This document shows positions 1 through 64,000 of a stretch of DNA of 64,000 bases, piece by piece. Position numbers and translations under genes: made by a program. Below the pieces are notes generated by a model. That model was given only the letters and a program-made list of their open reading frames with translations, did not search any database and was not told the DNA's origin. The stretch comes from a virus: positions 1 to 64,000 of IMG/VR virus record IMGVR_UViG_3300030943_000011. The stretch is one strand, 5' to 3'. The first letter of the stretch is position 1. Every line of letters starts with the position of its first letter.

Positions 1-1
1 G

Positions 2-142
2 TACGCTGCGTTGCTGTTAGTTCTGTCTTCCAGTTTCAGTTTTTCGAACTCGAATTACAACTACGATAACACGAATACGAATGTCAGCTCTCACCTATGC
101 GATTACTGGCAGCATAGACCTTGCCAACAGTGCAAAAAATAA
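2..142 (+). repeat. Candidate DGR template repeat (or 3' end of a target gene)
   Basis: This stretch lies directly upstream of a DGR-type reverse transcriptase, where template repeats usually sit. Reading frame 2 is open from the window edge to a TAA at 140-142 and is very rich in AAC/AAT codons around 46-85 (NSNYNYDNTNTN in translation), followed by VSSHLC. Dense AAY codons are the expected unmutated state of a template repeat, because adenines are the mutagenised positions. It could instead be the variable 3' end of a target gene cut by the window edge. I found no second copy in the window. Confidence 0.6.
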
Positions 143-207
143 CGGATTCTTTAACGGAGCGTTGGTAGTGAAAGCGAAAACGATCCATTAAAAGCAAAGG
201 CCAAAAT

Positions 208-1158
208 ATGAAACGGATCAACAATTTATACGAGAAGATTTACAGCATCGAAAACCTCCAGTTGGCTGATGAGATTGCCCGAAAAGGGAAATTAAAACAG
301 CCTGGAGTAATCGGGCACGACCGGAACCGGGAAGCAAACATTCAAAAGCTGCATAAAATGCTGAAGGATAAAACCTATAAAACCTCTGAATATACAACGT
401 TCACCATTTTTGAACCCAAAGAGCGCCTGATATTCCGTTTGCCTTATTATCCTGACCGGATCACCCATCACGCGGTGATGAACGTTCTGGAGCTAATTTT
501 TGTGTCTGTATTTACTGCAGATACTTACAGCTGCATCAAAGGAAAAGGCATCCATGCTGCGGCCAATGCGGTGAAACATGCGCTGAGAGATGTTCCCGGA
601 ACTCAATACTGCCTGAAACTCGATATTCGGAAGTTTTACCCGAATGTGGATCACAAAATACTCAAGCAGCTGCTTCGCCGTAAAATCAAGGATAATGACC
701 TGCTTTGGCTGCTCGACGAGATTATAGATTCAACCGATGGTCTTCCGATCGGGAACTACCTGAGCCAGTACTTTGCTAATTTCTACTTGACATACTTTGA
801 TCACTGGATGAAAGAAACCCTGCAGGTGAAGTACTATTTCCGTTACGCTGATGACCTGGTGATCCTCTCAAGCAGCAAGCCTTATTTGCACCAATTGCTT
901 GCCGAAATTAGGACTTATCTGAAAGACCGGCTTAAACTAACAGTAAAAGGAAACTATCAGGTATTTCCTGTCGATGTCCGAGGAATTGATTTTGTTGGAT
1001 ATGTCTTCCGTCACACACATACGCTGCTCCGGAAGAGCATCAAACAGAACTTTGCCCGAATGCTTAAAACCAGAAGAAATGCTCAATCAATTGCATCATA
1101 CAACGGATGGGCAGCGCACTGCAATTCCAAAAATTTAATGAAAAAACTACTTGCATGA
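208..1158 (+). CDS. Diversity-generating retroelement reverse transcriptase
   Basis: A 316-residue reverse transcriptase. Visible motifs are LDIRKFYP at about 138-145, IGNYLSQ at 181-187, the catalytic YADD at 213-216 and GIDFVGY at 259-265. The (I/V/L)GxxxSQ form of motif 4 is the signature that separates DGR reverse transcriptases from group II intron and retron enzymes, which have QGxxxSP. It would copy the template-repeat RNA with adenine-directed errors and so diversify a target gene. There is no maturase or endonuclease domain, and the length fits DGR enzymes. Its stop overlaps the ATG of the next gene (ATGA), suggesting coupled translation. The diversified gene is not in this window. 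Confidence 0.92.
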   Translation: MKRINNLYEKIYSIENLQLADEIARKGKLKQPGVIGHDRNREANIQKLHKMLKDKTYKTSEYTTFTIFEPKERLIFRLPYYPDRITHHAVMNVLELIFVSVFTADTYSCIKGKGIHAAANAVKHALRDVPGTQYCLKLDIRKFYPNVDHKILKQLLRRKIKDNDLLWLLDEIIDSTDGLPIGNYLSQYFANFYLTYFDHWMKETLQVKYYFRYADDLVILSSSKPYLHQLLAEIRTYLKDRLKLTVKGNYQVFPVDVRGIDFVGYVFRHTHTLLRKSIKQNFARMLKTRRNAQSIASYNGWAAHCNSKNLMKKLLA

Positions 1159-1460
1159 ACACATTTAGCCAATTCAACATCAGGGTAGAAAGCCAGGCTT
1201 TTGAAGGTGATAAAATCAAGATGTCGAGAATATTGAATCGTGAGATTGTGGTCCATCATTTCAAAGTTGAAGACTCTAAAGTATTTAAAGAGCGAGGATC
1301 CGGTAAGTGTTTGTGTTTGCAAATATCATTTGATCAGCGAAAACATATCGTTTTTACCGGATCTACCGGATTGATTGAAGTGATCCAGAAGATTCCTGAA
1401 TCCGGATTTCCCTTTACCACTACCATTATTGAAGAAAATGACAGATACTTATTTACCTAA
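1155..1460 (+). CDS. Small protein translationally coupled to the DGR reverse transcriptase
   Basis: A 101-residue protein of unknown function. I start it at the ATG in the ATGA overlap with the reverse transcriptase stop; an upstream in-frame ATG at 1107 would run deep inside that gene. The sequence is soluble, with no membrane segment, and ends in FPFTTTIIEENDRYLFT. From memory, similar small ORFs follow this type of reverse transcriptase in other Bacteroidota, so it may be a DGR accessory protein. It does not look like the four-helix Avd protein of the Bordetella phage DGR. Confidence 0.7.
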   Translation: MNTFSQFNIRVESQAFEGDKIKMSRILNREIVVHHFKVEDSKVFKERGSGKCLCLQISFDQRKHIVFTGSTGLIEVIQKIPESGFPFTTTIIEENDRYLFT

Positions 1461-1809
1461 AAAAGCCATGACCGAACCAAAACGCATTGAAGCACACATT
1501 CCTGAGACAGGCACATTCTTTTTAGCATTCCCATCACCGCAAAAAGACCTGATTGATATTGCCGAAACGCCGGTTGAAATGATTTTGGTTGATGAAGGCA
1601 GGGAAATAAAGGTAGTACGCGGCGACTTCTTCAGATTTCCACTGGACACAATGAGCAACCTGATTTGTGAGATTACTTACGGGCACGATGCCGCATGGAC
1701 CAGCCGCCATCTGAAACAAAAATACCCTTACCTGAAGGAGGATAGTAAGATCGCTTTCTTCCTGTTTAAAAAGGTAAAAACCACCGACAACGCAATTAAA
1801 AACCGATAA
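1438..1809 (+). CDS. Hypothetical phage protein
   Basis: About 123 residues, of a family I do not recognise. The start could be ATG 1438, overlapping the previous gene by 23 bases, or ATG 1468. The protein is mixed alpha/beta in look, with a conserved-looking centre (VRGDFFRFPLDTMSNLI) and a basic C-terminus. Base composition and orientation match the neighbouring DGR genes. No catalytic motif was seen. Confidence 0.6.
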   Translation: MTDTYLPKKAMTEPKRIEAHIPETGTFFLAFPSPQKDLIDIAETPVEMILVDEGREIKVVRGDFFRFPLDTMSNLICEITYGHDAAWTSRHLKQKYPYLKEDSKIAFFLFKKVKTTDNAIKNR

Positions 1810-1810
1810 A

Positions 1811-2263
1811 ATGCAAGTTAATAAATCATCAAATGAAAATAGAGATATTCAACTGGCAAAGCATTTATCATTGCATACCAATGAATTTCTTTCAAAATAT
1901 AAATTGTTTGATCTAAACAATTTGAGACTTTATCTTCAAAAAAGCAATTGCTGTTATTATACAAGGGTAGCTTCATTTTTAAAAGAGAACGATAAAATTA
2001 AATTCTCAAAAAAAGGCGGTAATGGAATAGACAATAGATATTCTGATTTATACATGAAAATTGATGCTGAGCCAATTCATTACAGAGTTTTTCTTGAATT
2101 AATTTTTCAATACAGAAAAAGTGTTTCCAATTATAAAAAGAACAAGTTTTTGCCAGTAGAAATTGAACCTCTAGAATTACAAGATATATCAGATAAGCAG
2201 ATTGCAGATGAATTAAGGCGCAGAGGATATATAGTCACCGCATCAAAAACCATTGAACTTTAA
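1811..2263 (+). CDS. Hypothetical protein, AT-rich
   Basis: A 150-residue protein with no recognised domain. It starts one base after the stop of the upstream gene. The coding sequence is visibly more AT-rich (many AAA, AAT and ATA codons) than the primase gene that follows, which suggests separate acquisition. The C-terminal part (SDKQIADELRRRGYIV) looks like a short helical motif seen at the end of several small phage proteins. The N-terminus is rich in Asn, Lys and Ser. Confidence 0.6.
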   Translation: MQVNKSSNENRDIQLAKHLSLHTNEFLSKYKLFDLNNLRLYLQKSNCCYYTRVASFLKENDKIKFSKKGGNGIDNRYSDLYMKIDAEPIHYRVFLELIFQYRKSVSNYKKNKFLPVEIEPLELQDISDKQIADELRRRGYIVTASKTIEL

Positions 2264-2317
2264 TCAACGCCTTGTAACGCGAAACCCGTAACTCATAATC
2301 AACAATAATCAACACTA

Positions 2318-5300
2318 ATGATCCCACAAGATACTATCCAGAAAGTACTGTCAGCCGCCAATATTACCGAAGTGGTTTCCGAATTTGTGAACCTGAAGAA
2401 GAAAGGCGTGAATTACCTGGGCGTTTGCCCTTTTCATAACGAGAAAACCCCCTCGATGATCGTCAGCCCGGCCAAGGGTATTTTTAAATGTTTTGGCTGC
2501 GGAAAGGCAGGTAATGCCATCAGCTTTGTGATGGAGCACGAAGCAATGACTTATCCTGAAGCCATTGAATACGTGGCTAAAAAATATCATGTCGAAATTC
2601 CGAAGGTTGAAATGACCGCAGATGAACTCCAGAAGCGGAGTGAGCGCGATACGATGTTTACAATGAACCGTGTAGCAGCTACCTTTTATGCTGACAACCT
2701 GAAGAACCACGGACAGGCTATTAATTATCTGAAAGACCGTGATTTTGATCTGGTGGATCTGGCGAAATTCGAATTGGGAAGTATTGCCACTGCCTGGGGC
2801 GGCTTGCTGGAATACATGAGTTCGCTGGGATATAATCCGCAGCAATTGCATAAGGCCGGTCTGCTTAGCAAGGCAGAAAGCGGTAAGTACTTCGACCGGT
2901 TCCGCGACCGGGTGATGTTCCCGTATTTCGATCTGATGGGGCATGTAGTTGGCTTTACCGGACGTATACTCGACCCGAACCCGGGTAAAAACGACTCCAA
3001 ATACCTCAATTCTCCGGAAACTGAATTGTTCCATAAGGGCCGGTTATTGTATGGTTTATTTCAGGCCAAAGCGGCCATTGTGAAAGAGGGAAAAGCTTAC
3101 CTGGTTGAAGGCAATACCGATGTAATCCGTTTCCACAAACAAGGACTTACCAATACCATTTGTACTTCAGGAACCGCTTTAACGGTTGAACATGCCCGAT
3201 TGATCCGCCGATTTACAAGCAACCTAACCATTCTATTCGATGGCGATGGCGCAGGCTTGAAAGCAGCTGTTAAAGGCATCGATATTTGTATTGCCGAAGG
3301 CCTGAATGTGTATGTGGCCTTGCTTCCAACAGGCGAAGATCCGGATACGTTTGCCAAAGGTAAAAGCCGCGACGAGCTGTATCGATGGATTGAAGATAAC
3401 GAGAAAGATTTCATTTTGCTGATGTGCGATTTGGCTGCAAAAGACATTGAGCAAAAACCTGCCGAAAAAGGAAAGCTGATCAACGAACTGCTTGACATTG
3501 TAAAGAAAGTTCCGGATCTGATTACCCGCGAAACTTATTTTTCTGAAGTGGCCAACAAATTCAGCCTCGACCGCAAAAAAGTTGAAGCCGGAGTATTCAA
3601 GGAAGAGAAGGCTGACGAGCTGTTTGGAATGATCGTGAACGAAACGGCCATTCGCGAAAAGGACCAGGTATTTATTTACACCTCAAAAGAAACGGCATTT
3701 GCCAATACCGGCTCGGATCTTGAAACAAATTCGATAGTTATCTCCGGATTATTGACCGCCGTACAGATCGGAAAGCTTTCAGGTATAACTAAGAATTTAG
3801 TTTTTGCCGAAGAGTTTGACTACGAACATTCTGCATCATGCCGGGCAGGGATGGAAGTATCTCCTGAAGAACTTATTAAAATTCAGCGTCAGGTCAAGCA
3901 AATGAAATTTCTGGCCGAGAACGGATTTGCAGTTTCGTTAAATTGTGGTGACCGATATGGAAATGATCAGGAATATGTATCGTTTTCGACCTTTTATTTT
4001 GACTATCTGGCCGAAAGTATCAAACCATATGATCCGGATTCGAAGAAAGAAGCGGTAGAAGCAGCTGCCGAATTCCTGAGTAAGCTCGACAACACGACTA
4101 TATCAATTAAAACAGCAGAGATTGCCAAGCGTTTTGGCCTGTCGAAAGCCGATTTTGCGCAGGTGCTGAAACCCTTCCTGAGTAAGGTAAAAAATAAGGT
4201 GCAGCAGCGTAACGAGGAAATAATGATCGATGATGAGCATTATGTTTTTTCGATCGAGAAACTTCCCGAGTATGTCGATCAGAAGTTCTTTAATAAGTAC
4301 AACCATTTTGCAGCCCAGAATAAAGACGGCAAAAAGATCTTTTATGTGTTTGCCACCGAACATGGCACCCTGACCAAGGTCGGTAACTTCTACATGGAAC
4401 CCCAGTTTCAGGTATTCTCAGACGATCCGCTTAAGAATAAACGAATCTGCAAGCTGAACCATGCCGATTTGCGATCGTCGAAATACGTGGAGATCCCGAG
4501 TAACGAAATGATTGAGTTTGGAGCATTTAAAAAGTTCCTGTTTCGTCAGGGTCCTTACCTGCTCCGGAATGCCAAAGTATTTCATCTGGATACCATTCTC
4601 GACTCCATCGCGCTTCAGTTCCCTGTAGCCTACGAACTAACCATTTTCGGTCAGCAGAACGAAGACTTTTATACATTTAGCAATGCCGCGCTGATCGATG
4701 GGAATATTAAGTACATGGACGAGCTGGGACTGATCGAGCATGAGAACACCACCTTTTATTCGCCCTCGATATCAATTATTTATAAGGACGTCAGGAAAGA
4801 TGAAGATCAGTTTGCCCTCGACCGTTTCTTTATTTACCGCGAAAACAAAAACGTACATTTCAAGGAATGGGCTGCCCTGGTACGCGAAGTGTATAAATAC
4901 AACGATAACGGCTGCTGGACGGTACTCATGGCCATTATGTGCGCCTTCCGGAGCGACATATTTAAGATTGACAGGCTATTCACCACCTTGTTTTTTATCG
5001 GCCCTACAGAGTGCGGAAAATCGCAATTGGCACAATCGATACGAGCATTATACATTCATCCTGATGCGCCAATGTTTAACCTGAATTCCGGAACTGATGC
5101 CGCATTTTTCACCATGCTCCAGCGTTACCGCGATGCACCGGTAGTGATGGAAGAGTATAACGATCAGCAGATATCGGATATTAAATTTCAGGGTTTGAAA
5201 GCCAGTATCTATGATGGTGAAGGTAAAACCAAGCGGCAAGGCGCACAGGGAACAGCGCTCGACGTTAGCCAGGTGAATGCGGTGCCGATATTGTTGGGAC

Positions 5301-6253
5301 AGGAAGCTCCTGAACGTGATGATGCTTCGCTGGCCAACCGTTGCGTATTATGCCCGGTACCTAAAAAGGAACTGTGGAGCGACAACGAAGTCGCAAATTT
5401 CCAACTCCTTAAACGATGGGAGAAAGAAGGACTTACAGAGATACTGGTTGAAGTATTGAAATGCAGGCCAATTGTAAGAGATCACTACCAAAACAAGCTG
5501 CGCATCGTGCAAAAGGAACTCCGTAAAGATTTGACCGACGACCATTCAGTATTTCAAACCCGTGTATTAAATACGGTATCATTGTTTCTGGCCATGGTGA
5601 AGTTGTTCGAAGAGCATGTTCCCGGATTGGAATTGCCATTCACTTACAAGGAGTTTTATCAGATTGCCCGGAAGAAGCTGATCCACCAGAGCGAAAGCAT
5701 TACCAGCTCCAACCGTCTGGCCGTGTTCTTCGATACGTTTGTGCAACTCACCGAAGATACCCGTAACGGACTGATACGTGGTAAGGAATTTAAAATTGAA
5801 TTGCTCGATGAAATTACCGTACGCGAAGGGCAGAAGAACAGCAGCCTGAAGACTTTCGACGATGGGCCAAAGAAAGTATTGTTTGTAAGGCTCGAAGTGA
5901 TTCACCCGAAATACCGCGACCGTGTGGGTATTCAGGAACATTTGAAAATGAACAACCTCCAAAACTATCTGAAAGATCATCCGGCCTATATCGGAGCAGT
6001 AAAGCATAGCACATTCACCTGGCAGAACGAACACCGCGAACTGGCTGACGATAGCAGCGGCAGGGTAATATCTACCATGTTCGAAGAATCGAAACGCACC
6101 AGCGCCATTGCATTGGACTACGAGAAGTTGGGTATTGATTTGGGTAGTTCAAGTCAGATGGAGGGAGGAAAGCCAGCATCGCCGGAACAACAGGCCGTCA
6201 GTTTGCAACTGCAGATGTATCCGAATGGAAAAGGCGATGGATTGCCATACTGA
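2318..6253 (+). CDS. Primase-helicase (CHC2 zinc finger, Toprim and P-loop domains)
   Basis: A 1311-residue replication protein. The N-terminus is a DnaG-type CHC2 zinc finger: CPFH at 37-40 and CFGC at 58-61. A DnaG-like catalytic core follows, with a Toprim domain (LVEGNTD near 262, acidic DGDGAG near 307). The C-terminal half carries a P-loop, GPTECGKS at about 895-902, and an acidic Walker B-like segment (VVMEEYND), as in phage helicases fused to primases. It would unwind DNA and lay primers for phage replication. The combination is longer than DnaG (about 600 residues). The origin-like repeats start about 80 bases after its stop, a typical placement for a phage replication module. Confidence 0.9.
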   Translation: MIPQDTIQKVLSAANITEVVSEFVNLKKKGVNYLGVCPFHNEKTPSMIVSPAKGIFKCFGCGKAGNAISFVMEHEAMTYPEAIEYVAKKYHVEIPKVEMTADELQKRSERDTMFTMNRVAATFYADNLKNHGQAINYLKDRDFDLVDLAKFELGSIATAWGGLLEYMSSLGYNPQQLHKAGLLSKAESGKYFDRFRDRVMFPYFDLMGHVVGFTGRILDPNPGKNDSKYLNSPETELFHKGRLLYGLFQAKAAIVKEGKAYLVEGNTDVIRFHKQGLTNTICTSGTALTVEHARLIRRFTSNLTILFDGDGAGLKAAVKGIDICIAEGLNVYVALLPTGEDPDTFAKGKSRDELYRWIEDNEKDFILLMCDLAAKDIEQKPAEKGKLINELLDIVKKVPDLITRETYFSEVANKFSLDRKKVEAGVFKEEKADELFGMIVNETAIREKDQVFIYTSKETAFANTGSDLETNSIVISGLLTAVQIGKLSGITKNLVFAEEFDYEHSASCRAGMEVSPEELIKIQRQVKQMKFLAENGFAVSLNCGDRYGNDQEYVSFSTFYFDYLAESIKPYDPDSKKEAVEAAAEFLSKLDNTTISIKTAEIAKRFGLSKADFAQVLKPFLSKVKNKVQQRNEEIMIDDEHYVFSIEKLPEYVDQKFFNKYNHFAAQNKDGKKIFYVFATEHGTLTKVGNFYMEPQFQVFSDDPLKNKRICKLNHADLRSSKYVEIPSNEMIEFGAFKKFLFRQGPYLLRNAKVFHLDTILDSIALQFPVAYELTIFGQQNEDFYTFSNAALIDGNIKYMDELGLIEHENTTFYSPSISIIYKDVRKDEDQFALDRFFIYRENKNVHFKEWAALVREVYKYNDNGCWTVLMAIMCAFRSDIFKIDRLFTTLFFIGPTECGKSQLAQSIRALYIHPDAPMFNLNSGTDAAFFTMLQRYRDAPVVMEEYNDQQISDIKFQGLKASIYDGEGKTKRQGAQGTALDVSQVNAVPILLGQEAPERDDASLANRCVLCPVPKKELWSDNEVANFQLLKRWEKEGLTEILVEVLKCRPIVRDHYQNKLRIVQKELRKDLTDDHSVFQTRVLNTVSLFLAMVKLFEEHVPGLELPFTYKEFYQIARKKLIHQSESITSSNRLAVFFDTFVQLTEDTRNGLIRGKEFKIELLDEITVREGQKNSSLKTFDDGPKKVLFVRLEVIHPKYRDRVGIQEHLKMNNLQNYLKDHPAYIGAVKHSTFTWQNEHRELADDSSGRVISTMFEESKRTSAIALDYEKLGIDLGSSSQMEGGKPASPEQQAVSLQLQMYPNGKGDGLPY

Positions 6254-6860
6254 AGCCGGACATTTTCATAATCAGACCGAAGGAAAACTAAAGGAGAAAA
6301 AAATAATAAAAAAAGCAACTGACAGGCAAAAGGGTGTTCCCGCGTTCCCGCGTTCCCGCACCCCGCGCCCCACGCTCTCAAAAAACCAGAGTAAAACGAT
6401 TTTGCAAAACTCATGCCATTGAAAACCAAGCCGATAAAGTATGATAATAATGATAAAAAAAGTAATAATCTCTCTCTGTAAGTTGCGGGAACGATGGGTC
6501 ACGCTGGGTCACGCTCTAAAAATTACTAATTTTTGGGTCACGCTGGGTCACGGTGGGACGGACGTTTTTAGCCGTGCCCCAACTTTTAATAAAAATAAGG
6601 TATTGAAAATTAATGTGTTAATCCGTAGCGGTTAGTCGTGGGAACGCGGGACGGAGAAATGGCAAAAAAAGGCCTTCTGAAAAAATAATTAATTTTTTTG
6701 CTCCAAAAACACCAAAAAACCGCCTACATATCTATTAAATTTTAATAATCAATCAATTTTTTGAATCGAACAATATTAAAAAATGTTCAAAAAATTAGAA
6801 AAGTGATAAAAAGTAAACTAAAAAACTATTTAACAATTTTTAAAAACCAATAAATAACCC
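6254..6860. other. Candidate replication origin: repeats, palindrome and AT-rich tract
   Basis: No gene is supported in these 600 bases. At 6335-6360 GTTCCCGC is repeated three times. At 6496-6515 and 6535-6554 there are two tandem pairs of GGGTCACGCT (the last copy GGGTCACGGT), flanking a 17-base perfect palindrome, AAAAATTACTAATTTTT (6518-6534). GGGAACG-type motifs recur near 6487 and 6640. From about 6655 to 6850 the DNA is strongly AT-rich, as expected of an unwinding element. Iterons plus palindrome plus AT-rich DNA next to the primase-helicase suggests an origin. This is inference from layout. Confidence 0.5.
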
Positions 6861-6980
6861 ATGGGAAAAGAAATAAATTATGATTTTTTGGTAGATGAAA
6901 TTATGGCTTACCAATTATCGAAGGAGTACAAACTTTTAAATTCATTAACACAATCGATATGGAAAAAGAAATCAAAATAG
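6861..6980 (+). CDS. Small ORF upstream of a phage gene pair
   Basis: A 39-residue ORF beginning MGKEINYDFL right after the AT-rich tract. It overlaps the next gene's ATG (6959) by 22 bases, which argues for coupled translation. It has no recognisable domain. Its reality rests on position and overlap only. Confidence 0.4.
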   Translation: MGKEINYDFLVDEIMAYQLSKEYKLLNSLTQSIWKKKSK

Positions 6981-7237
6981 CAGCCAAACTCTACGAATGC
7001 AGAGATACTGCCAAACGTTTTTTCCGCGAAGAATATGCCGAAAGATTGAAGCCTTACATCCACATCATTAAAGAAGTAATGAAAGCCAATCAATTAGATG
7101 AACTGGAGGCTATTCTCAGGATCAGTAAAACCGAAACATACCAAGAAGACGGAATGGTGCAACTATTGTTTATGGCTGCTGCAGTGGAAATGATGGAACC
7201 ATCTGAAGAATTTTTAAACCAAACTAAAGATCAATAA
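6959..7237 (+). CDS. Hypothetical protein
   Basis: A 92-residue, mostly helical, charged protein. The segment ETYQEDGMVQLLFMAAAVEMMEPSEEFL has the look of a small phage regulatory or adaptor protein, but I do not recognise the family. It is separated from the next ATG by one base, so the two genes probably share a transcript. Confidence 0.6.
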   Translation: MEKEIKIAAKLYECRDTAKRFFREEYAERLKPYIHIIKEVMKANQLDELEAILRISKTETYQEDGMVQLLFMAAAVEMMEPSEEFLNQTKDQ

Positions 7238-7238
7238 A

Positions 7239-7619
7239 ATGAACACACAATTTGGAGAATCATTAACAGGCGATTTCGAGGAAAGAACCTGGACGTTCGA
7301 AATGCCTGAAGACTTTACCGTTAAATCCGGAGAGTTTGCGATCGTACCAAAAGCTGAATATGAAGCATTGATTGAAAAACCAAGCTTTAACGGCGAATTG
7401 ATTTTAACGCTGGAGAGCAAACGAGATTGGGTCCGTAAGGTTCCTAATTATCTTCCGGAAAAAACAAGGGCTGAACGACTGATTTGGCTCGATGCAAATA
7501 ATAATAGCCTCACCATTGGCGAAGACTTTACATCTGCCGAAGAAATGAAATCATATCCTGTAAGGGTTTATCGGGTTACCAGAGTTACTGAAGCCGCGGA
7601 GAAAGTTAGAAATAAATAA
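7239..7619 (+). CDS. Hypothetical protein
   Basis: A 126-residue protein of unknown function. The first half is acidic and beta-rich (FEERTWTFEMPEDFTVKSG). The second half contains a basic helix-like stretch (RDWVRKVPNYLPEKTRAERLIWL). It directly follows the 92-residue protein and is the last of this small operon before a 58-base gap. Confidence 0.6.
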   Translation: MNTQFGESLTGDFEERTWTFEMPEDFTVKSGEFAIVPKAEYEALIEKPSFNGELILTLESKRDWVRKVPNYLPEKTRAERLIWLDANNNSLTIGEDFTSAEEMKSYPVRVYRVTRVTEAAEKVRNK

Positions 7620-7677
7620 CGTTAATTTTTAGACCGACAATAGACCTATTTGAAACAAACCTTTTTAAATAAATGAT

Positions 7678-8043
7678 ATGATTAATATTCAAAATGAAGT
7701 TCAAAAAATTCATTCACAATTCGGAATGAGCGAAATGGCACTGTATAAAATACAGTTGTTATGTTATCAGTATGCCAAAGAATCAAAACAATTTAAACCA
7801 ATTACGGATGAACTTCCACCTTTAGGAGTTGAATGTTTATTACAGAACGATAAGTGGATACACTTGGATTTCAACCCAAAAGGTATTCGTATAGGTTATA
7901 GATGTGATTTAAGCGGATGGGTATCAGCATATTTTTGCAGTCAGCATGATTGTTATATGACAAGACAGGCCGATGAAGACAATGATAACTTCGAACTATC
8001 GAAAGCCGAAGATCAAATTCCGACACATTGGCGACATTATTAA
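7678..8043 (+). CDS. DUF551-like small protein
   Basis: A 121-residue protein. The C-terminal two thirds (ITDELPPLGVECLLQNDKWIHL onward, ending IPTHWRHY) resembles the DUF551 family of small phage and prophage proteins, which carry a DxLPP...VL start and a P-x-HW end. Function is unknown. It is the last ordinary phage gene before the cassette array; the first attC-like element begins about 36 bases after its stop. Confidence 0.6.
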   Translation: MINIQNEVQKIHSQFGMSEMALYKIQLLCYQYAKESKQFKPITDELPPLGVECLLQNDKWIHLDFNPKGIRIGYRCDLSGWVSAYFCSQHDCYMTRQADEDNDNFELSKAEDQIPTHWRHY

Positions 8044-8078
8044 CGTAATTAAAAGGTTAAACTATAGGAAGATAAAAA

Positions 8079-8205
8079 ATAACATCCAAAGCTATACGCA
8101 GGGCAGGTTACGAAGCGATTCACTTTCCTGTCCGCCAAGTAGCTGATACGGGCTGCAAAGCTCGAAACCCGATGCTACCTGACTTGCCGGATAGCTGAAG
8201 TTAAC
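8079..8205. repeat. attC-like imperfect palindrome A
   Basis: The left arm GCTATACGCAGGGCAGG (8091-8106) is imperfectly complementary to the right arm CCTGACTTGCCGGATAGC, and the element ends in GTTAAC (8200-8205). The interior (GCGATTCACTTTCCTGTCC ... CTGATACGGGCTGCAA) is nearly the same as in element C at 10549. Size (about 125 bp), imperfect dyad symmetry and position between small genes are those of an integron attC site, but the core does not match GTTRRRY exactly. Confidence 0.65.
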
Positions 8206-8284
8206 TGCCAGGGCTTCATTTTGTATCAATTGTTACAAACAAGTAAAATAATTACGAAATATCGAAAAATAATTGTAAAAAAGC

Positions 8285-8315
8285 TTGCATGATATTACTA
8301 TATATCGTATCTTTA
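8285..8315 (+). promoter_or_regulatory. Bacteroidota promoter of the first 97-residue cassette gene
   Basis: TTG at 8285-8287 and TATCTTTA at 8308-8315, 20 bases apart, match the Bacteroidota primary promoter (TTG, about 19-20 bases, TAnnTTTG). The start codon of the 97-residue gene is 31 bases further on. The same sequence recurs at 12715-12745, so the cassette carries its own promoter. Confidence 0.7.
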
Positions 8316-8346
8316 CTTCATCAAACAATCACAAATACAAAACATC

Positions 8347-8640
8347 ATGGCAACTTTAGAAATCGGACAAACAGGAAAATTAGGAAATGAAATTTTAACA
8401 GTAGTTTCTATTTCTGAACCAACTTTTAAGTGTGACAACGGCAAAATGTACATGATTGCAACTGCAAAATGGATGACTGAAGGAATTGAAATAGCAGCTC
8501 CAAAGGCAAAGAAAGCAAGAAAATACAACGCAGCCCCCGAAGATTATTTAACAGATATGACAAGAGAAGAAGCTGACAGAGCTGAAGCATACATGGCAAA
8601 TGCAAAATTCAGACAAGCAGGTAGCTCATTAAGAAAATAA
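8347..8640 (+). CDS. 97-residue cassette protein, copy 1
   Basis: A 97-residue protein of unknown function, opening MATLEIGQTGKLGNE and ending in a basic helix (KFRQAGSSLRK). The middle contains an Ala/Lys-rich linker (AAPKAKKARK). It is about 90% identical to the protein at 12777-13070, differing mainly around residues 20-26. It has its own promoter and is the first gene of the cassette that starts at GTTAAC 8200. The N-terminal beta-like half with conserved CDNGKMYMI may be a small SH3-like fold (inference). Confidence 0.75.
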   Translation: MATLEIGQTGKLGNEILTVVSISEPTFKCDNGKMYMIATAKWMTEGIEIAAPKAKKARKYNAAPEDYLTDMTREEADRAEAYMANAKFRQAGSSLRK

Positions 8641-8647
8641 TAAAAAT

Positions 8648-9763
8648 ATGAATATAGCTTTAATTGACAATGATCTACTAATGAGAGATAATCATAATTT
8701 CCCCAACTTGGCAATTATGAAACTATCTGCATTTCATAAAAACAAAGGAGATGTCGTAGAAATAGCTACTTTTAATGAAATAAACCCTTTAGCGCTCTTT
8801 AAAAAAGAATACGATAAGATTTATATTTCAAAAGCTTTTACCGAAACACCAACGCCTTCATTTGTTTATAATTTACCAAATGTAAAGATTGGTGGCACTG
8901 GATTTTATTTTGATAAAGCAGAACCGTTGCCTTATGAAATAGAACACACAAAACCTGATTACGATGCTTATAATTCAGCTTATAGAATTATAAAAGACAC
9001 AATGTTTTATACTGATTATTCAATTGGCTATACTACTAGAGGATGCTTTAGACATTGCTTATTTTGTGTAAACATTAATAGTAATAAAGTTAAAGTACAC
9101 AGTCATATTGATGAGTTTTATGATTCTTCAAGAAAAAAAATAGTTTTACTGGATGATAATGTTTTAGGATTACCAAACAATGAGCTTTTTAAAATATTTG
9201 ATAAGTTTCAGGAAATAAATAAACCAATTAATTACAAACAAGGACTCGATATCCGCTTGCTTTCAAAAGAACGAATTGATAGGTTATTTAGGTTAAAATA
9301 TGATGGAGGAAAAGGCGGGTTTACTTATTATTTTGCATTTGATTTATGGGAAAATAAATCCAAAATTGAAGAAAATTTAAAAATGTTTTCAGAAATGTAT
9401 TTTGAAAGAAAGCCTGATGTAAAATGGTAAGAACGAAATTGTATTGTTTTTGCGGGTTTAACCCAAATAATGAAAAATCTGAAAACTACTGGTTAACCGA
9501 TTTGGAAATACTTTTTAAACGATTTGAAATAATATTTAGATATAAGGCCGCCCCTTATGTAATGAAGCATAAAGATTATAAAGAAAGTCCCTTTTTTTTA
9601 CGTTTATGATGAAGTTGCAAACTATATTAATTCAATAAATGGAACTTGTTTATCTATGAGCTTTAATGAATATTTGGATACAGCTTATAAAAACACAGTC
9701 AAAACACGTCAATTTAGAGATAAATACCCACAATTTAAAATATTATTTAACACTAAATTATAA
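8648..9763 (+). pseudogene. Radical SAM protein, broken by two frameshifts
   Basis: The first ORF (8648-9430) has a variable N-terminus and then a CxxxCxxC radical SAM cluster motif (GCFRHCLFC). Homologous-looking sequence continues out of frame at 9424-9609 (LYCFCGFNPNNEKSENYW) and again after the T-run at about 9593-9600 (VYDEVANYINSINGT), to a stop at 9763. A shift near 9424 and one at the run of eight T would restore one protein of about 370 residues. Either the gene is decayed or there are two sequence errors. It is absent from the otherwise matching second cassette. Confidence 0.7.
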
Positions 9764-9768
9764 AAGAA

Positions 9769-10014
9769 ATGAAAACTTACTCATTGATCAAAACAAAGGC
9801 TGGCGAACGCAAAGGAACTGAAAATTCAAATTTTATTGGTGAAAATGAGAATGATCCTAAAATGTTGGCTGAAGTGAAAACTTACCTAACTGAATGGCTG
9901 AATAGTTATACAAGCATTTCGGATGAAGAAATTGCCGATTTGTTTTCTGCCTTCGCTGGCAGTTTTTCTTATGACGTTTGGAGCTTTGAATTAATCGAAG
10001 AAAATGAAAATTAA
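9769..10014 (+). CDS. Cassette protein paired with an HTH regulator, copy 1
   Basis: An 81-residue protein, unknown family, beginning MKTYSLIKTKAGERKG and ending SYDVWSFELIEENEN. Its last 11 bases overlap the ATG of the HTH gene, so the two form a coupled pair. A closely similar pair is found at 13101-13536. A small acidic protein ahead of a 65-residue Cro-like regulator could be a toxin-antitoxin or anti-restriction pair, but nothing visible decides this. Confidence 0.7.
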   Translation: MKTYSLIKTKAGERKGTENSNFIGENENDPKMLAEVKTYLTEWLNSYTSISDEEIADLFSAFAGSFSYDVWSFELIEENEN

Positions 10015-10201
10015 CGAAGCTATCAAGGCTGCAAGAATTGAGCAAAATATAACTCAAAAAGAACTTGCCGAAAAAATTGAAGTTCGCAAAGCCACAATTT
10101 CAGAGTTCGAGAGCGGTAAACATGCTCTCGGCTCTGACAAACTCGAAGCGATAATGAACGCTTTAAATCTGACATTTTCAAAATACACGGACGCAGATTA
10201 G
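10004..10201 (+). CDS. XRE-family HTH regulator, copy 1
   Basis: A 65-residue protein that is almost entirely a helix-turn-helix of the Cro/C1 type: ITQKELAEKIEVRKATISEFESGKHALGSDKLEAIMNAL. It probably binds DNA as a dimer and controls its own cassette. It is nearly identical to the copy at 13339-13536, differing at the last few residues. DNA identity between the copies stops at GTTAAC just after the stop codon (10209-10214). Confidence 0.85.
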   Translation: MKINEAIKAARIEQNITQKELAEKIEVRKATISEFESGKHALGSDKLEAIMNALNLTFSKYTDAD

Positions 10202-10208
10202 CCTTGCA

Positions 10209-10245
10209 GTTAACGCTCCCGCCAATACACGCAGTTGGGGATTTG
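10209..10245. repeat. attC-like half-site B with GTTAAC border
   Basis: GTTAAC (10209-10214) is followed by GCTCCCGCCAATACACGCAG and TTGGGG. This resembles the left arm of elements A, C and E (TAACG...TACACG) and is close to half-site D at 11648. The right arm is missing. It marks the end of the first duplicated cassette: homology to copy 2 stops at this GTTAAC. Confidence 0.55.
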
Positions 10246-10281
10246 AAAGATAATTTGTCAAACATAAATAAAACTTAAAAA

Positions 10282-10539
10282 ATGAATGAACAAACGAAAA
10301 CCACCGAAACCCCAATTGACGGGTATTTGGCTGTTATAACCAGTTTTTCAGCCTGTCCACATTGCGGAAGCACGTATGGTTATTATAGCCGAGTCAAAAT
10401 ATCTGGCACGGTTGATTATCAATGTGATTTTAACGGCAATGGCGAAAATACCAATATCGCAGATGGTTTTAATTACACAACAATCAGCAAAACTTACAGA
10501 TGTATCGAGTGTCGAAAGATAATCTGTCAGATACATTAA
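10282..10539 (+). CDS. Zinc-ribbon cassette protein
   Basis: An 85-residue protein with two CxxC knuckles (CPHC near 30 and CIEC near 75), typical of a small zinc ribbon. The segment between them is polar and may form beta strands. The function is unknown. It is the only gene between half-site B and element C, so it is a single-gene cassette. Confidence 0.65.
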   Translation: MNEQTKTTETPIDGYLAVITSFSACPHCGSTYGYYSRVKISGTVDYQCDFNGNGENTNIADGFNYTTISKTYRCIECRKIICQIH

Positions 10540-10548
10540 AATTGGTTA

Positions 10549-10674
10549 TAACGGTGGAAGCTATACGCAGGGCAGGATGCGAAGCGATTCACTTTCCTGT
10601 CCGAGAACTGGCTGATACGGGCTGCAACGCTCGAAAACTACGGCTGCCTGACTTGCCGGATAGCTGAAGTTAGC
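10549..10674. repeat. attC-like imperfect palindrome C
   Basis: It starts at TAACGG and has a left arm GCTATACGCAGGGCAGG and a right arm CCTGACTTGCCGGATAGC, followed by AAGTTAGC. It is about 85% identical to element A over its whole length, but the flanking genes are unrelated. Dyad symmetry with unpaired positions is what a folded single-stranded attC needs. The border reads GTTAGC instead of GTTAAC. Confidence 0.65.
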
Positions 10675-10710
10675 AACTAGGCGTTCATTCATCAACTTAA
10701 ATCTAAAAAT

Positions 10711-11292
10711 ATGCCTTGGTACGATTTAAACGAAAAAGTAGAAACGAAAAAGGATTATTTGCAAAGAGTCAAATATGATGAGATTATTTGCAAGAAAACT
10801 AAAAATTTCATTGACATTATTGGAGATGATTTATCCCCAAATGTTCAATATCGAATGGTAACGGAACAATCTTTTAATGCAATAGTCGTAATTGAATATT
10901 TGCTTAAAAGATATGAGTTAGTTGAGATTTATATTGCTGTTTACCGAATGAATCAATTGTCAGTCAACAAACTAAAATCAATCATTGATGCCGGAAATAT
11001 TAAATGTTCGATTTTGATTTCTTCGTTTTTTCGTGAAAACAAACGATATGAACGCTGGGCCGAAGAACTGATTATGTATGCCGAAAAAAGAGAAAATGTA
11101 GAAGTTTCTTTTGCTGTAAATCACGCGAAAGTTTTTATTGCAAAAACAAAGGATTTGAAATTTATAGTTTTTGAAGGGAGCGGAAATTTATCCGATAATG
11201 CCAGGATAGAGCAATATTTGATTGAGGATAATGAAACAACATACAATTTTCATAAAGAATGGATTACTAACACTTTAAATTTAAAAAAATGA
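10711..11292 (+). CDS. Phospholipase D-like protein in a cassette
   Basis: A 193-residue protein with one PLD-like active site: NHAKVFIAKT (HxK) followed by GSGNLSDNARIEQY. PLD-superfamily members include nucleases such as Nuc and BfiI, which work as dimers of one-motif subunits. The upstream part is alpha/beta. Its TGA overlaps the ATG of the next gene. A second PLD-like gene with a small coupled partner lies at 22839-23694 beside the terminase, so this pair may be a mobile relative. The substrate is unknown. Confidence 0.7.
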   Translation: MPWYDLNEKVETKKDYLQRVKYDEIICKKTKNFIDIIGDDLSPNVQYRMVTEQSFNAIVVIEYLLKRYELVEIYIAVYRMNQLSVNKLKSIIDAGNIKCSILISSFFRENKRYERWAEELIMYAEKRENVEVSFAVNHAKVFIAKTKDLKFIVFEGSGNLSDNARIEQYLIEDNETTYNFHKEWITNTLNLKK

Positions 11293-11603
11293 AAATCGAA
11301 AAAGAAAACGAAGAGCAGATTATCAATTTCGGAGTATTTACATATGATGCTTTGAAAATGGCCAATATTCTAAATCTTGAAGAAGCTGAAATTGCAAATG
11401 AAATGAGAGATAAAACATCTGATTTTTATAAGCTATATCAAAAAGGCTGCGATATGGCAGACTATGTAATTGATTTAAAATTATTCGAAATGGCAAAGTC
11501 TGGCGATATAAAAGCTCTTGACAAATTAGATGATCGAAAAGAGATTCGAAATGCAGAAACAAGAGAAAGATTTAAAGAAATAGCAAGACAGAAAAGAGAA
11601 TAA
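11289..11603 (+). CDS. Small helical partner of the PLD-like protein
   Basis: A 104-residue helical protein. The segment FYKLYQKGCDMADYVIDLKLFEMAKSG followed by DIKALDKLD resembles the YxxG...EIxLRxxIxxxAxxG helices of phage packaging-type adaptors and of the protein at 23410-23694. The gene overlaps the PLD gene by four bases. A role as DNA-binding partner is inference. Confidence 0.6.
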   Translation: MKIEKENEEQIINFGVFTYDALKMANILNLEEAEIANEMRDKTSDFYKLYQKGCDMADYVIDLKLFEMAKSGDIKALDKLDDRKEIRNAETRERFKEIARQKRE

Positions 11604-11647
11604 AATTCAAGAAGATAAAGATCACCATCAACGAAGCACTTACGCTT

Positions 11648-11685
11648 GTTGCTAACGGTGTAGCATACACGAAGTTGGGGAATAG
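11648..11685. repeat. attC-like half-site D
   Basis: GTTGCTAACGGTGTAGC is followed by ATACACGAAGTTGGGG. It matches half-site B and the left arms of A, C and E (TAACGG...ATACACG). The similarity to B continues weakly to about 11706 (TGTCAAA in both). No right arm is seen. It separates the PLD cassette from the methyltransferase cassette. Confidence 0.5.
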
Positions 11686-11712
11686 AAAGTAATAACCTGT
11701 CAAATTTAACGA

Positions 11713-12510
11713 ATGAAAATAGATACAGATACAGTAACAACCTGCACCGATACCCCAATTGCGGGTATGCGAAGTTATGCACAGCTTTCACATGGATCTC
11801 TGTTCAGCGGGATTGAAGGTTTTGGATTAGGTGCTGCAATGGCTGGAATCAAAACGGTTTTTAGTTGCGAATTTGAAGATTTTCAAACAAGTATTATTAA
11901 AAAGAATTTTGGAGATGAACACGAAATCAATAGAGATATTAGAACGTATAAAAACCCGCCATTTGTTGACATCATTAGCGGTGGATTCCCTTGCCAGGAC
12001 ATCAGTATTGCTGGAAAAGGTATCGGAATTGGAGGTGAAAGAAGCGGCTTATGGTCTGAAATGTACCGTATTTGTGGGATCGTTAGACCAAAGTACATTA
12101 TCATTGAAAACAGCCCAATGCTCCTTGTTCGAGGATTTGAGCAAGTCCTTTGCGACCTTTCCAAAATCGGGTATTATGCAGAATGGCAATGTTTATCTGG
12201 CACCGACTTTGGAATACAACAGGGTAGAGAGCGATTATATTGTATTGCCTACACCAACGAAATCGACAGCAAAAGGAGCTGCACGGAATCGGTATTTCGG
12301 AAGCCCTACTTACAGGGGAAATATACACGAGTATATCCGGGATGGAGAACAAGACAGTCTTTACCCTCACCCCGATTTGCTGGAAAATCTAATGTCATTC
12401 CCGATAGGATGGACAGAACTCAGTCAATAGGTAATGCGGTTCAACCGATAATTTCTCATTATCTTTTTGAATGTATCAAAATGCACTACGCCAAATTAAG
12501 TTGTGCATAA
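11713..12510 (+). CDS. DNA (cytosine-5-)-methyltransferase
   Basis: A 265-residue C5 methyltransferase. The motifs are in canonical order: motif I SLFSGIEGFGLGAAMAG (29-45), motif IV GFPCQDIS with catalytic Cys 94, motif VI ENS (132-134), motif VIII QGRERLY (170-176), a short target-recognition region, and motif X SIGNAVQP (238-245). It methylates cytosine in a short target, most likely to guard phage DNA against restriction. The stop codon TAA is also the start of attC-like element E (TAACGG). A second open frame overlaps it for 600 bases (separate entry). Confidence 0.9.
   Translation: MKIDTDTVTTCTDTPIAGMRSYAQLSHGSLFSGIEGFGLGAAMAGIKTVFSCEFEDFQTSIIKKNFGDEHEINRDIRTYKNPPFVDIISGGFPCQDISIAGKGIGIGGERSGLWSEMYRICGIVRPKYIIIENSPMLLVRGFEQVLCDLSKIGYYAEWQCLSGTDFGIQQGRERLYCIAYTNEIDSKRSCTESVFRKPYLQGKYTRVYPGWRTRQSLPSPRFAGKSNVIPDRMDRTQSIGNAVQPIISHYLFECIKMHYAKLSCA
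11831..12430 (+). CDS. Overlapping ORF in frame +2 of the methyltransferase gene
   Basis: A 199-codon ORF lies wholly inside the methyltransferase gene in another frame. Its translation contains TFPKSGIMQNGNVYLAPTL, then LLPTPT-like and RYFGSPTYRG segments, and ends NLMSFPIGWTELSQ. I recall these motifs from free-standing or fused proteins that accompany phage cytosine methyltransferases. Here they are the shifted reading of methyltransferase motifs: FPIGWTEL is the same DNA as IPDRMDRT. Whether it is translated is unknown. Confidence 0.3.
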   Translation: MLQWLESKRFLVANLKIFKQVLLKRILEMNTKSIEILERIKTRHLLTSLAVDSLARTSVLLEKVSELEVKEAAYGLKCTVFVGSLDQSTLSLKTAQCSLFEDLSKSFATFPKSGIMQNGNVYLAPTLEYNRVESDYIVLPTPTKSTAKGAARNRYFGSPTYRGNIHEYIRDGEQDSLYPHPDLLENLMSFPIGWTELSQ

Positions 12511-12640
12511 CGGTCTGCAAGTACACGTCAGGGCTGGACTACGGGCTGAAACCTTTCTTGTCAGAGCAAAAGACCGGGCGAATAAATGCAGACCGCACCG
12601 CACTGCTGCCAGACTTGCGGGTACTTTGCTGTTAACTGCT
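12508..12640. repeat. attC-like imperfect palindrome E
   Basis: TAACGG is followed by a left arm GCAAGTACACGTCAGGGCTGG. The right arm CCAGACTTGCGGGTACTTTGC is its imperfect complement and ends in GTTAAC (12631-12636). The interior differs from A and C but the architecture is the same. Downstream of GTTAAC the sequence becomes nearly identical to that after element A, so homology switches at the core. Confidence 0.65.
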
Positions 12641-12714
12641 GGGCTTCGTTTTGTATCAATTGTTACAAACAAGTAAAATAATTACGAAATATCGAAAAAT
12701 AATTGCAAAAAAGC

Positions 12715-12745
12715 TTGCATGATATTACTATATATCGTATCTTTA
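12715..12745 (+). promoter_or_regulatory. Bacteroidota promoter of the second 97-residue cassette gene
   Basis: TTG (12715-12717), 20 bases, TATCTTTA (12738-12745). It is a copy of the promoter at 8285 with almost identical flanks and serves the gene at 12777. Confidence 0.7.
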
Positions 12746-12776
12746 CTTCATCAAACAATCACAAATACAAAACATC

Positions 12777-13070
12777 ATGGCAACTTTAGAAATCGGACAA
12801 AAAGGAAAATTAGGAAATGAAGTTTTAACAGTAGTTTCTTTTGATAACATGACTTTCAAATGCGACAACGGCAAAATGTACATGATTGCAACTGCAAAAT
12901 GGATGACTGAAGGAATTGAAACAGCAGCCCCAAAAGCAAAGAAAGTAAGAAAATACAACGCAGCTCCCGAAAATTATTTATCAGAAATGACAAGAGAAGA
13001 ATCAGATAGAGCTGAAGCATACATGGCAAATGCAAAATTCAGACAAGCAGGTAGCTCATTAAGAAAATAA
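12777..13070 (+). CDS. 97-residue cassette protein, copy 2
   Basis: A paralogue of the protein at 8347-8640 with about ten substitutions, several clustered at residues 20-26. Function is unknown. It opens the last cassette, which starts at GTTAAC 12631. Here the radical SAM gene is missing and only about 28 bases with repeated ACCATT units separate it from the next gene. Confidence 0.75.
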   Translation: MATLEIGQKGKLGNEVLTVVSFDNMTFKCDNGKMYMIATAKWMTEGIETAAPKAKKVRKYNAAPENYLSEMTREESDRAEAYMANAKFRQAGSSLRK

Positions 13071-13100
13071 TAACCATTATAACCATTAAAACCATTTAAA

Positions 13101-13349
13101 ATGAAAACTTACTTATTGATCAAAACAAAAGCTGGCGAACGCAAAGGAACTGAAATTTCAAATTTCATTGGTGAAAATGAAAATGATCCTAAAATGTTGA
13201 AGGAAACTGAAACCTACCTTCGCGCCTGGTTGGATAGTTACAACAACAGCCTGACACTTGAAGAGATTGACAGACTGTTTGAAAATTTTGAAGGTAGTTT
13301 CTCTTATGACGTTTGGAATTTTGAATTAATCGAAGAAAATGAAAATTAA
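13101..13349 (+). CDS. Cassette protein paired with an HTH regulator, copy 2
   Basis: An 82-residue paralogue of the protein at 9769-10014. The N-terminal 30 residues are almost the same. The middle differs in sequence (YNNSLTLEEIDRLFENFEG against YTSISDEEIADLFSAFAG), as in a protein under diversifying pressure. It overlaps the HTH gene by 11 bases, like copy 1. Confidence 0.7.
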   Translation: MKTYLLIKTKAGERKGTEISNFIGENENDPKMLKETETYLRAWLDSYNNSLTLEEIDRLFENFEGSFSYDVWNFELIEENEN

Positions 13350-13536
13350 CGAAGCCATCAAGGCTGCAAGAATTGAGCAAAATATAACTCAAAAAGAACT
13401 TGCCGAAAAAATTGAAGTTCGCAAAGCCACAATTTCAGAGTTCGAGAGCGGAAAACATGCTCTCGGCTCTGACAAGCTCGAAGCGATAATGAACGCTTTA
13501 AATCTGACTTTTTCAAAATGCACGGACGCAAATTAG
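13339..13536 (+). CDS. XRE-family HTH regulator, copy 2
   Basis: A 65-residue Cro/C1-type HTH protein, differing from the copy at 10004 only at two residues near the C-terminus (SKCTDAN against SKYTDAD). The near identity next to a diverged partner protein suggests recent duplication or gene conversion. It is the last cassette gene before the recombinase. Confidence 0.85.
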   Translation: MKINEAIKAARIEQNITQKELAEKIEVRKATISEFESGKHALGSDKLEAIMNALNLTFSKCTDAN

Positions 13537-13543
13537 CCTTGCA

Positions 13544-13549
13544 GTTAAC
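13544..13549. repeat. GTTAAC border F, last cassette junction
   Basis: Identity between the two HTH cassettes runs through TAGCCTTGCAGTTAAC and then stops abruptly: GCTCCCGCC follows in copy 1 and TACTATATG here. The recombinase gene starts 52 bases downstream. This is the expected anatomy of a recombination crossover at GTTAAC, and it may be the attI-like end of the array. Confidence 0.5.
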
Positions 13550-13600
13550 TACTATATGTATTTTATTCTCACAACAAACTAACATTTAAAACTTTACAGC

Positions 13601-14434
13601 ATGAACATCGGAAACTATCAACGGCAACTTTCCGACTGGATGAAGTACAAAAAATACTCTCCGGAAAGCATAAGCAATTACGTTTCTTGTATCGGTAAGT
13701 TTCTCAAATATTTTGAAGATGAAGCAACAAAACCGAGTGAGATTTCTGCTGTTCAGATTAAAAAGTTTCTATCAACAAAACAGCAAGTAAATACTCATAA
13801 GGCTTATTTGTGTGCAATAAAGTTGTTTTACGAAAAGGTTGGACATCAACCGAGAAAGCTCGATAATGTTGAATATCCACGATCTGAAAAGAAATTGCCA
13901 ATTGTTTTGAGTCAGGATGAAATACAAAAAATGTTTGATGTTTGCGAAAACCTTAAACACCGCACTATTTTAGCATTGATTTACTCCTGTGGGTTGCGTG
14001 TTTCTGAAGTAATAAATCTGCAATGGAGTCACATCGACTGCAGCCGAATGATAATCAACATTATTTGCGCAAAAGGGCGCAAAGACCGACAAATTGCATT
14101 ACCCGAAACCATAATACCACTACTGAAAAGTTATTACAAAGAATATCACACTGAAAAATATGTTTTGAATGGTCAGTTTGGATTAAAATATTCAGACAGA
14201 AGCGTACTAGAGGTAATGAAGCAATTAGCCGCAAAATCAAAAATTAAAAAGCGAGTTTACACTCATCTTATCAGGCATAGCACATTTACGCACATGGTTG
14301 AGCAGGGCACAGACATAAACCTCATTCAGCGAATTGCAGGCCACAACAATGTTAAAACAACGATGCTCTATTGTCATCTTTCTGATAATCTTATCAGCAG
14401 AATACAATCACCAATTTCTAACATTAGAATTTGA
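13601..14434 (+). CDS. Tyrosine recombinase at the end of the cassette array
   Basis: A 277-residue tyrosine recombinase with a SAM-like N-terminal domain (about 1-90) and a catalytic domain. Catalytic residues visible are Arg133 (CGLRVSEV), Lys158 (AKGRKDR), His222 and Arg225 (THLIRHS), His248 (AGHNN) and the nucleophile Tyr257. It lacks the extra helix between the second and third catalytic patches that marks integron IntI. It lies on the same strand as the cassettes and after the last one, so it is the candidate enzyme for moving them. A Xer-like role in element excision is the alternative. Confidence 0.85.
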   Translation: MNIGNYQRQLSDWMKYKKYSPESISNYVSCIGKFLKYFEDEATKPSEISAVQIKKFLSTKQQVNTHKAYLCAIKLFYEKVGHQPRKLDNVEYPRSEKKLPIVLSQDEIQKMFDVCENLKHRTILALIYSCGLRVSEVINLQWSHIDCSRMIINIICAKGRKDRQIALPETIIPLLKSYYKEYHTEKYVLNGQFGLKYSDRSVLEVMKQLAAKSKIKKRVYTHLIRHSTFTHMVEQGTDINLIQRIAGHNNVKTTMLYCHLSDNLISRIQSPISNIRI

Positions 14435-14474
14435 TTCAAGTATTGGAGTTGTTGAACTAAAATCGTTATTAACA

Positions 14475-14505
14475 AAAGCCTGTTCGTAGTTGAGCAGGCT
14501 TTTTA
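14475..14505 (+). terminator. Terminator after the recombinase
   Basis: AAAGCCTG, a loop, then CAGGCTTTTT: a stem of about 7 bp with a T-run. It closes the cassette region before the structural genes. Confidence 0.75.
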
Positions 14506-14590
14506 TGTTTTTCGAACCATACATATTAAAATTAATTTCTATATTGTAACCGCTTCATTCACCGTGTTAATCCTATAACGCGATGTAAAA

Positions 14591-15160
14591 ATGACTTCAC
14601 CCGATAAATTTGTAGTTTCCATACCAGTTAAGCCTTACGTAAAGCGCTTTATCGAATTGAACTACGGTTTACCTGCAGATTTCACCAATCACCCCGAAAT
14701 TCACAAGGTTGTATGCCGCTCGTTAAAGAAACCGCGCACTCAGTATGATAAACAATTTGAAAATAAATTGTGTACTTACACTGAAACAATTGAAATTGTA
14801 ATATCACAGCGAGATTTCTACCGTTACGGTTGGGAGTTCTCGCGCACTGATGTGGTTGAATTTGGAAAGTCATTTGAATCAATCATTAAATGTAACATGC
14901 ACAATGTGGTGAATATTTACCGGGGTGTTGGACTATCGATTAAAGACAGCATCCAGAAATACCAGGTGCATTATAAAATGGAAGAAGAATACTGGCCTTA
15001 TGAGTCGATCAAGAAAGAATATTACCGCCGTAGGCCGGTAAACCAGATTGATTTTTTTGTTGAGATTATTGGTAAAATAGACGAATTATTTATGCTCACA
15101 TTGTCCCGCAAAAAGGACAATGTGACACCAAAAAAAATAGAATATGAAACAGTTGAATAA
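14591..15160 (+). CDS. Hypothetical structural-region protein
   Basis: A 189-residue protein, no family recognised. It opens with a hydrophilic segment containing PVKPYVKRFIELNYGLP, and the centre carries RDFYRYGWEFSRTDVVEFGKS. The C-terminal region is basic. It overlaps the next gene by 17 bases and is the first gene after the cassette array, leading into the capsid genes. There is no promoter of the GTCCTTTC class in front of it. Confidence 0.6.
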   Translation: MTSPDKFVVSIPVKPYVKRFIELNYGLPADFTNHPEIHKVVCRSLKKPRTQYDKQFENKLCTYTETIEIVISQRDFYRYGWEFSRTDVVEFGKSFESIIKCNMHNVVNIYRGVGLSIKDSIQKYQVHYKMEEEYWPYESIKKEYYRRRPVNQIDFFVEIIGKIDELFMLTLSRKKDNVTPKKIEYETVE

Positions 15161-15602
15161 GCCTTCAGACAACATGGGTGGACTCCTGAAAATTTGGGCG
15201 GTTCCACCAACCGATATCATCATCGGAATCGACTCCGTCAGTTTTTCATCTCAGGATGATATCGTCGAAATGTATTGCTCACCAGGGAGCATGTCGTTTA
15301 CCGAAAAAGAAAACAACACCCAATCGGGATTGAGCTACAAAACCGAATTGAACGCTTTTGTACCGAAGGACTCACCCGAAGCCCAAATCATTATTGAAGG
15401 TATGTCTGGCCGGAAATGGATCGTGGTTTATCTCGATCAGAATGAACAGTATAAAGTGGCCGGAACAGTTGATATCCCCTTGCGTGTTGCTTTCGATCTG
15501 AACACCGGTTCTGATACTCCCGAACGCAACGGGCATAGCGTTTCGTTTTACGGCACCCAGCTGTCGAAGGCGAAGTTTATCAGTAATCCATTTGCTGAAT
15601 AA
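15144..15602 (+). CDS. Hypothetical virion-region protein
   Basis: A 152-residue, beta-rich protein; the alternative start ATG 15174 gives MGGLLKIWAVPPT. The pattern of short strands and the ending GTQLSKAKFISNPF suggest a structural protein (tail tube or connector type), but I do not recognise the family. A terminator follows its stop directly, so it ends a transcript. Confidence 0.55.
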   Translation: MKQLNKPSDNMGGLLKIWAVPPTDIIIGIDSVSFSSQDDIVEMYCSPGSMSFTEKENNTQSGLSYKTELNAFVPKDSPEAQIIIEGMSGRKWIVVYLDQNEQYKVAGTVDIPLRVAFDLNTGSDTPERNGHSVSFYGTQLSKAKFISNPFAE

Positions 15603-15631
15603 GCCGAAAACCTCGTGTTTTCTGCTTTTAC

Positions 15632-15663
15632 AGGCGGTCGATGTCCTTTCGACCGCCTTTTTT
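15632..15663 (+). terminator. Terminator whose hairpin contains a GTCCTTTC promoter element
   Basis: GGCGGTCG (15633-15640) pairs with CGACCGCC (15650-15657), followed by TTTTTT. The loop and the start of the right arm contain GTCCTTTC (15643-15650), so termination and initiation signals are superimposed. Confidence 0.75.
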
Positions 15664-15677
15664 GTGCCCTAAACTTG
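15643..15677 (+). promoter_or_regulatory. Phage promoter GTCCTTTC-N19-TAAACTTG (protease-capsid unit)
   Basis: GTCCTTTC is at 15643-15650 and the -7 box TAAACTTG is at 15670-15677, with exactly 19 bases between. The predicted start of transcription near 15684 fits an ATG at 15696 and excludes the earlier in-frame ATG at 15615. Confidence 0.7.
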
Positions 15678-15695
15678 CTGAAAATACAGCAAGTT

Positions 15696-17093
15696 ATGAA
15701 CTATTTATTCTTAAAAGATATAGTAAGCAGCCCCTGGCAGGTCGATGCAAACACGTTCAGGTCGTTGCTTCCCATCTTCAGGGGATTCATGGCAGGAGCC
15801 AGCATCGAGAAAGCCGAAGAGCCCGAATACTATAAACCTTATTCCATTTCAGCAGCTGATAAGTCAACGGTTATGGGTTACTATGCCGACGATCAGCCCG
15901 AGTTAATGGATCAGGAGCCAGAGAAAGAAAAGGTAGTGAATGTTTTGCCAATCCGCTCGGTATTGACAAAACATGATCAGGAATGCGGACCGCGAGGAAC
16001 CCGCACCTATGCTAATCGCTTGTTTCGTGCCGATGCCGAAGAAAACGTAATCGGTCACATTATAGTTATGGAATCAGGCGGCGGTCAGGCTATTGCTGTT
16101 CCTGAATTAACCGATGCTATCCTGAAATGTAAAAAGCCAATTATTACCTGGGTCGACGGTATGGCCTGTTCGGCCGCTTATTACATTGCCAGCTATACCA
16201 AAGAAATTATTGCCAGTCGCGCTAATGATATCATTGGCTGTATTGGTACTATGGCCGTTTACGAAGGTCGTAAAAGCAAGTCTGAAGAAAATGAAGATGG
16301 TGAAATTCAAGTAACGATTTACGCCGATGGCTCAGAGGAGAAAAACGAAGAGTATACCAGAGCAATCGATGAATTTGATTTTACCCTCGTTAAAGTCCGT
16401 TTTTTAAATCCATTGAATGACAAATTTAAAACAGACGTTACCGGCAATCGATCAGCAGTAAAACCTGAACAGTTGAAAGGCCGCAGTTATTTCGCTTCTG
16501 ACTGTGTTGGAACGCTCGTTGATTCGATTGGCGAATTCAGTGTAGCCATGGATCGCATTATTGCACTGGCCGACTTCAAACCCACCAAAAAAACAAGTAA
16601 TCAAAATAATAAAGTAACACTTAATTCATTTATTCCCATGAAGAAACAATTCGTGAATGTGAATAAAGTGTTGAATGTGGAAACTTTGGAAGCTACCGAA
16701 GAAGGCGTATTCCTCAATGAGGACCAGCTGGAGTTGGTAGATAGCCAAATTGCACAGATTGACACTTTAACCAGCGAACACGCAACGGCTATTAACGCTG
16801 TTACTGCTGAACTTGCTACGGCAACCGAAAGCATAACTGCAGTAACTGCCGAACGCGATACCGCCCGTAACGAACTTACCAATGCTTTGAATCCGTTCAA
16901 CGCCATTGATCCTACCATTGCCAGCGCTGAAACTCCTGAAGCAAAAGTTCAGGCTATCCGCACACTGTTGGCTGCTAAACCGGGAGCTGCTCCTGCTCAA
17001 AATTTGGGCAGTACCGATCCGATTACTGAAGAAGTTGATTGGGAAGCCATCGACAATCTTCCGCACAACAAAGCTGTTGACGCAAACATTTAA
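15696..17093 (+). CDS. Prohead protease (S49/ClpP-like) with scaffold-like C-terminus
   Basis: About 465 residues, starting MNYLFLKDIVSSPWQ. The central domain is an S49 (SppA)-type serine protease: ESGGGQAIAVPEL, then WVDGMACSAAYYIAS with the likely nucleophile near residue 159, then IGCIGTMAVY. The C-terminal third is an Ala/Thr/Glu-rich coiled coil (IAQIDTLTSEHATAIN...TAERDTARNEL), as in protease-scaffold fusions that assemble and mature phage capsids. The major capsid protein gene follows after 12 bases. The start is set by the promoter inside the preceding terminator. Confidence 0.85.
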   Translation: MNYLFLKDIVSSPWQVDANTFRSLLPIFRGFMAGASIEKAEEPEYYKPYSISAADKSTVMGYYADDQPELMDQEPEKEKVVNVLPIRSVLTKHDQECGPRGTRTYANRLFRADAEENVIGHIIVMESGGGQAIAVPELTDAILKCKKPIITWVDGMACSAAYYIASYTKEIIASRANDIIGCIGTMAVYEGRKSKSEENEDGEIQVTIYADGSEEKNEEYTRAIDEFDFTLVKVRFLNPLNDKFKTDVTGNRSAVKPEQLKGRSYFASDCVGTLVDSIGEFSVAMDRIIALADFKPTKKTSNQNNKVTLNSFIPMKKQFVNVNKVLNVETLEATEEGVFLNEDQLELVDSQIAQIDTLTSEHATAINAVTAELATATESITAVTAERDTARNELTNALNPFNAIDPTIASAETPEAKVQAIRTLLAAKPGAAPAQNLGSTDPITEEVDWEAIDNLPHNKAVDANI

Positions 17094-17105
17094 TCCTTAA
17101 TAGCC

Positions 17106-18071
17106 ATGACAATCACTACTTCTGCTATCGTATCAGAGTATGGCGCTTATTATCAGGATGCCGGACAAAACAAGAAACGCATTCTTACCATGCTCTCTCA
17201 GGGCCGCGAAATCGTCGATCTCGCCACCCCAATCAAAACGGATGACACTATCTTCCGTTTAGCCAATGCAAGCTTTCGCTCGCTGGTGCAACCCTTCCAA
17301 AAAGCATTCACTCCAAAAGGTGGTGTTGAAATCGTTCCAAACGAAATCCGCGTATTCCGTTTCAAAATCGACGATGAATTCATGCCCGACGAATTGTACG
17401 GTACCTGGTTGGGTTTCCTTGCAAAAGGTGGTCTCGACCGCAAAGAATGGCCATTTGTAAAATGGTTGATCGAAGTGTACTACAATCGCCAGATTGATCA
17501 GGACATGGAACTGAAAGAGTACTACAAAGGCGTTTATGCTGCTCCTGCCAATGGTGTTGCCGGTATCGACGGAACAGGTATGGATGGTTTGAAAAAACAA
17601 CTTCAGGCTGGAGTTGATGCTGAAACCATAAATTCAATCAATATCGGTCCATTAGACGAAGCCAACATCTTCGATCAGGTGGAAGAATTCACCGATAAAA
17701 TTTCTGAAATCTATCAGGGTGTGCAAATGGATGTTTGCATGAGCAAATATTGGGTAAAGAAATACCTTCAGGACAAACGTTCACAAGGTTTCTACATCAA
17801 GAAAGGCGACAACGAAATCACTACCGGTGTCGACTTTACTCCGATGAATGTAAAAGGTTTGGCCTCTATGGTTGGAACCAACGACATTTTCTGTACTCCA
17901 ACTGAAAACTTCCTACACCTCTCTCCAATCACTTCCACCAAAAACAGCTGGAAAATTGAAGAAGCCAAACGTGCCGTAGCCGTTATGGGCGACTGGGCCG
18001 AAGGTTTAGGTTTTGGTATCAACCAAGCTGTATGGACTAACATCCGACCAACCGGATCGGGTTCAAACTAA
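17106..18071 (+). CDS. Major capsid protein (probable)
   Basis: A 321-residue protein immediately after the protease-scaffold gene, the usual place for the major capsid protein. It has few cysteines, is rich in Phe and Gly, has no membrane segment, and contains capsid-like stretches (GVQMDVCMSKYWVKKYLQD; PTENFLHLSPITSTKNSW). The codons look highly adapted compared with neighbours, as expected for an abundant protein. The assignment rests on position, size and composition; I see no motif that proves the HK97 fold. Confidence 0.75.
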   Translation: MTITTSAIVSEYGAYYQDAGQNKKRILTMLSQGREIVDLATPIKTDDTIFRLANASFRSLVQPFQKAFTPKGGVEIVPNEIRVFRFKIDDEFMPDELYGTWLGFLAKGGLDRKEWPFVKWLIEVYYNRQIDQDMELKEYYKGVYAAPANGVAGIDGTGMDGLKKQLQAGVDAETINSINIGPLDEANIFDQVEEFTDKISEIYQGVQMDVCMSKYWVKKYLQDKRSQGFYIKKGDNEITTGVDFTPMNVKGLASMVGTNDIFCTPTENFLHLSPITSTKNSWKIEEAKRAVAVMGDWAEGLGFGINQAVWTNIRPTGSGSN

Positions 18072-18084
18072 GATAATTTTCTAT

Positions 18085-18120
18085 CAGCCGTTGCCTGAGT
18101 ATGTCGAAGGCATAGGCTGG
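18085..18120. repeat. REP-like hairpin after the capsid gene
   Basis: CAGCC (18085) and GGCTGG (18115) close a hairpin that contains GTTGCCTGAG and TGTCGAAGGCA. The same two segments recur in the repeat inside the gene at 21416. It looks like a chromosomal REP-type repeat taken up by the phage; it might also reduce read-through from the capsid gene. Confidence 0.5.
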
Positions 18121-18159
18121 TAGAAATAATCACTCACCTTCAATAAAAAAGGAAATATC

Positions 18160-18714
18160 ATGTCAATCGAATTTACTGATATCAATAAGAACCTTCCCAA
18201 TGGCGAGAACATGGGCGGGATCAATCAGAAAGTGTATTTTGGATTTCATGCTGATGTAGCCTCATGGCCAACTAAGCCAGTTAATCCACTTACGCTCGAA
18301 GCTAACGCAACTCTTACAGGCGATTTGACCATGAAAACAGGCAAACGCATGTTCGAATTGTACATTACCGACGACACCGGCGAATTCAACATTGAAACGG
18401 TTGGTGAAGTTGATGCTAAATCGTTCGTTCAGCACCTGAACTTCTTCCATCCAGGACTGCAAAAGAAAATCCTCGGATTTATGAACGCAGCTAAAAACGA
18501 TAACCTGGTGTTTATCGTGGTCGATGCTGAAGGTCAAAAATACCTGATGGGCGATTCGATGCGTCCGGCAACTTATCAGGGGGCTCCTGATGGTAACGGA
18601 ACCGGTAAAGAAACTGCTGCCCGTAAGGGTATGAGTGCTGAATTCACCTACAAAACTGCAAACAACCATGTTTACGGTGGAAGTATTCCTCTGACTGAAT
18701 CCGTAAGTGGGTAA
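18160..18714 (+). CDS. Virion protein, function unknown
   Basis: A 184-residue beta-rich protein starting MSIEFTDINKNLPNGENMGG. The early MGGINQKVYFGFHADVASWP segment is reminiscent of tail tube or head decoration proteins of Bacteroidota siphoviruses, and its place straight after the capsid gene suits a decoration or major tail protein. No membrane segment or catalytic motif. Its exact role is undecided. Confidence 0.55.
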   Translation: MSIEFTDINKNLPNGENMGGINQKVYFGFHADVASWPTKPVNPLTLEANATLTGDLTMKTGKRMFELYITDDTGEFNIETVGEVDAKSFVQHLNFFHPGLQKKILGFMNAAKNDNLVFIVVDAEGQKYLMGDSMRPATYQGAPDGNGTGKETAARKGMSAEFTYKTANNHVYGGSIPLTESVSG

Positions 18715-18718
18715 CACC

Positions 18719-19015
18719 ATGTGGACCAAATATTTTAAAATGATCGGAATTCGCCGTGGCAGGGTAATCACTCCCCGCCATGGCGAAATCGATTTTAGCA
18801 GGGATGACATTTCAATTGAAATATGTCAACAGCTCTACGAAGAAGATTTTCCCTATCTGGCAATCACCGAAGAAGGTAAAAAAGAATTGTACGGTGCTGA
18901 ACCCGATTTAGTAGTTTCAGAATCGGATCCCGTTTTTGAACATTTGCCACCGGCCGAAGAAAATCCCGATGAATTGAAAACCTCAATTCCCATTAAAAGA
19001 AAATACAAAAAGTAA
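18719..19015 (+). CDS. Hypothetical head-region protein
   Basis: A 98-residue protein; I choose ATG 18719 over the GTG at 18707. An N-terminal basic patch (KYFKMIGIRRGRVITP) is followed by an acidic middle and a Lys-rich tail (KRKYKK). Proteins with this look often sit between capsid and connector genes, but the family is not recognised. A terminator follows immediately. Confidence 0.55.
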   Translation: MWTKYFKMIGIRRGRVITPRHGEIDFSRDDISIEICQQLYEEDFPYLAITEEGKKELYGAEPDLVVSESDPVFEHLPPAEENPDELKTSIPIKRKYKK

Positions 19016-19041
19016 AGCTCCGAATAATCGGGGCTTTTTTT
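19015..19041 (+). terminator. Terminator of the capsid unit
   Basis: AGCTCCGA and TCGGGGCT pair (with a G-T wobble) around ATAA, and TTTTTT follows. The next GTCCTTTC promoter begins 11 bases later. Confidence 0.75.
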
Positions 19042-19051
19042 ATGACCGTTT

Positions 19052-19086
19052 GTCCTTTCTGCTCGTTTTTCTGCGCCTTTTCTTTA
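19052..19086 (+). promoter_or_regulatory. Phage promoter GTCCTTTC-N19-TTTCTTTA (glycosyltransferase-terminase unit)
   Basis: GTCCTTTC at 19052-19059, 19-base spacer, and a weak -7 box TTTCTTTA at 19079-19086. The ATG of the SEC-C gene is 23 bases downstream. This is the least canonical -7 box of the nine. Confidence 0.6.
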
Positions 19087-19108
19087 CCTGAAATTAAACA
19101 AGCATAGC

Positions 19109-19297
19109 ATGAATAGTGATAAAAGAGAATTCAACATGTTTAAAGGCGATGGATTTCCCCTAATCGCGATTACTCCTGAACGCAATTCGAAATGCAAGTG
19201 TGGAAGCGGCAAAAAAACAAAAAATTGCTGTGGAGTTAAAACACAGGTTTTCTCTACGAAGACCGAAAGGGTAACCAAGCGTAAAAAGAAACCATGA
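19109..19297 (+). CDS. SEC-C zinc-knuckle small protein
   Basis: A 62-residue protein with the SEC-C motif KCKCGSGKKTKNCCG (around 29-43), a zinc knuckle best known from the SecA C-terminus and found in many small phage proteins. The C-terminus is very basic (TKRKKKP). It overlaps the glycosyltransferase start by four bases (ATGA), so the two are co-translated. Confidence 0.75.
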   Translation: MNSDKREFNMFKGDGFPLIAITPERNSKCKCGSGKKTKNCCGVKTQVFSTKTERVTKRKKKP

Positions 19298-21429
19298 AAA
19301 TCATATTTCTGATAGGTGTAAATAATGTGGGCGGTGCAGAATATGTTTCGTTTCAGCACGTAATGATGGCCAGTCGTAACGAAATGGATGTTACCGTACT
19401 GAGTGGAACTAAGGGGATGTTCTTTGACTTTATAAAGTCATCAGGAATAAAAATTGAAGTAATTGGAATGAATCCAAAATCATCTGTTATTGAATCCTAC
19501 CTAAAAGATTGCGATGTGGTTTTTAACTGTAACTCGTTTGGTATTACCCAAACTGTGATCTCTCTCAAACAAAAATACGGATTCCGTTATCTGACTATTA
19601 TACATAGCAACATCAACTGGGTGTATGATCAGATGCTTAAATATTACCAACACACCGACGGATTTTATGCAATACACCAAAAGATTGTCGATTCGTTTGT
19701 GGCTAAGGGCGTGATGCATATCCGAAAGTTTACAGTTATACCCAATTGTGTGGATGCCAAACTGGTCGGTAAAAATTTGGAACGTAGAGAGGCCGTTCGC
19801 GAAAAGTTTGGATTTGATAAAGACGATTTTGTGATTGGCATGATTACCCGAATCGCCCAGGATAAAAATACAATGGATGCACTTAAAATACTGAAAGGAT
19901 TGCCCGCGAGTATTCAATCTAAACTATTCATTATAGGTGGTGCTGCCGATAATGCCTCAAGCATTGACTATGAGCGCCGAATTGTAAAACAAATTAAAGA
20001 ACTTGGTTTGACAGGCCGGGTGATCATCACGGGCAACGTAATTTCTGAACAGGTATATGAGCTGATGCAAGCTTTTGATATCGGTTTAAATTGTTCGCCA
20101 TCTGAAGGGTTACCCATTGCCTTGCTTGAAATGATGGGCGCAGAAATACCTTGTATAATGCCCTCGCTCGGTGAAATTACAGAGGTTTTGGATTCAAGCC
20201 GCGGACTTATCGTGTGGATAAGGCAACGACTGGATATAGGTGAAATTTTGGCTGAACCGTGTTACGATGATTACGAGATTCAAAACTTCAGATATGGTAT
20301 TTCGCTGCTTCACAGCCATAAATCGCTTCGTGAAAATATGGGCGTCAATGCAGGTAAATACATTTTGGAACATCGCAACCTGGTCATTCAGGAAAAAATG
20401 TTTTTGAAATTTATAGGCACCAGTCAGCCGGTTCTGGTACCAAAAGTAAAACCAACAATAGAACAGCGCAAAATCAGTATGGCAGGAAGTGGATATACTG
20501 CGGAAACCGATGTTGTTTATGTGTTGGGCACCGGATCGCACTGGAACGACAACGAGCTCCGTTTTAGTTTGCGCAGTCTGGCCAGTAACCTTAATGGAAT
20601 TAGAAATGTGTTTGTGGTTGGAGCAAAACCCAAATTTTTACAGAATATAATTCACATCCAAGCTAACGATGAATTTGAGCCCGCCAAAAATGCCGATGGA
20701 AACATTATTCTAAAAGTATTAAAGGCTTGCGCCGACGAACGGCTATCAGATAATTTTCTGTTTATTAACGACGATCACCTGATACTGGATCCAATTGAAA
20801 TTTTGGAAGTTCCGCAATTCCACAAAGGTGATATGAAAGATTATGATCGTGATTTTTGGAAATTGAATTTTTGGAGGGAAAGACTAAAACGAACCATGCA
20901 TATACTGTATGATCGGGGGTTGACGACATTCAATTTTGACTGTCATACACCCATGTTAATTAATAAAATACGGTTCGTTGAAATAATGAATAGCTTCAAC
21001 TATGGCGCCGATATTGGCCTAACCATGAAAAGTCTGTACGGAAATTCAGAAAATTCAAACTCAATAGTACAGCTTACCAACGAAAAGCAAACCATTTTTA
21101 AGAATTATACCCTTCAAGAATTGAACGAACGATTAAGTGCCTGTCGGTTCATGTCGTTCAACGACCAGGGATTGAATAACTCGCTAATTTATTGGTTATG
21201 GAGCAAATTTCCGAATCAGACAGAATACGAATCAGACGACATTCAGGAAAAAATAATTGACGTTTACAGTTGGCTCGAAAGTTCGCGTGACTTTAAAGCA
21301 GGAATAGATCTGTTTAAAAAATACATGAAAGGCAATAACCTGCTCGATTTATTCGAAGATGGTGAAACCCCACGATTACGGAAAAAATTGGAATATAAAT
21401 TAGAAAGGATATTCGATGGCATCAAATGA
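19294..21429 (+). CDS. Two-domain glycosyltransferase
   Basis: A 711-residue protein. Residues 1-380 look like a GT-B (GT4-type) glycosyltransferase: a Gly-rich N-terminus (FLIGVNNVGGAEYVSF), FVIGMITRIAQDKN near 180 and the donor-binding SPSEGLPIALLEMMGAE with the E-x7-E pattern near 268-285. The second half (from about 410, DVVYVLGTGSHWNDNELRFS and FLFINDDHLIL) is a GT-A-like or Stealth-like sugar-phosphate transferase region with a DDH acidic motif. It may glycosylate virion proteins or alter the host surface during lysogeny. It sits between capsid and terminase genes and overlaps the next gene by 14 bases. Confidence 0.75.
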   Translation: MKIIFLIGVNNVGGAEYVSFQHVMMASRNEMDVTVLSGTKGMFFDFIKSSGIKIEVIGMNPKSSVIESYLKDCDVVFNCNSFGITQTVISLKQKYGFRYLTIIHSNINWVYDQMLKYYQHTDGFYAIHQKIVDSFVAKGVMHIRKFTVIPNCVDAKLVGKNLERREAVREKFGFDKDDFVIGMITRIAQDKNTMDALKILKGLPASIQSKLFIIGGAADNASSIDYERRIVKQIKELGLTGRVIITGNVISEQVYELMQAFDIGLNCSPSEGLPIALLEMMGAEIPCIMPSLGEITEVLDSSRGLIVWIRQRLDIGEILAEPCYDDYEIQNFRYGISLLHSHKSLRENMGVNAGKYILEHRNLVIQEKMFLKFIGTSQPVLVPKVKPTIEQRKISMAGSGYTAETDVVYVLGTGSHWNDNELRFSLRSLASNLNGIRNVFVVGAKPKFLQNIIHIQANDEFEPAKNADGNIILKVLKACADERLSDNFLFINDDHLILDPIEILEVPQFHKGDMKDYDRDFWKLNFWRERLKRTMHILYDRGLTTFNFDCHTPMLINKIRFVEIMNSFNYGADIGLTMKSLYGNSENSNSIVQLTNEKQTIFKNYTLQELNERLSACRFMSFNDQGLNNSLIYWLWSKFPNQTEYESDDIQEKIIDVYSWLESSRDFKAGIDLFKKYMKGNNLLDLFEDGETPRLRKKLEYKLERIFDGIK

Positions 21430-22261
21430 AGTGAAACAGGAAGTATTGCAATGGATTTCCGATGGTTGCAATTACCAGGTTGGCGTAGCGCTCTACACGC
21501 AATATGGTAAGAATGTATTTCTGAAGCGTGATTTTCCGGCGCATCAGAACCGGTACTCCATCAAAATTATTTACGAACTGTGTAAATCGGTAGGACTCGA
21601 TTACCAGCAGTTGAAAAGCACGAAGCAAATTCCTGAAGTAAAAACATCGCTCCCTTCGACACGCTCAGTGGGCGGAGCAATATTCAACGCATCGTTGCCT
21701 GAGCAGTCCCGAGTACTCGGGATGTCGAAGGCAGAACCACCGGAAGGCATGCCTGAAACGATTGAAATACCCCGGATCGAAGAATACCCGCCTGTTGTTC
21801 GCCGTGTGATTGCTGAATATGCTGAAACGTTTCAGGAACGCAGTAAAACGCACCGCATTATGAGCGAAATGCCCGATGGCAATAGTCAGGCATTAAAAAC
21901 CAAACGCGCCCAGTTATTTGATATCGTTAAATCGCTTTCAGATCGCTTGCAGCTCTTATTCGATGTTCAGGAGGTTTATAAAAATACCGGATTCGTACCT
22001 ACTGAAGCCGAGATTTGGCCAGCGCCCAAAGAAAACCCAAAAACTGAATTGCCCGATGATGTCGAGCAACTGAAGAAGATGAAAAAGAATCAGCAATCAG
22101 CCAATACGAAAGACCAAAGTCTGTTGGACTATCAGAACGAAAAGCAGGGAGCTGTGAAACGCCCGATGCCCAACGGTCCTAAACGGATGAAGATTGAAAA
22201 CCGGATTAAGGCCCGCCTGAAAATGATTGAAGAGATTGATTATAAACTTTTAAAACTTTAA
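21416..22261 (+). CDS. Hypothetical protein with an in-frame repeat insertion
   Basis: A 281-residue, mostly helical protein of unknown function. Residues about 80-106 are encoded by a REP-like palindromic repeat (21653-21732) that keeps the frame open. The C-terminal half is rich in Lys, Glu and Gln with coiled-coil character (DDVEQLKKMKKNQQSANT) and ends in a basic stretch (KIENRIKARLKMIEEIDYKL). Its place before the terminase genes suggests a packaging or head role, without direct evidence. Confidence 0.6.
   Translation: MASNEVKQEVLQWISDGCNYQVGVALYTQYGKNVFLKRDFPAHQNRYSIKIIYELCKSVGLDYQQLKSTKQIPEVKTSLPSTRSVGGAIFNASLPEQSRVLGMSKAEPPEGMPETIEIPRIEEYPPVVRRVIAEYAETFQERSKTHRIMSEMPDGNSQALKTKRAQLFDIVKSLSDRLQLLFDVQEVYKNTGFVPTEAEIWPAPKENPKTELPDDVEQLKKMKKNQQSANTKDQSLLDYQNEKQGAVKRPMPNGPKRMKIENRIKARLKMIEEIDYKLLKL
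21653..21732. repeat. REP-like palindromic repeat inside a coding gene
   Basis: CCTTCGACACGCTCAG (21653-21668) and CCTGAGCAGTCCCGAG ... GGGATGTCGAAGG (to 21731) form an imperfect palindrome with an inner perfect one, TCCCGAGTACTCGGGA. CCTTCGACA...CTCAG repeats are common in Bacteroidota chromosomes (recollection). The part GTTGCCTGAG...TGTCGAAGGCA is shared with 18085-18120. Confidence 0.65.
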
Positions 22262-22264
22262 GCT

Positions 22265-22444
22265 ATGTGGCCACAAATTACATTATTGGTAATTTACTTG
22301 ATAAAATTGATTATTAATATTATCAACGAAGGTGAACCAAGAAATGAACATTTCGATACTATGAATCAAATTATAAGGACAGCATTCGTTCTTTTTGTTT
22401 TGTATTGGGGTGGATTTTTTGATTGCTTCTTTAATAAGGTATAA
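22265..22444 (+). CDS. Small membrane protein
   Basis: A 59-residue ORF (MWPQITLLVIYLIKLIIN...) starting three bases after the previous stop. Two hydrophobic segments, residues about 4-20 and 39-56, suggest two membrane helices with a short polar link. It may be a moron or a lysis-related gene. Confidence 0.5.
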   Translation: MWPQITLLVIYLIKLIINIINEGEPRNEHFDTMNQIIRTAFVLFVLYWGGFFDCFFNKV

Positions 22445-22449
22445 ATTAA

Positions 22450-22794
22450 ATGGTTAATCAGTTCCACCGAAAGAGAACTGAAATATATATAAATACACAT
22501 AGAATGATTTACTTAAGAATTATTGAGAAATGTCGAAAAGACGAAGGTTCAAAATTTGACAAAGTAACGGAAGATTTTGAACTTGGAAGTTGTCATTCAT
22601 TGCTTGTAAAAGGTGAGACAAGCGAGTTTGAAGATGAAATGGAAAATCATTTTCCAGAAACATCCCACGAAGGAATAAGAGCACTACTATGCGCTGAAAA
22701 CGGTTCTCATTTTTTCATTCGAGAAGTAACGCCTTTTGAGCAGCAGGAGTATTATCTTATGGGAGAAACTGGGAAAACGTATGGAAGATTGTAA
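22450..22794 (+). CDS. Hypothetical protein
   Basis: Up to 114 residues; the internal ATG at 22504 (MIYLRIIEKCRKDEG) is a plausible alternative start giving 96. The sequence is acidic with His and Cys residues in the second half (MENHFPETSHEGIRALLC). AT-rich relative to its neighbours, like the small membrane gene before it. No family recognised. A terminator-like hairpin follows. Confidence 0.5.
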   Translation: MVNQFHRKRTEIYINTHRMIYLRIIEKCRKDEGSKFDKVTEDFELGSCHSLLVKGETSEFEDEMENHFPETSHEGIRALLCAENGSHFFIREVTPFEQQEYYLMGETGKTYGRL

Positions 22795-22803
22795 ATTAAA
22801 TCT

Positions 22804-22832
22804 GGGCAGGGGCAAAACCCTGCCATTTTAGA
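22804..22832 (+). terminator. Hairpin, weak terminator
   Basis: GGCAGGG and CCCTGCC pair around GCAAAA, followed by ATTTTAG. The T-run is short, so termination may be partial, leaving the terminase genes on the same transcript. Confidence 0.5.
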
Positions 22833-22838
22833 ACTTAT

Positions 22839-23435
22839 ATGCTAACTAATACATATTTACATCAGCCGGATCGAGATAATACCACTTATCCGCCTCTAGG
22901 AGCAAAACCCGATTCAGTTGGATTAGTTTGCCTAAATGGAGCATCAGTATTTGTGGCCGATGATGAACGAAACCTAAGCAAAGCCATTGGGCAGCTTGCC
23001 CCCGGGGAAACAACCCATTTTTACAGCTGGGGAAACTTTAACCTGGTGCGGCTAATTGTGTTCATTCTGAAACAAACCGGTCCGGCTCATTGCTTCATGA
23101 CTTCATACAGCTTCAGCCAGAAAAGCATTGAGCAGCTGCAGCACCGAATAGAGAAAAAGGAATTGTTGTCGTTCAGGGTAATCATCGATAACCGGGTACG
23201 GAGCATGAGCCCAAAACCCTTCCAGATGCTCACGGAGAGCTTTAATTACCGTTGTACTTCGGTACATGCCAAAGTAGCACTGATATGGAACGAAAACTGG
23301 AAGATTTGCATCACTACCAGCCAGAATGCAACCGATAACCCCAAACTGGAACGGGGCACGATTTTTACCGATGCTGAAGTTTTTGAATTTGACTTAAAAG
23401 TACTTGAAAATGAATTTGAACGAGGAACAACTTAG
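22839..23435 (+). CDS. PLD-like protein beside the terminase genes
   Basis: A 198-residue protein with a PLD-superfamily HxK signature (SVHAKVALIWNENWK) followed by ITTSQNATDNPKLERGTIF. An N-terminal alpha/beta half precedes it. It overlaps the next small gene by 26 bases. The same arrangement (PLD-like gene coupled to a small helical gene) is found in a cassette at 10711-11603. A DNA end-processing role during packaging is possible but not shown. Confidence 0.7.
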   Translation: MLTNTYLHQPDRDNTTYPPLGAKPDSVGLVCLNGASVFVADDERNLSKAIGQLAPGETTHFYSWGNFNLVRLIVFILKQTGPAHCFMTSYSFSQKSIEQLQHRIEKKELLSFRVIIDNRVRSMSPKPFQMLTESFNYRCTSVHAKVALIWNENWKICITTSQNATDNPKLERGTIFTDAEVFEFDLKVLENEFERGTT

Positions 23436-23694
23436 CATGGTGGAGGAAATGGCAGGACTGTTTTTTCCTCCGGAAATGATAGCTATAAATCTGGAACTCG
23501 ATGAAGATGATACCGCCAGATTCATTATAAATGTGCAAATCAATACCACATCAATGCCAATTGTAGCTGCATATTACAAAGGCAGGCTCCAGTCTGAAAT
23601 TGAACTTCGAAAATCGATTAAGCAATCGGCTAATAATGGATCCAGTCCGAGCCAGCAAATGATGTTAAACTTTAAACGGGAAAGTACAAGATGA
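23410..23694 (+). CDS. Small helical protein, packaging-associated (probable)
   Basis: A 94-residue protein from ATG 23410. After an acidic N-terminus (ELDEDDTARFI) comes AAYYKGRLQSEIELRKSI with KQSANNGSSPSQQMML, a helical pattern I associate with small terminase-like or adaptor proteins of Bacteroidota phages. It is coupled to the PLD-like gene upstream and overlaps the start of the next small membrane gene by four bases. Confidence 0.6.
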   Translation: MNLNEEQLSMVEEMAGLFFPPEMIAINLELDEDDTARFIINVQINTTSMPIVAAYYKGRLQSEIELRKSIKQSANNGSSPSQQMMLNFKRESTR

Positions 23695-23885
23695 GTAAAA
23701 AACAGATTTTTATCAATTGGCTTATTTTAGTTGCATTATCCTTAATTGAGGACATGATCAGAAATAGAGTAAGCCTATATTGGCTCTTAACTCATTTGAT
23801 AAATTGTTTCCTTGCAGTTCAAATAGTTAGATTATTGAAATTTACATATTCTAAAATTAAAGAAAGATGTCACGCACAGCGTTAG
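23691..23885 (+). CDS. Small two-helix membrane protein
   Basis: A 64-residue protein with hydrophobic segments at about 7-22 and 30-50 and a basic C-terminus (KERCHAQR). It overlaps the adjoining genes at both ends (four bases upstream, 19 downstream), so it belongs to the packaging operon. The function is unknown. Confidence 0.55.
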   Translation: MSKKQIFINWLILVALSLIEDMIRNRVSLYWLLTHLINCFLAVQIVRLLKFTYSKIKERCHAQR

Positions 23886-24460
23886 AAGATACTAACTACG
23901 AACTGATCAAAGCGCATGTCCTTGATCCGGATACTTCTCCACTTTCACCCGAAAAGAAGGAAATGCTGGAGCGTGTAGTTTCGGCTTCAAAAATTCTGGA
24001 TAAAAACCCCATCCAAAAGCAGGCAGTTGCCATCCATCAGCAGAAATACCCGCACATTAGCAGGGCACAGGCTTACGAAGATCTTCGCTTTGCTGTTCGT
24101 TTATTCAATACCCTGCATACCTTCGATTACGATTTATGGCGAAACTGGATATTGAGCGATATTGTAAAAAACATCGATAAATGTCGCAATGCAGAATCTG
24201 AAAAAGATCGGCGTGTAATTGCCATGGAGCATGCCAACCTGATTAAAATACTTGGTGAAAAGCCAACAGAACTTCCAGATCCAAAACGCACCGAAAAACA
24301 TCAGTTCTATATTTTGATCCAAAACGATAACCGAAAGGTAAAAATTGACATCAATAATCTGAAGGACTTACCCGAATCGGCACTTCGCGAACTTAACCGG
24401 GCAATTTACGGCGGTAACGAAATCACCGAAGCCGATGCCGAAGAAATATTGAACACATGA
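23867..24460 (+). CDS. Terminase small subunit-like protein
   Basis: A 197-residue helical protein directly ahead of the large terminase gene and overlapping it by four bases. The central QKYPHISRAQAYEDLRFAVRLF reads like an HTH segment, and the C-terminus (ITEADAEEIL) is acidic. The small subunit recognises phage DNA and loads the large subunit. Assignment by position, size and HTH-like centre. Confidence 0.7.
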   Translation: MSRTALEDTNYELIKAHVLDPDTSPLSPEKKEMLERVVSASKILDKNPIQKQAVAIHQQKYPHISRAQAYEDLRFAVRLFNTLHTFDYDLWRNWILSDIVKNIDKCRNAESEKDRRVIAMEHANLIKILGEKPTELPDPKRTEKHQFYILIQNDNRKVKIDINNLKDLPESALRELNRAIYGGNEITEADAEEILNT

Positions 24461-26175
24461 TAACCGAACTGATTGAACTAAACGGTCCACAACAATTATC
24501 GGTTATCAACGATGCCAAAAACGAAGTTGATATAGAGGGTCGTGGTACCGGGAAATCGTATAAAATTGGATGGGAGATTAACCAGATCGTTCGAAATATG
24601 CCACGATCAATCTCTTCCATCACTGGCCGTACTTATGGTCAGATTTATACTCGAACCTTACCATCAACACTTAAGTTTCTTGAAAAATTGGGTTATGAGA
24701 AGGATAAAGACTTCAAAATTGGCGGACAACCCGATAAAAGGCTTGGTTTTGCTGAACCTTATGAGAAAGTAACCAAAAAAGGCTTCGAAAACTTTATTTC
24801 CTTTTCGAATGGTACCGGGTTCATGATGTTATCGCAGGAACGCTCCGGATCTTCCCGTGGTCCCAATCTCGACCGTGAAATTGTTGATGAAGCCCTTACC
24901 TTGAATAAAGAACGCTACGACGAAGAAGTATCGCCAGCCAACCGTGGAAACGAAGAACATTTTGGCTTCAAAGCTCCAAAACGCATCAAACAGCATCACG
25001 GATTCAGGTATGTTTCGTCAATGCCTTATACCCGCGAACAAATGTGGTTGCTCCGATACGGCGATTATTACATGGCTGAAGCTGGAATCCCTATTTTCGA
25101 CATCTGGAACCGTATCGTAAAGCTCCAGTTACAAGTGATCGAAGCTGCTATTGCTGAAGATAAACGTTTGTTTAAAGATATCTGGAACGAAACAGTCAGG
25201 CTGAAAAAGCAGATTGCGCCATTCGTTTCGAAAGATGGGTTACTGTTTACCTTGGCTAATGCATTCGACAACGTGCAGAACCTGGGCATGTCGTATATCA
25301 TCCGGGAATACAAAAAACAAAGCCTGCTCACCTTCATGATCGAGATCCTGAACTGGATCATCGATAAAGTAGAAGACTGCTATTATCCACTCGATAGCCA
25401 AAGGCACATCTATTACGATGCGTATAATGATGATTTCATTCGTGGAGTTGCTGAGAATAGCAATTGGGATGCTGATCAACTATCAACATCTGATTGCCGC
25501 TTTGATTTGGACTGCGATCCTAATCGTCCACTGGAGATAGTTCCCGACTGGGGAGCAAAGATCAATCTATTCAGTATTGGTCAGGAGCGAAACTATAATT
25601 TTGCCACAAAGATGGTTGAGCCAGTTGATTGTGTGATAAATGAATTCAGCATAAAGCCTCAGGATGCAAGGAGCGTACCCGTTGACGATCTGGTCGATAT
25701 GTTCTGCGATTACTACAAGGAACATCCATGCAGAGACTTAATGTACTTCAGGGATAGATACGGAGATCATCGCCAGCCTAACGTAAAGAACTCAAAGCCA
25801 TATAACGAGCAAGCAATTGAACGACTGGAGAAGCGCGGATGGAGAGTAACAGCAAGAGTACACAGAGGAATGGAACCACCACAGCACGATAAGTATCTGT
25901 TGTGGTCAAACATCTTAAAAGGAAATGATCCACGCTATCCAAAGGTGATCATCAATGGTCGTAACTGTAAGTACACTATCATATCAATGAACAATACTCG
26001 TGTAATCGAGAGAGATGGTAAGTTTGACAAGGATAAATCATCAGAGCGTAAGGACACGATCCTGCCCGAAGAAGCTACACACTTCGGCGATGCTGTCGAT
26101 AAACGCATCTGGACAAAGTATGGTGAAATACTTTATCGTTCAGGTAACTCCACATTCGTAAGCCCAAGACTTTAA
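24457..26175 (+). CDS. Terminase large subunit
   Basis: A 572-residue packaging motor. The Walker A motif is GRGTGKS at 28-34 and the Walker B-like segment REIVDEA is near residue 141. The C-terminal part has acidic residues expected of the RNase H-like nuclease (EIVPDWGAKINLFSIG; YFRDRYGDH). It packages DNA into proheads and cuts concatemers. Length is normal for the family. It ends the packaging operon, and a 580-base non-coding stretch follows. Confidence 0.88.
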   Translation: MITELIELNGPQQLSVINDAKNEVDIEGRGTGKSYKIGWEINQIVRNMPRSISSITGRTYGQIYTRTLPSTLKFLEKLGYEKDKDFKIGGQPDKRLGFAEPYEKVTKKGFENFISFSNGTGFMMLSQERSGSSRGPNLDREIVDEALTLNKERYDEEVSPANRGNEEHFGFKAPKRIKQHHGFRYVSSMPYTREQMWLLRYGDYYMAEAGIPIFDIWNRIVKLQLQVIEAAIAEDKRLFKDIWNETVRLKKQIAPFVSKDGLLFTLANAFDNVQNLGMSYIIREYKKQSLLTFMIEILNWIIDKVEDCYYPLDSQRHIYYDAYNDDFIRGVAENSNWDADQLSTSDCRFDLDCDPNRPLEIVPDWGAKINLFSIGQERNYNFATKMVEPVDCVINEFSIKPQDARSVPVDDLVDMFCDYYKEHPCRDLMYFRDRYGDHRQPNVKNSKPYNEQAIERLEKRGWRVTARVHRGMEPPQHDKYLLWSNILKGNDPRYPKVIINGRNCKYTIISMNNTRVIERDGKFDKDKSSERKDTILPEEATHFGDAVDKRIWTKYGEILYRSGNSTFVSPRL

Positions 26176-26759
26176 TCTCATGCAGCACATCCGTTAACCA
26201 ACGGATAAGCTGCTTCATGCTAGGTATCAACCCATCATCCTTATAAGTTGATGTATACAGGACTGCCCTTGCCTGTAATTCATAGAATAGGACTAACCCA
26301 TCACACATAGGACTGCGCGTGAGATTCACCACAGCGCGTATTACCACGCACCACCCAGCGCCTCATATTTGCTTGAAATCTGGCCTCTTTTCTGCTCGAA
26401 AGGTTAGGGCGAGTTCGGCAACGCAGAGGCAAATAAAAACGTTTCAGCGTTTTTATTTGCATAATGTTATAGGATTCAGAAGTTTACACGAAAATAAACT
26501 GGATAGAGTCAAACTTATACTCTACGCTTTTTCTTGGAAGAAAAAGCGACCAAAAAGAACCTTGCGCCATCCGTTTTGCAAACGTCTGAATTTTCAGGGA
26601 CCAGCTTCGCTCCTAAAAATTTTGCGCAGTTCTTTTCTCTGATTTTGCTACTTAGATTTTCCGCAAGGCACCAGAGAAAAGAACCAAAAGAGACTGCCAA
26701 CTTATAGGCATAAAAAAACCCGGCTACTCACCGGGTCTTTTATTTCGTTCGTAATTTTA
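26176..26759. other. Non-coding stretch with several inverted repeats
   Basis: No gene is supported. It holds a perfect 30-base hairpin (AAATAAAAACG TTTCAG CGTTTTTATTT near 26431), a palindrome TTTTTCTTGGAAGAAAAA near 26530, and distant inverted repeats AGTTCTTTTCTCTG (about 26627) and CAGAGAAAAGAAC (about 26671). These look like host intergenic repeats, possibly remains of an insertion. A terminator lies at its right end. Confidence 0.5.
26711..26745. terminator. Terminator between convergent genes
   Basis: AAAAAAACCCGG, TACTCA-type loop, CCGGGT and T-rich sequence on both strands. It can serve both the rightward terminase region and the leftward small gene at 26760-26945. Confidence 0.7.
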
Positions 26760-26945
26760 TTACTGAATATCTCTTAAAGCTTCAATCTGCTTTTTCAATT
26801 TCACAACATATTCTTTCATTGCAATTTCCAGACAGTTTCCTTTCTTTAAATCAATACCAGTAATGGTTTCAAACTCCTTAAGAGTTTTTTCAAACTCTTT
26901 AATATTATCCTCTTCTGCCTGAAAATTAATGTTTTTCTTTACCAT
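26760..26945 (-). CDS. Small coiled-coil-like protein, minus strand
   Basis: A 61-residue charged protein (MVKKNINFQAEEDNIKEFEKTL...). It is one of the few minus-strand genes. Its centre has an amphipathic helical pattern. A TATATTTG -7 box lies upstream on the minus strand near 26960, with a TTG about 21 bases further. It may be a lysogeny or moron gene; the function is unknown. Confidence 0.55.
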   Translation of the reverse strand: MVKKNINFQAEEDNIKEFEKTLKEFETITGIDLKKGNCLEIAMKEYVVKLKKQIEALRDIQ

Positions 26946-27020
26946 GATATACGTATTTTATAATCACAAATATAATATAAAAGAATTTTATTATACAACT
27001 AATATTTTTCTTTTATTTTC

Positions 27021-27050
27021 TTGATTTGTAAAGAAATTAAAATACATTTG
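27021..27050 (+). promoter_or_regulatory. Canonical Bacteroidota promoter
   Basis: TTG (27021-27023), 19 bases, TACATTTG (27043-27050). The expected start near 27057 lies past the ATG at 27055 and favours the ATG at 27073 for the next gene. It contrasts with the GTCCTTTC promoters because the -33 element is the host type. Confidence 0.65.
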
Positions 27051-27072
27051 TATAATGTTTGAAATTAAACCA

Positions 27073-27441
27073 ATGGAATATATTATATCCAAAACCTGTC
27101 GTATTTGTAATATAGAAAAGCCAATTGACAATTTCTATAAGACCAAAAAAAATACTGATGGTTATTTCAACTCATGTAAGGAATGCGATAAAGAAAAGAG
27201 CAAGCAATGGGCTTTGAATAATCCGAATAAAATAAAGGAAAGAAAGCAAACTAATAAATATAAAGAGGCTCACCGACTTAGATCCGCAGGGCAGCGGTGC
27301 AACGAATGCAAGCAAATTTATTTACCACGGTACCAATGTACAATTCAACTTTGGCCGAAATCGAAATCACGTATAAACCAAAGTACAAAGCATCCGAATT
27401 ACCAAAGGTTGTTACTTCATCCGATGGTTATGCCTGTCTGA
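27073..27441 (+). CDS. Truncated zinc-finger (HNH-like) protein
   Basis: An N-terminal zinc-knuckle region, CRIC...CKEC, then a Lys-rich region and a third knuckle CNEC. Proteins that start this way are often HNH endonucleases or their zinc-finger parts. From about codon 88 on, the frame runs over the RadC gene in another frame and is probably junk, so the gene looks truncated by fusion with the RadC region. It is AT-rich and has its own host-type promoter, suggesting transfer. Confidence 0.55.
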   Translation: MEYIISKTCRICNIEKPIDNFYKTKKNTDGYFNSCKECDKEKSKQWALNNPNKIKERKQTNKYKEAHRLRSAGQRCNECKQIYLPRYQCTIQLWPKSKSRINQSTKHPNYQRLLLHPMVMPV

Positions 27442-27779
27442 AAGATGTTTTTCCAAGTCTCGACTACCGTGAATTCTTTTACATACTATGCTTGAACCGG
27501 AATAACAAAGTGCTGGGTTACTGCCAGATTTCAGTGGGCGGCATTTCCGGAACAATGGCCGATGTGAAAATAATCATGCAAACTGCGCTGAAATCCAACG
27601 CCTGTAGCATAATTCTCGCACACAATCATCCGTCAGGGAACCTGATACCCAGCGAAGCCGATAAAGATCTGACGAAGAAGATCAGGGAAGCCGGTAAAGT
27701 TCTCGATATCCCGGTACTGGATCACCTGATTCTTACATCAGAATCTTACTTCTCATTTGCCGACGAAGGCTTGATGTAA
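27336..27779 (+). CDS. RadC-like JAB domain protein
   Basis: About 147 residues from ATG 27336 (MYNSTLAEIEITYKPK). It carries the JAMM metal motif HNHPSGNLIPSEAD together with the preceding GGISGTMAD, and ends HLILTSESYFSFADEGLM, all typical of the RadC/DUF2466 family found in plasmids, phages and islands. It lacks the N-terminal helix-hairpin-helix part of chromosomal RadC. The family's role is unsettled; anti-restriction or repair has been suggested. The methylase gene follows nine bases later. Confidence 0.85.
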   Translation: MYNSTLAEIEITYKPKYKASELPKVVTSSDGYACLKDVFPSLDYREFFYILCLNRNNKVLGYCQISVGGISGTMADVKIIMQTALKSNACSIILAHNHPSGNLIPSEADKDLTKKIREAGKVLDIPVLDHLILTSESYFSFADEGLM

Positions 27780-27788
27780 AAAAAACTC

Positions 27789-28538
27789 ATGGAAAAACAG
27801 AAAAGCTTTGCCCAGTACATGCAGCAGTTAGCGCGTAGGAACAGCATCAGTAATGTATTCAGCGACTTTTTGGAAATGGCAGTTTGCGCCTTATCACTCG
27901 GGGCGATGGAAGACCGTTACCTAGAAATTGTACGGAAGTACGATAAACCGGAAGCGTACCTGATGGCTGAAGCATTTGGCGCACTGGTGATGGAAATGGA
28001 TAACCACGGTGAAGGCTTGAAAGATGTTTTCGGCGAATTCTTTATGGAGCATGTCTCACATGGTCACAATGGCCAGTTTTTCACACCAGAGCCAATCTGC
28101 GAAATGATGGCACGTATGACCGGCCCGATTGAAACCGGATCCCGCGTATTAGATTGCGCCTGTGGATCGGGACGAACATTACTTGCCGCAGCAAAGATTA
28201 ATCGGTTTGCATATTTCTACGGTGCAGATGTGGATAAGAACTGCTGTATGATGTGCCTGATCAACATGTGCCTGAATACAATGTTTGGAGAAGTTGCCTG
28301 GATGAACTCACTATCTAATCAGTTTTATGGTGCCTGGCAAGTAAAGGTTCATCCATCGGGAAAAGGACCATATATTGTTCCCATTACCGAATCAGAAAGC
28401 GTTATCGTACTAAAAATGCCCGAAAACGTAACGCAAAAACCAAAAAGTGTAACGATTCCGGAATGGAACGAACTACCGTCTGATCTGTTTGACGATTTAC
28501 TCACTCTGGTAAATACTCAACAGCTCACTTTATTCTAG
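27789..28538 (+). CDS. N6-adenine-type DNA methylase-like protein
   Basis: A 249-residue protein of the HsdM/N-6 methylase fold: HNGQFFTPEPICEMMARM, then motif I VLDCACGSGRTLLAA (SAM binding) and GADVDKNCCMMCLIN. In place of the usual (N/D)PP(Y/F) motif IV I see AWMNSLSNQF, so catalysis is doubtful, although I recall similar forms in Bacteroides phages. It pairs with RadC upstream, a common duo on mobile elements, and is closed by a terminator overlapping its stop. Confidence 0.75.
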   Translation: MEKQKSFAQYMQQLARRNSISNVFSDFLEMAVCALSLGAMEDRYLEIVRKYDKPEAYLMAEAFGALVMEMDNHGEGLKDVFGEFFMEHVSHGHNGQFFTPEPICEMMARMTGPIETGSRVLDCACGSGRTLLAAAKINRFAYFYGADVDKNCCMMCLINMCLNTMFGEVAWMNSLSNQFYGAWQVKVHPSGKGPYIVPITESESVIVLKMPENVTQKPKSVTIPEWNELPSDLFDDLLTLVNTQQLTLF

Positions 28539-28557
28539 CCCTTCGGGGCTTTTTTTG
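28537..28557 (+). terminator. Terminator of the RadC-methylase unit
   Basis: AGCCC TTCG GGGCT with TTTTTTT: a compact tetraloop hairpin. The next GTCCTTTC promoter starts 19 bases later. Confidence 0.8.
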
Positions 28558-28575
28558 TTCGCTAATACTTTTTCT

Positions 28576-28610
28576 GTCCTTTCTATACGCTGCCCTGCGC
28601 TATATCTTCG
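28576..28610 (+). promoter_or_regulatory. Phage promoter GTCCTTTC-N19-TATCTTCG (portal unit)
   Basis: GTCCTTTC at 28576-28583 and TATCTTCG at 28603-28610, exactly 19 bases apart. The ATG at 28642 lies 32 bases further, which rules out the in-frame start at 28555. Confidence 0.72.
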
Positions 28611-28641
28611 GTTCATCATTAATAATTCATTATTCAAATAC

Positions 28642-28929
28642 ATGGCAGAAAAGCCCATCACCATCCGCCGTAACCTGGCGCTTAAAGAATACGAGGTTAA
28701 AGAAACACCCAACGGTAAGCAAGTTACCTTCTCACTCAAATTTGTGAAGAAAGACGGTGAACTGGTATTCATGCCCCGTGCCGTTGCTGCCGGGTTAAAA
28801 ATGAACATGAAAGAAAACCGGATGCGCGGTGTACTTCCGGTTGATGCTCAGGGCGAAGGATGCGGACATGTTACTCCGGTGCACATCGACAGTTTAATTG
28901 AATGGAACGGTAAAAAAATACGAATGTAA
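28642..28929 (+). CDS. Small basic head-region protein
   Basis: A 95-residue protein starting MAEKPITIRRNLALKEYEV. It is basic and beta-rich and ends DSLIEWNGKKIRM. The family is unknown to me; related small genes precede portal genes in Bacteroidota siphoviruses. Its stop overlaps the ATG of the portal gene (TAATGG). Confidence 0.65.
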   Translation: MAEKPITIRRNLALKEYEVKETPNGKQVTFSLKFVKKDGELVFMPRAVAAGLKMNMKENRMRGVLPVDAQGEGCGHVTPVHIDSLIEWNGKKIRM

Positions 28930-30293
28930 TGGCAGAAATACTTTGGAATAAGCAAGGCGACCCGTTAATGGTTTCAGGACGAAGCTATATGGGTGTTACA
29001 AAAGGTGGCCCTACCGAACAACCTAAAAAACTGGCATCGCCAAAACCACCCGAAATCGATTTGGATCGAACGCGAGTTGGCGATATCGTGATTGCCGACT
29101 GGGGACCAGGTAATCTGTGGCCAACAAAAGCCGACGAAATCATCAACAAGGTTGGTGTACTCAATACCGGATTGCGTTTTACCCGTAACTTTACGCTTGG
29201 TCAGGGTATTTTCCCTTGCGAAGTGGATGGCTACGACGAGAAAGGTAACGAGGTATTAAAAGCCGTTGCCGATAAAACACTGGCCGTTTTTGCCAATAGC
29301 CGTATGGTTCGCCGTTATATGGAAAAAGCCCTGCGCGATTACCTGAAGCTGGGCATCGGTTACGTTCAGTTATTGATGAATTCCGATGGTGATAAAATCG
29401 TTGGTATCAATACCATCAATGCAAAGTATTGCCGCCTTGCTGTTGCCAATGCCATGGGTGTAGTCGAAAAATGTGTGGTGTCAGGCAAATGGCCCGACGT
29501 TCCTTCAGGCGATAATTTTACCGTTATTGATGTGCTCGACGAATACGACCCGCTGGCCGATCTGCAACGCCGTCGCTTTGGCAATCAAACCAAGGGCAAA
29601 TCATATATCATGTGTATCCGCGATTCGTGGAGCAACAACGAATATTACTCCGCGCCATTGTGGTATGCTTCTTATCTGGCCGGATGGGTCGATATCGCCG
29701 GAATGATTCCCAACTTTTTGAAAAAAGCATATGCCAACCAAATCACATGGAAATGGCACATCCAAATCCCTTATTCGTTCTGGGATCGTCAGTTTCCAAA
29801 GAATACATTTGCATCAACCGAATTACGTCAAAAGGCAATCAACGATTATATGGATAGCATTGAAGATAACCTGTGTGGAACCGATAATGCCGACAAACCG
29901 ATCTTTACGTTCTTCGAAATCAACCCACAAAACGGAAAGGCCGAAGAGCAATGGATCATTAAACCGCTGGAGAATAAACTGAGCAACGAGCAAAACCTGA
30001 TCACTTCTGCAGCAGCCAACAGCGAGATCATGTTTGCCATCATGGTTAACCCTAACGTAATGGGTGCCGGGATGCCCGGAGGAACTTATGCCGGCAACCA
30101 GGGAGGTTCGAACATTCGTGAGGCTTACCTGGTGAACGTGGCTAATGCCTGGCTCGATCGTCAGGGTATTCTCGATCCGATTGAAACCGTTCACCGGTTT
30201 AATGGTGGTAACGAATCGGTCGAATGGCGTTTCCGTAACACCGTGCTTACCACACTCGATTCCGGCGCCGGAACAACTAAAACGCTGTCATAA
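28929..30293 (+). CDS. Portal protein (probable)
   Basis: A 454-residue protein with portal-like features: FTRNFTLGQG near the N-terminus, KALRDYLKLGIGYVQLLMNSDG, a long central helical segment, and a C-terminal region mentioning a gateway-type GGNESVEWRFRNTVL. The portal ring forms the DNA entry vertex and docks the terminase. It is followed by connector-like genes, as in other siphoviruses. There is no close motif to prove the family; the assignment rests on length, order and overall pattern. Confidence 0.75.
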   Translation: MAEILWNKQGDPLMVSGRSYMGVTKGGPTEQPKKLASPKPPEIDLDRTRVGDIVIADWGPGNLWPTKADEIINKVGVLNTGLRFTRNFTLGQGIFPCEVDGYDEKGNEVLKAVADKTLAVFANSRMVRRYMEKALRDYLKLGIGYVQLLMNSDGDKIVGINTINAKYCRLAVANAMGVVEKCVVSGKWPDVPSGDNFTVIDVLDEYDPLADLQRRRFGNQTKGKSYIMCIRDSWSNNEYYSAPLWYASYLAGWVDIAGMIPNFLKKAYANQITWKWHIQIPYSFWDRQFPKNTFASTELRQKAINDYMDSIEDNLCGTDNADKPIFTFFEINPQNGKAEEQWIIKPLENKLSNEQNLITSAAANSEIMFAIMVNPNVMGAGMPGGTYAGNQGGSNIREAYLVNVANAWLDRQGILDPIETVHRFNGGNESVEWRFRNTVLTTLDSGAGTTKTLS

Positions 30294-30311
30294 CTCATAA
30301 CTATATACGCC

Positions 30312-31310
30312 ATGCTATTCAAAACGATAAACGAAATTCAGCAACATCTGGCCATTGGTGTCGGATCAGATTTTAATCAGCTTGCACCACACATTTCGAA
30401 TGCCGAGGTGGCTTTTATACGTCCGCTTTTGGGAACGGCGCTATTCGAAGAAATTCAGGATTTCTATTCGAATCCGCCTACAGATTCGCCAACCGATGAA
30501 GCTATTATTGATGCCCGTGAGGCTATGACTTTACTCATTCCAAAAGTTCAGAAGTCGCTTATTCATCTGGCGTACCTCATAGGATTTCAGGTCTTGAATG
30601 CTACGATCTCATCCGGAGGGTTTAAACGAACCGAATCGACGACAACCAAAAGTCTTTACCATTATCAGGAAGACGAACTGAAGGAATATTTCAAAACAGC
30701 AGGGTTCAATGCGATGGACGAAGTTTTGGAATTCATTGAAACTGAAATCGTTCATTTTGGTGAATTCAAAGCATCATCAAACTGGACCGTACTAAAAGCA
30801 GCATTTATTCCCGATACAAAGACTTTCGAATCCATTTACTTCATCAATAACAGCCGGTTGACATTTTTGCGTCTGAAATCGTACTCCGGATTGATTGAAG
30901 ACATGGAGATACGGCCCATACTTGGAACGGCCATTTTCGACGAAGTAAAAGCGGAAATGGTGAAAGATGCACCTGCAGCTAAAGTATTGGCATTGCTCGG
31001 TTACATCCGCAACCCCATTGCTTACCTGTCGACAGCCATGCTGATGGAAGAGTCGGGTGCTGATTTAGGCGAAAAAGGATTGTATTTCGAAAGTACATCG
31101 ACAATAAGCATTAGCGGCAAAAACAAACAGGTAACGAATTCCGATCGCATTGCCCTGCTCGCTGCCCGTAACCGCAGTTTAGGAAATGCTTATCTCGATC
31201 AGCTAAAAAGTTATCTCGCTGCAAATGCCGATGTCTGGCCAAACTATTCAGGCCAAACAGGAAGCGTATTTCGCAGAGATAATACCGGTAAAAAAACTTT
31301 TTGGGCATGA
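30312..31310 (+). CDS. DUF6712-like head-tail joining protein
   Basis: A 332-residue protein with a tandem layout: FIRPLLGTALFEEIQDFY near 38 and MEIRPILGTAIFDEVKAEM near 210 are two copies of the same helical motif. That double motif is what I associate with DUF6712 of Bacteroidota phages, thought to be a head completion protein. It follows the portal gene, and its last bases overlap the next gene's ATG. Confidence 0.7.
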   Translation: MLFKTINEIQQHLAIGVGSDFNQLAPHISNAEVAFIRPLLGTALFEEIQDFYSNPPTDSPTDEAIIDAREAMTLLIPKVQKSLIHLAYLIGFQVLNATISSGGFKRTESTTTKSLYHYQEDELKEYFKTAGFNAMDEVLEFIETEIVHFGEFKASSNWTVLKAAFIPDTKTFESIYFINNSRLTFLRLKSYSGLIEDMEIRPILGTAIFDEVKAEMVKDAPAAKVLALLGYIRNPIAYLSTAMLMEESGADLGEKGLYFESTSTISISGKNKQVTNSDRIALLAARNRSLGNAYLDQLKSYLAANADVWPNYSGQTGSVFRRDNTGKKTFWA

Positions 31311-32140
31311 AACCAGTAACAATTAAATACCGCCCTATCGTATTTATCCCTGCTTACCGAACGGTATCCGGAAGTTTTCCGCAGAACTGGGGCGAAGTAT
31401 CGGCCAAGCAATTAATTGCCATTGCCTGCGTATATAAAAACCGCATATCCGATCTGGCATTTTTAAAATCCATGTCAGGGTTGCCCATGCGGGTGTTGAA
31501 ACGCACCGACGATTACGAACGGTTTAAGCTGATGGAACAACTCGAATTTATCAGCGATCGACGGGCATTTCATGAATTTATTATTCAGGAAATACGACTT
31601 TCGAAGGTTATCCGCCCGGCACGTGAATATGGTATGCGGGGTCCTTTACTCCATGCTCCAGAGCCAAAACTGAAGGGAGTTACTTTCGGCCAGTTTATTT
31701 TTGCGGACACTTATTTTTCAAACTACCTGGAGTCGAATGACGAAAACGATCTGAATAAATTCATTGCCGCTTTATATCTCCGGATAGATGAAAAATTTGA
31801 TGAATCACTGATACAGAAACGACATTCAGCAGTCGGCAAAATCGACCGCACAACCCGCGAAGCCATTGTAATCAACTACCAGCTCATACACGAATGGTTA
31901 TCACTGGCTTATCCGCTAATATTTCAGCGCCGAAATGAAATTCAAGCGGAAAGTCATCCCGAACTTATTTCGGGATCTGATAAAAAAACAACACGTGATT
32001 CATCTGTATGGATCAAAGTCTTTCAGAATTTTGTAGGCGACGACATTCTGCACGATGACGTATGGGCATCGAAACCCGTTAATACCATATTTGCCTACAT
32101 GACCCGCAAATACAAAGAATCAGCCAGATCAAAAAATTAA
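31307..32140 (+). CDS. Phage protein with an in-frame repeat
   Basis: About 277 residues from ATG 31307 (MKPVTIKYRPIVFIPAY). A mostly helical protein with an N-terminal beta part (GSFPQNWGEVSAKQLIAIACVY). Residues near 216-225 (AESHPELISGSDKK) come from a palindromic TCATCCCGAACTTATTTCGG repeat inserted in frame. Similar genes lie in the head-tail joining region of other Bacteroidota phages, but no function is known. Confidence 0.6.
   Translation: MKPVTIKYRPIVFIPAYRTVSGSFPQNWGEVSAKQLIAIACVYKNRISDLAFLKSMSGLPMRVLKRTDDYERFKLMEQLEFISDRRAFHEFIIQEIRLSKVIRPAREYGMRGPLLHAPEPKLKGVTFGQFIFADTYFSNYLESNDENDLNKFIAALYLRIDEKFDESLIQKRHSAVGKIDRTTREAIVINYQLIHEWLSLAYPLIFQRRNEIQAESHPELISGSDKKTTRDSSVWIKVFQNFVGDDILHDDVWASKPVNTIFAYMTRKYKESARSKN
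31954..31980. repeat. Palindromic genomic repeat inside a gene
   Basis: TCATCCCGAACTTATTTCGG followed by GATCTGA: ATCCCGAA pairs with TTCGGGAT. This is a repeat class common between genes in Bacteroidota chromosomes (recollection), here inside an open frame. Confidence 0.6.
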
Positions 32141-32145
32141 ACACC

Positions 32146-32661
32146 ATGAACATCAAATTTTCAGCACTTGTTACCTACTTCGAAAACCTTGCCCGCCTAC
32201 ATAAAGACATTGGGCATACCAACAACGAAAAACATTTCTTCCGGATGGAAGTGGATGAAGTACTGGCCGGAATTAACCGTACCGATGTAAAATACCCGTT
32301 CTTGATACTCGAAGGTTATGGCTACGACTTTACCGATAGTAAGTCTGATAATTTGCTGAAGAACCGCCGCGGCGCTTTTATGTTGCTCGATCATGTTAAG
32401 GACCCGACCGACTTTGATGCCATCCACGATGTATGGGATCACATGGAAGAAATTGGTGATGAACTTCTCGTGAAGATGAAAACCGATAAGTATAATCCGC
32501 AGGCTCCAGTTATCCGTGACTTCCAGTTCAGCGCCTCCGAAGCTACATTAATAGCCAACGAACTCGATGGCAGTTACGGAATTCGCTTTACTTACACGCT
32601 AACATCGCCCCGGGCAAACGACATCGATCCAACGAAATGGCTACCTGTTGGCAGCGAATAA
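32146..32661 (+). CDS. Hypothetical tail-completion-type protein
   Basis: A 171-residue protein, unknown family, with FFRMEVDEVLAGINRTDVKYP near the start and a C-terminal beta-rich part (SYGIRFTYTLTSPR). Size and position between the connector and tail genes fit a minor tail or tail terminator protein. This is inference from gene order. Confidence 0.55.
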   Translation: MNIKFSALVTYFENLARLHKDIGHTNNEKHFFRMEVDEVLAGINRTDVKYPFLILEGYGYDFTDSKSDNLLKNRRGAFMLLDHVKDPTDFDAIHDVWDHMEEIGDELLVKMKTDKYNPQAPVIRDFQFSASEATLIANELDGSYGIRFTYTLTSPRANDIDPTKWLPVGSE

Positions 32662-32670
32662 TTAAGCACC

Positions 32671-33243
32671 ATGGGCTACGATCCGAATAGAGAGAACGAC
32701 GGCATAAACCGAATGACCGGCAACCGTGTAGGAGGTGGCCGTATTACGGGCAATTCGAAACCGGTTATACTGGTTAATCGGAGCGAACAGGAAACACTTC
32801 AGGATATGCTGGCCGGAGTGCAGCAAAACGAATTAATTGAAATGTGGGTTCCTAAAGTTCGCCGCGCCTTGCGCTCCAGTGCCCGTTGGTTCTCCGATGG
32901 TAAAACAGATCCGTTTGTAATCCGCGATCACGGTAAACAAACCGAGAAGAAACTGGCCGACTCCATTGGCAGTTATACAAAAAAAGATATTGATACCATC
33001 ACCAAAATAGCCTTTAAATTCGAGCGGCATGGGGTATTTGTGCATAAAGGAGTTGGCCGTGGTTACCATGCCAGCGGCACAGGCTTTGTAAATAGAACTG
33101 CTAAAGGTTCACAGGTTCATCCGCGTGTGGCCGTCGAATGGTTTAACCCGGTACTCGACCAATATCTGCCCGAACTGGTAGAAAAAATTGCCCGTATCAA
33201 TGCCGATGCTGTGGTAAATTACACTGCGATGAAGATTTTATAA
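32671..33243 (+). CDS. Hypothetical tail-region protein
   Basis: A 190-residue basic protein. RSSARWFSDGKTDPFVIRDHGKQTEKKLADSI and a later FERHGVFVHKGVGRGYHASGTG are distinctive, but the family is not known to me. The gene order (connector, this, then a promoter and tail genes) suggests a head-tail joining or tail completion role. It is the last gene before a GTCCTTTC promoter. Confidence 0.55.
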   Translation: MGYDPNRENDGINRMTGNRVGGGRITGNSKPVILVNRSEQETLQDMLAGVQQNELIEMWVPKVRRALRSSARWFSDGKTDPFVIRDHGKQTEKKLADSIGSYTKKDIDTITKIAFKFERHGVFVHKGVGRGYHASGTGFVNRTAKGSQVHPRVAVEWFNPVLDQYLPELVEKIARINADAVVNYTAMKIL

Positions 33244-33255
33244 TATGATTTTTTT

Positions 33256-33290
33256 GTCCTTTCCTTTACATGCCTGCCATTATATATTTG
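33256..33290 (+). promoter_or_regulatory. Phage promoter GTCCTTTC-N19-TATATTTG (tail and spike unit)
   Basis: GTCCTTTC at 33256-33263, 19 bases, TATATTTG at 33283-33290, a perfect -7 box. It begins 13 bases after the previous stop, without a clear terminator. The ATG follows 32 bases later. Confidence 0.75.
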
Positions 33291-33321
33291 CTCAAACATT
33301 AACTCTAAAAAAGTTTAAATA

Positions 33322-33888
33322 ATGACAACAAAATTTTATCTTTTTCAAAGGGCAACTGATTCAGTCTGGATTTTTGGAAGTTCAGTAAAAAGCGTTTGCC
33401 CTGCTGGGTCGTACCGAATCGATATTGTGGGCGACAATGTAACAATACATGCAGTATTTAACCGCGACATATCACTTAATTACGGAGCAACATTTGCTGA
33501 CTATTTAAAAGAAAATGGTAATCCTTATGCGTCGATCGCTGAATTTGAAGCTGCAACAATTGGGTTTTTCTGTGCTTCAGAGGCTGGAGCTGTATCCGTT
33601 GGATTAACTGATGCTCAACTTCGTGAAACTGCTGTTCCGGTAACCGTCCCTTTCGATAATGTTGGCGTTTGCAATGGATGTATTGCTGCAGTATTATCTG
33701 ATACGGTTGATTTATCTCATCCGGGATTTATTCAACCCCGGCTTTTGGAAGGTAACATTAAAGTTACTGATGAGAATGGTAATGTCAGCACACTTGCTTT
33801 TGATAAGAAAGAAATATCAGCGTTCAGGGTTAAGCGCGTTTGGGTAACCGGAACAACTGCAAACATGGGTATAGTAGTAATCTATTAA
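33322..33888 (+). CDS. Virion protein, function unknown
   Basis: A 188-residue beta-rich protein starting MTTKFYLFQRATDSVWIFGS. No catalytic motif or membrane segment. Abundance of Val, Ala and Gly and the promoter in front suggest an abundant tail-tube or tail-fibre accessory protein. Family unrecognised. Confidence 0.55.
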   Translation: MTTKFYLFQRATDSVWIFGSSVKSVCPAGSYRIDIVGDNVTIHAVFNRDISLNYGATFADYLKENGNPYASIAEFEAATIGFFCASEAGAVSVGLTDAQLRETAVPVTVPFDNVGVCNGCIAAVLSDTVDLSHPGFIQPRLLEGNIKVTDENGNVSTLAFDKKEISAFRVKRVWVTGTTANMGIVVIY

Positions 33889-33897
33889 TTTACGAAC

Positions 33898-34056
33898 ATG
33901 CTAATAAGATCATTAAGTCTTGCAGTACAATCGAGGGTTCAACAAGGGGCAAATACGGCTCCTGACAATGCACTGTTTTTTATCAGTTTAGTAGACGGAT
34001 TAAAATATTATTTAACCATGACTATTGATGGAGTTGAAAATTACATAACGATTTAA
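33898..34056 (+). CDS. Small protein between virion genes
   Basis: A 52-residue ORF, MLIRSLSLAVQSRVQQ..., ending VENYITI. It sits nine bases after the previous stop and 12 bases before the next ATG, on the same strand. No family recognised. The ending (GLKYYLTMTIDGVENYI) is beta-like and may cap a fibre subunit. Confidence 0.5.
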   Translation: MLIRSLSLAVQSRVQQGANTAPDNALFFISLVDGLKYYLTMTIDGVENYITI

Positions 34057-34067
34057 AAATTCACAAA

Positions 34068-34748
34068 ATGCCAACAAAAAACATAAACGATCCCGAAGCT
34101 AAGGCTGCAATTGCGCTCGCTCTTGGATTAGATAATCCAGATAGTTTGACTGATTTTTTTTATACTAAAGAACAAATTGATTCATTGCTAGATGGTACGT
34201 TTGAAAAAGATGGGTTACTGTATCAATTAACATACACGAGCCGTGCTGTTCCGACTCCTAAAAATCTAATTTTATATTCTGAAGAATTAGATAGAACAAC
34301 TGCTTGGAACGCTTATCATGTTGCAATAACACCGAATCAAGGACTTGACCTAGACGGCAATAACACATTAGAATCCATAGTTCCAACCGATAATTCAAAT
34401 CAGATATTAAGGTTAGTTAGTTCTATAACTGTTGTTGCTGGTTTGGAATACACTTTATCATTTGATGCTAAAAAATCAAGTGACTTGGCGTATGCAAAAT
34501 GGTCTGTTTATGACGTAGATCATGACACTTTTCCCGTAGAAAAAGTTAGTTTTTTTAGCCAGTTAAGCGAAACCGTAAGTCGCGTAAGTCTTAAATTTAC
34601 AGTTCCTACCGGTTGCACTTCGATTAATATATATTTGGTTGCTGATAATCAAAATCAGGACTTAACTGGAACTTTATATATTGGTAGGGTGCAATTGGAT
34701 GATACTGGTTCTAAGTATATCAAAACCACTGATACGCCCGTACAATGA
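34068..34748 (+). CDS. Tail fibre-type protein with a carbohydrate-binding-like domain
   Basis: A 226-residue protein. The N-terminal 60 residues look like a virion attachment part. From about residue 66 (NLILYSEELDRTTAWNAY) to the end it resembles the CBM-like jelly-roll domain found in phage tail fibres, with the recurring NLILYSE...W opening. It may bind surface sugars. It overlaps the beta-helix gene by four bases. Confidence 0.65.
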   Translation: MPTKNINDPEAKAAIALALGLDNPDSLTDFFYTKEQIDSLLDGTFEKDGLLYQLTYTSRAVPTPKNLILYSEELDRTTAWNAYHVAITPNQGLDLDGNNTLESIVPTDNSNQILRLVSSITVVAGLEYTLSFDAKKSSDLAYAKWSVYDVDHDTFPVEKVSFFSQLSETVSRVSLKFTVPTGCTSINIYLVADNQNQDLTGTLYIGRVQLDDTGSKYIKTTDTPVQ

Positions 34749-36757
34749 AATATTATTTTCTGACAATAGTTTTGTTTTGTACTATGCTTGCTAATGCGGC
34801 ATTACACACTGTCACAAGCGGTACAGGAACATTTCACACGCTGCAAGATGTGAGCGAACATACTTTTGTTGCAGGAGATACAATTGCTTTTCATGCCGGA
34901 GAAACATTTACCGGATCGCTAACACTTGGTCAATCTGGTACGTCTGGTAATCCTATTGTTTTTACTAAATATGGAACTGGTTCTGATCCAATTATAACAG
35001 GATTTACAACCGTTACATCATGGACTAATTTAGGTAGTAATATTTGGGAAAGTACCAATGCTGTTTCAACCCTTTCGACCTGTAACATGGTATCGATTAA
35101 TGGGGTTAATACTTCAAAAGGTAGGTATCCAAATCCTGATGCGACATGGGGCGGTTTTTTGACTATTGATTCACACACAGGAACTACATCAATCACTCAT
35201 AACGCTTTTACTGGAAATCCAAATTGGACAGGTGCAGAGGTTGTAATGAAAATAAATGGGTATGTTACTTGTCGTACACGAATAACCAATCAATCTGAAG
35301 GAACATTAACTTGCAATACGGCTGACGCAGGAACCCCAGCAGATACTTATGGTTTTTTTATTCAAGACGATATTAGAACTCTTGATCAACAAAATGAGTG
35401 GTATTACAATCCTTCAACTAAAAAAATAAGTATTTATAGTGCAAGTCAGCCAGTAAATGTTAAAGTGGCTTCTGTTGAAAATCTATTTGAATACCTTACA
35501 CCAAATAATGTAACGCAAGGTAATTGGTCAATTGTTGAGAATATTACATTCGAGGGTGCAAATAATAATGCTTTGTCAATAGCAGAATCACGCCCGTATC
35601 TAAATCATGCAACAATTCAGAATTGTAATATAAAATATACCGGTGTCAATGCAATACAGATTAAGGGTGATTATCTTGAAATTTTAAACAATAATATTCA
35701 ATATTCAAATAGAAAGGCAATTGAGGCTCCAGCTTCAACAAACGTTACAATTAAAGATAATATTATTGATAGCAGTGGTTTGTTATATGGAATGGCCGGA
35801 AGCGGTTTTTATGGGGCAACCTGCGCGGTTTCAGTTGGAAGTGAATGGATAACTCCAAGTCCGATTCTGGTTGAGAACAATAGAATAACAAACACAGCTC
35901 TTAATGGTATTCATTGTCAAAGCGGAATAGTTACAATTAAAAATAACTTTATTGATACATATTGTGTAAACGGTGATGATGGTGCTGGAATATACTCATG
36001 GCATACTTCCGGTGTTGAAATCGTTGGAAACATTATTATAAATGGTATTGGTGATGTCAACGGAAGAACAGGAACATTCCCGATTCAGGCTTGTGGTATT
36101 TATTTAGATGAATTAACAAATAATTGTTCAGTACATGGTAATTCAGTCTACAATGCTACGGTTCACGGCATATTTATGAACGAAGCCAGAAATATAGATA
36201 TTTATGACAATACTGTTTTTGACACAAAAAACATTCGGACAGAAAATGCTCCAGCTAATCAACTTGCAATAAATAGCAGTAGCGATCCACTATATCAAGC
36301 TACTGAAATGAATGTGTACAATAACATATTTGTAGCAAAATCAAATCAAATAGTTGCCGGGTTTCAATCAACAATCAACAACCTAACTTTGATGGGTAGT
36401 TTTCGCAATAACTATTATGCGATGCCCGAAAATCCTAATGGAAATTTATTTTGGGTTCAACAACCAAATCAAACTGATATACAAGATAAAACTCTTTCTG
36501 AATGGAAGTCATTTTCAGGTCAAGATTCAAATTCAAAGTTATCACCACAAATAGTTTCTTCTGTAAATGATCTTCAGTTTGAATATAATTCAACTACATC
36601 CCCCAAACCGATTACTTTAAGTCGTCCAATGATGGACGTAAAAGGTAATAAATATGCCAAATCTGTGACCTTACAATCTTTTACTTCTGTGGTTTTAATG
36701 AAGGATTTGACTCCCCGCATTTACTTAAAATTTGCAGGTAAAATATATCATTTTTAA
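34745..36757 (+). CDS. Right-handed beta-helix protein with signal peptide (spike or depolymerase candidate)
   Basis: A 670-residue protein. Residues 1-19 (MKYYFLTIVLFCTMLANA) look like a signal peptide, unusual for a virion protein. From about 265 to 530 it has parallel beta-helix repeats of the pectate lyase/NosD type (NNNALSIAE, INNNIQYSNRKAIEA, NVTIKDNIIDSS, VENNRITNTALNGI, IYDNTVFDTK). The fold is shared by polysaccharide-degrading spikes and by secreted lyases. It ends its unit before a terminator. The enzyme activity and whether it is on the virion or exported are open. Confidence 0.75.
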   Translation: MKYYFLTIVLFCTMLANAALHTVTSGTGTFHTLQDVSEHTFVAGDTIAFHAGETFTGSLTLGQSGTSGNPIVFTKYGTGSDPIITGFTTVTSWTNLGSNIWESTNAVSTLSTCNMVSINGVNTSKGRYPNPDATWGGFLTIDSHTGTTSITHNAFTGNPNWTGAEVVMKINGYVTCRTRITNQSEGTLTCNTADAGTPADTYGFFIQDDIRTLDQQNEWYYNPSTKKISIYSASQPVNVKVASVENLFEYLTPNNVTQGNWSIVENITFEGANNNALSIAESRPYLNHATIQNCNIKYTGVNAIQIKGDYLEILNNNIQYSNRKAIEAPASTNVTIKDNIIDSSGLLYGMAGSGFYGATCAVSVGSEWITPSPILVENNRITNTALNGIHCQSGIVTIKNNFIDTYCVNGDDGAGIYSWHTSGVEIVGNIIINGIGDVNGRTGTFPIQACGIYLDELTNNCSVHGNSVYNATVHGIFMNEARNIDIYDNTVFDTKNIRTENAPANQLAINSSSDPLYQATEMNVYNNIFVAKSNQIVAGFQSTINNLTLMGSFRNNYYAMPENPNGNLFWVQQPNQTDIQDKTLSEWKSFSGQDSNSKLSPQIVSSVNDLQFEYNSTTSPKPITLSRPMMDVKGNKYAKSVTLQSFTSVVLMKDLTPRIYLKFAGKIYHF

Positions 36758-36808
36758 TTATTCTATTGCACTTGTCGAACCTCTTTTGCACTCACTTTTA
36801 ACAAAATA

Positions 36809-36845
36809 AATCGGTCATTTTCAGCGGAAAATTGACCGATTTTTC
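36809..36845 (+). terminator. Terminator of the spike unit
   Basis: AATCGGTCATTTTC, loop AGCG, GAAAATTGACCGATT and TTTT: a stem of about 14 bp with a T-run. It separates the virion genes from the recombinase island. Confidence 0.8.
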
Positions 36846-36902
36846 GTAATTTAGAAGTGATAAAAAATTCGAAAACTTTAAAATTAATCCTTAAATTTGG
36901 GG

Positions 36903-36977
36903 CATTGCCTTGAGTGTTCCGTGACAGTGATGTCCGGACGGTGTCGAATACCGTATCGCACTTAAGGCAATACTTCG
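36903..36977 (+). promoter_or_regulatory. Structured leader ahead of the recombinase island
   Basis: TTGCCTTGAGTG (about 36905-36916) pairs with CGCACTTAAGGCAA (about 36958-36971). Inside lies a small palindrome GTCCGGAC and a hairpin ACGGT GTCGAAT ACCGT. A strong AGGAGG ribosome-binding site follows 14 bases after the outer stem, rare in Bacteroidota. It may be an RNA regulator or a recombination site. Confidence 0.45.
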
Positions 36978-36993
36978 TTTAGGAGGTTTAAAA

Positions 36994-37122
36994 ATGAACA
37001 CTGCTTTAAAATTGGTCCACAACGCGAACGGAAAGCGGGACTACATCAACCGGCTGATCCAGGCCGAACCAAAAACCGGAGTTTTATTTGTTGATTTTAT
37101 TTGGCCAGACCGTTATTAAGAA
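36994..37122 (+). CDS. N-terminal fragment of a recombinase (other frame)
   Basis: A 42-residue ORF, MNTALKLVHNANGKRDYINR..., with an AGGAGG site six bases upstream. It overlaps the start of the recombinase frame, and a +1 shift near 37090-37110 would join them into one protein of about 320 residues. On its own it is not a complete protein. It may be a programmed frameshift or a broken gene. Confidence 0.5.
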
Positions 37123-37978
37123 ATCAAAACGGCGGGGAGTAAGCTATGTTAAAGGGTATAAAACCCTGGTAAATCATTTGAAAGCTTTTTCCAAAGAGTA
37201 TGAAGCTGATATCTATACCAACAGCGTTGGTGAAGACTTTATGGATGATTTTATTTTGTACCTGCAGGATAAGGATCTGCGGCAAACATACATCATCACG
37301 CTTTTATCACTCGTTAAGGCGATGGCTGCCAAGGCCGCGAAGTATGGATATGCGGTTGACTCCAGTTACGATGACGTAACGGTAGATCCGGAGGAGATCT
37401 TCACGGTTTATTTATCGATGAATGAAATCACCAGAATCTATTATTTTAAGGGATTGACGAAAAAACAGGAACGAATCCGTGATCTGTTCGTTGTTGGATG
37501 CCTTACTGCGCTGCGTTATTCAGATTATTCAACCCTAACAAAAGAAAACTTCACAAAAGACTACATTGTCAAAATCACCAAGAAAACTGGTAAAAAAGTA
37601 ACGATTCCGCTACACAACTACGTCCGCGAAATTTATACAAAGTACGACGGTGAAGTTTCACCAGGTATCAGCCTCCAGCATTTTAACCGCTACATCAAAA
37701 AGATTTGTCAGAGGGTAGGGTTTACCGAGGAAATCGTTTACCACTACACCAAAGGAGGAAAGTTGGTCACCGAGTCAAAACAGAAATGGCAATTAGTCAG
37801 TAGCCATACAGGGCGTCGAAGTGCGGCAACTAACCTCTATCAAACTGGCAGGATAAAAACCTATGAGATTATGGCACTCACTGGCCATACGACTGAGAAA
37901 AGCTTTTTCCGATACATTCGAACGTCCGATGAAGATAAGGCCAGACAAATTGCCGGAGATAACTTTTTTCGGCATTAA
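37088..37978 (+). CDS. Tyrosine recombinase of the cargo island
   Basis: Up to 296 residues, but this frame offers only a TTG start without a ribosome-binding site. Catalytic residues are visible: Arg in CLTALRYSDYS, Lys in KKTGKKVTI, His and Arg in SSHTGRRSAATNL, His in LTGHTTE and Tyr in FFRYIRTS. It resembles the phage-type integrases of Bacteroidota. It lies on the same strand as a lipoprotein and a membrane gene and may have brought them in. The N-terminal part is in another frame (separate entry). Confidence 0.75.
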   Translation: MLILFGQTVIKKSKRRGVSYVKGYKTLVNHLKAFSKEYEADIYTNSVGEDFMDDFILYLQDKDLRQTYIITLLSLVKAMAAKAAKYGYAVDSSYDDVTVDPEEIFTVYLSMNEITRIYYFKGLTKKQERIRDLFVVGCLTALRYSDYSTLTKENFTKDYIVKITKKTGKKVTIPLHNYVREIYTKYDGEVSPGISLQHFNRYIKKICQRVGFTEEIVYHYTKGGKLVTESKQKWQLVSSHTGRRSAATNLYQTGRIKTYEIMALTGHTTEKSFFRYIRTSDEDKARQIAGDNFFRH

Positions 37979-38000
37979 ACTTATTTCACATCAAAAATCA

Positions 38001-38027
38001 AAACCTGCTCCCCGCAGGTTTTTTTAT
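38001..38027 (+). terminator. Terminator after the recombinase
   Basis: AAACCTGC, TCCCC loop, GCAGGTTTTTTT: a short strong stem with a T-run. Confidence 0.75.
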
Positions 38028-38074
38028 TTCATTCATTTGTCATAACTTAGTTGGATAAACCAAAAATCAAGCTT

Positions 38075-38824
38075 ATGGCATGGATCGTAGTAATTATCAT
38101 TATTGTGGTTTTTGTCGCTGTTAAATCAAAACCAACTAAAAAACCTCTTGAAAAATACATCAGTTACCCTGAAAACATTGTTAAAAGCGACAACGAAAGA
38201 AGGGAAAGAATAGCCAGAGGTGAACATGATGATATGTATTTGGCATACAAAGATCATCATCGGGGAAAATCACTTGCCCAAATCGAACAGTACATAAAAG
38301 CAAAGCGCGAAGAAGGTGGAGATTACTGGAGTAATAGCCGGTTAGAGTATAAAGTATTAATGGATTTGGCCAGACCGCTTGAGATTAGTAGGAATGCAGA
38401 AATAAAGCAATTGGTAGAATCAGAACAGATTTACCAGTATAGTTATACAAAACTACTTGAGTATTACCGAATTATAACATATAATCCACAGATTTATGCA
38501 GGGTTTAATCTAAACTTGCTTAACGATGCACTTGAAAAAGCTTCATTTCAAAAGTTTAATCCAGAACTAATAAAGAAACCACCTTCAACTGCTGTAAGGT
38601 GGTTGATCGCACGTGAAAAAGAAGGTGAATATATTGCCAGTGAACTGAATGATATTGCCGGAAAAATGGAAAAACAGGAATTACCTGAAGAGGCCTACAA
38701 ACGCCAGCGCAAAAATATTCAAAGCAACATTTCAAAAGCAAAGAAGGAAGGTAATTGGCTTAAAACTGAAGAATTAGAACAAAAACTTATAACCCTTAAA
38801 AATCAAAAAATCAATCCAACATGA
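38075..38824 (+). CDS. Membrane-anchored helical protein (cargo)
   Basis: About 249 residues from ATG 38075; a TTG at 38051 would add eight residues. The N-terminus is a membrane anchor (AWIVVIIIIVVFVAV), followed by a long, charged, helical cytoplasmic or periplasmic region (LAQIEQYIKAKREEG; EKMEKQELPEEAYKRQRK). AT-rich. Unknown function; it may be a superinfection-exclusion or defence cargo protein. Overlaps the lipoprotein gene by four bases. Confidence 0.55.
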   Translation: MAWIVVIIIIVVFVAVKSKPTKKPLEKYISYPENIVKSDNERRERIARGEHDDMYLAYKDHHRGKSLAQIEQYIKAKREEGGDYWSNSRLEYKVLMDLARPLEISRNAEIKQLVESEQIYQYSYTKLLEYYRIITYNPQIYAGFNLNLLNDALEKASFQKFNPELIKKPPSTAVRWLIAREKEGEYIASELNDIAGKMEKQELPEEAYKRQRKNIQSNISKAKKEGNWLKTEELEQKLITLKNQKINPT

Positions 38825-39276
38825 AAAAACTATTTGCACTTATTTTTATTTTAACGATAATACTCTCCTGTAGCAAAACGGATGATAGTTCAAATGAAAT
38901 TTTAAAAACTTACATCAAAGTAATATCAACTACGCCGGAGATTGGTGGTATGATTGATAATTCAAATATTATTACGGCAAAGTTGAATTACTATATATCC
39001 TCAAGTGATCGGGTTGGTGATGGTATAATTAGAATAAATGTATTCATTCGATGTAAAGGAAAAGATAATAAAGAAGACTTTAGCGCAGAATCCTATGGCG
39101 GCCCAGCTTTCCCAGAATGGTGGTTACACACTGATTTTAACTATACACTTGATTTAGATGACTATAAATTTTTAGACATTTATCATCCTGTTGAAATTAA
39201 ATTCGCATTTTATAAGAATACTAATGGCCCCCTCAATTACTTTTATGTTAGTGATAAAATAAAATTTAAGAACTAG
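38821..39276 (+). CDS. Lipoprotein (cargo)
   Basis: A 151-residue protein with a type II signal peptide: MKKLFALIFILTIILSC, with the lipobox Cys at residue 17, then SKTDDSS. It has no known domain. Outer-membrane lipoproteins from prophages often block superinfection or change receptors; that is only a possibility here. It is translated together with the upstream membrane protein and followed by a terminator. Confidence 0.65.
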   Translation: MKKLFALIFILTIILSCSKTDDSSNEILKTYIKVISTTPEIGGMIDNSNIITAKLNYYISSSDRVGDGIIRINVFIRCKGKDNKEDFSAESYGGPAFPEWWLHTDFNYTLDLDDYKFLDIYHPVEIKFAFYKNTNGPLNYFYVSDKIKFKN

Positions 39277-39304
39277 AAAATACTATTGAATATTTATCCA
39301 AAAG

Positions 39305-39333
39305 AAAAACCCGGCTAATTTTCCGGGTTTTTC
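39305..39333 (+). terminator. Terminator after the lipoprotein
   Basis: AAAAACCCGG, loop CTAATTTT, CCGGGTTTTT: a symmetric hairpin that can act on both strands. Confidence 0.8.
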
Positions 39334-39361
39334 TTTTGGTATTAATCTCTATCTTTACAAA

Positions 39362-39499
39362 GCCAAACTACATTTATATAATTTTAGAAATACGCTGAAG
39401 GGAATTTTTTTCCCCGGTAGCGTTTTCAGCATTTTAGTATTTCTAAAACTGGATGTGGTTTGGCGACCCGCTATCGGGGTTTTTAAAGCCAAACCACAT
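39362..39499 (+). promoter_or_regulatory. Nested inverted repeat with mutually exclusive hairpins over a start codon
   Basis: GCCAAACTACAT (39362-39373) pairs with ATGTGGTTTGGC (39453-39464). Inside that stem, TTTTAGAAATAC pairs with GTATTTCTAAAA, and CGCTGAA with TTCAGC. The same ATGTGGTTTGGC also pairs perfectly with GCCAAACCACAT (39488-39499), which overlaps the ATG at 39498. Between the two lies CCCGCTATCGGGGTTTTT, a terminator-like hairpin. The layout is that of an attenuator or riboswitch-like switch. Confidence 0.6.
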
Positions 39500-39812
39500 G
39501 GAAAAATCAAAAATCAAAATTAAAGGCATCCGTACTGCTTACATCGATGAAGAAGTGGACGAAAAAAAAGTTGAAGAGAAAGAATCAGTCGAAGAATCGC
39601 TGGTAGATCTTATTTTCGACCGATATGCTCCAGCTGAATCATACCCCGAAAGCACCGATCAAAAAACCACCCTCGATTTAATCGACGAGATGGAATCGAC
39701 CTGCGAAGTTTATAAATCAAAAGTTAAAATGGCTATGGAAGCCAAAGGCTTCAAACTTCACTATACCGGATCCGAATTCATCTGGCTGTTAAAAGAAAGA
39801 TATAATCAGTAA
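39498..39812 (+). CDS. Small acidic protein before the tape measure (tail assembly chaperone candidate)
   Basis: A 104-residue protein starting MEKSKIKIKGIRTAYIDEE. The N-terminus is charged (VDEKKVEEKESVEESL). The C-terminal half, LDLIDEMESTCEVYKSKVKMAM, is helical. Position directly before the tape measure is where siphoviruses keep tail assembly chaperones. No frameshift signal typical of those genes was found. Its start codon lies in the nested inverted repeat. Confidence 0.55.
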   Translation: MEKSKIKIKGIRTAYIDEEVDEKKVEEKESVEESLVDLIFDRYAPAESYPESTDQKTTLDLIDEMESTCEVYKSKVKMAMEAKGFKLHYTGSEFIWLLKERYNQ

Positions 39813-39834
39813 TTCAATCCTTCAGTAATTTAAG

Positions 39835-39860
39835 AAGCGGCAGAAAGCCGCTTTTTTCTT
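39835..39860 (+). terminator. Terminator before the tape measure promoter
   Basis: AAGCGGC AGAAA GCCGCTT with TTTTTC. The GTCCTTTC promoter begins one base after it ends. Confidence 0.75.
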
Positions 39861-39895
39861 GTCCTTTCCATCCGTGTTAGCCTGCATTAGATTTG
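39861..39895 (+). promoter_or_regulatory. Phage promoter GTCCTTTC-N19-TAGATTTG (tape measure unit)
   Basis: GTCCTTTC at 39861-39868, 19 bases, TAGATTTG at 39888-39895, a perfect TAnnTTTG box. The tape measure ATG follows 41 bases later. Confidence 0.75.
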
Positions 39896-39935
39896 AATTC
39901 AGTAAGTAAATCCTTCAGTAATTCAATTCTTCACC

Positions 39936-42900
39936 ATGGCACAATCATACGACCGACGAATAAACCTGTACATCAACATTGATGGCAAAGATGTGAAAAA
40001 CGATGTGGCCAGCATCAAGGCTGAAATGAACAAAATTGTCAACGCACAAGCCCGCATGACAATTGGCTCGAAAGAATACCAGGCACAAGCTGAAAAAATA
40101 AAACATCTTAAAGGCATACTCGACCAGCACCGTCAGGATATCACCAGCATCGACAAATCATGGTCGCTGGGCAAAATGGGCGATTCGTTTAACCGCTATT
40201 TCTCTTTGATTACGGCGGGTATGGCTTCATTGGTAGGTTTGGCATTGTCTGTTCGCCAGGTTGTTCAGTCATTTAACGACTTCGAAGAACGCCTCGATAA
40301 CCTATCGGCTTTAACGGGTTTATCAGGCGAAGATCTCGATTGGTTAGGACAGAAAGCAAAAGATCTCTCCACTGCAACGCTCGAAAGTGGAATCCGGGTA
40401 ACCTATGGAGCGCAGCAAATTGTCGATGCCTTTACCAAAACCGGATCGGCCCGGCCCGAGCTGCTAAAAAATAAAGAAGCATTGGTCGCAGTAACCACCG
40501 AAGCCATCATTTTAGCCAGCGCTGCAAAAATAGAGCTTCAGCCAGCCATCGAAGGGTTGACCATGGTAATGAACCAGTACAACGTTTCGGCCACTGAAGC
40601 CCGTCGCATTATCAATACACTGGGAGCTGGATCCAAAGAAGGTGCCGGAGAAATTCCTTACCTTACCGTTGGTTTTGAGAAAGTAGGTACCGTTGCTTCT
40701 CAGGCCGGATTATCCATCGAAACACTTGTTGCTGCTCTCGAAACCCTTGCGCCTCGAATGACTCAGCCCGAAATTGCAGGGCGCGGATTAAAAGGCGTAT
40801 TGCTTGCGCTTCAGGCCGGAGCCGACGATACCAACCCTAAGATTGTTGGTTTTTCGAATGCGATAGAAAATCTGGCGAAAAAGAACCTGACGGTGACCGA
40901 ATCAATGGCATTATTTGGTTCCGAAAATATTACCTGCGCCAATACTCTAACGGCCAACGTCAAGGAATTGAAATACTATGAGCAAGCAGTAACCGACACC
41001 AATGTAGCCATCGAACAGGCCGCTATTAATACCGACAACAACAATTCGAAACTGGCCCAGGCAAAAAACAGGCTGAACCTGATGAGCATCGAACTGGGTG
41101 AAAAGCTTGCACCGGCGCTTACCATTAGCACCAGTGGCTTATCTTATTTTATTAAGGCAATGAGTATCATGGCCAATTTTGTAAGTCAGAATAAAGTTTT
41201 GCTTGTAACATTACTTGTATCTTTAATTGCTTATGGATCGGCTATAAGAATAGCCACAATAATGGAAGCGGGTTTAAACCGGGAAAAGGGAATAGGACTG
41301 GTTATTACAAAGTTGAGTATTTTCTGGAACAGAGCAGCCAGTAGCGCAATGCTGTTGTATCAGGCTGCGGTTGCATTACTAACAGGTAATATTACCAGAG
41401 CGACACGTGCAATGCAGCTATTTTGGGCATTCTCTGCATTAAATCCTGTGGGTTTGATTACTGCAGCAGTTGTAGGATTAGGAGCGGCATTGTATTTTCT
41501 TTCCGGAAGGCTCACCGCAGCACAAAAAGCGCAAAAAATGCTCAACGACATGAACGTGGAAGCCCAGAAAAATATCGTTGAAGAAAAAATTAAGCTTGAA
41601 ACATTAATGGATTTGGCCCGCGACGAAAAGCTTTCGAAAATGGATCGGCTGAAAGCCATTATGCAACTCAATGCCATTTCGCCCAAATATCTCGGAGGCT
41701 TAACCCTCGAAAATATTAATACCAAAGCTGCAACCGAATCAACAAAAGCTTATACCGAATCACTTTTACATAATGCCCGTGCTCAGGCAGCCAAAGAAAA
41801 AATAATAGAGATAGATAAACAACTGCTCGATTTGCAAGCTGGAAATATAGAAAATATATCATTTTTAGATAAAGCAAGAGTTAGATTGGCAGAAGGGTTT
41901 AAGCATGACTATAGTGCAGAAAAGGCTAATACACTAATAGCTGCCAAGGCAATTGAAGATTTAACTAAACAAAAAGAAAAGTTGGTTGGCATCGCTAAAG
42001 AGCAGGCTGTGGCCGATTTATTAACCGGTGGAGGTGGTGGCGATCCTATCAATACCGATTTAATCAGAGCCAAAGAACTGGAGCTTGAACTGGCAAATAA
42101 AATGCCGCGTTCAACTGAAGCCGAAATAGTGGCAAGGAATAAAGCCATCGAAACTATTCAAAAAGAAATCGACCGGCTCAATGCCCTGGGAACCGTAAAA
42201 GAAGGTGCTGCAGGCGAAGAGCAAGCTAAACGTGACGAGAAAGCCATTAAAAAGAAAATGGACTTTGAAGAAGCCGCGCATAACGACGAGATGAGCCGCA
42301 TTAACCGCGAACATCTCGATGGTAAAACTACCGACGATCAGTACAAAGCCGATTTGCTTGATGAAGACCTAAAGTTTCTGGCTAAAAAGTTGACTATTTA
42401 TAAGGTTGGAAGCAAGGAATATAAAGCCGCTTACAACGAATCACTGCAGAAACAGGTCGATGCGCAGAAAGTAGTTCAGGATTTACTCCTAAAAGCTCAA
42501 AAAGGACTGGCCGATGCCGGTATCGAAAATCTTAAGGATGGAATTAACAAAGAAAAAGCTCTTCAGGAGCAACGCTTTAAAGAAGAAATTGACGCCCTGA
42601 AAAAACAGTTGCTAGAGAAGGCCGTTCTGTCCGATCAGGAGATTGCCCTTAACGATACCATCAACCAAACTATTGAACAGAAAAAAATAACGCACCTAAA
42701 AGCAATGGCCGATCTGGATAAGGCCGGTGCTTTGCAAAAACAGATGGATGCTGCAATTATCGATCAGGCTAAAGCAGCAACAGACGAGGAAAAATATGCA
42801 GCCGAACGCGAGCTGGCACAGGCGCAATACGATCAGGACATTCAGGACGCCAACGGTAATGCCGCAAAAATAGCCCAGGCCGAACGTGGTCTTTCTGATC

Positions 42901-43637
42901 GACTGATACAGATTAAGCTCGACGAACTGGATAGGCGGCAACAAATAGGCGATGCTGTTTTTGGCGCTGCAAATACTTTATTTGGTGCATTGGTCGATTT
43001 GGCCGGGAAAGAAACCGCATTGGGCAAAGCGTTATTCCTGTTTCAACAGACCGCCGCCATCGGACAAATCATTTTTAATACCGGTATCGCTAATGCAAAA
43101 GCCCTTGCCGCATCGCCTTTAACGTTTGGCCAACCATGGGTGACAATTAATACAATAACCGGAGCGGCCAGTATTGCTGCTGTGGTCGCTCAATCAATTG
43201 CCGGTTTTTCTGGTGGTGGTTACACCGGATCTGGAAACAAAAATGAAGTGGCCGGTCAGGTACATAAAGACGAATATGTAGTACCGTCGAAAGTTTTAAA
43301 TTCTCCGCTCGGAGCCGCATTGGTAGCTAACCTCGAAGACATGCGAACCAATCCGGTAATGGTTACCCAGGCAGCAGTTCAGGCCAGCCGTAGCAACCGG
43401 AACTCAGGTTGCGATGCGTCAGCGGCTATGGTGGTCAATCCATCGCCAAATACTCCGATCGATTCTGGAGCCGCTTCCCACGATTCCGAGCTAACTAACG
43501 CCATAAACAACATGTCGCGGGCAGTGGCTATCCTGGTTAAAAATGGCGTTCAGTTTCCGATCGTGCCATTTAAAAAGCAATTGGACGAAATCTCCGACCT
43601 GATCGATCAGACCGGCATGGGAGGATTTAAAAAATAG
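39936..43637 (+). CDS. Tail tape measure protein
   Basis: A 1233-residue protein with the classic tape measure layout: an N-terminal coiled coil, TP901-like core, hydrophobic segments near residues 92-118, about 420-440 and 490-525 (LNPVGLITAAVVGLGAALYF), and a long Lys/Glu/Ala-rich coiled coil in the second half. The C-terminal region (GAANTLFGALVDLAGKETALGKALFLFQ) is the usual hydrophobic end. The tape measure fixes tail length; at about 0.15 nm per residue this predicts a tail near 185 nm. It has its own promoter. Confidence 0.88.
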   Translation: MAQSYDRRINLYINIDGKDVKNDVASIKAEMNKIVNAQARMTIGSKEYQAQAEKIKHLKGILDQHRQDITSIDKSWSLGKMGDSFNRYFSLITAGMASLVGLALSVRQVVQSFNDFEERLDNLSALTGLSGEDLDWLGQKAKDLSTATLESGIRVTYGAQQIVDAFTKTGSARPELLKNKEALVAVTTEAIILASAAKIELQPAIEGLTMVMNQYNVSATEARRIINTLGAGSKEGAGEIPYLTVGFEKVGTVASQAGLSIETLVAALETLAPRMTQPEIAGRGLKGVLLALQAGADDTNPKIVGFSNAIENLAKKNLTVTESMALFGSENITCANTLTANVKELKYYEQAVTDTNVAIEQAAINTDNNNSKLAQAKNRLNLMSIELGEKLAPALTISTSGLSYFIKAMSIMANFVSQNKVLLVTLLVSLIAYGSAIRIATIMEAGLNREKGIGLVITKLSIFWNRAASSAMLLYQAAVALLTGNITRATRAMQLFWAFSALNPVGLITAAVVGLGAALYFLSGRLTAAQKAQKMLNDMNVEAQKNIVEEKIKLETLMDLARDEKLSKMDRLKAIMQLNAISPKYLGGLTLENINTKAATESTKAYTESLLHNARAQAAKEKIIEIDKQLLDLQAGNIENISFLDKARVRLAEGFKHDYSAEKANTLIAAKAIEDLTKQKEKLVGIAKEQAVADLLTGGGGGDPINTDLIRAKELELELANKMPRSTEAEIVARNKAIETIQKEIDRLNALGTVKEGAAGEEQAKRDEKAIKKKMDFEEAAHNDEMSRINREHLDGKTTDDQYKADLLDEDLKFLAKKLTIYKVGSKEYKAAYNESLQKQVDAQKVVQDLLLKAQKGLADAGIENLKDGINKEKALQEQRFKEEIDALKKQLLEKAVLSDQEIALNDTINQTIEQKKITHLKAMADLDKAGALQKQMDAAIIDQAKAATDEEKYAAERELAQAQYDQDIQDANGNAAKIAQAERGLSDRLIQIKLDELDRRQQIGDAVFGAANTLFGALVDLAGKETALGKALFLFQQTAAIGQIIFNTGIANAKALAASPLTFGQPWVTINTITGAASIAAVVAQSIAGFSGGGYTGSGNKNEVAGQVHKDEYVVPSKVLNSPLGAALVANLEDMRTNPVMVTQAAVQASRSNRNSGCDASAAMVVNPSPNTPIDSGAASHDSELTNAINNMSRAVAILVKNGVQFPIVPFKKQLDEISDLIDQTGMGGFKK

Positions 43638-43644
43638 AAGTACC

Positions 43645-43683
43645 CTAGTCCGAGCGCGACCATAAGTCGCCACCGGAGTTTTC
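43645..43683 (+). terminator. Hairpin after the tape measure
   Basis: CCGAGCGCGAC and GTCGCCACCGG form an imperfect stem around CATAA, with GTTTT following. Weaker than the others. The next GTCCTTTC promoter begins 23 bases later. Confidence 0.55.
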
Positions 43684-43705
43684 TTCCATCTTCCGCACTA
43701 TTTCT

Positions 43706-43740
43706 GTCCTTTCTCCCGGCTGCGGTCTCCTTTATCTTCG
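43706..43740 (+). promoter_or_regulatory. Phage promoter GTCCTTTC-N19-TATCTTCG (distal tail unit)
   Basis: GTCCTTTC at 43706-43713, 19 bases, TATCTTCG at 43733-43740. The -7 box and the following GGTTCA are the same as in the portal promoter at 28576. The ATG follows at 43765. Confidence 0.75.
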
Positions 43741-43764
43741 GTTCAGTAATTCAATCCTTCAGTC

Positions 43765-44976
43765 ATGATAGATTTTAGCATATACGGTGGTATCGTTCAG
43801 CTTTCGGGCAACAAAGTCGAAATTGAAGTATCCAACGACGACATCAAAGGCGAATCGCCCCGCGCGATGCTTAAAGCAACCAGTACCGATGGCGCAGTTC
43901 CCGGTGGCCCGTTCGAAGATGCAAGAGAATGGCGACCATTAACCCCAACTGTTGAAGGATCCGGGAAAGCCATCTTCGACTTTCAGGAATACCTCGACGC
44001 TCCAACCGATTATAATTTCACCTTTCCTTATGGCGCCACTTATGCCGTGAAACATCCGCTTCGTGCGTTCGATATCGATATCCTTGCAGGCGCGAGTTAT
44101 ATCGACAACGATGTTGAAAGCGCAACTTACGGCCAGAAAATTACAGCATGGCAGGAAGCTGCCGAAGCAGTCTCTATCCGGATACTGAAGGGAGGAATGA
44201 GCCAGTACCGTCAGGCACAATACAACGAAGACGCCACCGATTTTTATCACGATTGGATCCTTGCAAACAAATACCTGACACACCGGCCAAACAACCAGAA
44301 AGTATCGTACAATCAGCCGATAAGGTTGTGGTACTTGCTACCTGGCGAAACGCAGGTAACACGTGCGCTCTATATTTTTTACACTTGTGCAGACGGGTCT
44401 AACGGCGCTACAATGCGCATGGTTACATTAGATCCAGACGGGCTTTACGAATTCATACTCGACCCTGCATTGTGGGAACTGCCAGCAAATACAGTACAGT
44501 TCGGTTTCTTGCAGATGGAAAACCTGACAATTATTGGCGAAACGCGGGTTTTCATTATCGATCCGCAATTCTACTCCGAGAATAACACCTTTCTGTTTTT
44601 TGCCAACTCGCTGGCCGGCATCGACGATGTGTGGTTTACCGGAGCAGTTAAGTTACTGGTCAACTCCGAAGCCGAAACCGGAATTCAGCAGCTCGACCGC
44701 AATGCCACTACCCGCGACCGCTCAGTAATAGAAACAAACTCAACCGGATCGCGAAAATGGTCCATATTTCCGGGCAATCGGTTAAGTGTGGCCGAAATTG
44801 AAGACTTGCAGGATTTCATTTATTCGCGGTTTCGTTGGTTGGTTTGGAACGGAAAGATCGTGCCGGTAAACCTTGAGCGTGGCGAATTTGAACTGACAAA
44901 TACCATACGCGACCTGGTCATTAACGACGAACTGGAGTTCGTATTTGTAGAAGCCCACTCAAATAATCACTATTAA
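43765..44976 (+). CDS. Distal tail protein (probable)
   Basis: A 403-residue beta-rich protein, no family recognised. It opens MIDFSIYGGIVQLSGNKVEIEVS and carries a proline-rich linker (TDGAVPGGPFEDAREWRP). Following the tape measure, it is in the usual place of a distal tail or baseplate-hub protein. No catalytic motif seen. Confidence 0.6.
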   Translation: MIDFSIYGGIVQLSGNKVEIEVSNDDIKGESPRAMLKATSTDGAVPGGPFEDAREWRPLTPTVEGSGKAIFDFQEYLDAPTDYNFTFPYGATYAVKHPLRAFDIDILAGASYIDNDVESATYGQKITAWQEAAEAVSIRILKGGMSQYRQAQYNEDATDFYHDWILANKYLTHRPNNQKVSYNQPIRLWYLLPGETQVTRALYIFYTCADGSNGATMRMVTLDPDGLYEFILDPALWELPANTVQFGFLQMENLTIIGETRVFIIDPQFYSENNTFLFFANSLAGIDDVWFTGAVKLLVNSEAETGIQQLDRNATTRDRSVIETNSTGSRKWSIFPGNRLSVAEIEDLQDFIYSRFRWLVWNGKIVPVNLERGEFELTNTIRDLVINDELEFVFVEAHSNNHY

Positions 44977-44977
44977 A

Positions 44978-45676
44978 ATGAGCGTCATCGATAAGCTTCT
45001 AAAGAGCATTCGCGGGGTAGGCAAAGGCAACCCGATTACCTATATGCAGCTTTCCGCTATCATCAGGGCGCTGTGGAGCGAAACACATGACAACAATGTG
45101 ATTGAAAATATTGCACAGGTTGCGCATGGTTTTACAGTTGGACAAACGGTAAGGCAAAATGGAGAAGGCGCATGGGAATTAGCGCAAGCTGATGCTTTTG
45201 GCGTAATGGCAATCGTTTGCAGGGTTGTGACAGCAGATATTTTTTGGATTAGAACCGGTGGATTGCTCCCAGGCGAATACACTATCGCCGCTAAGTATTT
45301 TCAGTCAATAGTAACTTCTGGCGCATTAATGATGCAAACCGATCCCGAAGTATGGGAAGCGGGGCAATACTGGCAATTTATCGGAACCGGATCGGATAAA
45401 GGTTTACTGATCGAAATTGCAGAACCAACCATTATAAGTGAAATTGCCATCGGAGAAGTGAAAGAAGTTGATCTAATTGGGGTTGTAGATGGCGAAAACA
45501 AAAATTATTCAACACCAGTTGCTTATCAACCTGGAAGTATATCAGTTTTTTTAAACGGACAAAAATTAAACAAGGACGATTATACAGAGACAAGCGATAC
45601 AACGGTAACGCTTGTAGACGCTCCTAAAAATACAATGTTTACAGATGTAGTTTCGGCAATTATAACACTTAAATAG
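44978..45676 (+). CDS. Tail tip or fibre-associated protein
   Basis: A 232-residue protein, starting one base after the previous stop. The N-terminus (MSVIDKLLKSIRGVGKGNP) is basic and helical; the rest is beta-rich, with a C-terminal segment (YQPGSISVFLNGQKLNKDDYTETSDTTVTL) shared in style with the next gene's end (SGSEELFLNGQLQDANAGVDYTIS). These paired endings look like a repeated phage fibre module. Function inferred from context. Confidence 0.55.
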   Translation: MSVIDKLLKSIRGVGKGNPITYMQLSAIIRALWSETHDNNVIENIAQVAHGFTVGQTVRQNGEGAWELAQADAFGVMAIVCRVVTADIFWIRTGGLLPGEYTIAAKYFQSIVTSGALMMQTDPEVWEAGQYWQFIGTGSDKGLLIEIAEPTIISEIAIGEVKEVDLIGVVDGENKNYSTPVAYQPGSISVFLNGQKLNKDDYTETSDTTVTLVDAPKNTMFTDVVSAIITLK

Positions 45677-45683
45677 TAAAGTC

Positions 45684-46652
45684 ATGACACCATTTAGAAG
45701 TAGTACGCAATTAAAGATTGATGAAAATCTGAATTATAACGGGAAAAAGGGAGTTAGTTTGGCTGATGGGGTTGATGCTCAGGACGCGGTAACGGTTAAC
45801 CAGTTGAACAATGCTGTTATGTCAGGATCAACATCAATACATGCACCTGTTGCCGACTTAGCGGCTTCAAAGGCTGTTGTTGCAGCCGCAAGAGCAGATA
45901 GGATGCTGATGCTCATAGAAACAATTGGCTTATATGCATTCGATGCTCAAAGTACGATAGCCAGTAACGATGACTCGGTAATAAGACCTACTGATATCGC
46001 TTCAGATGCTTCAGCCGGAAGGTGGATTCGACTTTCAAGTAATATTACTGATATTGTGGCAATCTTAAATAATGCTGCAGCTATCACAGTTATTGCCGAT
46101 GCCGATAAAATGAACGTACTGGTATCGGGGGTGATCAAAAATGTCACATGGGCTTATATAAAATCAATCCTTAAAACTTATTTCGACGACCTGTACAACA
46201 AGTATGTTCACCCAAATCATTCTGGAGATGTTACTTCGGTTGCTGACGGAGCGCAAACAATTGCAGCCAATGCAGTCACAAACGCAAAGGCAGCACAGAT
46301 GGCTACTAAAACATATAAAGGTCGTACAAGTGCCGGAACAGGAAATGCAGAAGATGTTTCGGTTGCTACGTTAAAAACTGATTTAGGGATGCGTACAAGA
46401 TACTACAGGCAATCTCTTACTGGTGCTATAACCGGGTCAAATACAGTATTTACAATCATCGCAAATATAGTTTCAGGCTCAGAAGAACTATTTTTGAACG
46501 GTCAACTTCAGGATGCCAATGCCGGGGTCGATTATACGATCAGCTACGGAGCTACTACTACAGTAACGTTTGCAACTGCCCCTAAATCAGTGGTTGTCGA
46601 TGGCGTTACTTATACCGACAAAATATTAATGAGTTATGACGTTTTAAACTAA
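45684..46652 (+). CDS. Tail fibre protein
   Basis: A 322-residue, Ala/Thr/Val-rich protein with fibre-like stretches (AVTVNQLNNAVMSGS; YNKYVHPNHSGDVTS; AANAVTNAKAAQMATKTYKG). HPNHSGDVTS-type segments are common in tail fibre shafts. The C-terminal segment (EELFLNGQLQDANAGVDYTI) resembles that of the upstream gene. Its role is probably in the receptor-binding fibre. Confidence 0.65.
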   Translation: MTPFRSSTQLKIDENLNYNGKKGVSLADGVDAQDAVTVNQLNNAVMSGSTSIHAPVADLAASKAVVAAARADRMLMLIETIGLYAFDAQSTIASNDDSVIRPTDIASDASAGRWIRLSSNITDIVAILNNAAAITVIADADKMNVLVSGVIKNVTWAYIKSILKTYFDDLYNKYVHPNHSGDVTSVADGAQTIAANAVTNAKAAQMATKTYKGRTSAGTGNAEDVSVATLKTDLGMRTRYYRQSLTGAITGSNTVFTIIANIVSGSEELFLNGQLQDANAGVDYTISYGATTTVTFATAPKSVVVDGVTYTDKILMSYDVLN

Positions 46653-46656
46653 TCAC

Positions 46657-48045
46657 ATGAAAACAAATATTAAGATTTTAGTTGTTGTAGTAATTTTTCT
46701 GTTAATGGGTGCAACTGGAACGCTTATCAGGTACGATCAACTTGTTCCGATAAAGGCTATTCAAATTCTAAATACACCAGCCGGCACGATAAGTTCAACC
46801 AACGTTCAGGCAGCGATTGATGAGTTAAACAGTGAAAAAGAAAGTTCTTTGGGTAATCCTTCAGTAACTGGATATGTTCTTTCATCAACAACAGGAGGAT
46901 CCAGATCGTGGATTGCTCCGTCAGGTGGAGCAGATGGGAATAATTATCCTACATCATTAGGGTTTTCGGGTGGAACATTATCATTAGGTAGAAGCGGATT
47001 ATCTGATTTGACAACTTCGTTGGATGGAAGATACTTGACTTCTTATAATGAAACTGACCCAAACATATCTACATGGGCGAGAGCATCAGTTAAACCGAGT
47101 TATTCTTATTCTGAAATAGGAAGCCCGCCCACTGCATTGAGTTCGTTCACAAACGATTTAGGAAATTACGGAAGTTTTGTAACTGGAACTCCGTGGACGT
47201 CTATGGGATATTTAACATCTCAAACATCCCATGCAGATGTTGTTGTTGATGGTGATTTCACATCTCAAGGAATAATTCTTCGAGGTGCGACATCAGGAAC
47301 ATATTCGATTTTAACAAATAATTCTTCAAATTGGGATGACGCTTACAGTAAGATGGGTAAAGTTAATATAGGTGGTTCGTATTTAGTTTTATCGTCTGGC
47401 GAATTCTTTGATAATACTTTTGGAACTGGAGTAATGATTAAAGATGCTAATCCGACTTCTGGAAGCACAAAACCAGTTCAGTCAGGAGGGGTTTATACAG
47501 CATTATCGGGGAAAGCTGCTTTAGCTGGTTCAGCATCTCAGGCTTTTAGTGCAAGTGAGTTTGATTTACCAAATGGGTGGGTGGTGAATGACCATGATGG
47601 CATTTTTAGGTTTTATTATAGTGGCCAAGATAGGGCATATATTGACGGAAGCGGGAACATGGCACTTGACGGTTCTATAACTTCCATTGAGGGATATCGG
47701 GGGTCATCAGATATTCGGTTAAAGAAAAATATTAAGCCAATTGAAAGAAATGTTTCTGCGATAAACCTATGCCAATTTGAAATGAAAAGCGATAGCACTA
47801 AACGGATACACTATGGTGCAATTGCTCAGGAGGTAGAAAAGATTGCCCCGGAATTGGTTTATGAAGATGGAAATGGCATGAAATCAGTTGCATATATCGA
47901 ACTTCTTGTTCTTAAGGTAGCTCAGCTAGAGAAAGAAGTTAAATCGAATAAGCAAATACCTGTTATTCCTTCATGGATATGGGCGTGCCTGTTTTCGTTA
48001 ATAACATTGAATGTTATATTGATAATAAATAATTTAAGGAAATGA
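46657..48045 (+). CDS. Tail fibre with S74 chaperone domain and terminal membrane helices
   Basis: A 462-residue protein. An N-terminal hydrophobic segment (ILVVVVIFLLMGATGTLI) looks like a signal anchor. The middle is fibre-like (ALSSFTNDLGNYGSFVTGTPW). The C-terminal part is an S74 intramolecular chaperone: SDIRLKKNIKPI (self-cleavage is expected before this Ser-Asp), then YGAIAQEVEKIAPELV and a coiled coil. It ends with another membrane helix (WIWACLFSLITLNVILII). S74 domains usually trim trimeric fibres; a membrane tail on the released chaperone is unusual. It overlaps the next gene by four bases. Confidence 0.75.
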   Translation: MKTNIKILVVVVIFLLMGATGTLIRYDQLVPIKAIQILNTPAGTISSTNVQAAIDELNSEKESSLGNPSVTGYVLSSTTGGSRSWIAPSGGADGNNYPTSLGFSGGTLSLGRSGLSDLTTSLDGRYLTSYNETDPNISTWARASVKPSYSYSEIGSPPTALSSFTNDLGNYGSFVTGTPWTSMGYLTSQTSHADVVVDGDFTSQGIILRGATSGTYSILTNNSSNWDDAYSKMGKVNIGGSYLVLSSGEFFDNTFGTGVMIKDANPTSGSTKPVQSGGVYTALSGKAALAGSASQAFSASEFDLPNGWVVNDHDGIFRFYYSGQDRAYIDGSGNMALDGSITSIEGYRGSSDIRLKKNIKPIERNVSAINLCQFEMKSDSTKRIHYGAIAQEVEKIAPELVYEDGNGMKSVAYIELLVLKVAQLEKEVKSNKQIPVIPSWIWACLFSLITLNVILIINNLRK

Positions 48046-49643
48046 AAAGACTAATTTTATTAACCGTTTTATTGACATTAACAATTTGGTCTTTCGGGCA
48101 GACAAACAGCTATGTGACCGAATATTATCTTGCCAATACATTCACTCCCAAATCGGGCATAACTCCCGGCTCAAATAATACGCTTTGGATGGATTGCGAT
48201 CAGATAACTGCACGATATAATGTCACTATTTCAGGGATCACAACAACGGGAAATCGGTTGCCATCACAAAACCAATTATCGAATGCGGCAACTGCCCCTA
48301 CTTATATAGCCGGAGGTCGTAATTATGTTATTGGTTGCGGGTCATCTGGTGCTATAACCGGATCAAATGCAATAACTGTTGGTACGCTTTTTCTCAGTTA
48401 TTCGGGTACTACATCAACCTCATATACGACCTATGCTATTGAGTCAATCAATAATAATTCGGACGGGGACGGCAATAACTTTTTAACCCTTAAACTGAAC
48501 GGAACGATCGTTACCGGTGCAACAAATGTTGCGATTACCGGATTAGCTACAGGCGCAAACTCCGGATTAACACTCGAATGGAATGATACATCAGGAGCAT
48601 TGCGTAATGATATTGCGACTCAGAAGTTATCTATTACCTATCATATTGTCGATTCAAACGGATTATCAGGTGCAACGCAAACGGATTATATCGGTTTGGT
48701 TGGATATTATCAGGCATGGGTTTCATTAACCAATGTTGCAACAACTCATGCTACAATTACCGCTACTGTTTATGGAACGAATATAACAGACTCCGGTATT
48801 TATTGGGGACAGATATCTGGAACGTTGCCAAATAAAGTTTCATCAGGATCAACCACTTCAGGCGCAGCAATAGCTACAAACATAACTGGCTTATGGAACT
48901 CAAGCTTATACTATTATAAACTTTATGTTGTTGTTGATGGTGGTGCGATTGAATATATTGATGGTACGCAAAGATCATTTATTACACAAGTTCAGTCAGA
49001 TCTATACACAACAGCGTCGTCGCCATCATGGGTAGCACAAACAGGAGTTACAAGCATAACTGTTGAAGCATGGGGCGGTGGTGGTTCTGGTGGTCCTGCA
49101 ACGGGTACCTCTTCACGTGGTGGCGGTGGTTCTGGTGGTTCGTATTCTAAAAAAATAGTATCAGTAACGCCTGGCAATACTTATACTGTCTCGATCGGAG
49201 CAGGTGCAGTTGCAAACATCACAACAAAAGTAGATGGTGCAGCTACTAATTTTGGGTCTGGACTTGTGATTGCAAATGGAGGCATAGGGGGTGCATCGAC
49301 TTCCGGAACTGCCGGAACTGGTGCAACCGGTGTTACAACCGGTTCAGTAGGAACTACAATTTACAAAGGTGGTAATGGTGGAAATGGAACGGCTTCCGGA
49401 TCGTCAGGTGGTGGTGGTTCCGGTGCTGGAAGTACTGGCGCGGGAAATAATGGATCTTCAGGAACTGCCGGTGCTGCAAAATCAGATAATGGAGGAGCAG
49501 GTGGAACAGGAGTAACTACTGCCAATACTTATAACAACGGAGGCTCTTATGGTGGTGGTGGTTCTGGTGGATTATCCAACTCATCAACCGATCGCAAAGG
49601 TGGAAATGGTGGTGACGGGTATTTAAGAATAACATATCCATAA
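48042..49643 (+). CDS. Glycine-rich fibre or adhesin with signal peptide
   Basis: A 533-residue protein with an N-terminal signal-peptide-like stretch (RLILLTVLLTLTIWSFGQ), a Thr/Ser/Gly-rich body with Ig- or fibronectin-like beta pattern, and a 170-residue glycine-rich C-terminus (GGGGSGGPATG..., ending GGNGGDGYLRITYP). Such glycine-rich ends are seen in phage receptor-binding adhesins and in tail fibre caps. It is coupled to the S74 fibre gene. Whether it is secreted or a virion part is unresolved. Confidence 0.65.
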   Translation: MKRLILLTVLLTLTIWSFGQTNSYVTEYYLANTFTPKSGITPGSNNTLWMDCDQITARYNVTISGITTTGNRLPSQNQLSNAATAPTYIAGGRNYVIGCGSSGAITGSNAITVGTLFLSYSGTTSTSYTTYAIESINNNSDGDGNNFLTLKLNGTIVTGATNVAITGLATGANSGLTLEWNDTSGALRNDIATQKLSITYHIVDSNGLSGATQTDYIGLVGYYQAWVSLTNVATTHATITATVYGTNITDSGIYWGQISGTLPNKVSSGSTTSGAAIATNITGLWNSSLYYYKLYVVVDGGAIEYIDGTQRSFITQVQSDLYTTASSPSWVAQTGVTSITVEAWGGGGSGGPATGTSSRGGGGSGGSYSKKIVSVTPGNTYTVSIGAGAVANITTKVDGAATNFGSGLVIANGGIGGASTSGTAGTGATGVTTGSVGTTIYKGGNGGNGTASGSSGGGGSGAGSTGAGNNGSSGTAGAAKSDNGGAGGTGVTTANTYNNGGSYGGGGSGGLSNSSTDRKGGNGGDGYLRITYP

Positions 49644-49652
49644 ATAATAACC

Positions 49653-52433
49653 ATGTACACACTCACAATTGGTAACAACCAGCTAATTCTCGATAGCGAT
49701 TTTTCGCCATCGTTAACCTATAAAAATCCGGCATGGTGTTTTGGAGAGCTTCCCGGTCCGTTGTGTCTCGATGTAACTATTCCTGATAACGACATCAACC
49801 GAAACTATCTGGGGTTTCCCGGTCGTTTTGCTAAAGTGGCAAAAAAGAACGACCGAAAATTCCCGAAAGCCGAACTTCGTTGGAATGGCTACTTATATAT
49901 TTATGGAACGCTTGTTATCACTAAAACCGACGAAAAAAGATATTCAGGCTATATACAAAGCGAACTTCGTAGCCTTAGCGATGCACAACAGGAGAAATTA
50001 ATTGGCAACCACAATCTATTGGGCGAATTGACTTTTGTAAACAAAACAAATTACGATCCTGCGACAGATAATTACTGCACCATAAGGCTAAGTAACGATG
50101 GGTTCTGGACTGATAAGGGCGAACAGGAAACTGTCGACAATGAAACACGCAGCGTGTTAACCCGCAAATTTCGCGATACTGTCGAGTCGGTTGTGAATGC
50201 CACCACGATCGATGGTGTAAAAGTATCAGCTGCTGATAGTGAGGTGGTGGTGGTAAGCCCCTTCCCGTTTTTGCATAAATTAATCGAGCTTCTTCTTCGC
50301 GAAAACAAATTATTCGTGCGAAACGATTTTCTCCGGGGCGATGCCGATTTGAAAACACTTTGCCTTTATCACAATGTCTCAATATGCGAACCAACATCTG
50401 TACTTCTGCCAGTTGAAACATGGTATTATTTTGATTATTTTGATAATGATGGCAATGCGGTAATTAATAATTATAAAATCGATTCAGTTATCGAAACCCA
50501 AACATGGGAAACAGCCAATTTTAAACTTAAAAAGTTGTTGCCAAAAATGAAGCTTAACGAATTAATACTTTCGATACAGAACCTCACAAACAGTTTTTAC
50601 CATTTTTCAGGCATCGACGACGTGGATAACATTGACCGCGAAAGCCTGTTTGACATGACACCATTCGATCTGTCGAAATACCGTATTAGCCGCTGGTTAC
50701 CCGGCACCCGTCAAAACCTTTGCCTAAAGTTTAAATTCTCGCACGACTCCGACGACCAGATATTTAACGAGAACTTTACCGATATCAGTTCGCGCGAAGA
50801 CGACATAAAAGAAGCAGTACAAACCTATCCTGATTTGCTCTTAATTACCGGAATGAAAATTGGCAACATTCGCCTGGTAATTGCCGAAAAAAAATACTAC
50901 GAATACCGGCAGGAAACCATCGAAGACGAAGCAGGCAAATCGAAAAATGTAATAATATGGGCCATTCTAACAGTCGATATTCAGGACTATAAATATAACC
51001 CTACCGGCGACGAATCAGAAAATATAGAAACTATGTTTTCGACACTGCTGATGAAATTGGACGGACAGCCAATCGCTTTACAGAAAGGAAACAACAGCCA
51101 GTTTTCACAATATACCGAGAATTTCAGTCCGCGCCTGCTGTTTTACAATGGCAATAATACTGGAGGATCAACATCCAGCTCCGGCTTGTCGATCGACTGG
51201 AAAAGTCTGGTTGCTACCCGTTACCGGCGTACTGCCCCGTTTTATGCAAATGCTTTACCGATTGAAGCCGATTTTAGGTTTCCAGGAAATATTTTATATA
51301 AAGTGCTGAACGAAATTTATAAACCTTACCTCGATCGTGACGGATCGTTTTTCATTAAGGAATTGCAGATTAGTTCAGCCACATCGGAGTTTGTGAATGC
51401 CACATTAACCGTATTCAAAAACGAAGACAATGTATTTGAGTCCACAGCTGATACAGTTACCGGAGGTGGCGAACATTTCGGTAACTTGTTTACCCCAATG
51501 TTTATCGGCGTTACCGAAAACGGCTGGCCAATCCTGATCAATGCGCAGGGAATTCCTCGCCCGATGCCCGATTATGGCAACCTGTCTACCGTAACGTTTG
51601 CAAACAAAACATGTGTCGAATACAATGCAGCCTACAAACAGCTTTTTGTGGGTGGAAATAATGGCCAGTTGCATGTTTGCGACTTAAGTGACATGGAAAA
51701 CCTGAGATACAAAACTATCCAGGTGTTTGCCGGAACCGACGAAATTTCAGCCGTGGCTATCTGCAATAACATTCTTTTTATTGGTCGTGCCTGCTCTCCT
51801 CCAATTGCGTATGTGGTGCCTATGCATGCAAATTTCGACGACTATGCAAACGGGGCTATCCAGTTGGCGCCGTTCAATTCATCAAGCGACTTTATCCGTT
51901 CGTTTATGTATGCAGATGGATGGTATTATGCCTGCAATACCGGTGGCGAATTGTTCCGAAGCGAAAACGGAACGGTTGAATGGGCCGAAGTTTTTGATAC
52001 ACATTCAGAATACATCAAAATCGGTCTGACAGCATCTCGAATATGGCTGGTAGAGTTGAACGAGGACCTGATGTATTCGCTCCGGAGCGATCCAACGCAT
52101 TTTAACCGATTTGGAGGACTGGCAGGCGATCCGCTTCAGCATGTCCGCGATTTGCAACCGCTATTGAATGATCAGATTCTATACCTATGCGACGATGATG
52201 CAGCCTGTATATTCAAGATCGATCCGGGTGTGTCGAATGCGAACATCACACCAAACGGAATCAAGAGTGCCGGTGGCGCTTGTTTCGATGGCACAAAGTA
52301 TGCCTATATCAGCGTGAAGGATTGGGGAGGCTATACTAAAATTGCTACTTACAACGACAATGTTGTTGGTGCTGAAGTTATCTGGAGTTACCTGAATGTT
52401 CAGGCATTCTTCAGCAAATTGTTTTTGTACTAA
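49653..52433 (+). CDS. Large tail or baseplate protein with a propeller-like C-terminus
   Basis: A 926-residue protein. The N-terminal part (MYTLTIGNNQLILDSDFSPS, then FGELPGPLCLDVTIPDND) is the opening I associate with baseplate or tail-tip proteins of Bacteroidota siphoviruses. From about residue 640 it shows propeller-like repeats (QLFVGGNNGQLHVCDLSDM; ILFIGRACSPP; WYYACNTGGELFRSENG). It may be the receptor-binding tip. It is the last gene of the tail unit, before a strong terminator. Confidence 0.65.
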   Translation: MYTLTIGNNQLILDSDFSPSLTYKNPAWCFGELPGPLCLDVTIPDNDINRNYLGFPGRFAKVAKKNDRKFPKAELRWNGYLYIYGTLVITKTDEKRYSGYIQSELRSLSDAQQEKLIGNHNLLGELTFVNKTNYDPATDNYCTIRLSNDGFWTDKGEQETVDNETRSVLTRKFRDTVESVVNATTIDGVKVSAADSEVVVVSPFPFLHKLIELLLRENKLFVRNDFLRGDADLKTLCLYHNVSICEPTSVLLPVETWYYFDYFDNDGNAVINNYKIDSVIETQTWETANFKLKKLLPKMKLNELILSIQNLTNSFYHFSGIDDVDNIDRESLFDMTPFDLSKYRISRWLPGTRQNLCLKFKFSHDSDDQIFNENFTDISSREDDIKEAVQTYPDLLLITGMKIGNIRLVIAEKKYYEYRQETIEDEAGKSKNVIIWAILTVDIQDYKYNPTGDESENIETMFSTLLMKLDGQPIALQKGNNSQFSQYTENFSPRLLFYNGNNTGGSTSSSGLSIDWKSLVATRYRRTAPFYANALPIEADFRFPGNILYKVLNEIYKPYLDRDGSFFIKELQISSATSEFVNATLTVFKNEDNVFESTADTVTGGGEHFGNLFTPMFIGVTENGWPILINAQGIPRPMPDYGNLSTVTFANKTCVEYNAAYKQLFVGGNNGQLHVCDLSDMENLRYKTIQVFAGTDEISAVAICNNILFIGRACSPPIAYVVPMHANFDDYANGAIQLAPFNSSSDFIRSFMYADGWYYACNTGGELFRSENGTVEWAEVFDTHSEYIKIGLTASRIWLVELNEDLMYSLRSDPTHFNRFGGLAGDPLQHVRDLQPLLNDQILYLCDDDAACIFKIDPGVSNANITPNGIKSAGGACFDGTKYAYISVKDWGGYTKIATYNDNVVGAEVIWSYLNVQAFFSKLFLY

Positions 52434-52460
52434 AAGTCACCTTCCCTCCATTTTAATACA

Positions 52461-52502
52461 ACTCCGGGTGCGGCTAAAAGTCGCGCCCGGAGTTCTTTTT
52501 TT
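52461..52502 (+). terminator. Strong terminator of the tail unit
   Basis: ACTCCGGGTGCGGC, loop TAAAA, GTCGCGCCCGGAGT and TTTTTTT: a stem of about 14 bp with one mismatch. The next GTCCTTTC promoter starts directly after it. Confidence 0.85.
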
Positions 52503-52537
52503 GTCCTTTCTGTAAGCAGTCTGACGGCTTATGTTTG
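52503..52537 (+). promoter_or_regulatory. Phage promoter GTCCTTTC-N19-TATGTTTG (lysis unit)
   Basis: GTCCTTTC at 52503-52510, 19 bases, TATGTTTG at 52530-52537. The ATG at 52531 lies inside the -7 box, so translation must begin at ATG 52552. This is the promoter of the lysis genes. Confidence 0.75.
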
Positions 52538-52551
52538 AAATAAAAAACGCT

Positions 52552-52878
52552 ATGTCGCCAGAACTCTACAAATTCATCGTGACACTTGCCGGTGCTGCAA
52601 TCACGATTCTACTCGCTATCGTAGGTTATTTTTTACAAAAACAGGTCACAGTAACCGAAACGCTCATTAAGGCTGTAAATGCACTGACACTGACAGTTGA
52701 GCTGATCCAAAACAATCAGGAAAATTCAACGGCCAACTGCGGAATGAAGCATGCAGTTATCGACACCCGGTTGAACAAGCATTCGCAAATATTGAGCGAA
52801 CACGACAAGGCAATTACGCGCTTGGAAACGCTGAAACCTGTGCGAAATCGAAATTCATCGAAAAAAGAGACAGCATGA
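52552..52878 (+). CDS. Membrane-anchored coiled-coil protein (lysis region)
   Basis: About 108 residues from ATG 52552 (MSPELYKFIVTLAGAAIT). One hydrophobic segment at about 6-27 (VTLAGAAITILLAIVGYFL) and then a coiled coil ending in a basic C-terminus (RNRNSSKKETA). The size and shape resemble XhlA-type or antiholin proteins. It overlaps the next gene by four bases and starts the lysis unit. Confidence 0.6.
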   Translation: MSPELYKFIVTLAGAAITILLAIVGYFLQKQVTVTETLIKAVNALTLTVELIQNNQENSTANCGMKHAVIDTRLNKHSQILSEHDKAITRLETLKPVRNRNSSKKETA

Positions 52879-53351
52879 AAAATCTGATGCTAATCCTTGC
52901 TTTCATTCTTCTTACTTCAGCAGTCCCAACCTACGTTCGCACAGTTGATAAAGCCGAATATGAACTTTACAAAAAGTGGTGTGCTAAAGTGGTATCAAAA
53001 AGAGTCGAACAAACTGGCAAAATAACACTCCTGAAAAAAGACGGCTACTATACCAAGGCAGACGGCACATTTACCCGCAGTACAAAAGCACCCTACTGGT
53101 ATTCATTGTCAACCAAATCGTTTACGATCAACGAAAACGAAAAGATGGTAAGTCGTTTTGTAATCGTTAACGAAGCCAACGATGCCACGCCCACTATTAA
53201 AGAATTTTACACGGTCTGGATGGTGGCGAAATACAATGCCGAAATTAAAAGGCTTCAGGAGGCTATTGCGAATCCCGACTTTGCCGATCACGTTGTGAAC
53301 CTTACAAAACAACTCAATTACATTAAATCAGAATTAACCAAAATTCAATAG
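52875..53351 (+). CDS. Secreted protein in the lysis unit
   Basis: A 158-residue protein with a signal peptide (MKNLMLILAFILLTSAVPTYV), a central basic, Tyr-rich region and a C-terminal helix. No catalytic motif is seen. Exported phage proteins in lysis units may help lysis or exclude other phages; there is no evidence for either. It ends three bases before the endolysin gene. Confidence 0.6.
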   Translation: MKNLMLILAFILLTSAVPTYVRTVDKAEYELYKKWCAKVVSKRVEQTGKITLLKKDGYYTKADGTFTRSTKAPYWYSLSTKSFTINENEKMVSRFVIVNEANDATPTIKEFYTVWMVAKYNAEIKRLQEAIANPDFADHVVNLTKQLNYIKSELTKIQ

Positions 53352-53353
53352 CC

Positions 53354-53884
53354 ATGGCAGAATTTATAAAAGGATTTCAAAAGACAATTGACGCAGAAGG
53401 TGGATATGTCAACGATCCCGATGATCCGGGCGGCGAAACCTATAAAGGAGTTGCCCGAAAAATACACAGCAAATGGGAAGGATGGACAAACATCGACATG
53501 CTGAAGCGCCAACCTGGTTTTCCTGCTTCCATCGATAAGGATGCTGAAATCCGCGAGTTAGTTGGCGAATTTTACCTCGTTAATTACTGGAATAAGCTGA
53601 AAGGCGATGAAATAATCAATCAGGAAGTCGCTGAATCTATTTTTGATTTCGGAGTTAACGCCGGAGCTGCTACCAGTGCTGCACTGGCACAGATGGTGGT
53701 GGGCGCCAACGCAGATGGTGTGATAGGTCCTGATTCTTTATCAGCAATAAATGCTTTTAATCCGGAGCATTTTCAGGCTGCATTTACAGTCGAGAAAATC
53801 AGGAGATACATTGCAATTTGCAATAAACGAGAAACCAGCCGGAAGTATTTCTATGGTTGGGTTAATAGAGCAGTTAATCATTAA
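53354..53884 (+). CDS. Endolysin, GH108 family N-acetylmuramidase
   Basis: A 176-residue protein with the GH108 layout: FQKTIDAEGGYVNDPDDPGG (catalytic Glu near 15), then a substrate-binding region (LVGEFYLVNYWNKLKGDEI; ESIFDFGVNAGAATSAALAQ) and a C-terminal peptidoglycan-binding helix (VVGANADGVIGPDSLSAIN). It cleaves the glycan strands of the cell wall at lysis. The next genes encode a membrane protein and a candidate spanin. Confidence 0.88.
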   Translation: MAEFIKGFQKTIDAEGGYVNDPDDPGGETYKGVARKIHSKWEGWTNIDMLKRQPGFPASIDKDAEIRELVGEFYLVNYWNKLKGDEIINQEVAESIFDFGVNAGAATSAALAQMVVGANADGVIGPDSLSAINAFNPEHFQAAFTVEKIRRYIAICNKRETSRKYFYGWVNRAVNH

Positions 53885-53894
53885 ATTTTCAAAT

Positions 53895-54128
53895 ATGAAA
53901 AAGTTTTTTATTTGGATAGCTTCTGCCATTGAAGATCAGAAAGGAAGTATCTCATCAAAGAGGCTTGGTTTTTTTTGGTGTCTTTGGATGTTGAGTCGGG
54001 CAGTTACCCAGCCAACTATTAATGAAATAGTCCTATATACTATAGCTGGACTTGCTTTTGGATTAGCAGGGTTAACAATTCCAGAGTGGTTCTCAAATCT
54101 TAAAAACAAACCAAATGAAGCAAATTAA
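53895..54128 (+). CDS. Small membrane protein, holin candidate
   Basis: A 77-residue protein from ATG 53895. The N-terminus is short and polar (MKKFFIWIASAIEDQKGSIS), then a hydrophobic segment (GFFWCLWMLSRAV) and a second one (IVLYTIAGLAFGLAGLTI) before a charged tail. Two membrane spans, small size and place next to the endolysin fit a holin. It overlaps the candidate spanin gene by 14 bases. Confidence 0.6.
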   Translation: MKKFFIWIASAIEDQKGSISSKRLGFFWCLWMLSRAVTQPTINEIVLYTIAGLAFGLAGLTIPEWFSNLKNKPNEAN

Positions 54129-54678
54129 TTTATTACTCATAATCTTGGTTTTATTGGTTGGTTGCCGGTCAACTAAAAAAGTGATTAAATCGGATGTTCA
54201 AACGAATATCCAAACCGAAACGAAACAAACAACGGCATCGAAAGAGAAGCAAAACATTGATTTTGATAAAAATTCGAATCAGGAAACCACTAATATCAAT
54301 ATTAAGTTTTCGCCACCTGATAAGAATTTACCACAAACCGATCGCATTAATACCGGCATTCCTGAAGTTGACGAGCAACTTAAAAATCAGAATTTAGGCG
54401 ATCACGGTCCGGTTGAATCAATATCGATTACAACGACCAAAAGCAATGAATCGGATAAAAGCAAGGTCACAACAGAGAAAGAAGATCAATCGACTACAAA
54501 TACAAAGGCAAAAGATCAGTCGACCGAAAACACAGTAACAAAGGAAAAAACGAAACCCGATCGGCGCTGGATGTGGTTTCTTATAATTCCTGCAGCAGCT
54601 GTCGGATTTTTGATTTATCGAAAATGGGCGTGGATCCAGTCTGTCCTTTCAAAATTTTCAGGAAAAAGCAAAATTTGA
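54115..54678 (+). CDS. Candidate unimolecular spanin (u-spanin)
   Basis: A 187-residue protein with a lipobox signal (MKQINLLLIILVLLVGC, Cys 17), then a long polar Ser/Thr/Lys/Glu-rich periplasmic stretch (KTTEKEDQSTTNTKAK...), then one C-terminal membrane helix (WMWFLIIPAAAVGFLIY) and a basic end. An outer-membrane lipoprotein end plus an inner-membrane end in one chain is the u-spanin design (phage T1 gp11). It would fuse the two membranes at lysis. Its context (holin candidate, endolysin) supports this. The next promoter lies inside its coding end. Confidence 0.7.
   Translation: MKQINLLLIILVLLVGCRSTKKVIKSDVQTNIQTETKQTTASKEKQNIDFDKNSNQETTNINIKFSPPDKNLPQTDRINTGIPEVDEQLKNQNLGDHGPVESISITTTKSNESDKSKVTTEKEDQSTTNTKAKDQSTENTVTKEKTKPDRRWMWFLIIPAAAVGFLIYRKWAWIQSVLSKFSGKSKI
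54643..54677 (+). promoter_or_regulatory. Phage promoter GTCCTTTC-N19-AAAATTTG inside the spanin gene
   Basis: GTCCTTTC at 54643-54650, 19 bases, AAAATTTG at 54670-54677. The first T of the -7 box is A. It lies in the last codons of the u-spanin gene and points to the small gene at 54712. Its spacing is the same as the other eight. Confidence 0.6.
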
Positions 54679-54711
54679 TTCTCAATTATTTATAAACTTA
54701 AATTTTACCAG

Positions 54712-55113
54712 ATGAAAACGATTTTAGCATTTCTATTTTTGGTGATTTGTTTGGTGGTCATGCCACCAGGCTATTCGCAGGCTTCGAGTATTGATCACGG
54801 AATTACGTTTGTGGCCGATGTTGGTCATGTGGCACCTGTAGCTATGGTTCAGGAGATTGGAGGTATTGCTTATCGGCAATTTTCCAATGTGATCGTTATC
54901 TCTCATTCCGACGCTGTTTTACCGGCAACCTGTTTATATTCGGATGAGAAAATTATGCTTAAATTACCTGTTGTGGCTTTGTTTTATATCGATCGATTAT
55001 GCCATCAAACTTATGCGATGAATAAACGACCTCCTAATTTACAAAGCAAGAAAGCATCCACTGAAAATATTACGATCAGCCCAATCCAGATCAGGGCCGA
55101 TATGCAAGGTTAG
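54712..55113 (+). CDS. Small secreted protein
   Basis: A 133-residue protein with a signal peptide (MKTILAFLFLVICLVVMPP, cleavage after about AGYSQA) and a short mature part with a few Cys and His residues. The family is unknown. It has its own GTCCTTTC promoter and lies at the end of the lysis region, convergent with the integrase gene. Confidence 0.6.
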   Translation: MKTILAFLFLVICLVVMPPGYSQASSIDHGITFVADVGHVAPVAMVQEIGGIAYRQFSNVIVISHSDAVLPATCLYSDEKIMLKLPVVALFYIDRLCHQTYAMNKRPPNLQSKKASTENITISPIQIRADMQG

Positions 55114-55140
55114 GTTTTTAGTTAAATAGTTTTATTGGTT

Positions 55141-55176
55141 TATCCCCGGTTCACGAGCTGATCTGGGGATTTTTTG
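55141..55176. terminator. Terminator between lysis and integrase genes
   Basis: ATCCCC and GGGGAT with a T-run on the + strand. The hairpin can act on both convergent transcripts. Confidence 0.65.
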
Positions 55177-55202
55177 TATAATGTGGTAAGTGGTAGGTAA
55201 GA

Positions 55203-56462
55203 TTATATACAAAATTCAAATTCTTCCAAAACAATAGTACAGGCAAATCCGGGTGGATCAGGAAACTTAGTTCGCACATGTTCCGACCGCTCCCCGAAAT
55301 GCCTGCGGATATACCGGTAGGTTGAAGCAATATCGGTATGACCCAGTTGATTCATTATCTCGACGATAGTAGCGCCACTCTCAAGTAATTTTCCGGCGCC
55401 GGTATGTTTGAATGAATACCACTTGTACAAATCGGTTAATCCAAGCTGCTCCCGATACTTATTAAACCGGGTCCTCAATGTATTGTACCCGATTGAAAAT
55501 TTACCCGGACGTCCAAACCGGCTGATTAGGTACATATCCTTTCCATAGTGAATTACGCCCTGTTCAACCAGTATTTTGTACATCTGAGCCGGAATATCAA
55601 CCGTTCGTTCTTTCCGTTTTTTGGCTACGTTTTTAGGTATATGTATCGTTCGTGCCGACATATTTACCTGATTAAGTTTAAGCTTAAGCAATTCGTCACC
55701 TGGCCGGATGAAACAAAAATACTGGAGCATGGCGCCAAGAAACAGTTGGGGATCTTCAGCCCTGATCATTGGAAGTATCAATTCTAAATCTTCATCCAGA
55801 AATGGAATAGCTGAGAAATCCTCACCAGGTTCCGGAATTCCAATTCTACCCACCGGACTCTCATTGATTACTTTGCGATCGATAAGATAAGCCCAGAAGC
55901 CATCGAGCGTAATTTTATATTTTTCAACTGTTGGACCTGCCAGATGACGATCAATAATCAAGTGATCGAAAAATCTAAGAATCAGATCATGATTATATGT
56001 TGAAAGGTCATTGTCAACCAATTTTTCACGCTCGAGCCATGACACAAACTCCCGGAGTTTACCGCGATAACTTTCGTAAGTTTTTTTTGCTTTGATGCTT
56101 TTCTGAAGGGTGACATATTCGGAGGCATAGAACCTGACGTTCTTATTTGCCTGTCGCTTACGACCGTATACCTGAGCAGCTGTGTGATACTCCAGATCAT
56201 CGACATATACCACCTGAACTGAGGAGTCATCTGTAGGATTCCATCCCTTCAGCAGTTTTGCAGTGAGGTTATTGATTAACTCTTCACCAAACTTATACCG
56301 ATCCTTTTTTGTACGGATTTGGGCAAAACCTTCCTGATATCGTTTCCGCACCATTTTATCAGTTCGCGGATCACGATAGCCAATCTCAACCCACCAGGGT
56401 TTTGAAAGGTCGCCGCCCTGATCAAACAGGCGCGGCGCCCTGAACAATTTCTGTCGTCTCAT
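55203..56462 (-). CDS. Phage integrase (tyrosine recombinase)
   Basis: About 419 residues from the internal ATG at 56462 (MRRQKLFRAPRLF); an upstream ATG at 56519 would add 19 residues. A phage-type integrase: N-terminal arm-binding and SAM-like domains, then FCFIRPGDELLKL (Arg), YSFKHTGAGKLL in place of the usual HxLRHT, LGHTDIASTYRYIRR (His and Tyr). Replacement of the HxxR pair by KHT is something I recall from Bacteroidota phage integrases. It integrates the phage into the host chromosome. Its 5' end holds one copy of the CGTCCCCACGCCC repeat. Confidence 0.8.
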   Translation of the reverse strand: MRRQKLFRAPRLFDQGGDLSKPWWVEIGYRDPRTDKMVRKRYQEGFAQIRTKKDRYKFGEELINNLTAKLLKGWNPTDDSSVQVVYVDDLEYHTAAQVYGRKRQANKNVRFYASEYVTLQKSIKAKKTYESYRGKLREFVSWLEREKLVDNDLSTYNHDLILRFFDHLIIDRHLAGPTVEKYKITLDGFWAYLIDRKVINESPVGRIGIPEPGEDFSAIPFLDEDLELILPMIRAEDPQLFLGAMLQYFCFIRPGDELLKLKLNQVNMSARTIHIPKNVAKKRKERTVDIPAQMYKILVEQGVIHYGKDMYLISRFGRPGKFSIGYNTLRTRFNKYREQLGLTDLYKWYSFKHTGAGKLLESGATIVEIMNQLGHTDIASTYRYIRRHFGERSEHVRTKFPDPPGFACTIVLEEFEFCI

Positions 56463-56479
56463 AATGTCTGAATAAAGTT

Positions 56480-56497
56480 CGTCCCCACGCCCAAAAA
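56480..56497. repeat. Direct repeat copy 1: CGTCCCCACGCCCAAAAA
   Basis: 18 bases identical to 59412-59429, with partial similarity continuing (CAA(A)CACA). The other copy lies in the leader of the gene at 59440, just after the tRNA. It might be an attachment-site core or a shared regulatory leader. Confidence 0.5.
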
Positions 56498-56513
56498 ACA
56501 AACACATACATAA

Positions 56514-56719
56514 CGACATACATTTTCTTTAACGCTGACATACACTTTTTAAACCTTAAAGCGTTGAAAATCAGCTATCTTATAAAACATCGTGGAGCTG
56601 GCGGGAGATTCAAAAACCCTTTAACCACTTCATCCTGATGTTCTTGAAAATCGTATTATGTGTATGTTGCAAGTTTTGGTTGTATTCGTGAGTGTAGCTA
56701 TAATATAATGTGTATGTCG
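56514..56719. promoter_or_regulatory. Cluster of ATGTGTATGTC-type repeats in the integrase control region
   Basis: Copies on the + strand: ATTATGTGTATGTTG (56655) and ATAATGTGTATGTCG (56705); on the - strand GACATACA at 56514 and GACATACAC at 56537. Another + copy, ATTATGTGTATGTCA, lies at 57151 in front of a minus-strand gene. Four or five short repeats in 650 bases around the integrase and repressor genes look like operators. Confidence 0.5.
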
Positions 56720-56722
56720 TTT

Positions 56723-56757
56723 GTCCTTTCCTGCATTTACCAAAACGATTAGCATTG
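56723..56757 (+). promoter_or_regulatory. Phage promoter GTCCTTTC-N19-TAGCATTG (small gene at 56776)
   Basis: GTCCTTTC at 56723-56730, 19 bases, TAGCATTG at 56750-56757. The ATG follows 19 bases later. It is adjacent to one copy of the ATGTGTATGTC repeat. Confidence 0.6.
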
Positions 56758-56775
56758 TTGAAAATTTATTCAATT

Positions 56776-56937
56776 ATGAAAGCACTTAAAAATTTTGTCA
56801 ACGCTATTTTTGGTAACAAATCCGAAAAAATAAGATTAAGGTCAGTTGATTTGGCTTTAAAATCAAATACGGATTCAAGCAATCTTATTAAAGTTGCTGA
56901 TGGTATTTATAAGTACATCAAAAACGGTACGTTATAA
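56776..56937 (+). CDS. Small protein in the immunity region
   Basis: A 53-residue protein (MKALKNFVNAIFGNKSEK...) with a helical amphipathic N-terminus and a polar middle. Unknown family. Its promoter is of the late GTCCTTTC type although it sits in the lysogeny region, and its end overlaps the end of a minus-strand gene by six bases. Confidence 0.5.
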   Translation: MKALKNFVNAIFGNKSEKIRLRSVDLALKSNTDSSNLIKVADGIYKYIKNGTL

Positions 56938-57141
56938 TCCAATCATCGCTTTTATTTCATCAAAACTTGCGGTCACATATTCTGTTTGCGGCCATAAGTC
57001 TTTTCCTCTCGAAAAATTCAGGGTTATTACCGATCCGTTACCGTCGCTGGATGGTTCTGGTTCAATTTTCCCAATGGTTGAAACACCAATAATAATTGGT
57101 GTTTTTTCTTTTGTAGTTAAAACAATAAATTCTTTGCTCAT
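56932..57141 (-). CDS. Small protein, minus strand
   Basis: A 69-residue protein (MSKEFIVLTTKEKTPIII...) with a predicted beta pattern and the end SFDEIKAMIGL. An AAAGGAG site lies right before its ATG. The repeat ATTATGTGTATGTC is 10 bases upstream of its start region. I recall similar small ORFs in Bacteroidota prophages, without known function. Confidence 0.55.
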   Translation of the reverse strand: MSKEFIVLTTKEKTPIIIGVSTIGKIEPEPSSDGNGSVITLNFSRGKDLWPQTEYVTASFDEIKAMIGL

Positions 57142-57294
57142 CTCCTTTATATTATGTGTATGTCAACTTAGGATCAATATTTTTTGCTTTTTAAAAAGGT
57201 TTAATCCTGTTTTATTTATTCTACTACTTCTATAACACAAACTTCATCACCACCCCACCATACCAACGGAAGCTCTAATTGGTACTTTTGGAAA

Positions 57295-57681
57295 TTAGAC
57301 CGCTTGTGCGATACTTGCATCCGGGGTCTCTTTTTTATGCTCTCCCTGCAATGCTGCAATTGTTTGTTTTTGCGACTCAACTAATGCGTTGGCTCCATCA
57401 AGCTTGGCCTGTAACACTTCACATTTATTACATGGTTCATTAGCCACATTCAATATTTCTTCTCCAACTAATATCTTTTGCTGCTTTTCTTCCTTGTCGA
57501 AGTAATAAGCTATCGTTCGGCCAAAGTAATCTGCAAGTATTTCAACTTCATCAGGTGTCCAATTTCCATGTTTCATGCGATTGATCGCTGTAGTATATGG
57601 CAATTTTAAAATATTTGAAACGTCAATTTTGGTTAGACTTTTAAAATTGATATCTGAAGCTATCCTATTGATATTTAACAT
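57295..57681 (-). CDS. Phage repressor (HTH protein)
   Basis: A 128-residue protein. The N-terminal 60 residues contain an HTH-like segment (KIDVSNILKLPYTTAINRM) with a following recognition helix (GNWTPDEVEILADYF). A central CNKCEVLQAKLDGANAL segment suggests a zinc-binding or coiled-coil dimer part. It lies opposite the early genes, with two dyad operators in the gap. This is the expected CI-like repressor, with confidence limited by the unusual C-terminus. Confidence 0.65.
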   Translation of the reverse strand: MLNINRIASDINFKSLTKIDVSNILKLPYTTAINRMKHGNWTPDEVEILADYFGRTIAYYFDKEEKQQKILVGEEILNVANEPCNKCEVLQAKLDGANALVESQKQTIAALQGEHKKETPDASIAQAV

Positions 57682-57713
57682 GTATTATTTAGAATTAAAA
57701 TAAATAATCATTT

Positions 57714-57754
57714 TTGGTTATTTTTTAACCAATATTGGTTTTTAATCAAACCAA
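57714..57754. promoter_or_regulatory. Two TTGGTTW-type dyad operators between divergent genes
   Basis: TTGGTTA N5 TAACCAA (57714-57732) and TTGGTTT N6 AAACCAA (57735-57754), two near-perfect inverted repeats about 21 bases apart, centred between the minus-strand HTH repressor and the plus-strand early gene. This is the usual geometry of operator pairs for phage repressors. Confidence 0.7.
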
Positions 57755-57797
57755 ATTTTGTACTATTGTCATATAAATATGTAATAATTATACAACT

Positions 57798-57983
57798 ATG
57801 GCAACAGCAAATAGGATGAAGTTTTTAACTCAACTGAACGATGCCCGTTCGGCAATTGTACTGCCAAAAGAGTTAAAGAAAATTGTGAAAGCAAAAGCAA
57901 AAGAAGATAACACCAACGAATCGCAGTGGATAAAGGTTGCTATCATAGAGAAGTTGGAACGATCTGAAGTAGAAGTAGAGTAA
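57798..57983 (+). CDS. Small ribbon-helix-helix-like DNA-binding protein
   Basis: A 61-residue protein, MATANRMKFLTQLN... with the pattern IVLPKELKKIVKAKAKEDN, which resembles a ribbon-helix-helix protein (LPxELxxxVxxxAxEDNxS). It is the first early gene opposite the repressor and could be a Cro-like regulator. A terminator follows. Confidence 0.6.
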   Translation: MATANRMKFLTQLNDARSAIVLPKELKKIVKAKAKEDNTNESQWIKVAIIEKLERSEVEVE

Positions 57984-57991
57984 AAACACAA

Positions 57992-58034
57992 AAAACCCCG
58001 CTTAAATCTTGGCGGACTATTAGCGGGGTTTTTT
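57992..58034 (+). terminator. Terminator after the first early gene
   Basis: AAACCCCGCT (57993-58002) and AGCGGGGTTTTTT (58022-58034) with a 19-base loop. Possibly an early regulatory terminator, since early genes continue past it. Confidence 0.75.
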
Positions 58035-58051
58035 AAATAAATCTATTGGTT

Positions 58052-58603
58052 ATGAAAGAACAACAGGTTACATCGCAAAATGTTCCGGCTGGAATTTTTT
58101 CGGGTATCGAAGCTTTTTGGCACGAAAACGAAAAGTGGGTAATTGCCAACGGAACGGTTAAACGTTTCCACGAATGCGACTCCCGAATTCAGCAACCTAT
58201 ATGGAAAGCATTTATGGCCGATAAACAATCGTTGGCATACATCGCTAAAATAGGAATCACTAAAGCTTCAGAAGTATTCGACCGCTGGTATCGCTGCGTT
58301 GTTGGCGGATTGGACCATGTTCCAGATTTCGATTTCAAGTTTACTCCCGATGCCTATAATAATATGTGCACCGACCACTCCTGCCCCCTTCGTGGTCGCT
58401 TATGCTCTCGCGCTGCTGGACTCAAAAACTACGAGGTTGAAACCATCATCGCACTGAAATCGGCCAAAAATATGGATCAGGTTGCTAATACCGTTCACGT
58501 GTCATTGCCAGCTATTAAATCGCGTGTAGCCATTATGCGCGAAAAGATGAATGTAACTACAACAGTTGGAATAATTGCCCGTGCTGCCGAATTCGGAATT
58601 TAA
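58052..58603 (+). CDS. LuxR-type HTH protein, candidate phage activator
   Basis: About 183 residues from ATG 58052. The N-terminal part has Cys/His residues (CTDHSCPLRGRLCSRA) and may bind a metal. The C-terminal part is a LuxR/GerE-type HTH (GLKNYEVETIIALKSAKN, then VANTVHVSLPAIKSRVAIMREKMNV). Such proteins can direct RNA polymerase, and this is one candidate for control of the GTCCTTTC promoters (inference). It starts the main early operon. Confidence 0.7.
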   Translation: MKEQQVTSQNVPAGIFSGIEAFWHENEKWVIANGTVKRFHECDSRIQQPIWKAFMADKQSLAYIAKIGITKASEVFDRWYRCVVGGLDHVPDFDFKFTPDAYNNMCTDHSCPLRGRLCSRAAGLKNYEVETIIALKSAKNMDQVANTVHVSLPAIKSRVAIMREKMNVTTTVGIIARAAEFGI

Positions 58604-58621
58604 CCAATAAATACCAATACA

Positions 58622-59152
58622 ATGAAAAATTCGATTAAAAAGTTTTTAGAGTTCAACGGCAAAACCATTTATTTCGTTGCTGTTGATGGCCAGTACTGGA
58701 TCGCAATTAAACCAATTTGCGAAGCTTTAAATGTGGATTACATCCGCCAGTTTAAGAACCTGAAAGATGACAAAATTTTGGGTGCTGCGTTGTCTAATCA
58801 GACAATGCACGATGCCTCCGGAAGACTTCAGGAAATGTCTTCTTTGCCTGAATTTTTCATCTACGGATGGATATTCCAGATTCAATCTCAATCAACTGAA
58901 TTGGCTGCCTATAAATGGGAATGTTACCGGGTTTTATACGAACATTTCCACGGCGCAATCACTGGCCGTAAAGAATTACTTTCCGAAAAAGCCCGCATCC
59001 AAATCGAAATCGATAAATGTTTCAATACACTCGATCCAGAAGTTGCTCTTCGCCTCGATCGTGCCAATACTCAAATAAATAAAATTAATAAGCAACTACG
59101 AGAACTCGATGCAGATGTAATGGAGGAAGAAAAAACATTGTTCGATTCTTAA
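58622..59152 (+). CDS. Phage antirepressor-like protein
   Basis: A 176-residue protein. Residues about 1-110 resemble the N-terminal domain of P22-type antirepressors or BRO-N (IKKFLEFNGKTIYFVAVDGQYWIAIKPICEALNVDYIRQ; SLPEFFIYGWIFQIQ). The C-terminal part is a charged helix. Antirepressors bind or displace the repressor to start the lytic cycle. It may act on the repressor at 57295. Confidence 0.75.
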   Translation: MKNSIKKFLEFNGKTIYFVAVDGQYWIAIKPICEALNVDYIRQFKNLKDDKILGAALSNQTMHDASGRLQEMSSLPEFFIYGWIFQIQSQSTELAAYKWECYRVLYEHFHGAITGRKELLSEKARIQIEIDKCFNTLDPEVALRLDRANTQINKINKQLRELDADVMEEEKTLFDS

Positions 59153-59222
59153 TTGATTGATGCAGTTCTGGGCCCTGCTAAACAAAACCGCCCTGTGTTA
59201 CATGTATCAAATTTGCAACAAC

Positions 59223-59253
59223 GCCCCGGTACAGTTAGGTTATTTGCCGGGGC
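59223..59253. other. Hairpin next to the tRNA
   Basis: GCCCCGG (59223-59229) pairs with CCGGGGC (59247-59253) across 17 bases. It ends four bases before the tRNA acceptor. The 59153-59439 gap otherwise contains the tRNA and the second CGTCCCC repeat; the open frame across it is not a gene. Confidence 0.5.
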
Positions 59254-59257
59254 ACAC

Positions 59258-59330
59258 AGCGAAGTAGAGCAGCAGGCAGCTCGCCGGATTCATAATCCGG
59301 AGGTCATGGGTTCGATTCCCGTCTTCGCGA
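59258..59330 (+). tRNA. tRNA-Met (CAU), initiator-like
   Basis: Cloverleaf: acceptor AGCGAAG/CTTCGCG (pairs 2-7, mismatch at 1-72), D stem GAGC/GCTC, anticodon stem CCGGA/TCCGG with loop TTCATAA (anticodon CAT at 59291-59293), variable AGGTC, T stem ATGGG/CCCGT with loop TTCGATT. The 1-72 mismatch and the A11-U24 pair are features of initiator tRNAs, but only two of the usual three anticodon-stem G-C pairs are present. CCA is not encoded. It may support phage translation starts, or be an integration target. Confidence 0.9.
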
Positions 59331-59411
59331 CACGGTGGATGAAGCAATTCGGGGGTAGATCCTTATCGGTGCCCCTGTTTTTCACCTAACAAACAACAAA
59401 ATTACAAATAG

Positions 59412-59429
59412 CGTCCCCACGCCCAAAAA
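59412..59429. repeat. Direct repeat copy 2: CGTCCCCACGCCCAAAAA
   Basis: Identical to 56480-56497. It lies 82 bases after the tRNA end and 11 bases before the ATG at 59440. No ribosome-binding site is visible besides it. Confidence 0.5.
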
Positions 59430-59439
59430 CAACACAGTT

Positions 59440-59814
59440 ATGATTTACATTGCCGGACCAATTACAGAAGTTCAGCCCGACTTAGCAGAAGCTAAATTTC
59501 AACAGGTTGAAAATGACCTTCGCAAACTTGATTTGAAAGTAATCAATCCACTTAAACTTGGTATTCCCTACTCGTGGAGTCATGCTGAACAGTTGAAAGA
59601 ATGCAAAAGAGTTATATCCAAAGATGCCACGGCTATTTATTTTATGCGTGGATGGCAAAACTCAAAACGTTGTCGTGAAGAATTTGAACATGTTCATGAG
59701 TTGAACCAATTGCCAACTCGGAGAATTTTAGTTTATCAGGAAACTGATTTCGGACTAAGTTCTGTCCGTCGTGACATCCTCAATAACGAACTTACCTGCT
59801 TAATCGACGAATAG
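59440..59814 (+). CDS. DUF4406-like nucleoside deoxyribosyltransferase-type protein
   Basis: A 124-residue protein with the DUF4406 signature: MIYIAGPITEVQPDLAEAKF, then a middle LKVINPLKLGIPYSWSH and a C-terminal FMRGWQNSKRCREEFEHVHEL. The family belongs to the nucleoside 2-deoxyribosyltransferase superfamily and is frequent in phages, perhaps for nucleotide salvage. It opens the early operon after the tRNA. Confidence 0.75.
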   Translation: MIYIAGPITEVQPDLAEAKFQQVENDLRKLDLKVINPLKLGIPYSWSHAEQLKECKRVISKDATAIYFMRGWQNSKRCREEFEHVHELNQLPTRRILVYQETDFGLSSVRRDILNNELTCLIDE

Positions 59815-59816
59815 CC

Positions 59817-60032
59817 ATGTGTACCATTATCAACATCAAAATTGGATCGTGCCGCACAATTAACTATACCGGCGACATTAAATACCTGGGCGACACACTG
59901 GCCGAAGAAGCGCAGGATGATCCGGAACTCGAACAGCAGATTTTATTTGCAGCCAACGAAATAGGTATGGCAATACGTTCGAGAGATAAGGGAAAGCAGA
60001 TGATCGATGTGCTTTTAAATAAAAACTCATAA
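59817..60032 (+). CDS. Small early protein
   Basis: A 71-residue acidic, helical protein (LGDTLAEEAQDDPELEQQILFAAN), starting two bases after the previous stop. Family unknown. It probably belongs to the same early operon. Confidence 0.55.
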   Translation: MCTIINIKIGSCRTINYTGDIKYLGDTLAEEAQDDPELEQQILFAANEIGMAIRSRDKGKQMIDVLLNKNS

Positions 60033-60045
60033 CTCCGAAACTGCC

Positions 60046-60360
60046 ATGTTTGCCACCGAAGCCCGAAGTTATATCGAAAGCCTGATCCAGATTCAGAAAA
60101 AAATCAGGGGAAAGGGTTATAACAGGGTCGACCAGTCGTTGATTAACGAATGCCTCGTAACTCTCGAAACGCTCCTGAAAGCATGGCATTACTCAACCAA
60201 CGAATTGATGGCTAAATTCTGGATCAGCCATCGCACCGAAATTCGATTTTTGATACCAACAAACAGCTACAAAGGTTTTAAGGCACTAATGGTTCACTTC
60301 GAATACCTCGATAAAGACAGCAAAACATATAAACCAGTTAACCAATTAATTACTAGCTAA
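60046..60360 (+). CDS. Small early protein
   Basis: A 104-residue, basic, helical protein (SYIESLIQIQKKIRGKGYNR; LVTLETLLKAWHY). No domain recognised. It lies in the early operon 13 bases after the preceding stop. Confidence 0.55.
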   Translation: MFATEARSYIESLIQIQKKIRGKGYNRVDQSLINECLVTLETLLKAWHYSTNELMAKFWISHRTEIRFLIPTNSYKGFKALMVHFEYLDKDSKTYKPVNQLITS

Positions 60361-60371
60361 ATCCTTTACCA

Positions 60372-60740
60372 ATGAAACACAATATCCAAGTATACAACCA
60401 CGAGGTAATGTTCACCTGCCTGAAATGTCACGAAGAGTTTGATGGACGTATCCATCGTTTCACGTGCCCTTATTGCCAAACTGAAATCCCTCACGCCAAT
60501 CGTATTTCAAAAACAATCGACTATCTGATACTTGCCATTGCTATTTGGGCGGTGCTTTCAATGGTTACAGGCTGCAGCGTTTCGAAAATGCAATATTCGG
60601 TTCGCCAACATAAAAACCGAATTGCACAGGAAAACGCGCAGTACGAGCATTCTATCTCTGCCGGGAACGACTGGACCCGCCCCTACCGCCACGGATGGGA
60701 ACGCCCCAAAGGATCGTGGCCGTTTCAGTTTTTACAGTAA
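60372..60740 (+). CDS. Zinc-ribbon membrane protein
   Basis: A 122-residue protein. The N-terminal domain has two CxxC pairs (CLKC near 17 and CPYC near 34) as in a zinc ribbon. A hydrophobic segment (YLILAIAIWAVLSMVTGC, about 51-68) anchors it, and the C-terminal half is basic and polar. Function is unknown; the arrangement suggests a membrane-linked nucleic-acid-binding protein. Confidence 0.6.
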   Translation: MKHNIQVYNHEVMFTCLKCHEEFDGRIHRFTCPYCQTEIPHANRISKTIDYLILAIAIWAVLSMVTGCSVSKMQYSVRQHKNRIAQENAQYEHSISAGNDWTRPYRHGWERPKGSWPFQFLQ

Positions 60741-60745
60741 CCGTA

Positions 60746-60967
60746 ATGTTTGGTGAAATCCATATTCATCGATACGGATCGGCGCTGTGTCATGCCAGTG
60801 GTGGCCTCTATATTCAGTTCGAAGAAGCTACCGGAATGAACCCCGCAAATTGCTGCAAAGATTGCGAGAGGCGATTTACCAACATTGCTAAAATGATGAA
60901 ACTGGATTGGAATATGATAGGAATAGACAAAGCCGTGTTACGCGGAAAAACTGAAGAATATAAATAA
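60746..60967 (+). CDS. Small early protein with Cys residues
   Basis: A 73-residue protein from ATG 60746 (MFGEIHIHRYGSAL), with CHASGG early and NCCKDCERRF in the middle, perhaps a metal site. Unknown family. The other-frame ATG at 60695 lies in the preceding gene. Confidence 0.55.
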   Translation: MFGEIHIHRYGSALCHASGGLYIQFEEATGMNPANCCKDCERRFTNIAKMMKLDWNMIGIDKAVLRGKTEEYK

Positions 60968-60985
60968 TAACTAAACAACAATAAG

Positions 60986-61255
60986 GTGAGCGCAAAAAAC
61001 CCAACTAAGGCACTGCCGGCAGCATTAATACCAGGTATTAACCGCATTAAACCGGCACACGACCGAGAAATACTGAAGCACAACCGGGTTAGAAGTCCCG
61101 ACACATCGAAAATGCCCATACAGATTCATGATACAAAAATGAAATGCACTTATTTTTTCACTTCTGTAGAGCAAAAAAACAGGTGTATCGAACGACTGGC
61201 ACAAAAGCCAAACAACGAATCTTTGAAAAAAGGTGGAAGAACCTCAATACTTTAA
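60986..61255 (+). CDS. Small basic protein, GTG start
   Basis: An 89-residue, very basic protein beginning at a GTG preceded by AATAAG. Rich in Lys, Pro and Arg (PGINRIKPAHDREILKHNRV). The family is unknown. It stops three bases before the next ATG. Confidence 0.5.
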   Translation: MSAKNPTKALPAALIPGINRIKPAHDREILKHNRVRSPDTSKMPIQIHDTKMKCTYFFTSVEQKNRCIERLAQKPNNESLKKGGRTSIL

Positions 61256-61258
61256 ATC

Positions 61259-61636
61259 ATGACACCACAGGAAGAAAAAGAAGTATTTCAATTCAGAGTA
61301 GTAAAACAATGGGCTGACGATGAATTATGGAAACGCCGGACTCCATTTACCGAAACCGGATATCTGTATACCGAATTGATAAACCAGTTGAATGATCGTG
61401 AATTGAGCGATGCAAAGTGCCTGGCTCGGATCCTATTAAAAGAATGCGAATCGCATAATGCCAAAATCGCAACAAAACGAACCATTTTAAAAAACCTGCG
61501 ATTTTCTAAAAATTGGATGTCAAGCAAAGTATTTTCAGGAATGAACCTTCCGCTACGAGCTATCGACAAACTGATTTCAGAAAATCCGGAAATGTCACAT
61601 TACGAAATTTATAAGCTTTTAAACAACAGAATCTAA
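61259..61636 (+). CDS. Hypothetical early protein
   Basis: A 125-residue basic, helical protein with an N-terminal acidic part (MTPQEEKEVFQFRVVKQW). Unknown family. It lies between the small GTG-start gene and the ASCH-like gene. Confidence 0.55.
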   Translation: MTPQEEKEVFQFRVVKQWADDELWKRRTPFTETGYLYTELINQLNDRELSDAKCLARILLKECESHNAKIATKRTILKNLRFSKNWMSSKVFSGMNLPLRAIDKLISENPEMSHYEIYKLLNNRI

Positions 61637-61647
61637 CCAATAATACC

Positions 61648-62421
61648 ATGAAAGAAATACCAATTTTATTCAGTACTCCAATGGTTCAGGCCCTGCTCGA
61701 TGGCCGCAAAACAATGACTCGAAGAATTGTAAATACCAAACGATCTGGTTGGGATTGCCAAACGATGAAATTTGCATTGAGCAAAATAATCAGGGCTATT
61801 GATACAAAAATCAGTTCTGTTATTGGATTTCACGCCTTTTTTCAAGCAAACGATTCTGACCATAAATTAGGAACAATGTGCCACTACGGGCAACCTGGTG
61901 ATGTGCTTTGGGTAAGAGAAAGTTTTTCCTTTTGGCTTGATGCAATAAAATACAAAGCGGATGGTGAAAGTGTATTAAAAGGATTTAAGTATAAGCCATC
62001 CATTCACATGCGTAAAGATTATGCCCGCATCTGGTTGCAAGTAGAAGAGATCAGGGTGGAACAGTTGCAGGATATTTCAGAAGAAGATGCAAAATCGGAA
62101 GGTATTCTACCTGCTATTGAATCGAGTAGTTCATTTCTATACTACGATAAATATTCAATGAAACTACTTGCCGGGGGTGCAATGAAAACGGAAGTTATAA
62201 AGGGTGAAAAAGTACGTATTGGAGCTAGTTATACCGGAGCGAAAAGTTCATTCCGATCTCTTTGGACATACATAAACGGCCCCCAAAGCTGGGACTCCAA
62301 CCCATGGGTATGGGTGGTTAAATTCAAAACTCTCTCCACTACTGGAAAACCCCAGATGTGTTACAAAACCAATGAACTATGCAAATACGACTGTATAGGT
62401 CTTTGCCGCGAAAGCATGTAA
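61648..62421 (+). CDS. ASCH-like phage protein
   Basis: A 257-residue protein, MKEIPILFSTPMVQALLDGRKTMTRRIV..., which reads like the ASCH/YqfB-type proteins of phages (FST..M..LLDGRKT.TRR), with later GQPGDVLWVRESFSFW and WRVEEIRVEQLQDISEEDA-like segments. ASCH domains bind RNA or nucleotides and recur in phages. Near the C-terminus are Cys and Pro residues (MCYKTNELCKYDCIGLC), possibly a metal site. Confidence 0.75.
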   Translation: MKEIPILFSTPMVQALLDGRKTMTRRIVNTKRSGWDCQTMKFALSKIIRAIDTKISSVIGFHAFFQANDSDHKLGTMCHYGQPGDVLWVRESFSFWLDAIKYKADGESVLKGFKYKPSIHMRKDYARIWLQVEEIRVEQLQDISEEDAKSEGILPAIESSSSFLYYDKYSMKLLAGGAMKTEVIKGEKVRIGASYTGAKSSFRSLWTYINGPQSWDSNPWVWVVKFKTLSTTGKPQMCYKTNELCKYDCIGLCRESM

Positions 62422-62454
62422 TCTAGTTAATAATCATTCAATAAATACATATCC

Positions 62455-63030
62455 ATGCAAAATCAAACATCAACACCGGAAGAGTTAATTCCGCTCCGTC
62501 AGCTCGACGGCTGTATCAATACCATTTCGGGCAAAAAATTCAATCTTTTGGAGCCAACCGTTGAAATGGTCGACCTGCTCGACATTGCCAAAGGATTGGC
62601 CTACAAACCGCACTTTGGCGGCATGTCGCCCCGCTTTTTTTCGGTGGCCGAACATTGCCTATTGGTTCGTTACCTGCTTATCAAGAATACCGTTCACGTT
62701 TCTCTTGGTATTGAGCTGGCCGCGCTGTTGCACGATGCTGCCGAAGCCTATATTGGCGATATGATTAAGCCACTTAAAGTTCACCTTCCGTTTTATTGCG
62801 AAGTGGAAGACCGGATTATGAAGGTCATTTTCGAGCATTTTGGCCTGAAAGTATATTTACTGAAGCTGGTCAAAAAATACGATCTGAAAGCACAGGAAAT
62901 TGAATACAACTGCTTTTTCAAAGGCAGCGAATACCCGCTTCTGTATCACGATCCTGAAAAAGCATTGATGGTTTATCATGCAGAACTGCAAAAGGCCATT
63001 GCCAAACATCAATCAACCTATCAAGTTTAA
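62455..63030 (+). CDS. HD-domain phosphohydrolase, YfbR-like
   Basis: A 191-residue HD hydrolase: His67 in SVAEHCLLV, His93-Asp94 in LLHDAAEAYIGD and Asp102. These fit the YfbR/5'-nucleotidase-type HD domain, which removes phosphate from deoxynucleoside monophosphates. Phages use such enzymes to change nucleotide pools. It follows the ASCH gene and precedes the Gp37-like gene. Confidence 0.8.
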   Translation: MQNQTSTPEELIPLRQLDGCINTISGKKFNLLEPTVEMVDLLDIAKGLAYKPHFGGMSPRFFSVAEHCLLVRYLLIKNTVHVSLGIELAALLHDAAEAYIGDMIKPLKVHLPFYCEVEDRIMKVIFEHFGLKVYLLKLVKKYDLKAQEIEYNCFFKGSEYPLLYHDPEKALMVYHAELQKAIAKHQSTYQV

Positions 63031-63035
63031 CAGCC

Positions 63036-64000
63036 ATGTCAGCAACAAAAGAACATTTTCATGATCAAATCGAGGCCGGACAACGCTCGAAACAGCATAA
63101 AATTAGCTGGCTCAATATGCCAGGTTACAAGCCTGAAACGTGGAACCCCATTGTTGGATGCTCTAAAGTATCTCCCGGATGCGATAACTGTTATGCCGAA
63201 CGAATGGCTAACCGATTAACCGGAATTCAGGCCACAAAAGACAATTATTCGCCGGTAATTTCTAACGGCAAATGGAATGGTAATACAAGTGCTTGCCTTA
63301 ATCAGTGGAATTGGCCACTAGTCTGGAAAGCACCGCGAATGGTATTTGTTTGCTCAATGGGCGATCTTTTCCACGAATCAGTTTCATTCGAAACTATTGA
63401 GCAGATATATGATATGATGCTCGCAAATGATCAGCACATTTTTATCGTCCTTACAAAAAGGCCGGAACGAATGTATGAGTTTTGGGACTGGCTTCTTCGT
63501 AAAACTGGTGGAGTTGGAATACAAGATGTTTGCCTAAAATCAAAGAATAATATTTGGCAAGGAGTTACTGCAGAGAACCAGGAGCAAGCCAATAAACGAA
63601 TCCCGATACTTTTATCAATACCAGCTGCTAAACGGTTTGTAAGCATCGAGCCGATGTTGGGACCGGTTGATTTAACCGCAATTAGGCCATTTATCTGCGA
63701 AACAATTACCCAAAACGCATTATCCGGATTTGCAACGAACCAAACCAAATCATTCCGCGATGGGCTGCCTGTTTTAGACTGGGTTATCTGCGGAGGCGAA
63801 TCTGGTCCCAAGGCCAGACCCATGCACCCCTACTGGGTTAGTTCAATTCGATATCAGTGTAAAGCAGCAAGCGTACCATTCTTTTTTAAACAGTGGGGCG
63901 AATGGAGACCAGCAATAGATTCAGATAGTGCCAAATCAAATCGATGGAGTTGGATTTGCAAAAATGGCAAAGTAGAACCAGGTCTGGGTCGAACATGGGA
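63036..64000 (+). CDS. Gp37/Gp68-like (DUF5131) protein, cut by the window end
   Basis: An ORF without a stop in the window; 321 residues are visible. It starts MSATKEHFHDQIEAGQRSK and carries CSKVSPGCDNCYAERMA near residue 45, the Cys cluster of the phage Gp37/Gp68 (DUF5131) family. Further on are WICGGESGPKARPMHPYWV and FFFKQWGEW. The family looks like radical SAM enzymes and has no proven function. It starts five bases after the HD gene. Confidence 0.85.
   Translation, partial: MSATKEHFHDQIEAGQRSKQHKISWLNMPGYKPETWNPIVGCSKVSPGCDNCYAERMANRLTGIQATKDNYSPVISNGKWNGNTSACLNQWNWPLVWKAPRMVFVCSMGDLFHESVSFETIEQIYDMMLANDQHIFIVLTKRPERMYEFWDWLLRKTGGVGIQDVCLKSKNNIWQGVTAENQEQANKRIPILLSIPAAKRFVSIEPMLGPVDLTAIRPFICETITQNALSGFATNQTKSFRDGLPVLDWVICGGESGPKARPMHPYWVSSIRYQCKAASVPFFFKQWGEWRPAIDSDSAKSNRWSWICKNGKVEPGLGRTW

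Follow-up and report, generated by a model that had tools for sequence, protein, structure and literature searches.

Integrons combine a recombinase gene, an adjacent docking site and a row of interchangeable cassettes, with IntI as the defining enzyme. In IntI-type integrons, cassette genes point away from attI and each attC lies at the 3' end of its gene. Integrons and CALINs are known in phages, either with IntI or without an integrase, and attC sites with methyltransferase cargo have been described in phages including the Bacteroidota phage P12002L, where 'divergent' attC directions were noted (PMC9892861). In the Treponema integron, intI is transcribed in the direction of attI and the array, both of which lie beyond it (PMC3607928). 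A literature search restricted to open-access papers found no non-IntI phage integron.

The window analysed here is a 64,000-nucleotide stretch of an IMG/VR virus record (IMGVR_UViG_3300030943_000011). In it, a non-IntI tyrosine recombinase, an attI-like site and a row of attC-like cassettes appear to form a phage-borne integron-like cassette platform, a reading to which we assign a probability of roughly four in five on the basis of sequence comparison. It embodies the integron principle in a new form, in phages whose tyrosine recombinase differs from IntI and is inferred to be active in recombination. The carriers are the phage of the window and dozens of relatives, whose own kin point to Bacteroidota hosts. 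Every phage locus with a recombinase of this type was a metagenome contig; the set also includes three MAG loci (L025, L027 and L028), for which prophage and free phage could not be distinguished.

Organization of the array

Five complete attC-like elements, each followed by a gene set, occupy the array, whose boundaries were corrected to 8080 and 13546; an attI-like site and the recombinase gene follow (Table 1). The elements were located by scanning for TAAC/GTTA-anchored palindromes. The scan confirmed elements A, C and E of the initial annotation. Elements B and D, previously taken for half-sites, are in fact full palindromes whose right arm lies about 100 nt further on, within the start of the next ORF. 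Element B, for example, reads TAACGCTCCCGCCAA-TACACG-CAG-TTGGGG...CCCCAA-TTGACGGGTA-TTTGGCT-GTTA. The proposed common core TAACG...TACACG is present in B, D and E but not in A and C, which have TATACG.

Table 1. Features of the cassette array and its right border (coordinates refer to the window)
Feature	Coordinates	Strand	Description	Inverted repeat at cassette ends
attC-like element A	8080..8203	+	Most distal from attI; TAAC/GTTA-anchored palindrome, score 22; left spacer longer than right	
Cassette A cargo	8200..10210	+	97-aa protein (8347-8640), radical SAM protein (8648-9430), 81-aa protein (9769-10014), HTH protein (10004-10201)	GTTAACTGC...GCAGTTAAC
attC-like element B	10211..10336	+	Score 26; holds ATG (10282) and first codons of next gene	
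Cassette B cargo	10282..10539	+	Zinc-ribbon-like protein, 85 aa; its N-terminus is encoded within element B	GTTATAACCAgTTT/AAAtTGGTTATAAC
attC-like element C	10549..10672	+	Score 20; recent paralogue of A, genes differ	
Cassette C cargo	10711..11603	+	PLD-like protein, 193 aa (10711-11292; phrog_20533/endonuclease); 104-aa protein (11289-11603)	GTTAGCAAC/GTTGCTAAC
attC-like element D	11653..11777	+	Score 26-27; holds methyltransferase ATG (11713)	
Cassette D cargo	11713..12510	+	C5 cytosine DNA methyltransferase, 265 aa (PF00145, E 6.7e-38)	GTTATGCAC/GTGCATAAC
attC-like element E	12508..12634	+	Score 20; moves with its downstream genes	
Cassette E cargo	12631..13545	+	97-aa protein (12777-13070), 82-aa protein (13101-13349), HTH protein (13339-13536); duplicate of cassette A	GTTAACTGC/GCAGTTAAC (same pair as cassette A)
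attI-like site	13546..13600	+	TAACTACTATATGTA...; conserved directly 5' of recombinase gene	
Tyrosine recombinase	13601..14434	+	277 aa, XerA-like; PF00589, E 4e-35; no IntI-specific insertion	
Terminator-like hairpin	14461..14506	+	Right border; homology to array-less relatives resumes here	

Elements A and C share 86% identity over 132 nt and precede different genes, so elements and genes sometimes part company, which speaks against the cassette reading. Element E has a 78% nucleotide homologue in another phage (L060), with homology starting exactly at TAAC. The duplicated gene sets correspond at 8211-8643/12641-13073 and at 9767-10214/13099-13549. Their homology had been described as bounded exactly by GTTAAC, which holds for the right ends (10214/13549); on the left, homology does not stop at GTTAAC but continues for about 30 nt within the arm of the element. 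Remnants of insertion sequences or transposons were also considered and rejected: the array proteins had no transposase match in Pfam or PHROGs, and the terminal repeats vary from cassette to cassette.

A recombinase distinct from IntI and its adjacent site

The 277-residue recombinase lies after the array, at the end where it had initially been noticed, and its lack of the IntI-specific helix extends to all 21 members of the phage clade tested. The region of the IntI insertion measures 27 aa in the window recombinase and 27-30 aa in its phage relatives, against 68-70 aa in 15 IntI proteins, and the phage recombinases and IntI form separate tree clades (support 100/100). Membership of IntI was rejected on these grounds and on the TIGR02249 score (162 bits against a cut-off of 265). 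XerC and XerD were likewise excluded (152 against 335 and 151 against 330 bits), and the protein stands apart from them in the tree. The Polaribacter phage Leef_1 was left out as a comparison, its recombinase being only 32% identical and accompanied by one attC-like hairpin.

The attI-like site, TAACTATTATATGTA, adjoins the recombinase gene and was found in 63 of 69 loci, with 59 different sequences to its left; the phage-specific recombinase with its own attI occurs in about 70 distinct loci. To the right of the gene, alignment to array-less relatives resumes at 14464 (L053/L054) or 14600 (L049). Being a phage tyrosine recombinase of 277 aa that both PHROGs and Pfam label 'integrase', the enzyme could instead be a lysogeny integrase, with the attI-like site as its attP and the elements as unrelated regulatory or repeat sequences. 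We regard this as very improbable, since cassette breakpoints fall at element ends, a different cassette end lies to the left of the site in nearly every locus and the window holds two further PF00589 genes.

Cassettes are reordered at the TAAC core

Comparison of the same locus in related phages, as proposed in the initial annotation, revealed reordered cassettes with breakpoints at the predicted core. Loci L188 and L189/L185/L192 represent two strain groups of one phage (98.8% nucleotide identity in the recombinase region), in which cassettes c, d, e and f are 98.8-100% identical and differ in order. At each of nine junctions, identity is 32/32 on one side of the position immediately before TAAC and the sequence on the other side is unrelated. 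Whole cassettes, from TAAC to TAAC, are also common to different phages (L196/L208 and L176/L195). As every breakpoint in the reordering falls exactly at this position, the mobile cassette consists of an element and its downstream gene, and it is moved site-specifically. Breakpoints had been predicted at GTTAAC; the core was correct, and the precise break is on its TAAC side, at the 5' end of the element, which moves with the gene 3' of it. The original proposal of an integron-like array reshuffled in a phage by a non-IntI recombinase is thus supported by the reordering and by the missing IntI insertion, with the recombinase as agent remaining an inference.

Some elements are 74-96% alike and the contigs are metagenomic, so that homologous recombination or assembly errors between similar elements might in principle generate such variation. 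However, most of the elements joined at the L188/L189 junctions share TAAC or TAACG only, which is too short for homology or assembly k-mers to explain the junctions, and each cassette order recurs in several independent metagenomes. This explanation therefore has very little to recommend it.

Distribution and polarity of the elements

In 84 related phage loci we detected 245 elements, almost all of them 5' of the recombinase gene. Their density was 0.52/kb on the 5' side versus 0.030/kb on the 3' side, the latter comparable to shuffled sequence (0.034/kb). Extrahelical bases were found to bulge from either arm (35 right, 29 left), so spacer asymmetry alone was used as a polarity marker. It had the same sign in 61 of 61 elements, and relative to the integrase this sign is that of canonical IntI arrays lying 5' of intI. 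Of 193 cassettes, 181 have their longest ORF pointing toward attI and one has it pointing away. Cassette genes follow the rightward transcription of the phage region, toward attI and the recombinase, and the element sits on the 5' side of the gene. About half of the genes start inside the element. As random same-strand windows contain an ATG in 44% of cases, this is no signal by itself; weight was given only to how it compares with the reverse strand (3/61) and with elements of the related chromosomal system (2-3/39).

Two phage records, L060 and L059, contain arrays without a recombinase of the window type, indicating that another enzyme, of host or phage, may act on them or may once have done so. 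In locus L063, no elements were found near blaVEB-3. The array could be genuine and yet be moved by a chromosomal enzyme of the Bacteroidota host, either IntI or XerA-like, with the phage recombinase serving integration, dimer resolution or another function. Among 296 genomes sampled from the phylum, 84 encode true IntI and 87 a XerA-like relative, the latter in some cases beside such elements; in vivo, IntI1 can recombine an attC from the Polaribacter phage P12002L (PMC9892861), and L060 carries 11 elements with no recombinase of the window type in the record. Nevertheless, elements crowd directly 5' of the phage recombinase and not 3' of it, conservation of the attI-like sequence follows the recombinase clade, the variable cassettes are joined on at this sequence, and the clade is a distinct phage clade. 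A host enzyme as the mover is consequently unlikely, although it deserves more weight than the two alternatives above.

Cassette ends, folding and a putative mechanism

End repeats are cassette-specific, with the two ends of a cassette matching each other at 289 of 342 positions, whereas the best of 10,000 permutations reached 148. By position, the match is 66-100% at positions 1-6, a conserved mismatch at position 7 and 66-82% at positions 8-11, falling to background from position 12. Single elements in their array context fold barely better than shuffled sequences (z -1.9, 0.07 and -1.5), which counts against the cassette platform. Predicted circle-junction sites out-fold the array sites (top strand -25.8 versus -18.4 kcal/mol, 50/50; mean z -3.4), and the end repeats are predicted to complete the palindrome solely in an excised circle, itself an inferred form.

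Element architecture, the attI-like site, polarity, matching end repeats and reordering with breaks at TAAC were all established by comparing sequences. The mechanism we propose for the platform goes further, with the adjacent recombinase as the inferred agent, folded single strands as its inferred substrate and a circle as the inferred intermediate. The recombinase would recognize folded attC-like elements and the attI-like site, and would excise cassettes, each made up of an element and its downstream gene, in circular form. In the circle, the two cassette-specific end repeats would flank the element and lengthen its stem into a full recombination hairpin. Circles would then be inserted at attI or at other elements, with strand exchange at the TAAC/GTTA core.

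Approximately 14 of 121 proteins in the cargo pool match DNA methyltransferase families in Pfam, and Lar and TAGT are also present. As DNA methyltransferases are numerous in the pool, together with other genes for modification or anti-restriction, the likely benefit, which we infer, is rapid exchange of anti-defence functions. If the phage recombinase does the work of IntI, the capture of cassettes at folded sites is not a property of IntI alone, and phages possess machinery dedicated to exchanging genes for anti-restriction and DNA modification. The phage platform would also offer a minimal system for asking what purpose the IntI insertion serves, and its combination of fixed element polarity with reversed genes tells features imposed by chemistry from those imposed by expression.

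Comparison with known systems

Like IntI integrons, the phage platform has a recombinase gene, an adjacent attI joined to variable cassettes, and an array. Its palindromes resemble IntI attC sites in their AAC/GTT ends, asymmetric spacers and variable stems, and the two systems also agree in element polarity relative to attI, in reordering at the core and in having cassette ends that complement the outer arm of their own element. However, the phage recombinase lacks the IntI insertion and belongs to another clade, the genes face attI with about half starting within the element, and the outer paired arm is about 15 nt long and cassette-specific, whereas the integron box is the 7-nt GTTRRRY. With an enzyme other than IntI and cassette genes facing the opposite way, phages appear to have their own route for reshuffling accessory genes.

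The resemblance in orientation to Treponema denticola suggested initially does not hold. As in Treponema integrons, recombinase and cassette genes lie on one strand, but in Treponema the array comes after intI and attI (PMC3607928), while the phage recombinase follows the array, with attI on its 5' side. The integrons and CALINs known in phages (PMC9892861) share the attC sites and cassettes within phage genomes; what sets the window-type platform apart from them is a recombinase that is phage-specific, is not IntI and has an attI of its own.

The closest non-phage relatives, at approximately 35-41% identity, are XerA-like recombinases encoded on Bacteroidota chromosomes (NF040815, 'site-specific tyrosine recombinase/integron integrase'). 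They also lack the IntI insertion, and some have the same element type and end-repeat pattern beside them. Unlike in the phage system, the chromosomal array lies 3' of the XerA-like gene, its genes read away from it and the element is at the 3' end of the gene. Such relatives occur in roughly 30% of the genomes sampled from the phylum and suggest a mechanism, open to testing, by which Bacteroidota could take up genes in the cassette-like manner that is so far unexplained. In Riemerella, resistance genes are reported to be taken up independently of homology (PMC13148043), for which this chromosomal sister system may be the basis. Taken together, it is probable that Bacteroidota phages carry a separate, phage-specific integron class, defined by a XerA-like recombinase clade that lacks the IntI domain and has an attI to itself, by attC-like sites that end repeats particular to each cassette putatively complete only in the excised circle, by a reversed polarity of the genes and by start codons within the recombination site.

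Organization of the array

The source record of the window, an IMG/VR virus, comprises 65,738 bases, and a contig with a different sample identifier (L004) is 100% identical to the window across 20.8 kb. To the left of the array lie a DnaG-type primase and small genes, and to its right p189, an S49-protease and the capsid block. A palindrome scan anchored on TAAC and GTTA recovered all five attC-like sites of the initial annotation as elements of 124-127 nt. Elements B and D, previously described as half-sites, proved to be full elements; they had been misjudged because their right arms fall within the next ORF. A sixth match at 10859, located within an ORF, was discarded as a likely false positive. 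The same phage encodes a reverse transcriptase, which may belong to a diversity-generating retroelement or to some other RT system, and two further tyrosine recombinases, of which one is possibly the lysogeny integrase.

Coordinates of features in the window and in related loci
Feature	Sequence	Coordinates	Basis
Reverse transcriptase gene	window	208-1158	RVT_1, E 6e-18
DnaG-type primase	window	2318-6253	
Element A	window	8080-8203	TAAC/GTTA-anchored palindrome scan
Element B	window	10211-10336	TAAC/GTTA-anchored palindrome scan
Element C	window	10549-10672	TAAC/GTTA-anchored palindrome scan
Element D	window	11653-11777	TAAC/GTTA-anchored palindrome scan
Element E	window	12508-12634	TAAC/GTTA-anchored palindrome scan
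attI-like site	window	13546-13600	
Recombinase of the array	window	13601-14434	
Further tyrosine recombinase genes	window	37088-37978, 55203-56519	
Large C5 methyltransferase-like gene at array locus	L049, array-less relative	5368-7341	
11-element array	L060, 47.9-kb phage record	611-7884	
blaVEB-3 and recombinase fragment	L063, Aeromonas plasmid NZ_CP083462	6001-7772	
Two short elements flanking methyltransferase genes	L046, Polaribacter phage P12002L	38035-38090, 38879-38936	scan

Elements and insertion site in related phages

Recombinase scans of viral contigs yielded 21 loci and later 80 (the best 80 of 138 relatives). Element density in the first set was 0.36/kb 5' of the recombinase and 0.021/kb 3' of it, against 0.034/kb in shuffled sequence; the larger set gave 245 elements in 84 loci (0.52/kb 5' vs 0.030/kb 3'). 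A TAAC-TATTATATGTA site directly upstream of the recombinase gene was conserved in 63 of 69 loci. The sequence left of its TAAC varied, with 59 different left neighbours among these 63 loci and an information content of approximately zero except around -7, where T was found in 61. A conserved site with variable left neighbours resembles an insertion site. The L060 record contains no recombinase of this family. A contig binned as Woesebacteria (L026, LCET01000016) carries the recombinase and three elements of the Bacteroidota-phage type, and is likely a misbinned phage contig.

The stretch that follows the terminal GTTA of an element forms an inverted repeat with the stretch that precedes the next TAAC, or the TAAC of attI. 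A comparison of 57 adjacent pairs gave matches at 289 of 342 positions, while the best of 10,000 re-pairings reached 148; this test is independent of the element search, as the arms used for finding elements were left out. In 50 clean pairs the match spans 11 nt, reaching background level from position 12; position 7 is always mismatched, the base on the TAAC side being T in 50/50. These repeats vary between cassettes and can pair beside an element only in the circular form of the cassette. Circle-joined sites folded better than array sites in 50/50 cases on the top strand and 48/50 on the bottom strand.

Cassette movement and cargo

The reshuffling at the core that the initial annotation had envisaged is found in related phages. 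Two groups of loci, L188 (with L183 and L191) and L189 (with L185 and L192), represent one phage, with identities of 98.8% in the recombinase region, 98% in the left flank and 92-99% in the right flank. Four cassettes (287-340 nt) are 98.8-100% identical between them, but their order differs: c, d, e, f in L188 and f, e, c, another and d in L189, the last adjoining attI. At all nine junctions, 32/32 bases are identical on one side, the other side carries unrelated sequence or another element, and the switch falls exactly before TAAC. Each order is present in several samples. Homologous recombination and assembly error are each an unlikely source of the two orders, as most elements at these junctions have only TAAC or TAACG in common. 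Whole cassettes are also common to different phages (L196/L208 and L176/L195), and a relative of the window's cassette E (78%) occurs in L060, the two being homologous from TAAC onward. Given these breakpoints and homology starts, the mobile unit is therefore an element plus the gene 3' of it. In L049, which has a window-like backbone (primase 92.6% aa), a methyltransferase gene replaces array and recombinase, making the locus an accessory hotspot even without an array.

The majority of 121 cassette proteins are unknown. Approximately 14 matches were to DNA methyltransferase families (N6_N4 6, C5 4, Dam 2, D12 1 and EcoRI-type 1; overlap between families unchecked), and three proteins were PAPS reductase-like (seven with PHROGs). 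Other cargo includes Lar restriction alleviation, TET-associated glycosyltransferase, radical SAM and RNA ligase proteins. From these families, an anti-restriction role may be inferred.

The recombinase and its relatives

Residues R133, K158, H222, R225, H248 and Y257 of the recombinase are invariant across aligned relatives. The protein was correctly predicted to lack the IntI-specific helix: its alignment to IntI4 (2a3v) falls into two pieces without that stretch, and the same columns hold 68-70 residues in 15 IntI but 27-30 in phage and chromosomal relatives. In a maximum-likelihood tree, the phage group and IntI were each supported at 100/100. The nearest non-phage relatives are XerA-like proteins, with matches in 87 of 296 Bacteroidota genomes. 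Elements adjoin part of these genes on the 3' side (0.123/kb vs 0.004 shuffled), with only stray matches 5'. True IntI was found in 84 of these 296 genomes, which leaves host IntI as a possible second actor on the phage array. In the Aeromonas plasmid, a recombinase fragment sharing 41% identity with that of the window is followed directly on its 3' side by blaVEB-3. GTTAGCGGTAATTT separates the two, an arrangement resembling that of a first cassette at the attI site of a XerA system of the Bacteroidota type.

Comparison with known systems

Phage-borne integrons have been described before, some encoding IntI and others being clusters that lack an integrase. Of six attC sites taken from three virulent phages, IntI1 recombined five, including one of P12002L, whose host belongs to Bacteroidota (PMC9892861). 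The P12002L elements retrieved here are likely the attC sites assayed in that study. Archaeal integrons possess the IntI domain (PMC9668308), and few integrons were reported in Bacteroidetes with IntegronFinder 2.0 (PMC9024848). In the open-access literature, we found no description of a phage integron with a recombinase other than IntI. A 2026 paper described homology-independent uptake in Riemerella of aph(3')-IVb with a 140 bp attC-like 3' sequence, its mechanism being open (PMC13148043); a link to the chromosomal XerA-like systems is only a suggestion.

In 61/61 elements, the TAAC side has the longer unpaired spacer. Canonical IntI arrays 5' of intI, scanned identically, mostly show this asymmetry in the same direction with respect to the integrase, so the polarity of attI and attC is that of integrons. 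Gene polarity differs from that of IntI integrons: the longest ORF points toward attI in 181 of 193 phage cassettes and away in one, the remainder being close. In chromosomal XerA-like systems, by contrast, cassette genes point away from the recombinase, with the element at the gene's 3' end. The ATG of the following gene lies inside the phage element in 28/61 cases (three on the reverse strand), and several cassette proteins would thus have an N-terminal peptide that the recombination site encodes.

The window carries an integron-type cassette array with site-specific movement, although the array's recombinase has not been shown to be the agent. It departs from IntI integrons in two of their defining features, the family of the integrase and the polarity of the genes, and thus functions in the manner of an integron while not belonging to the IntI type.
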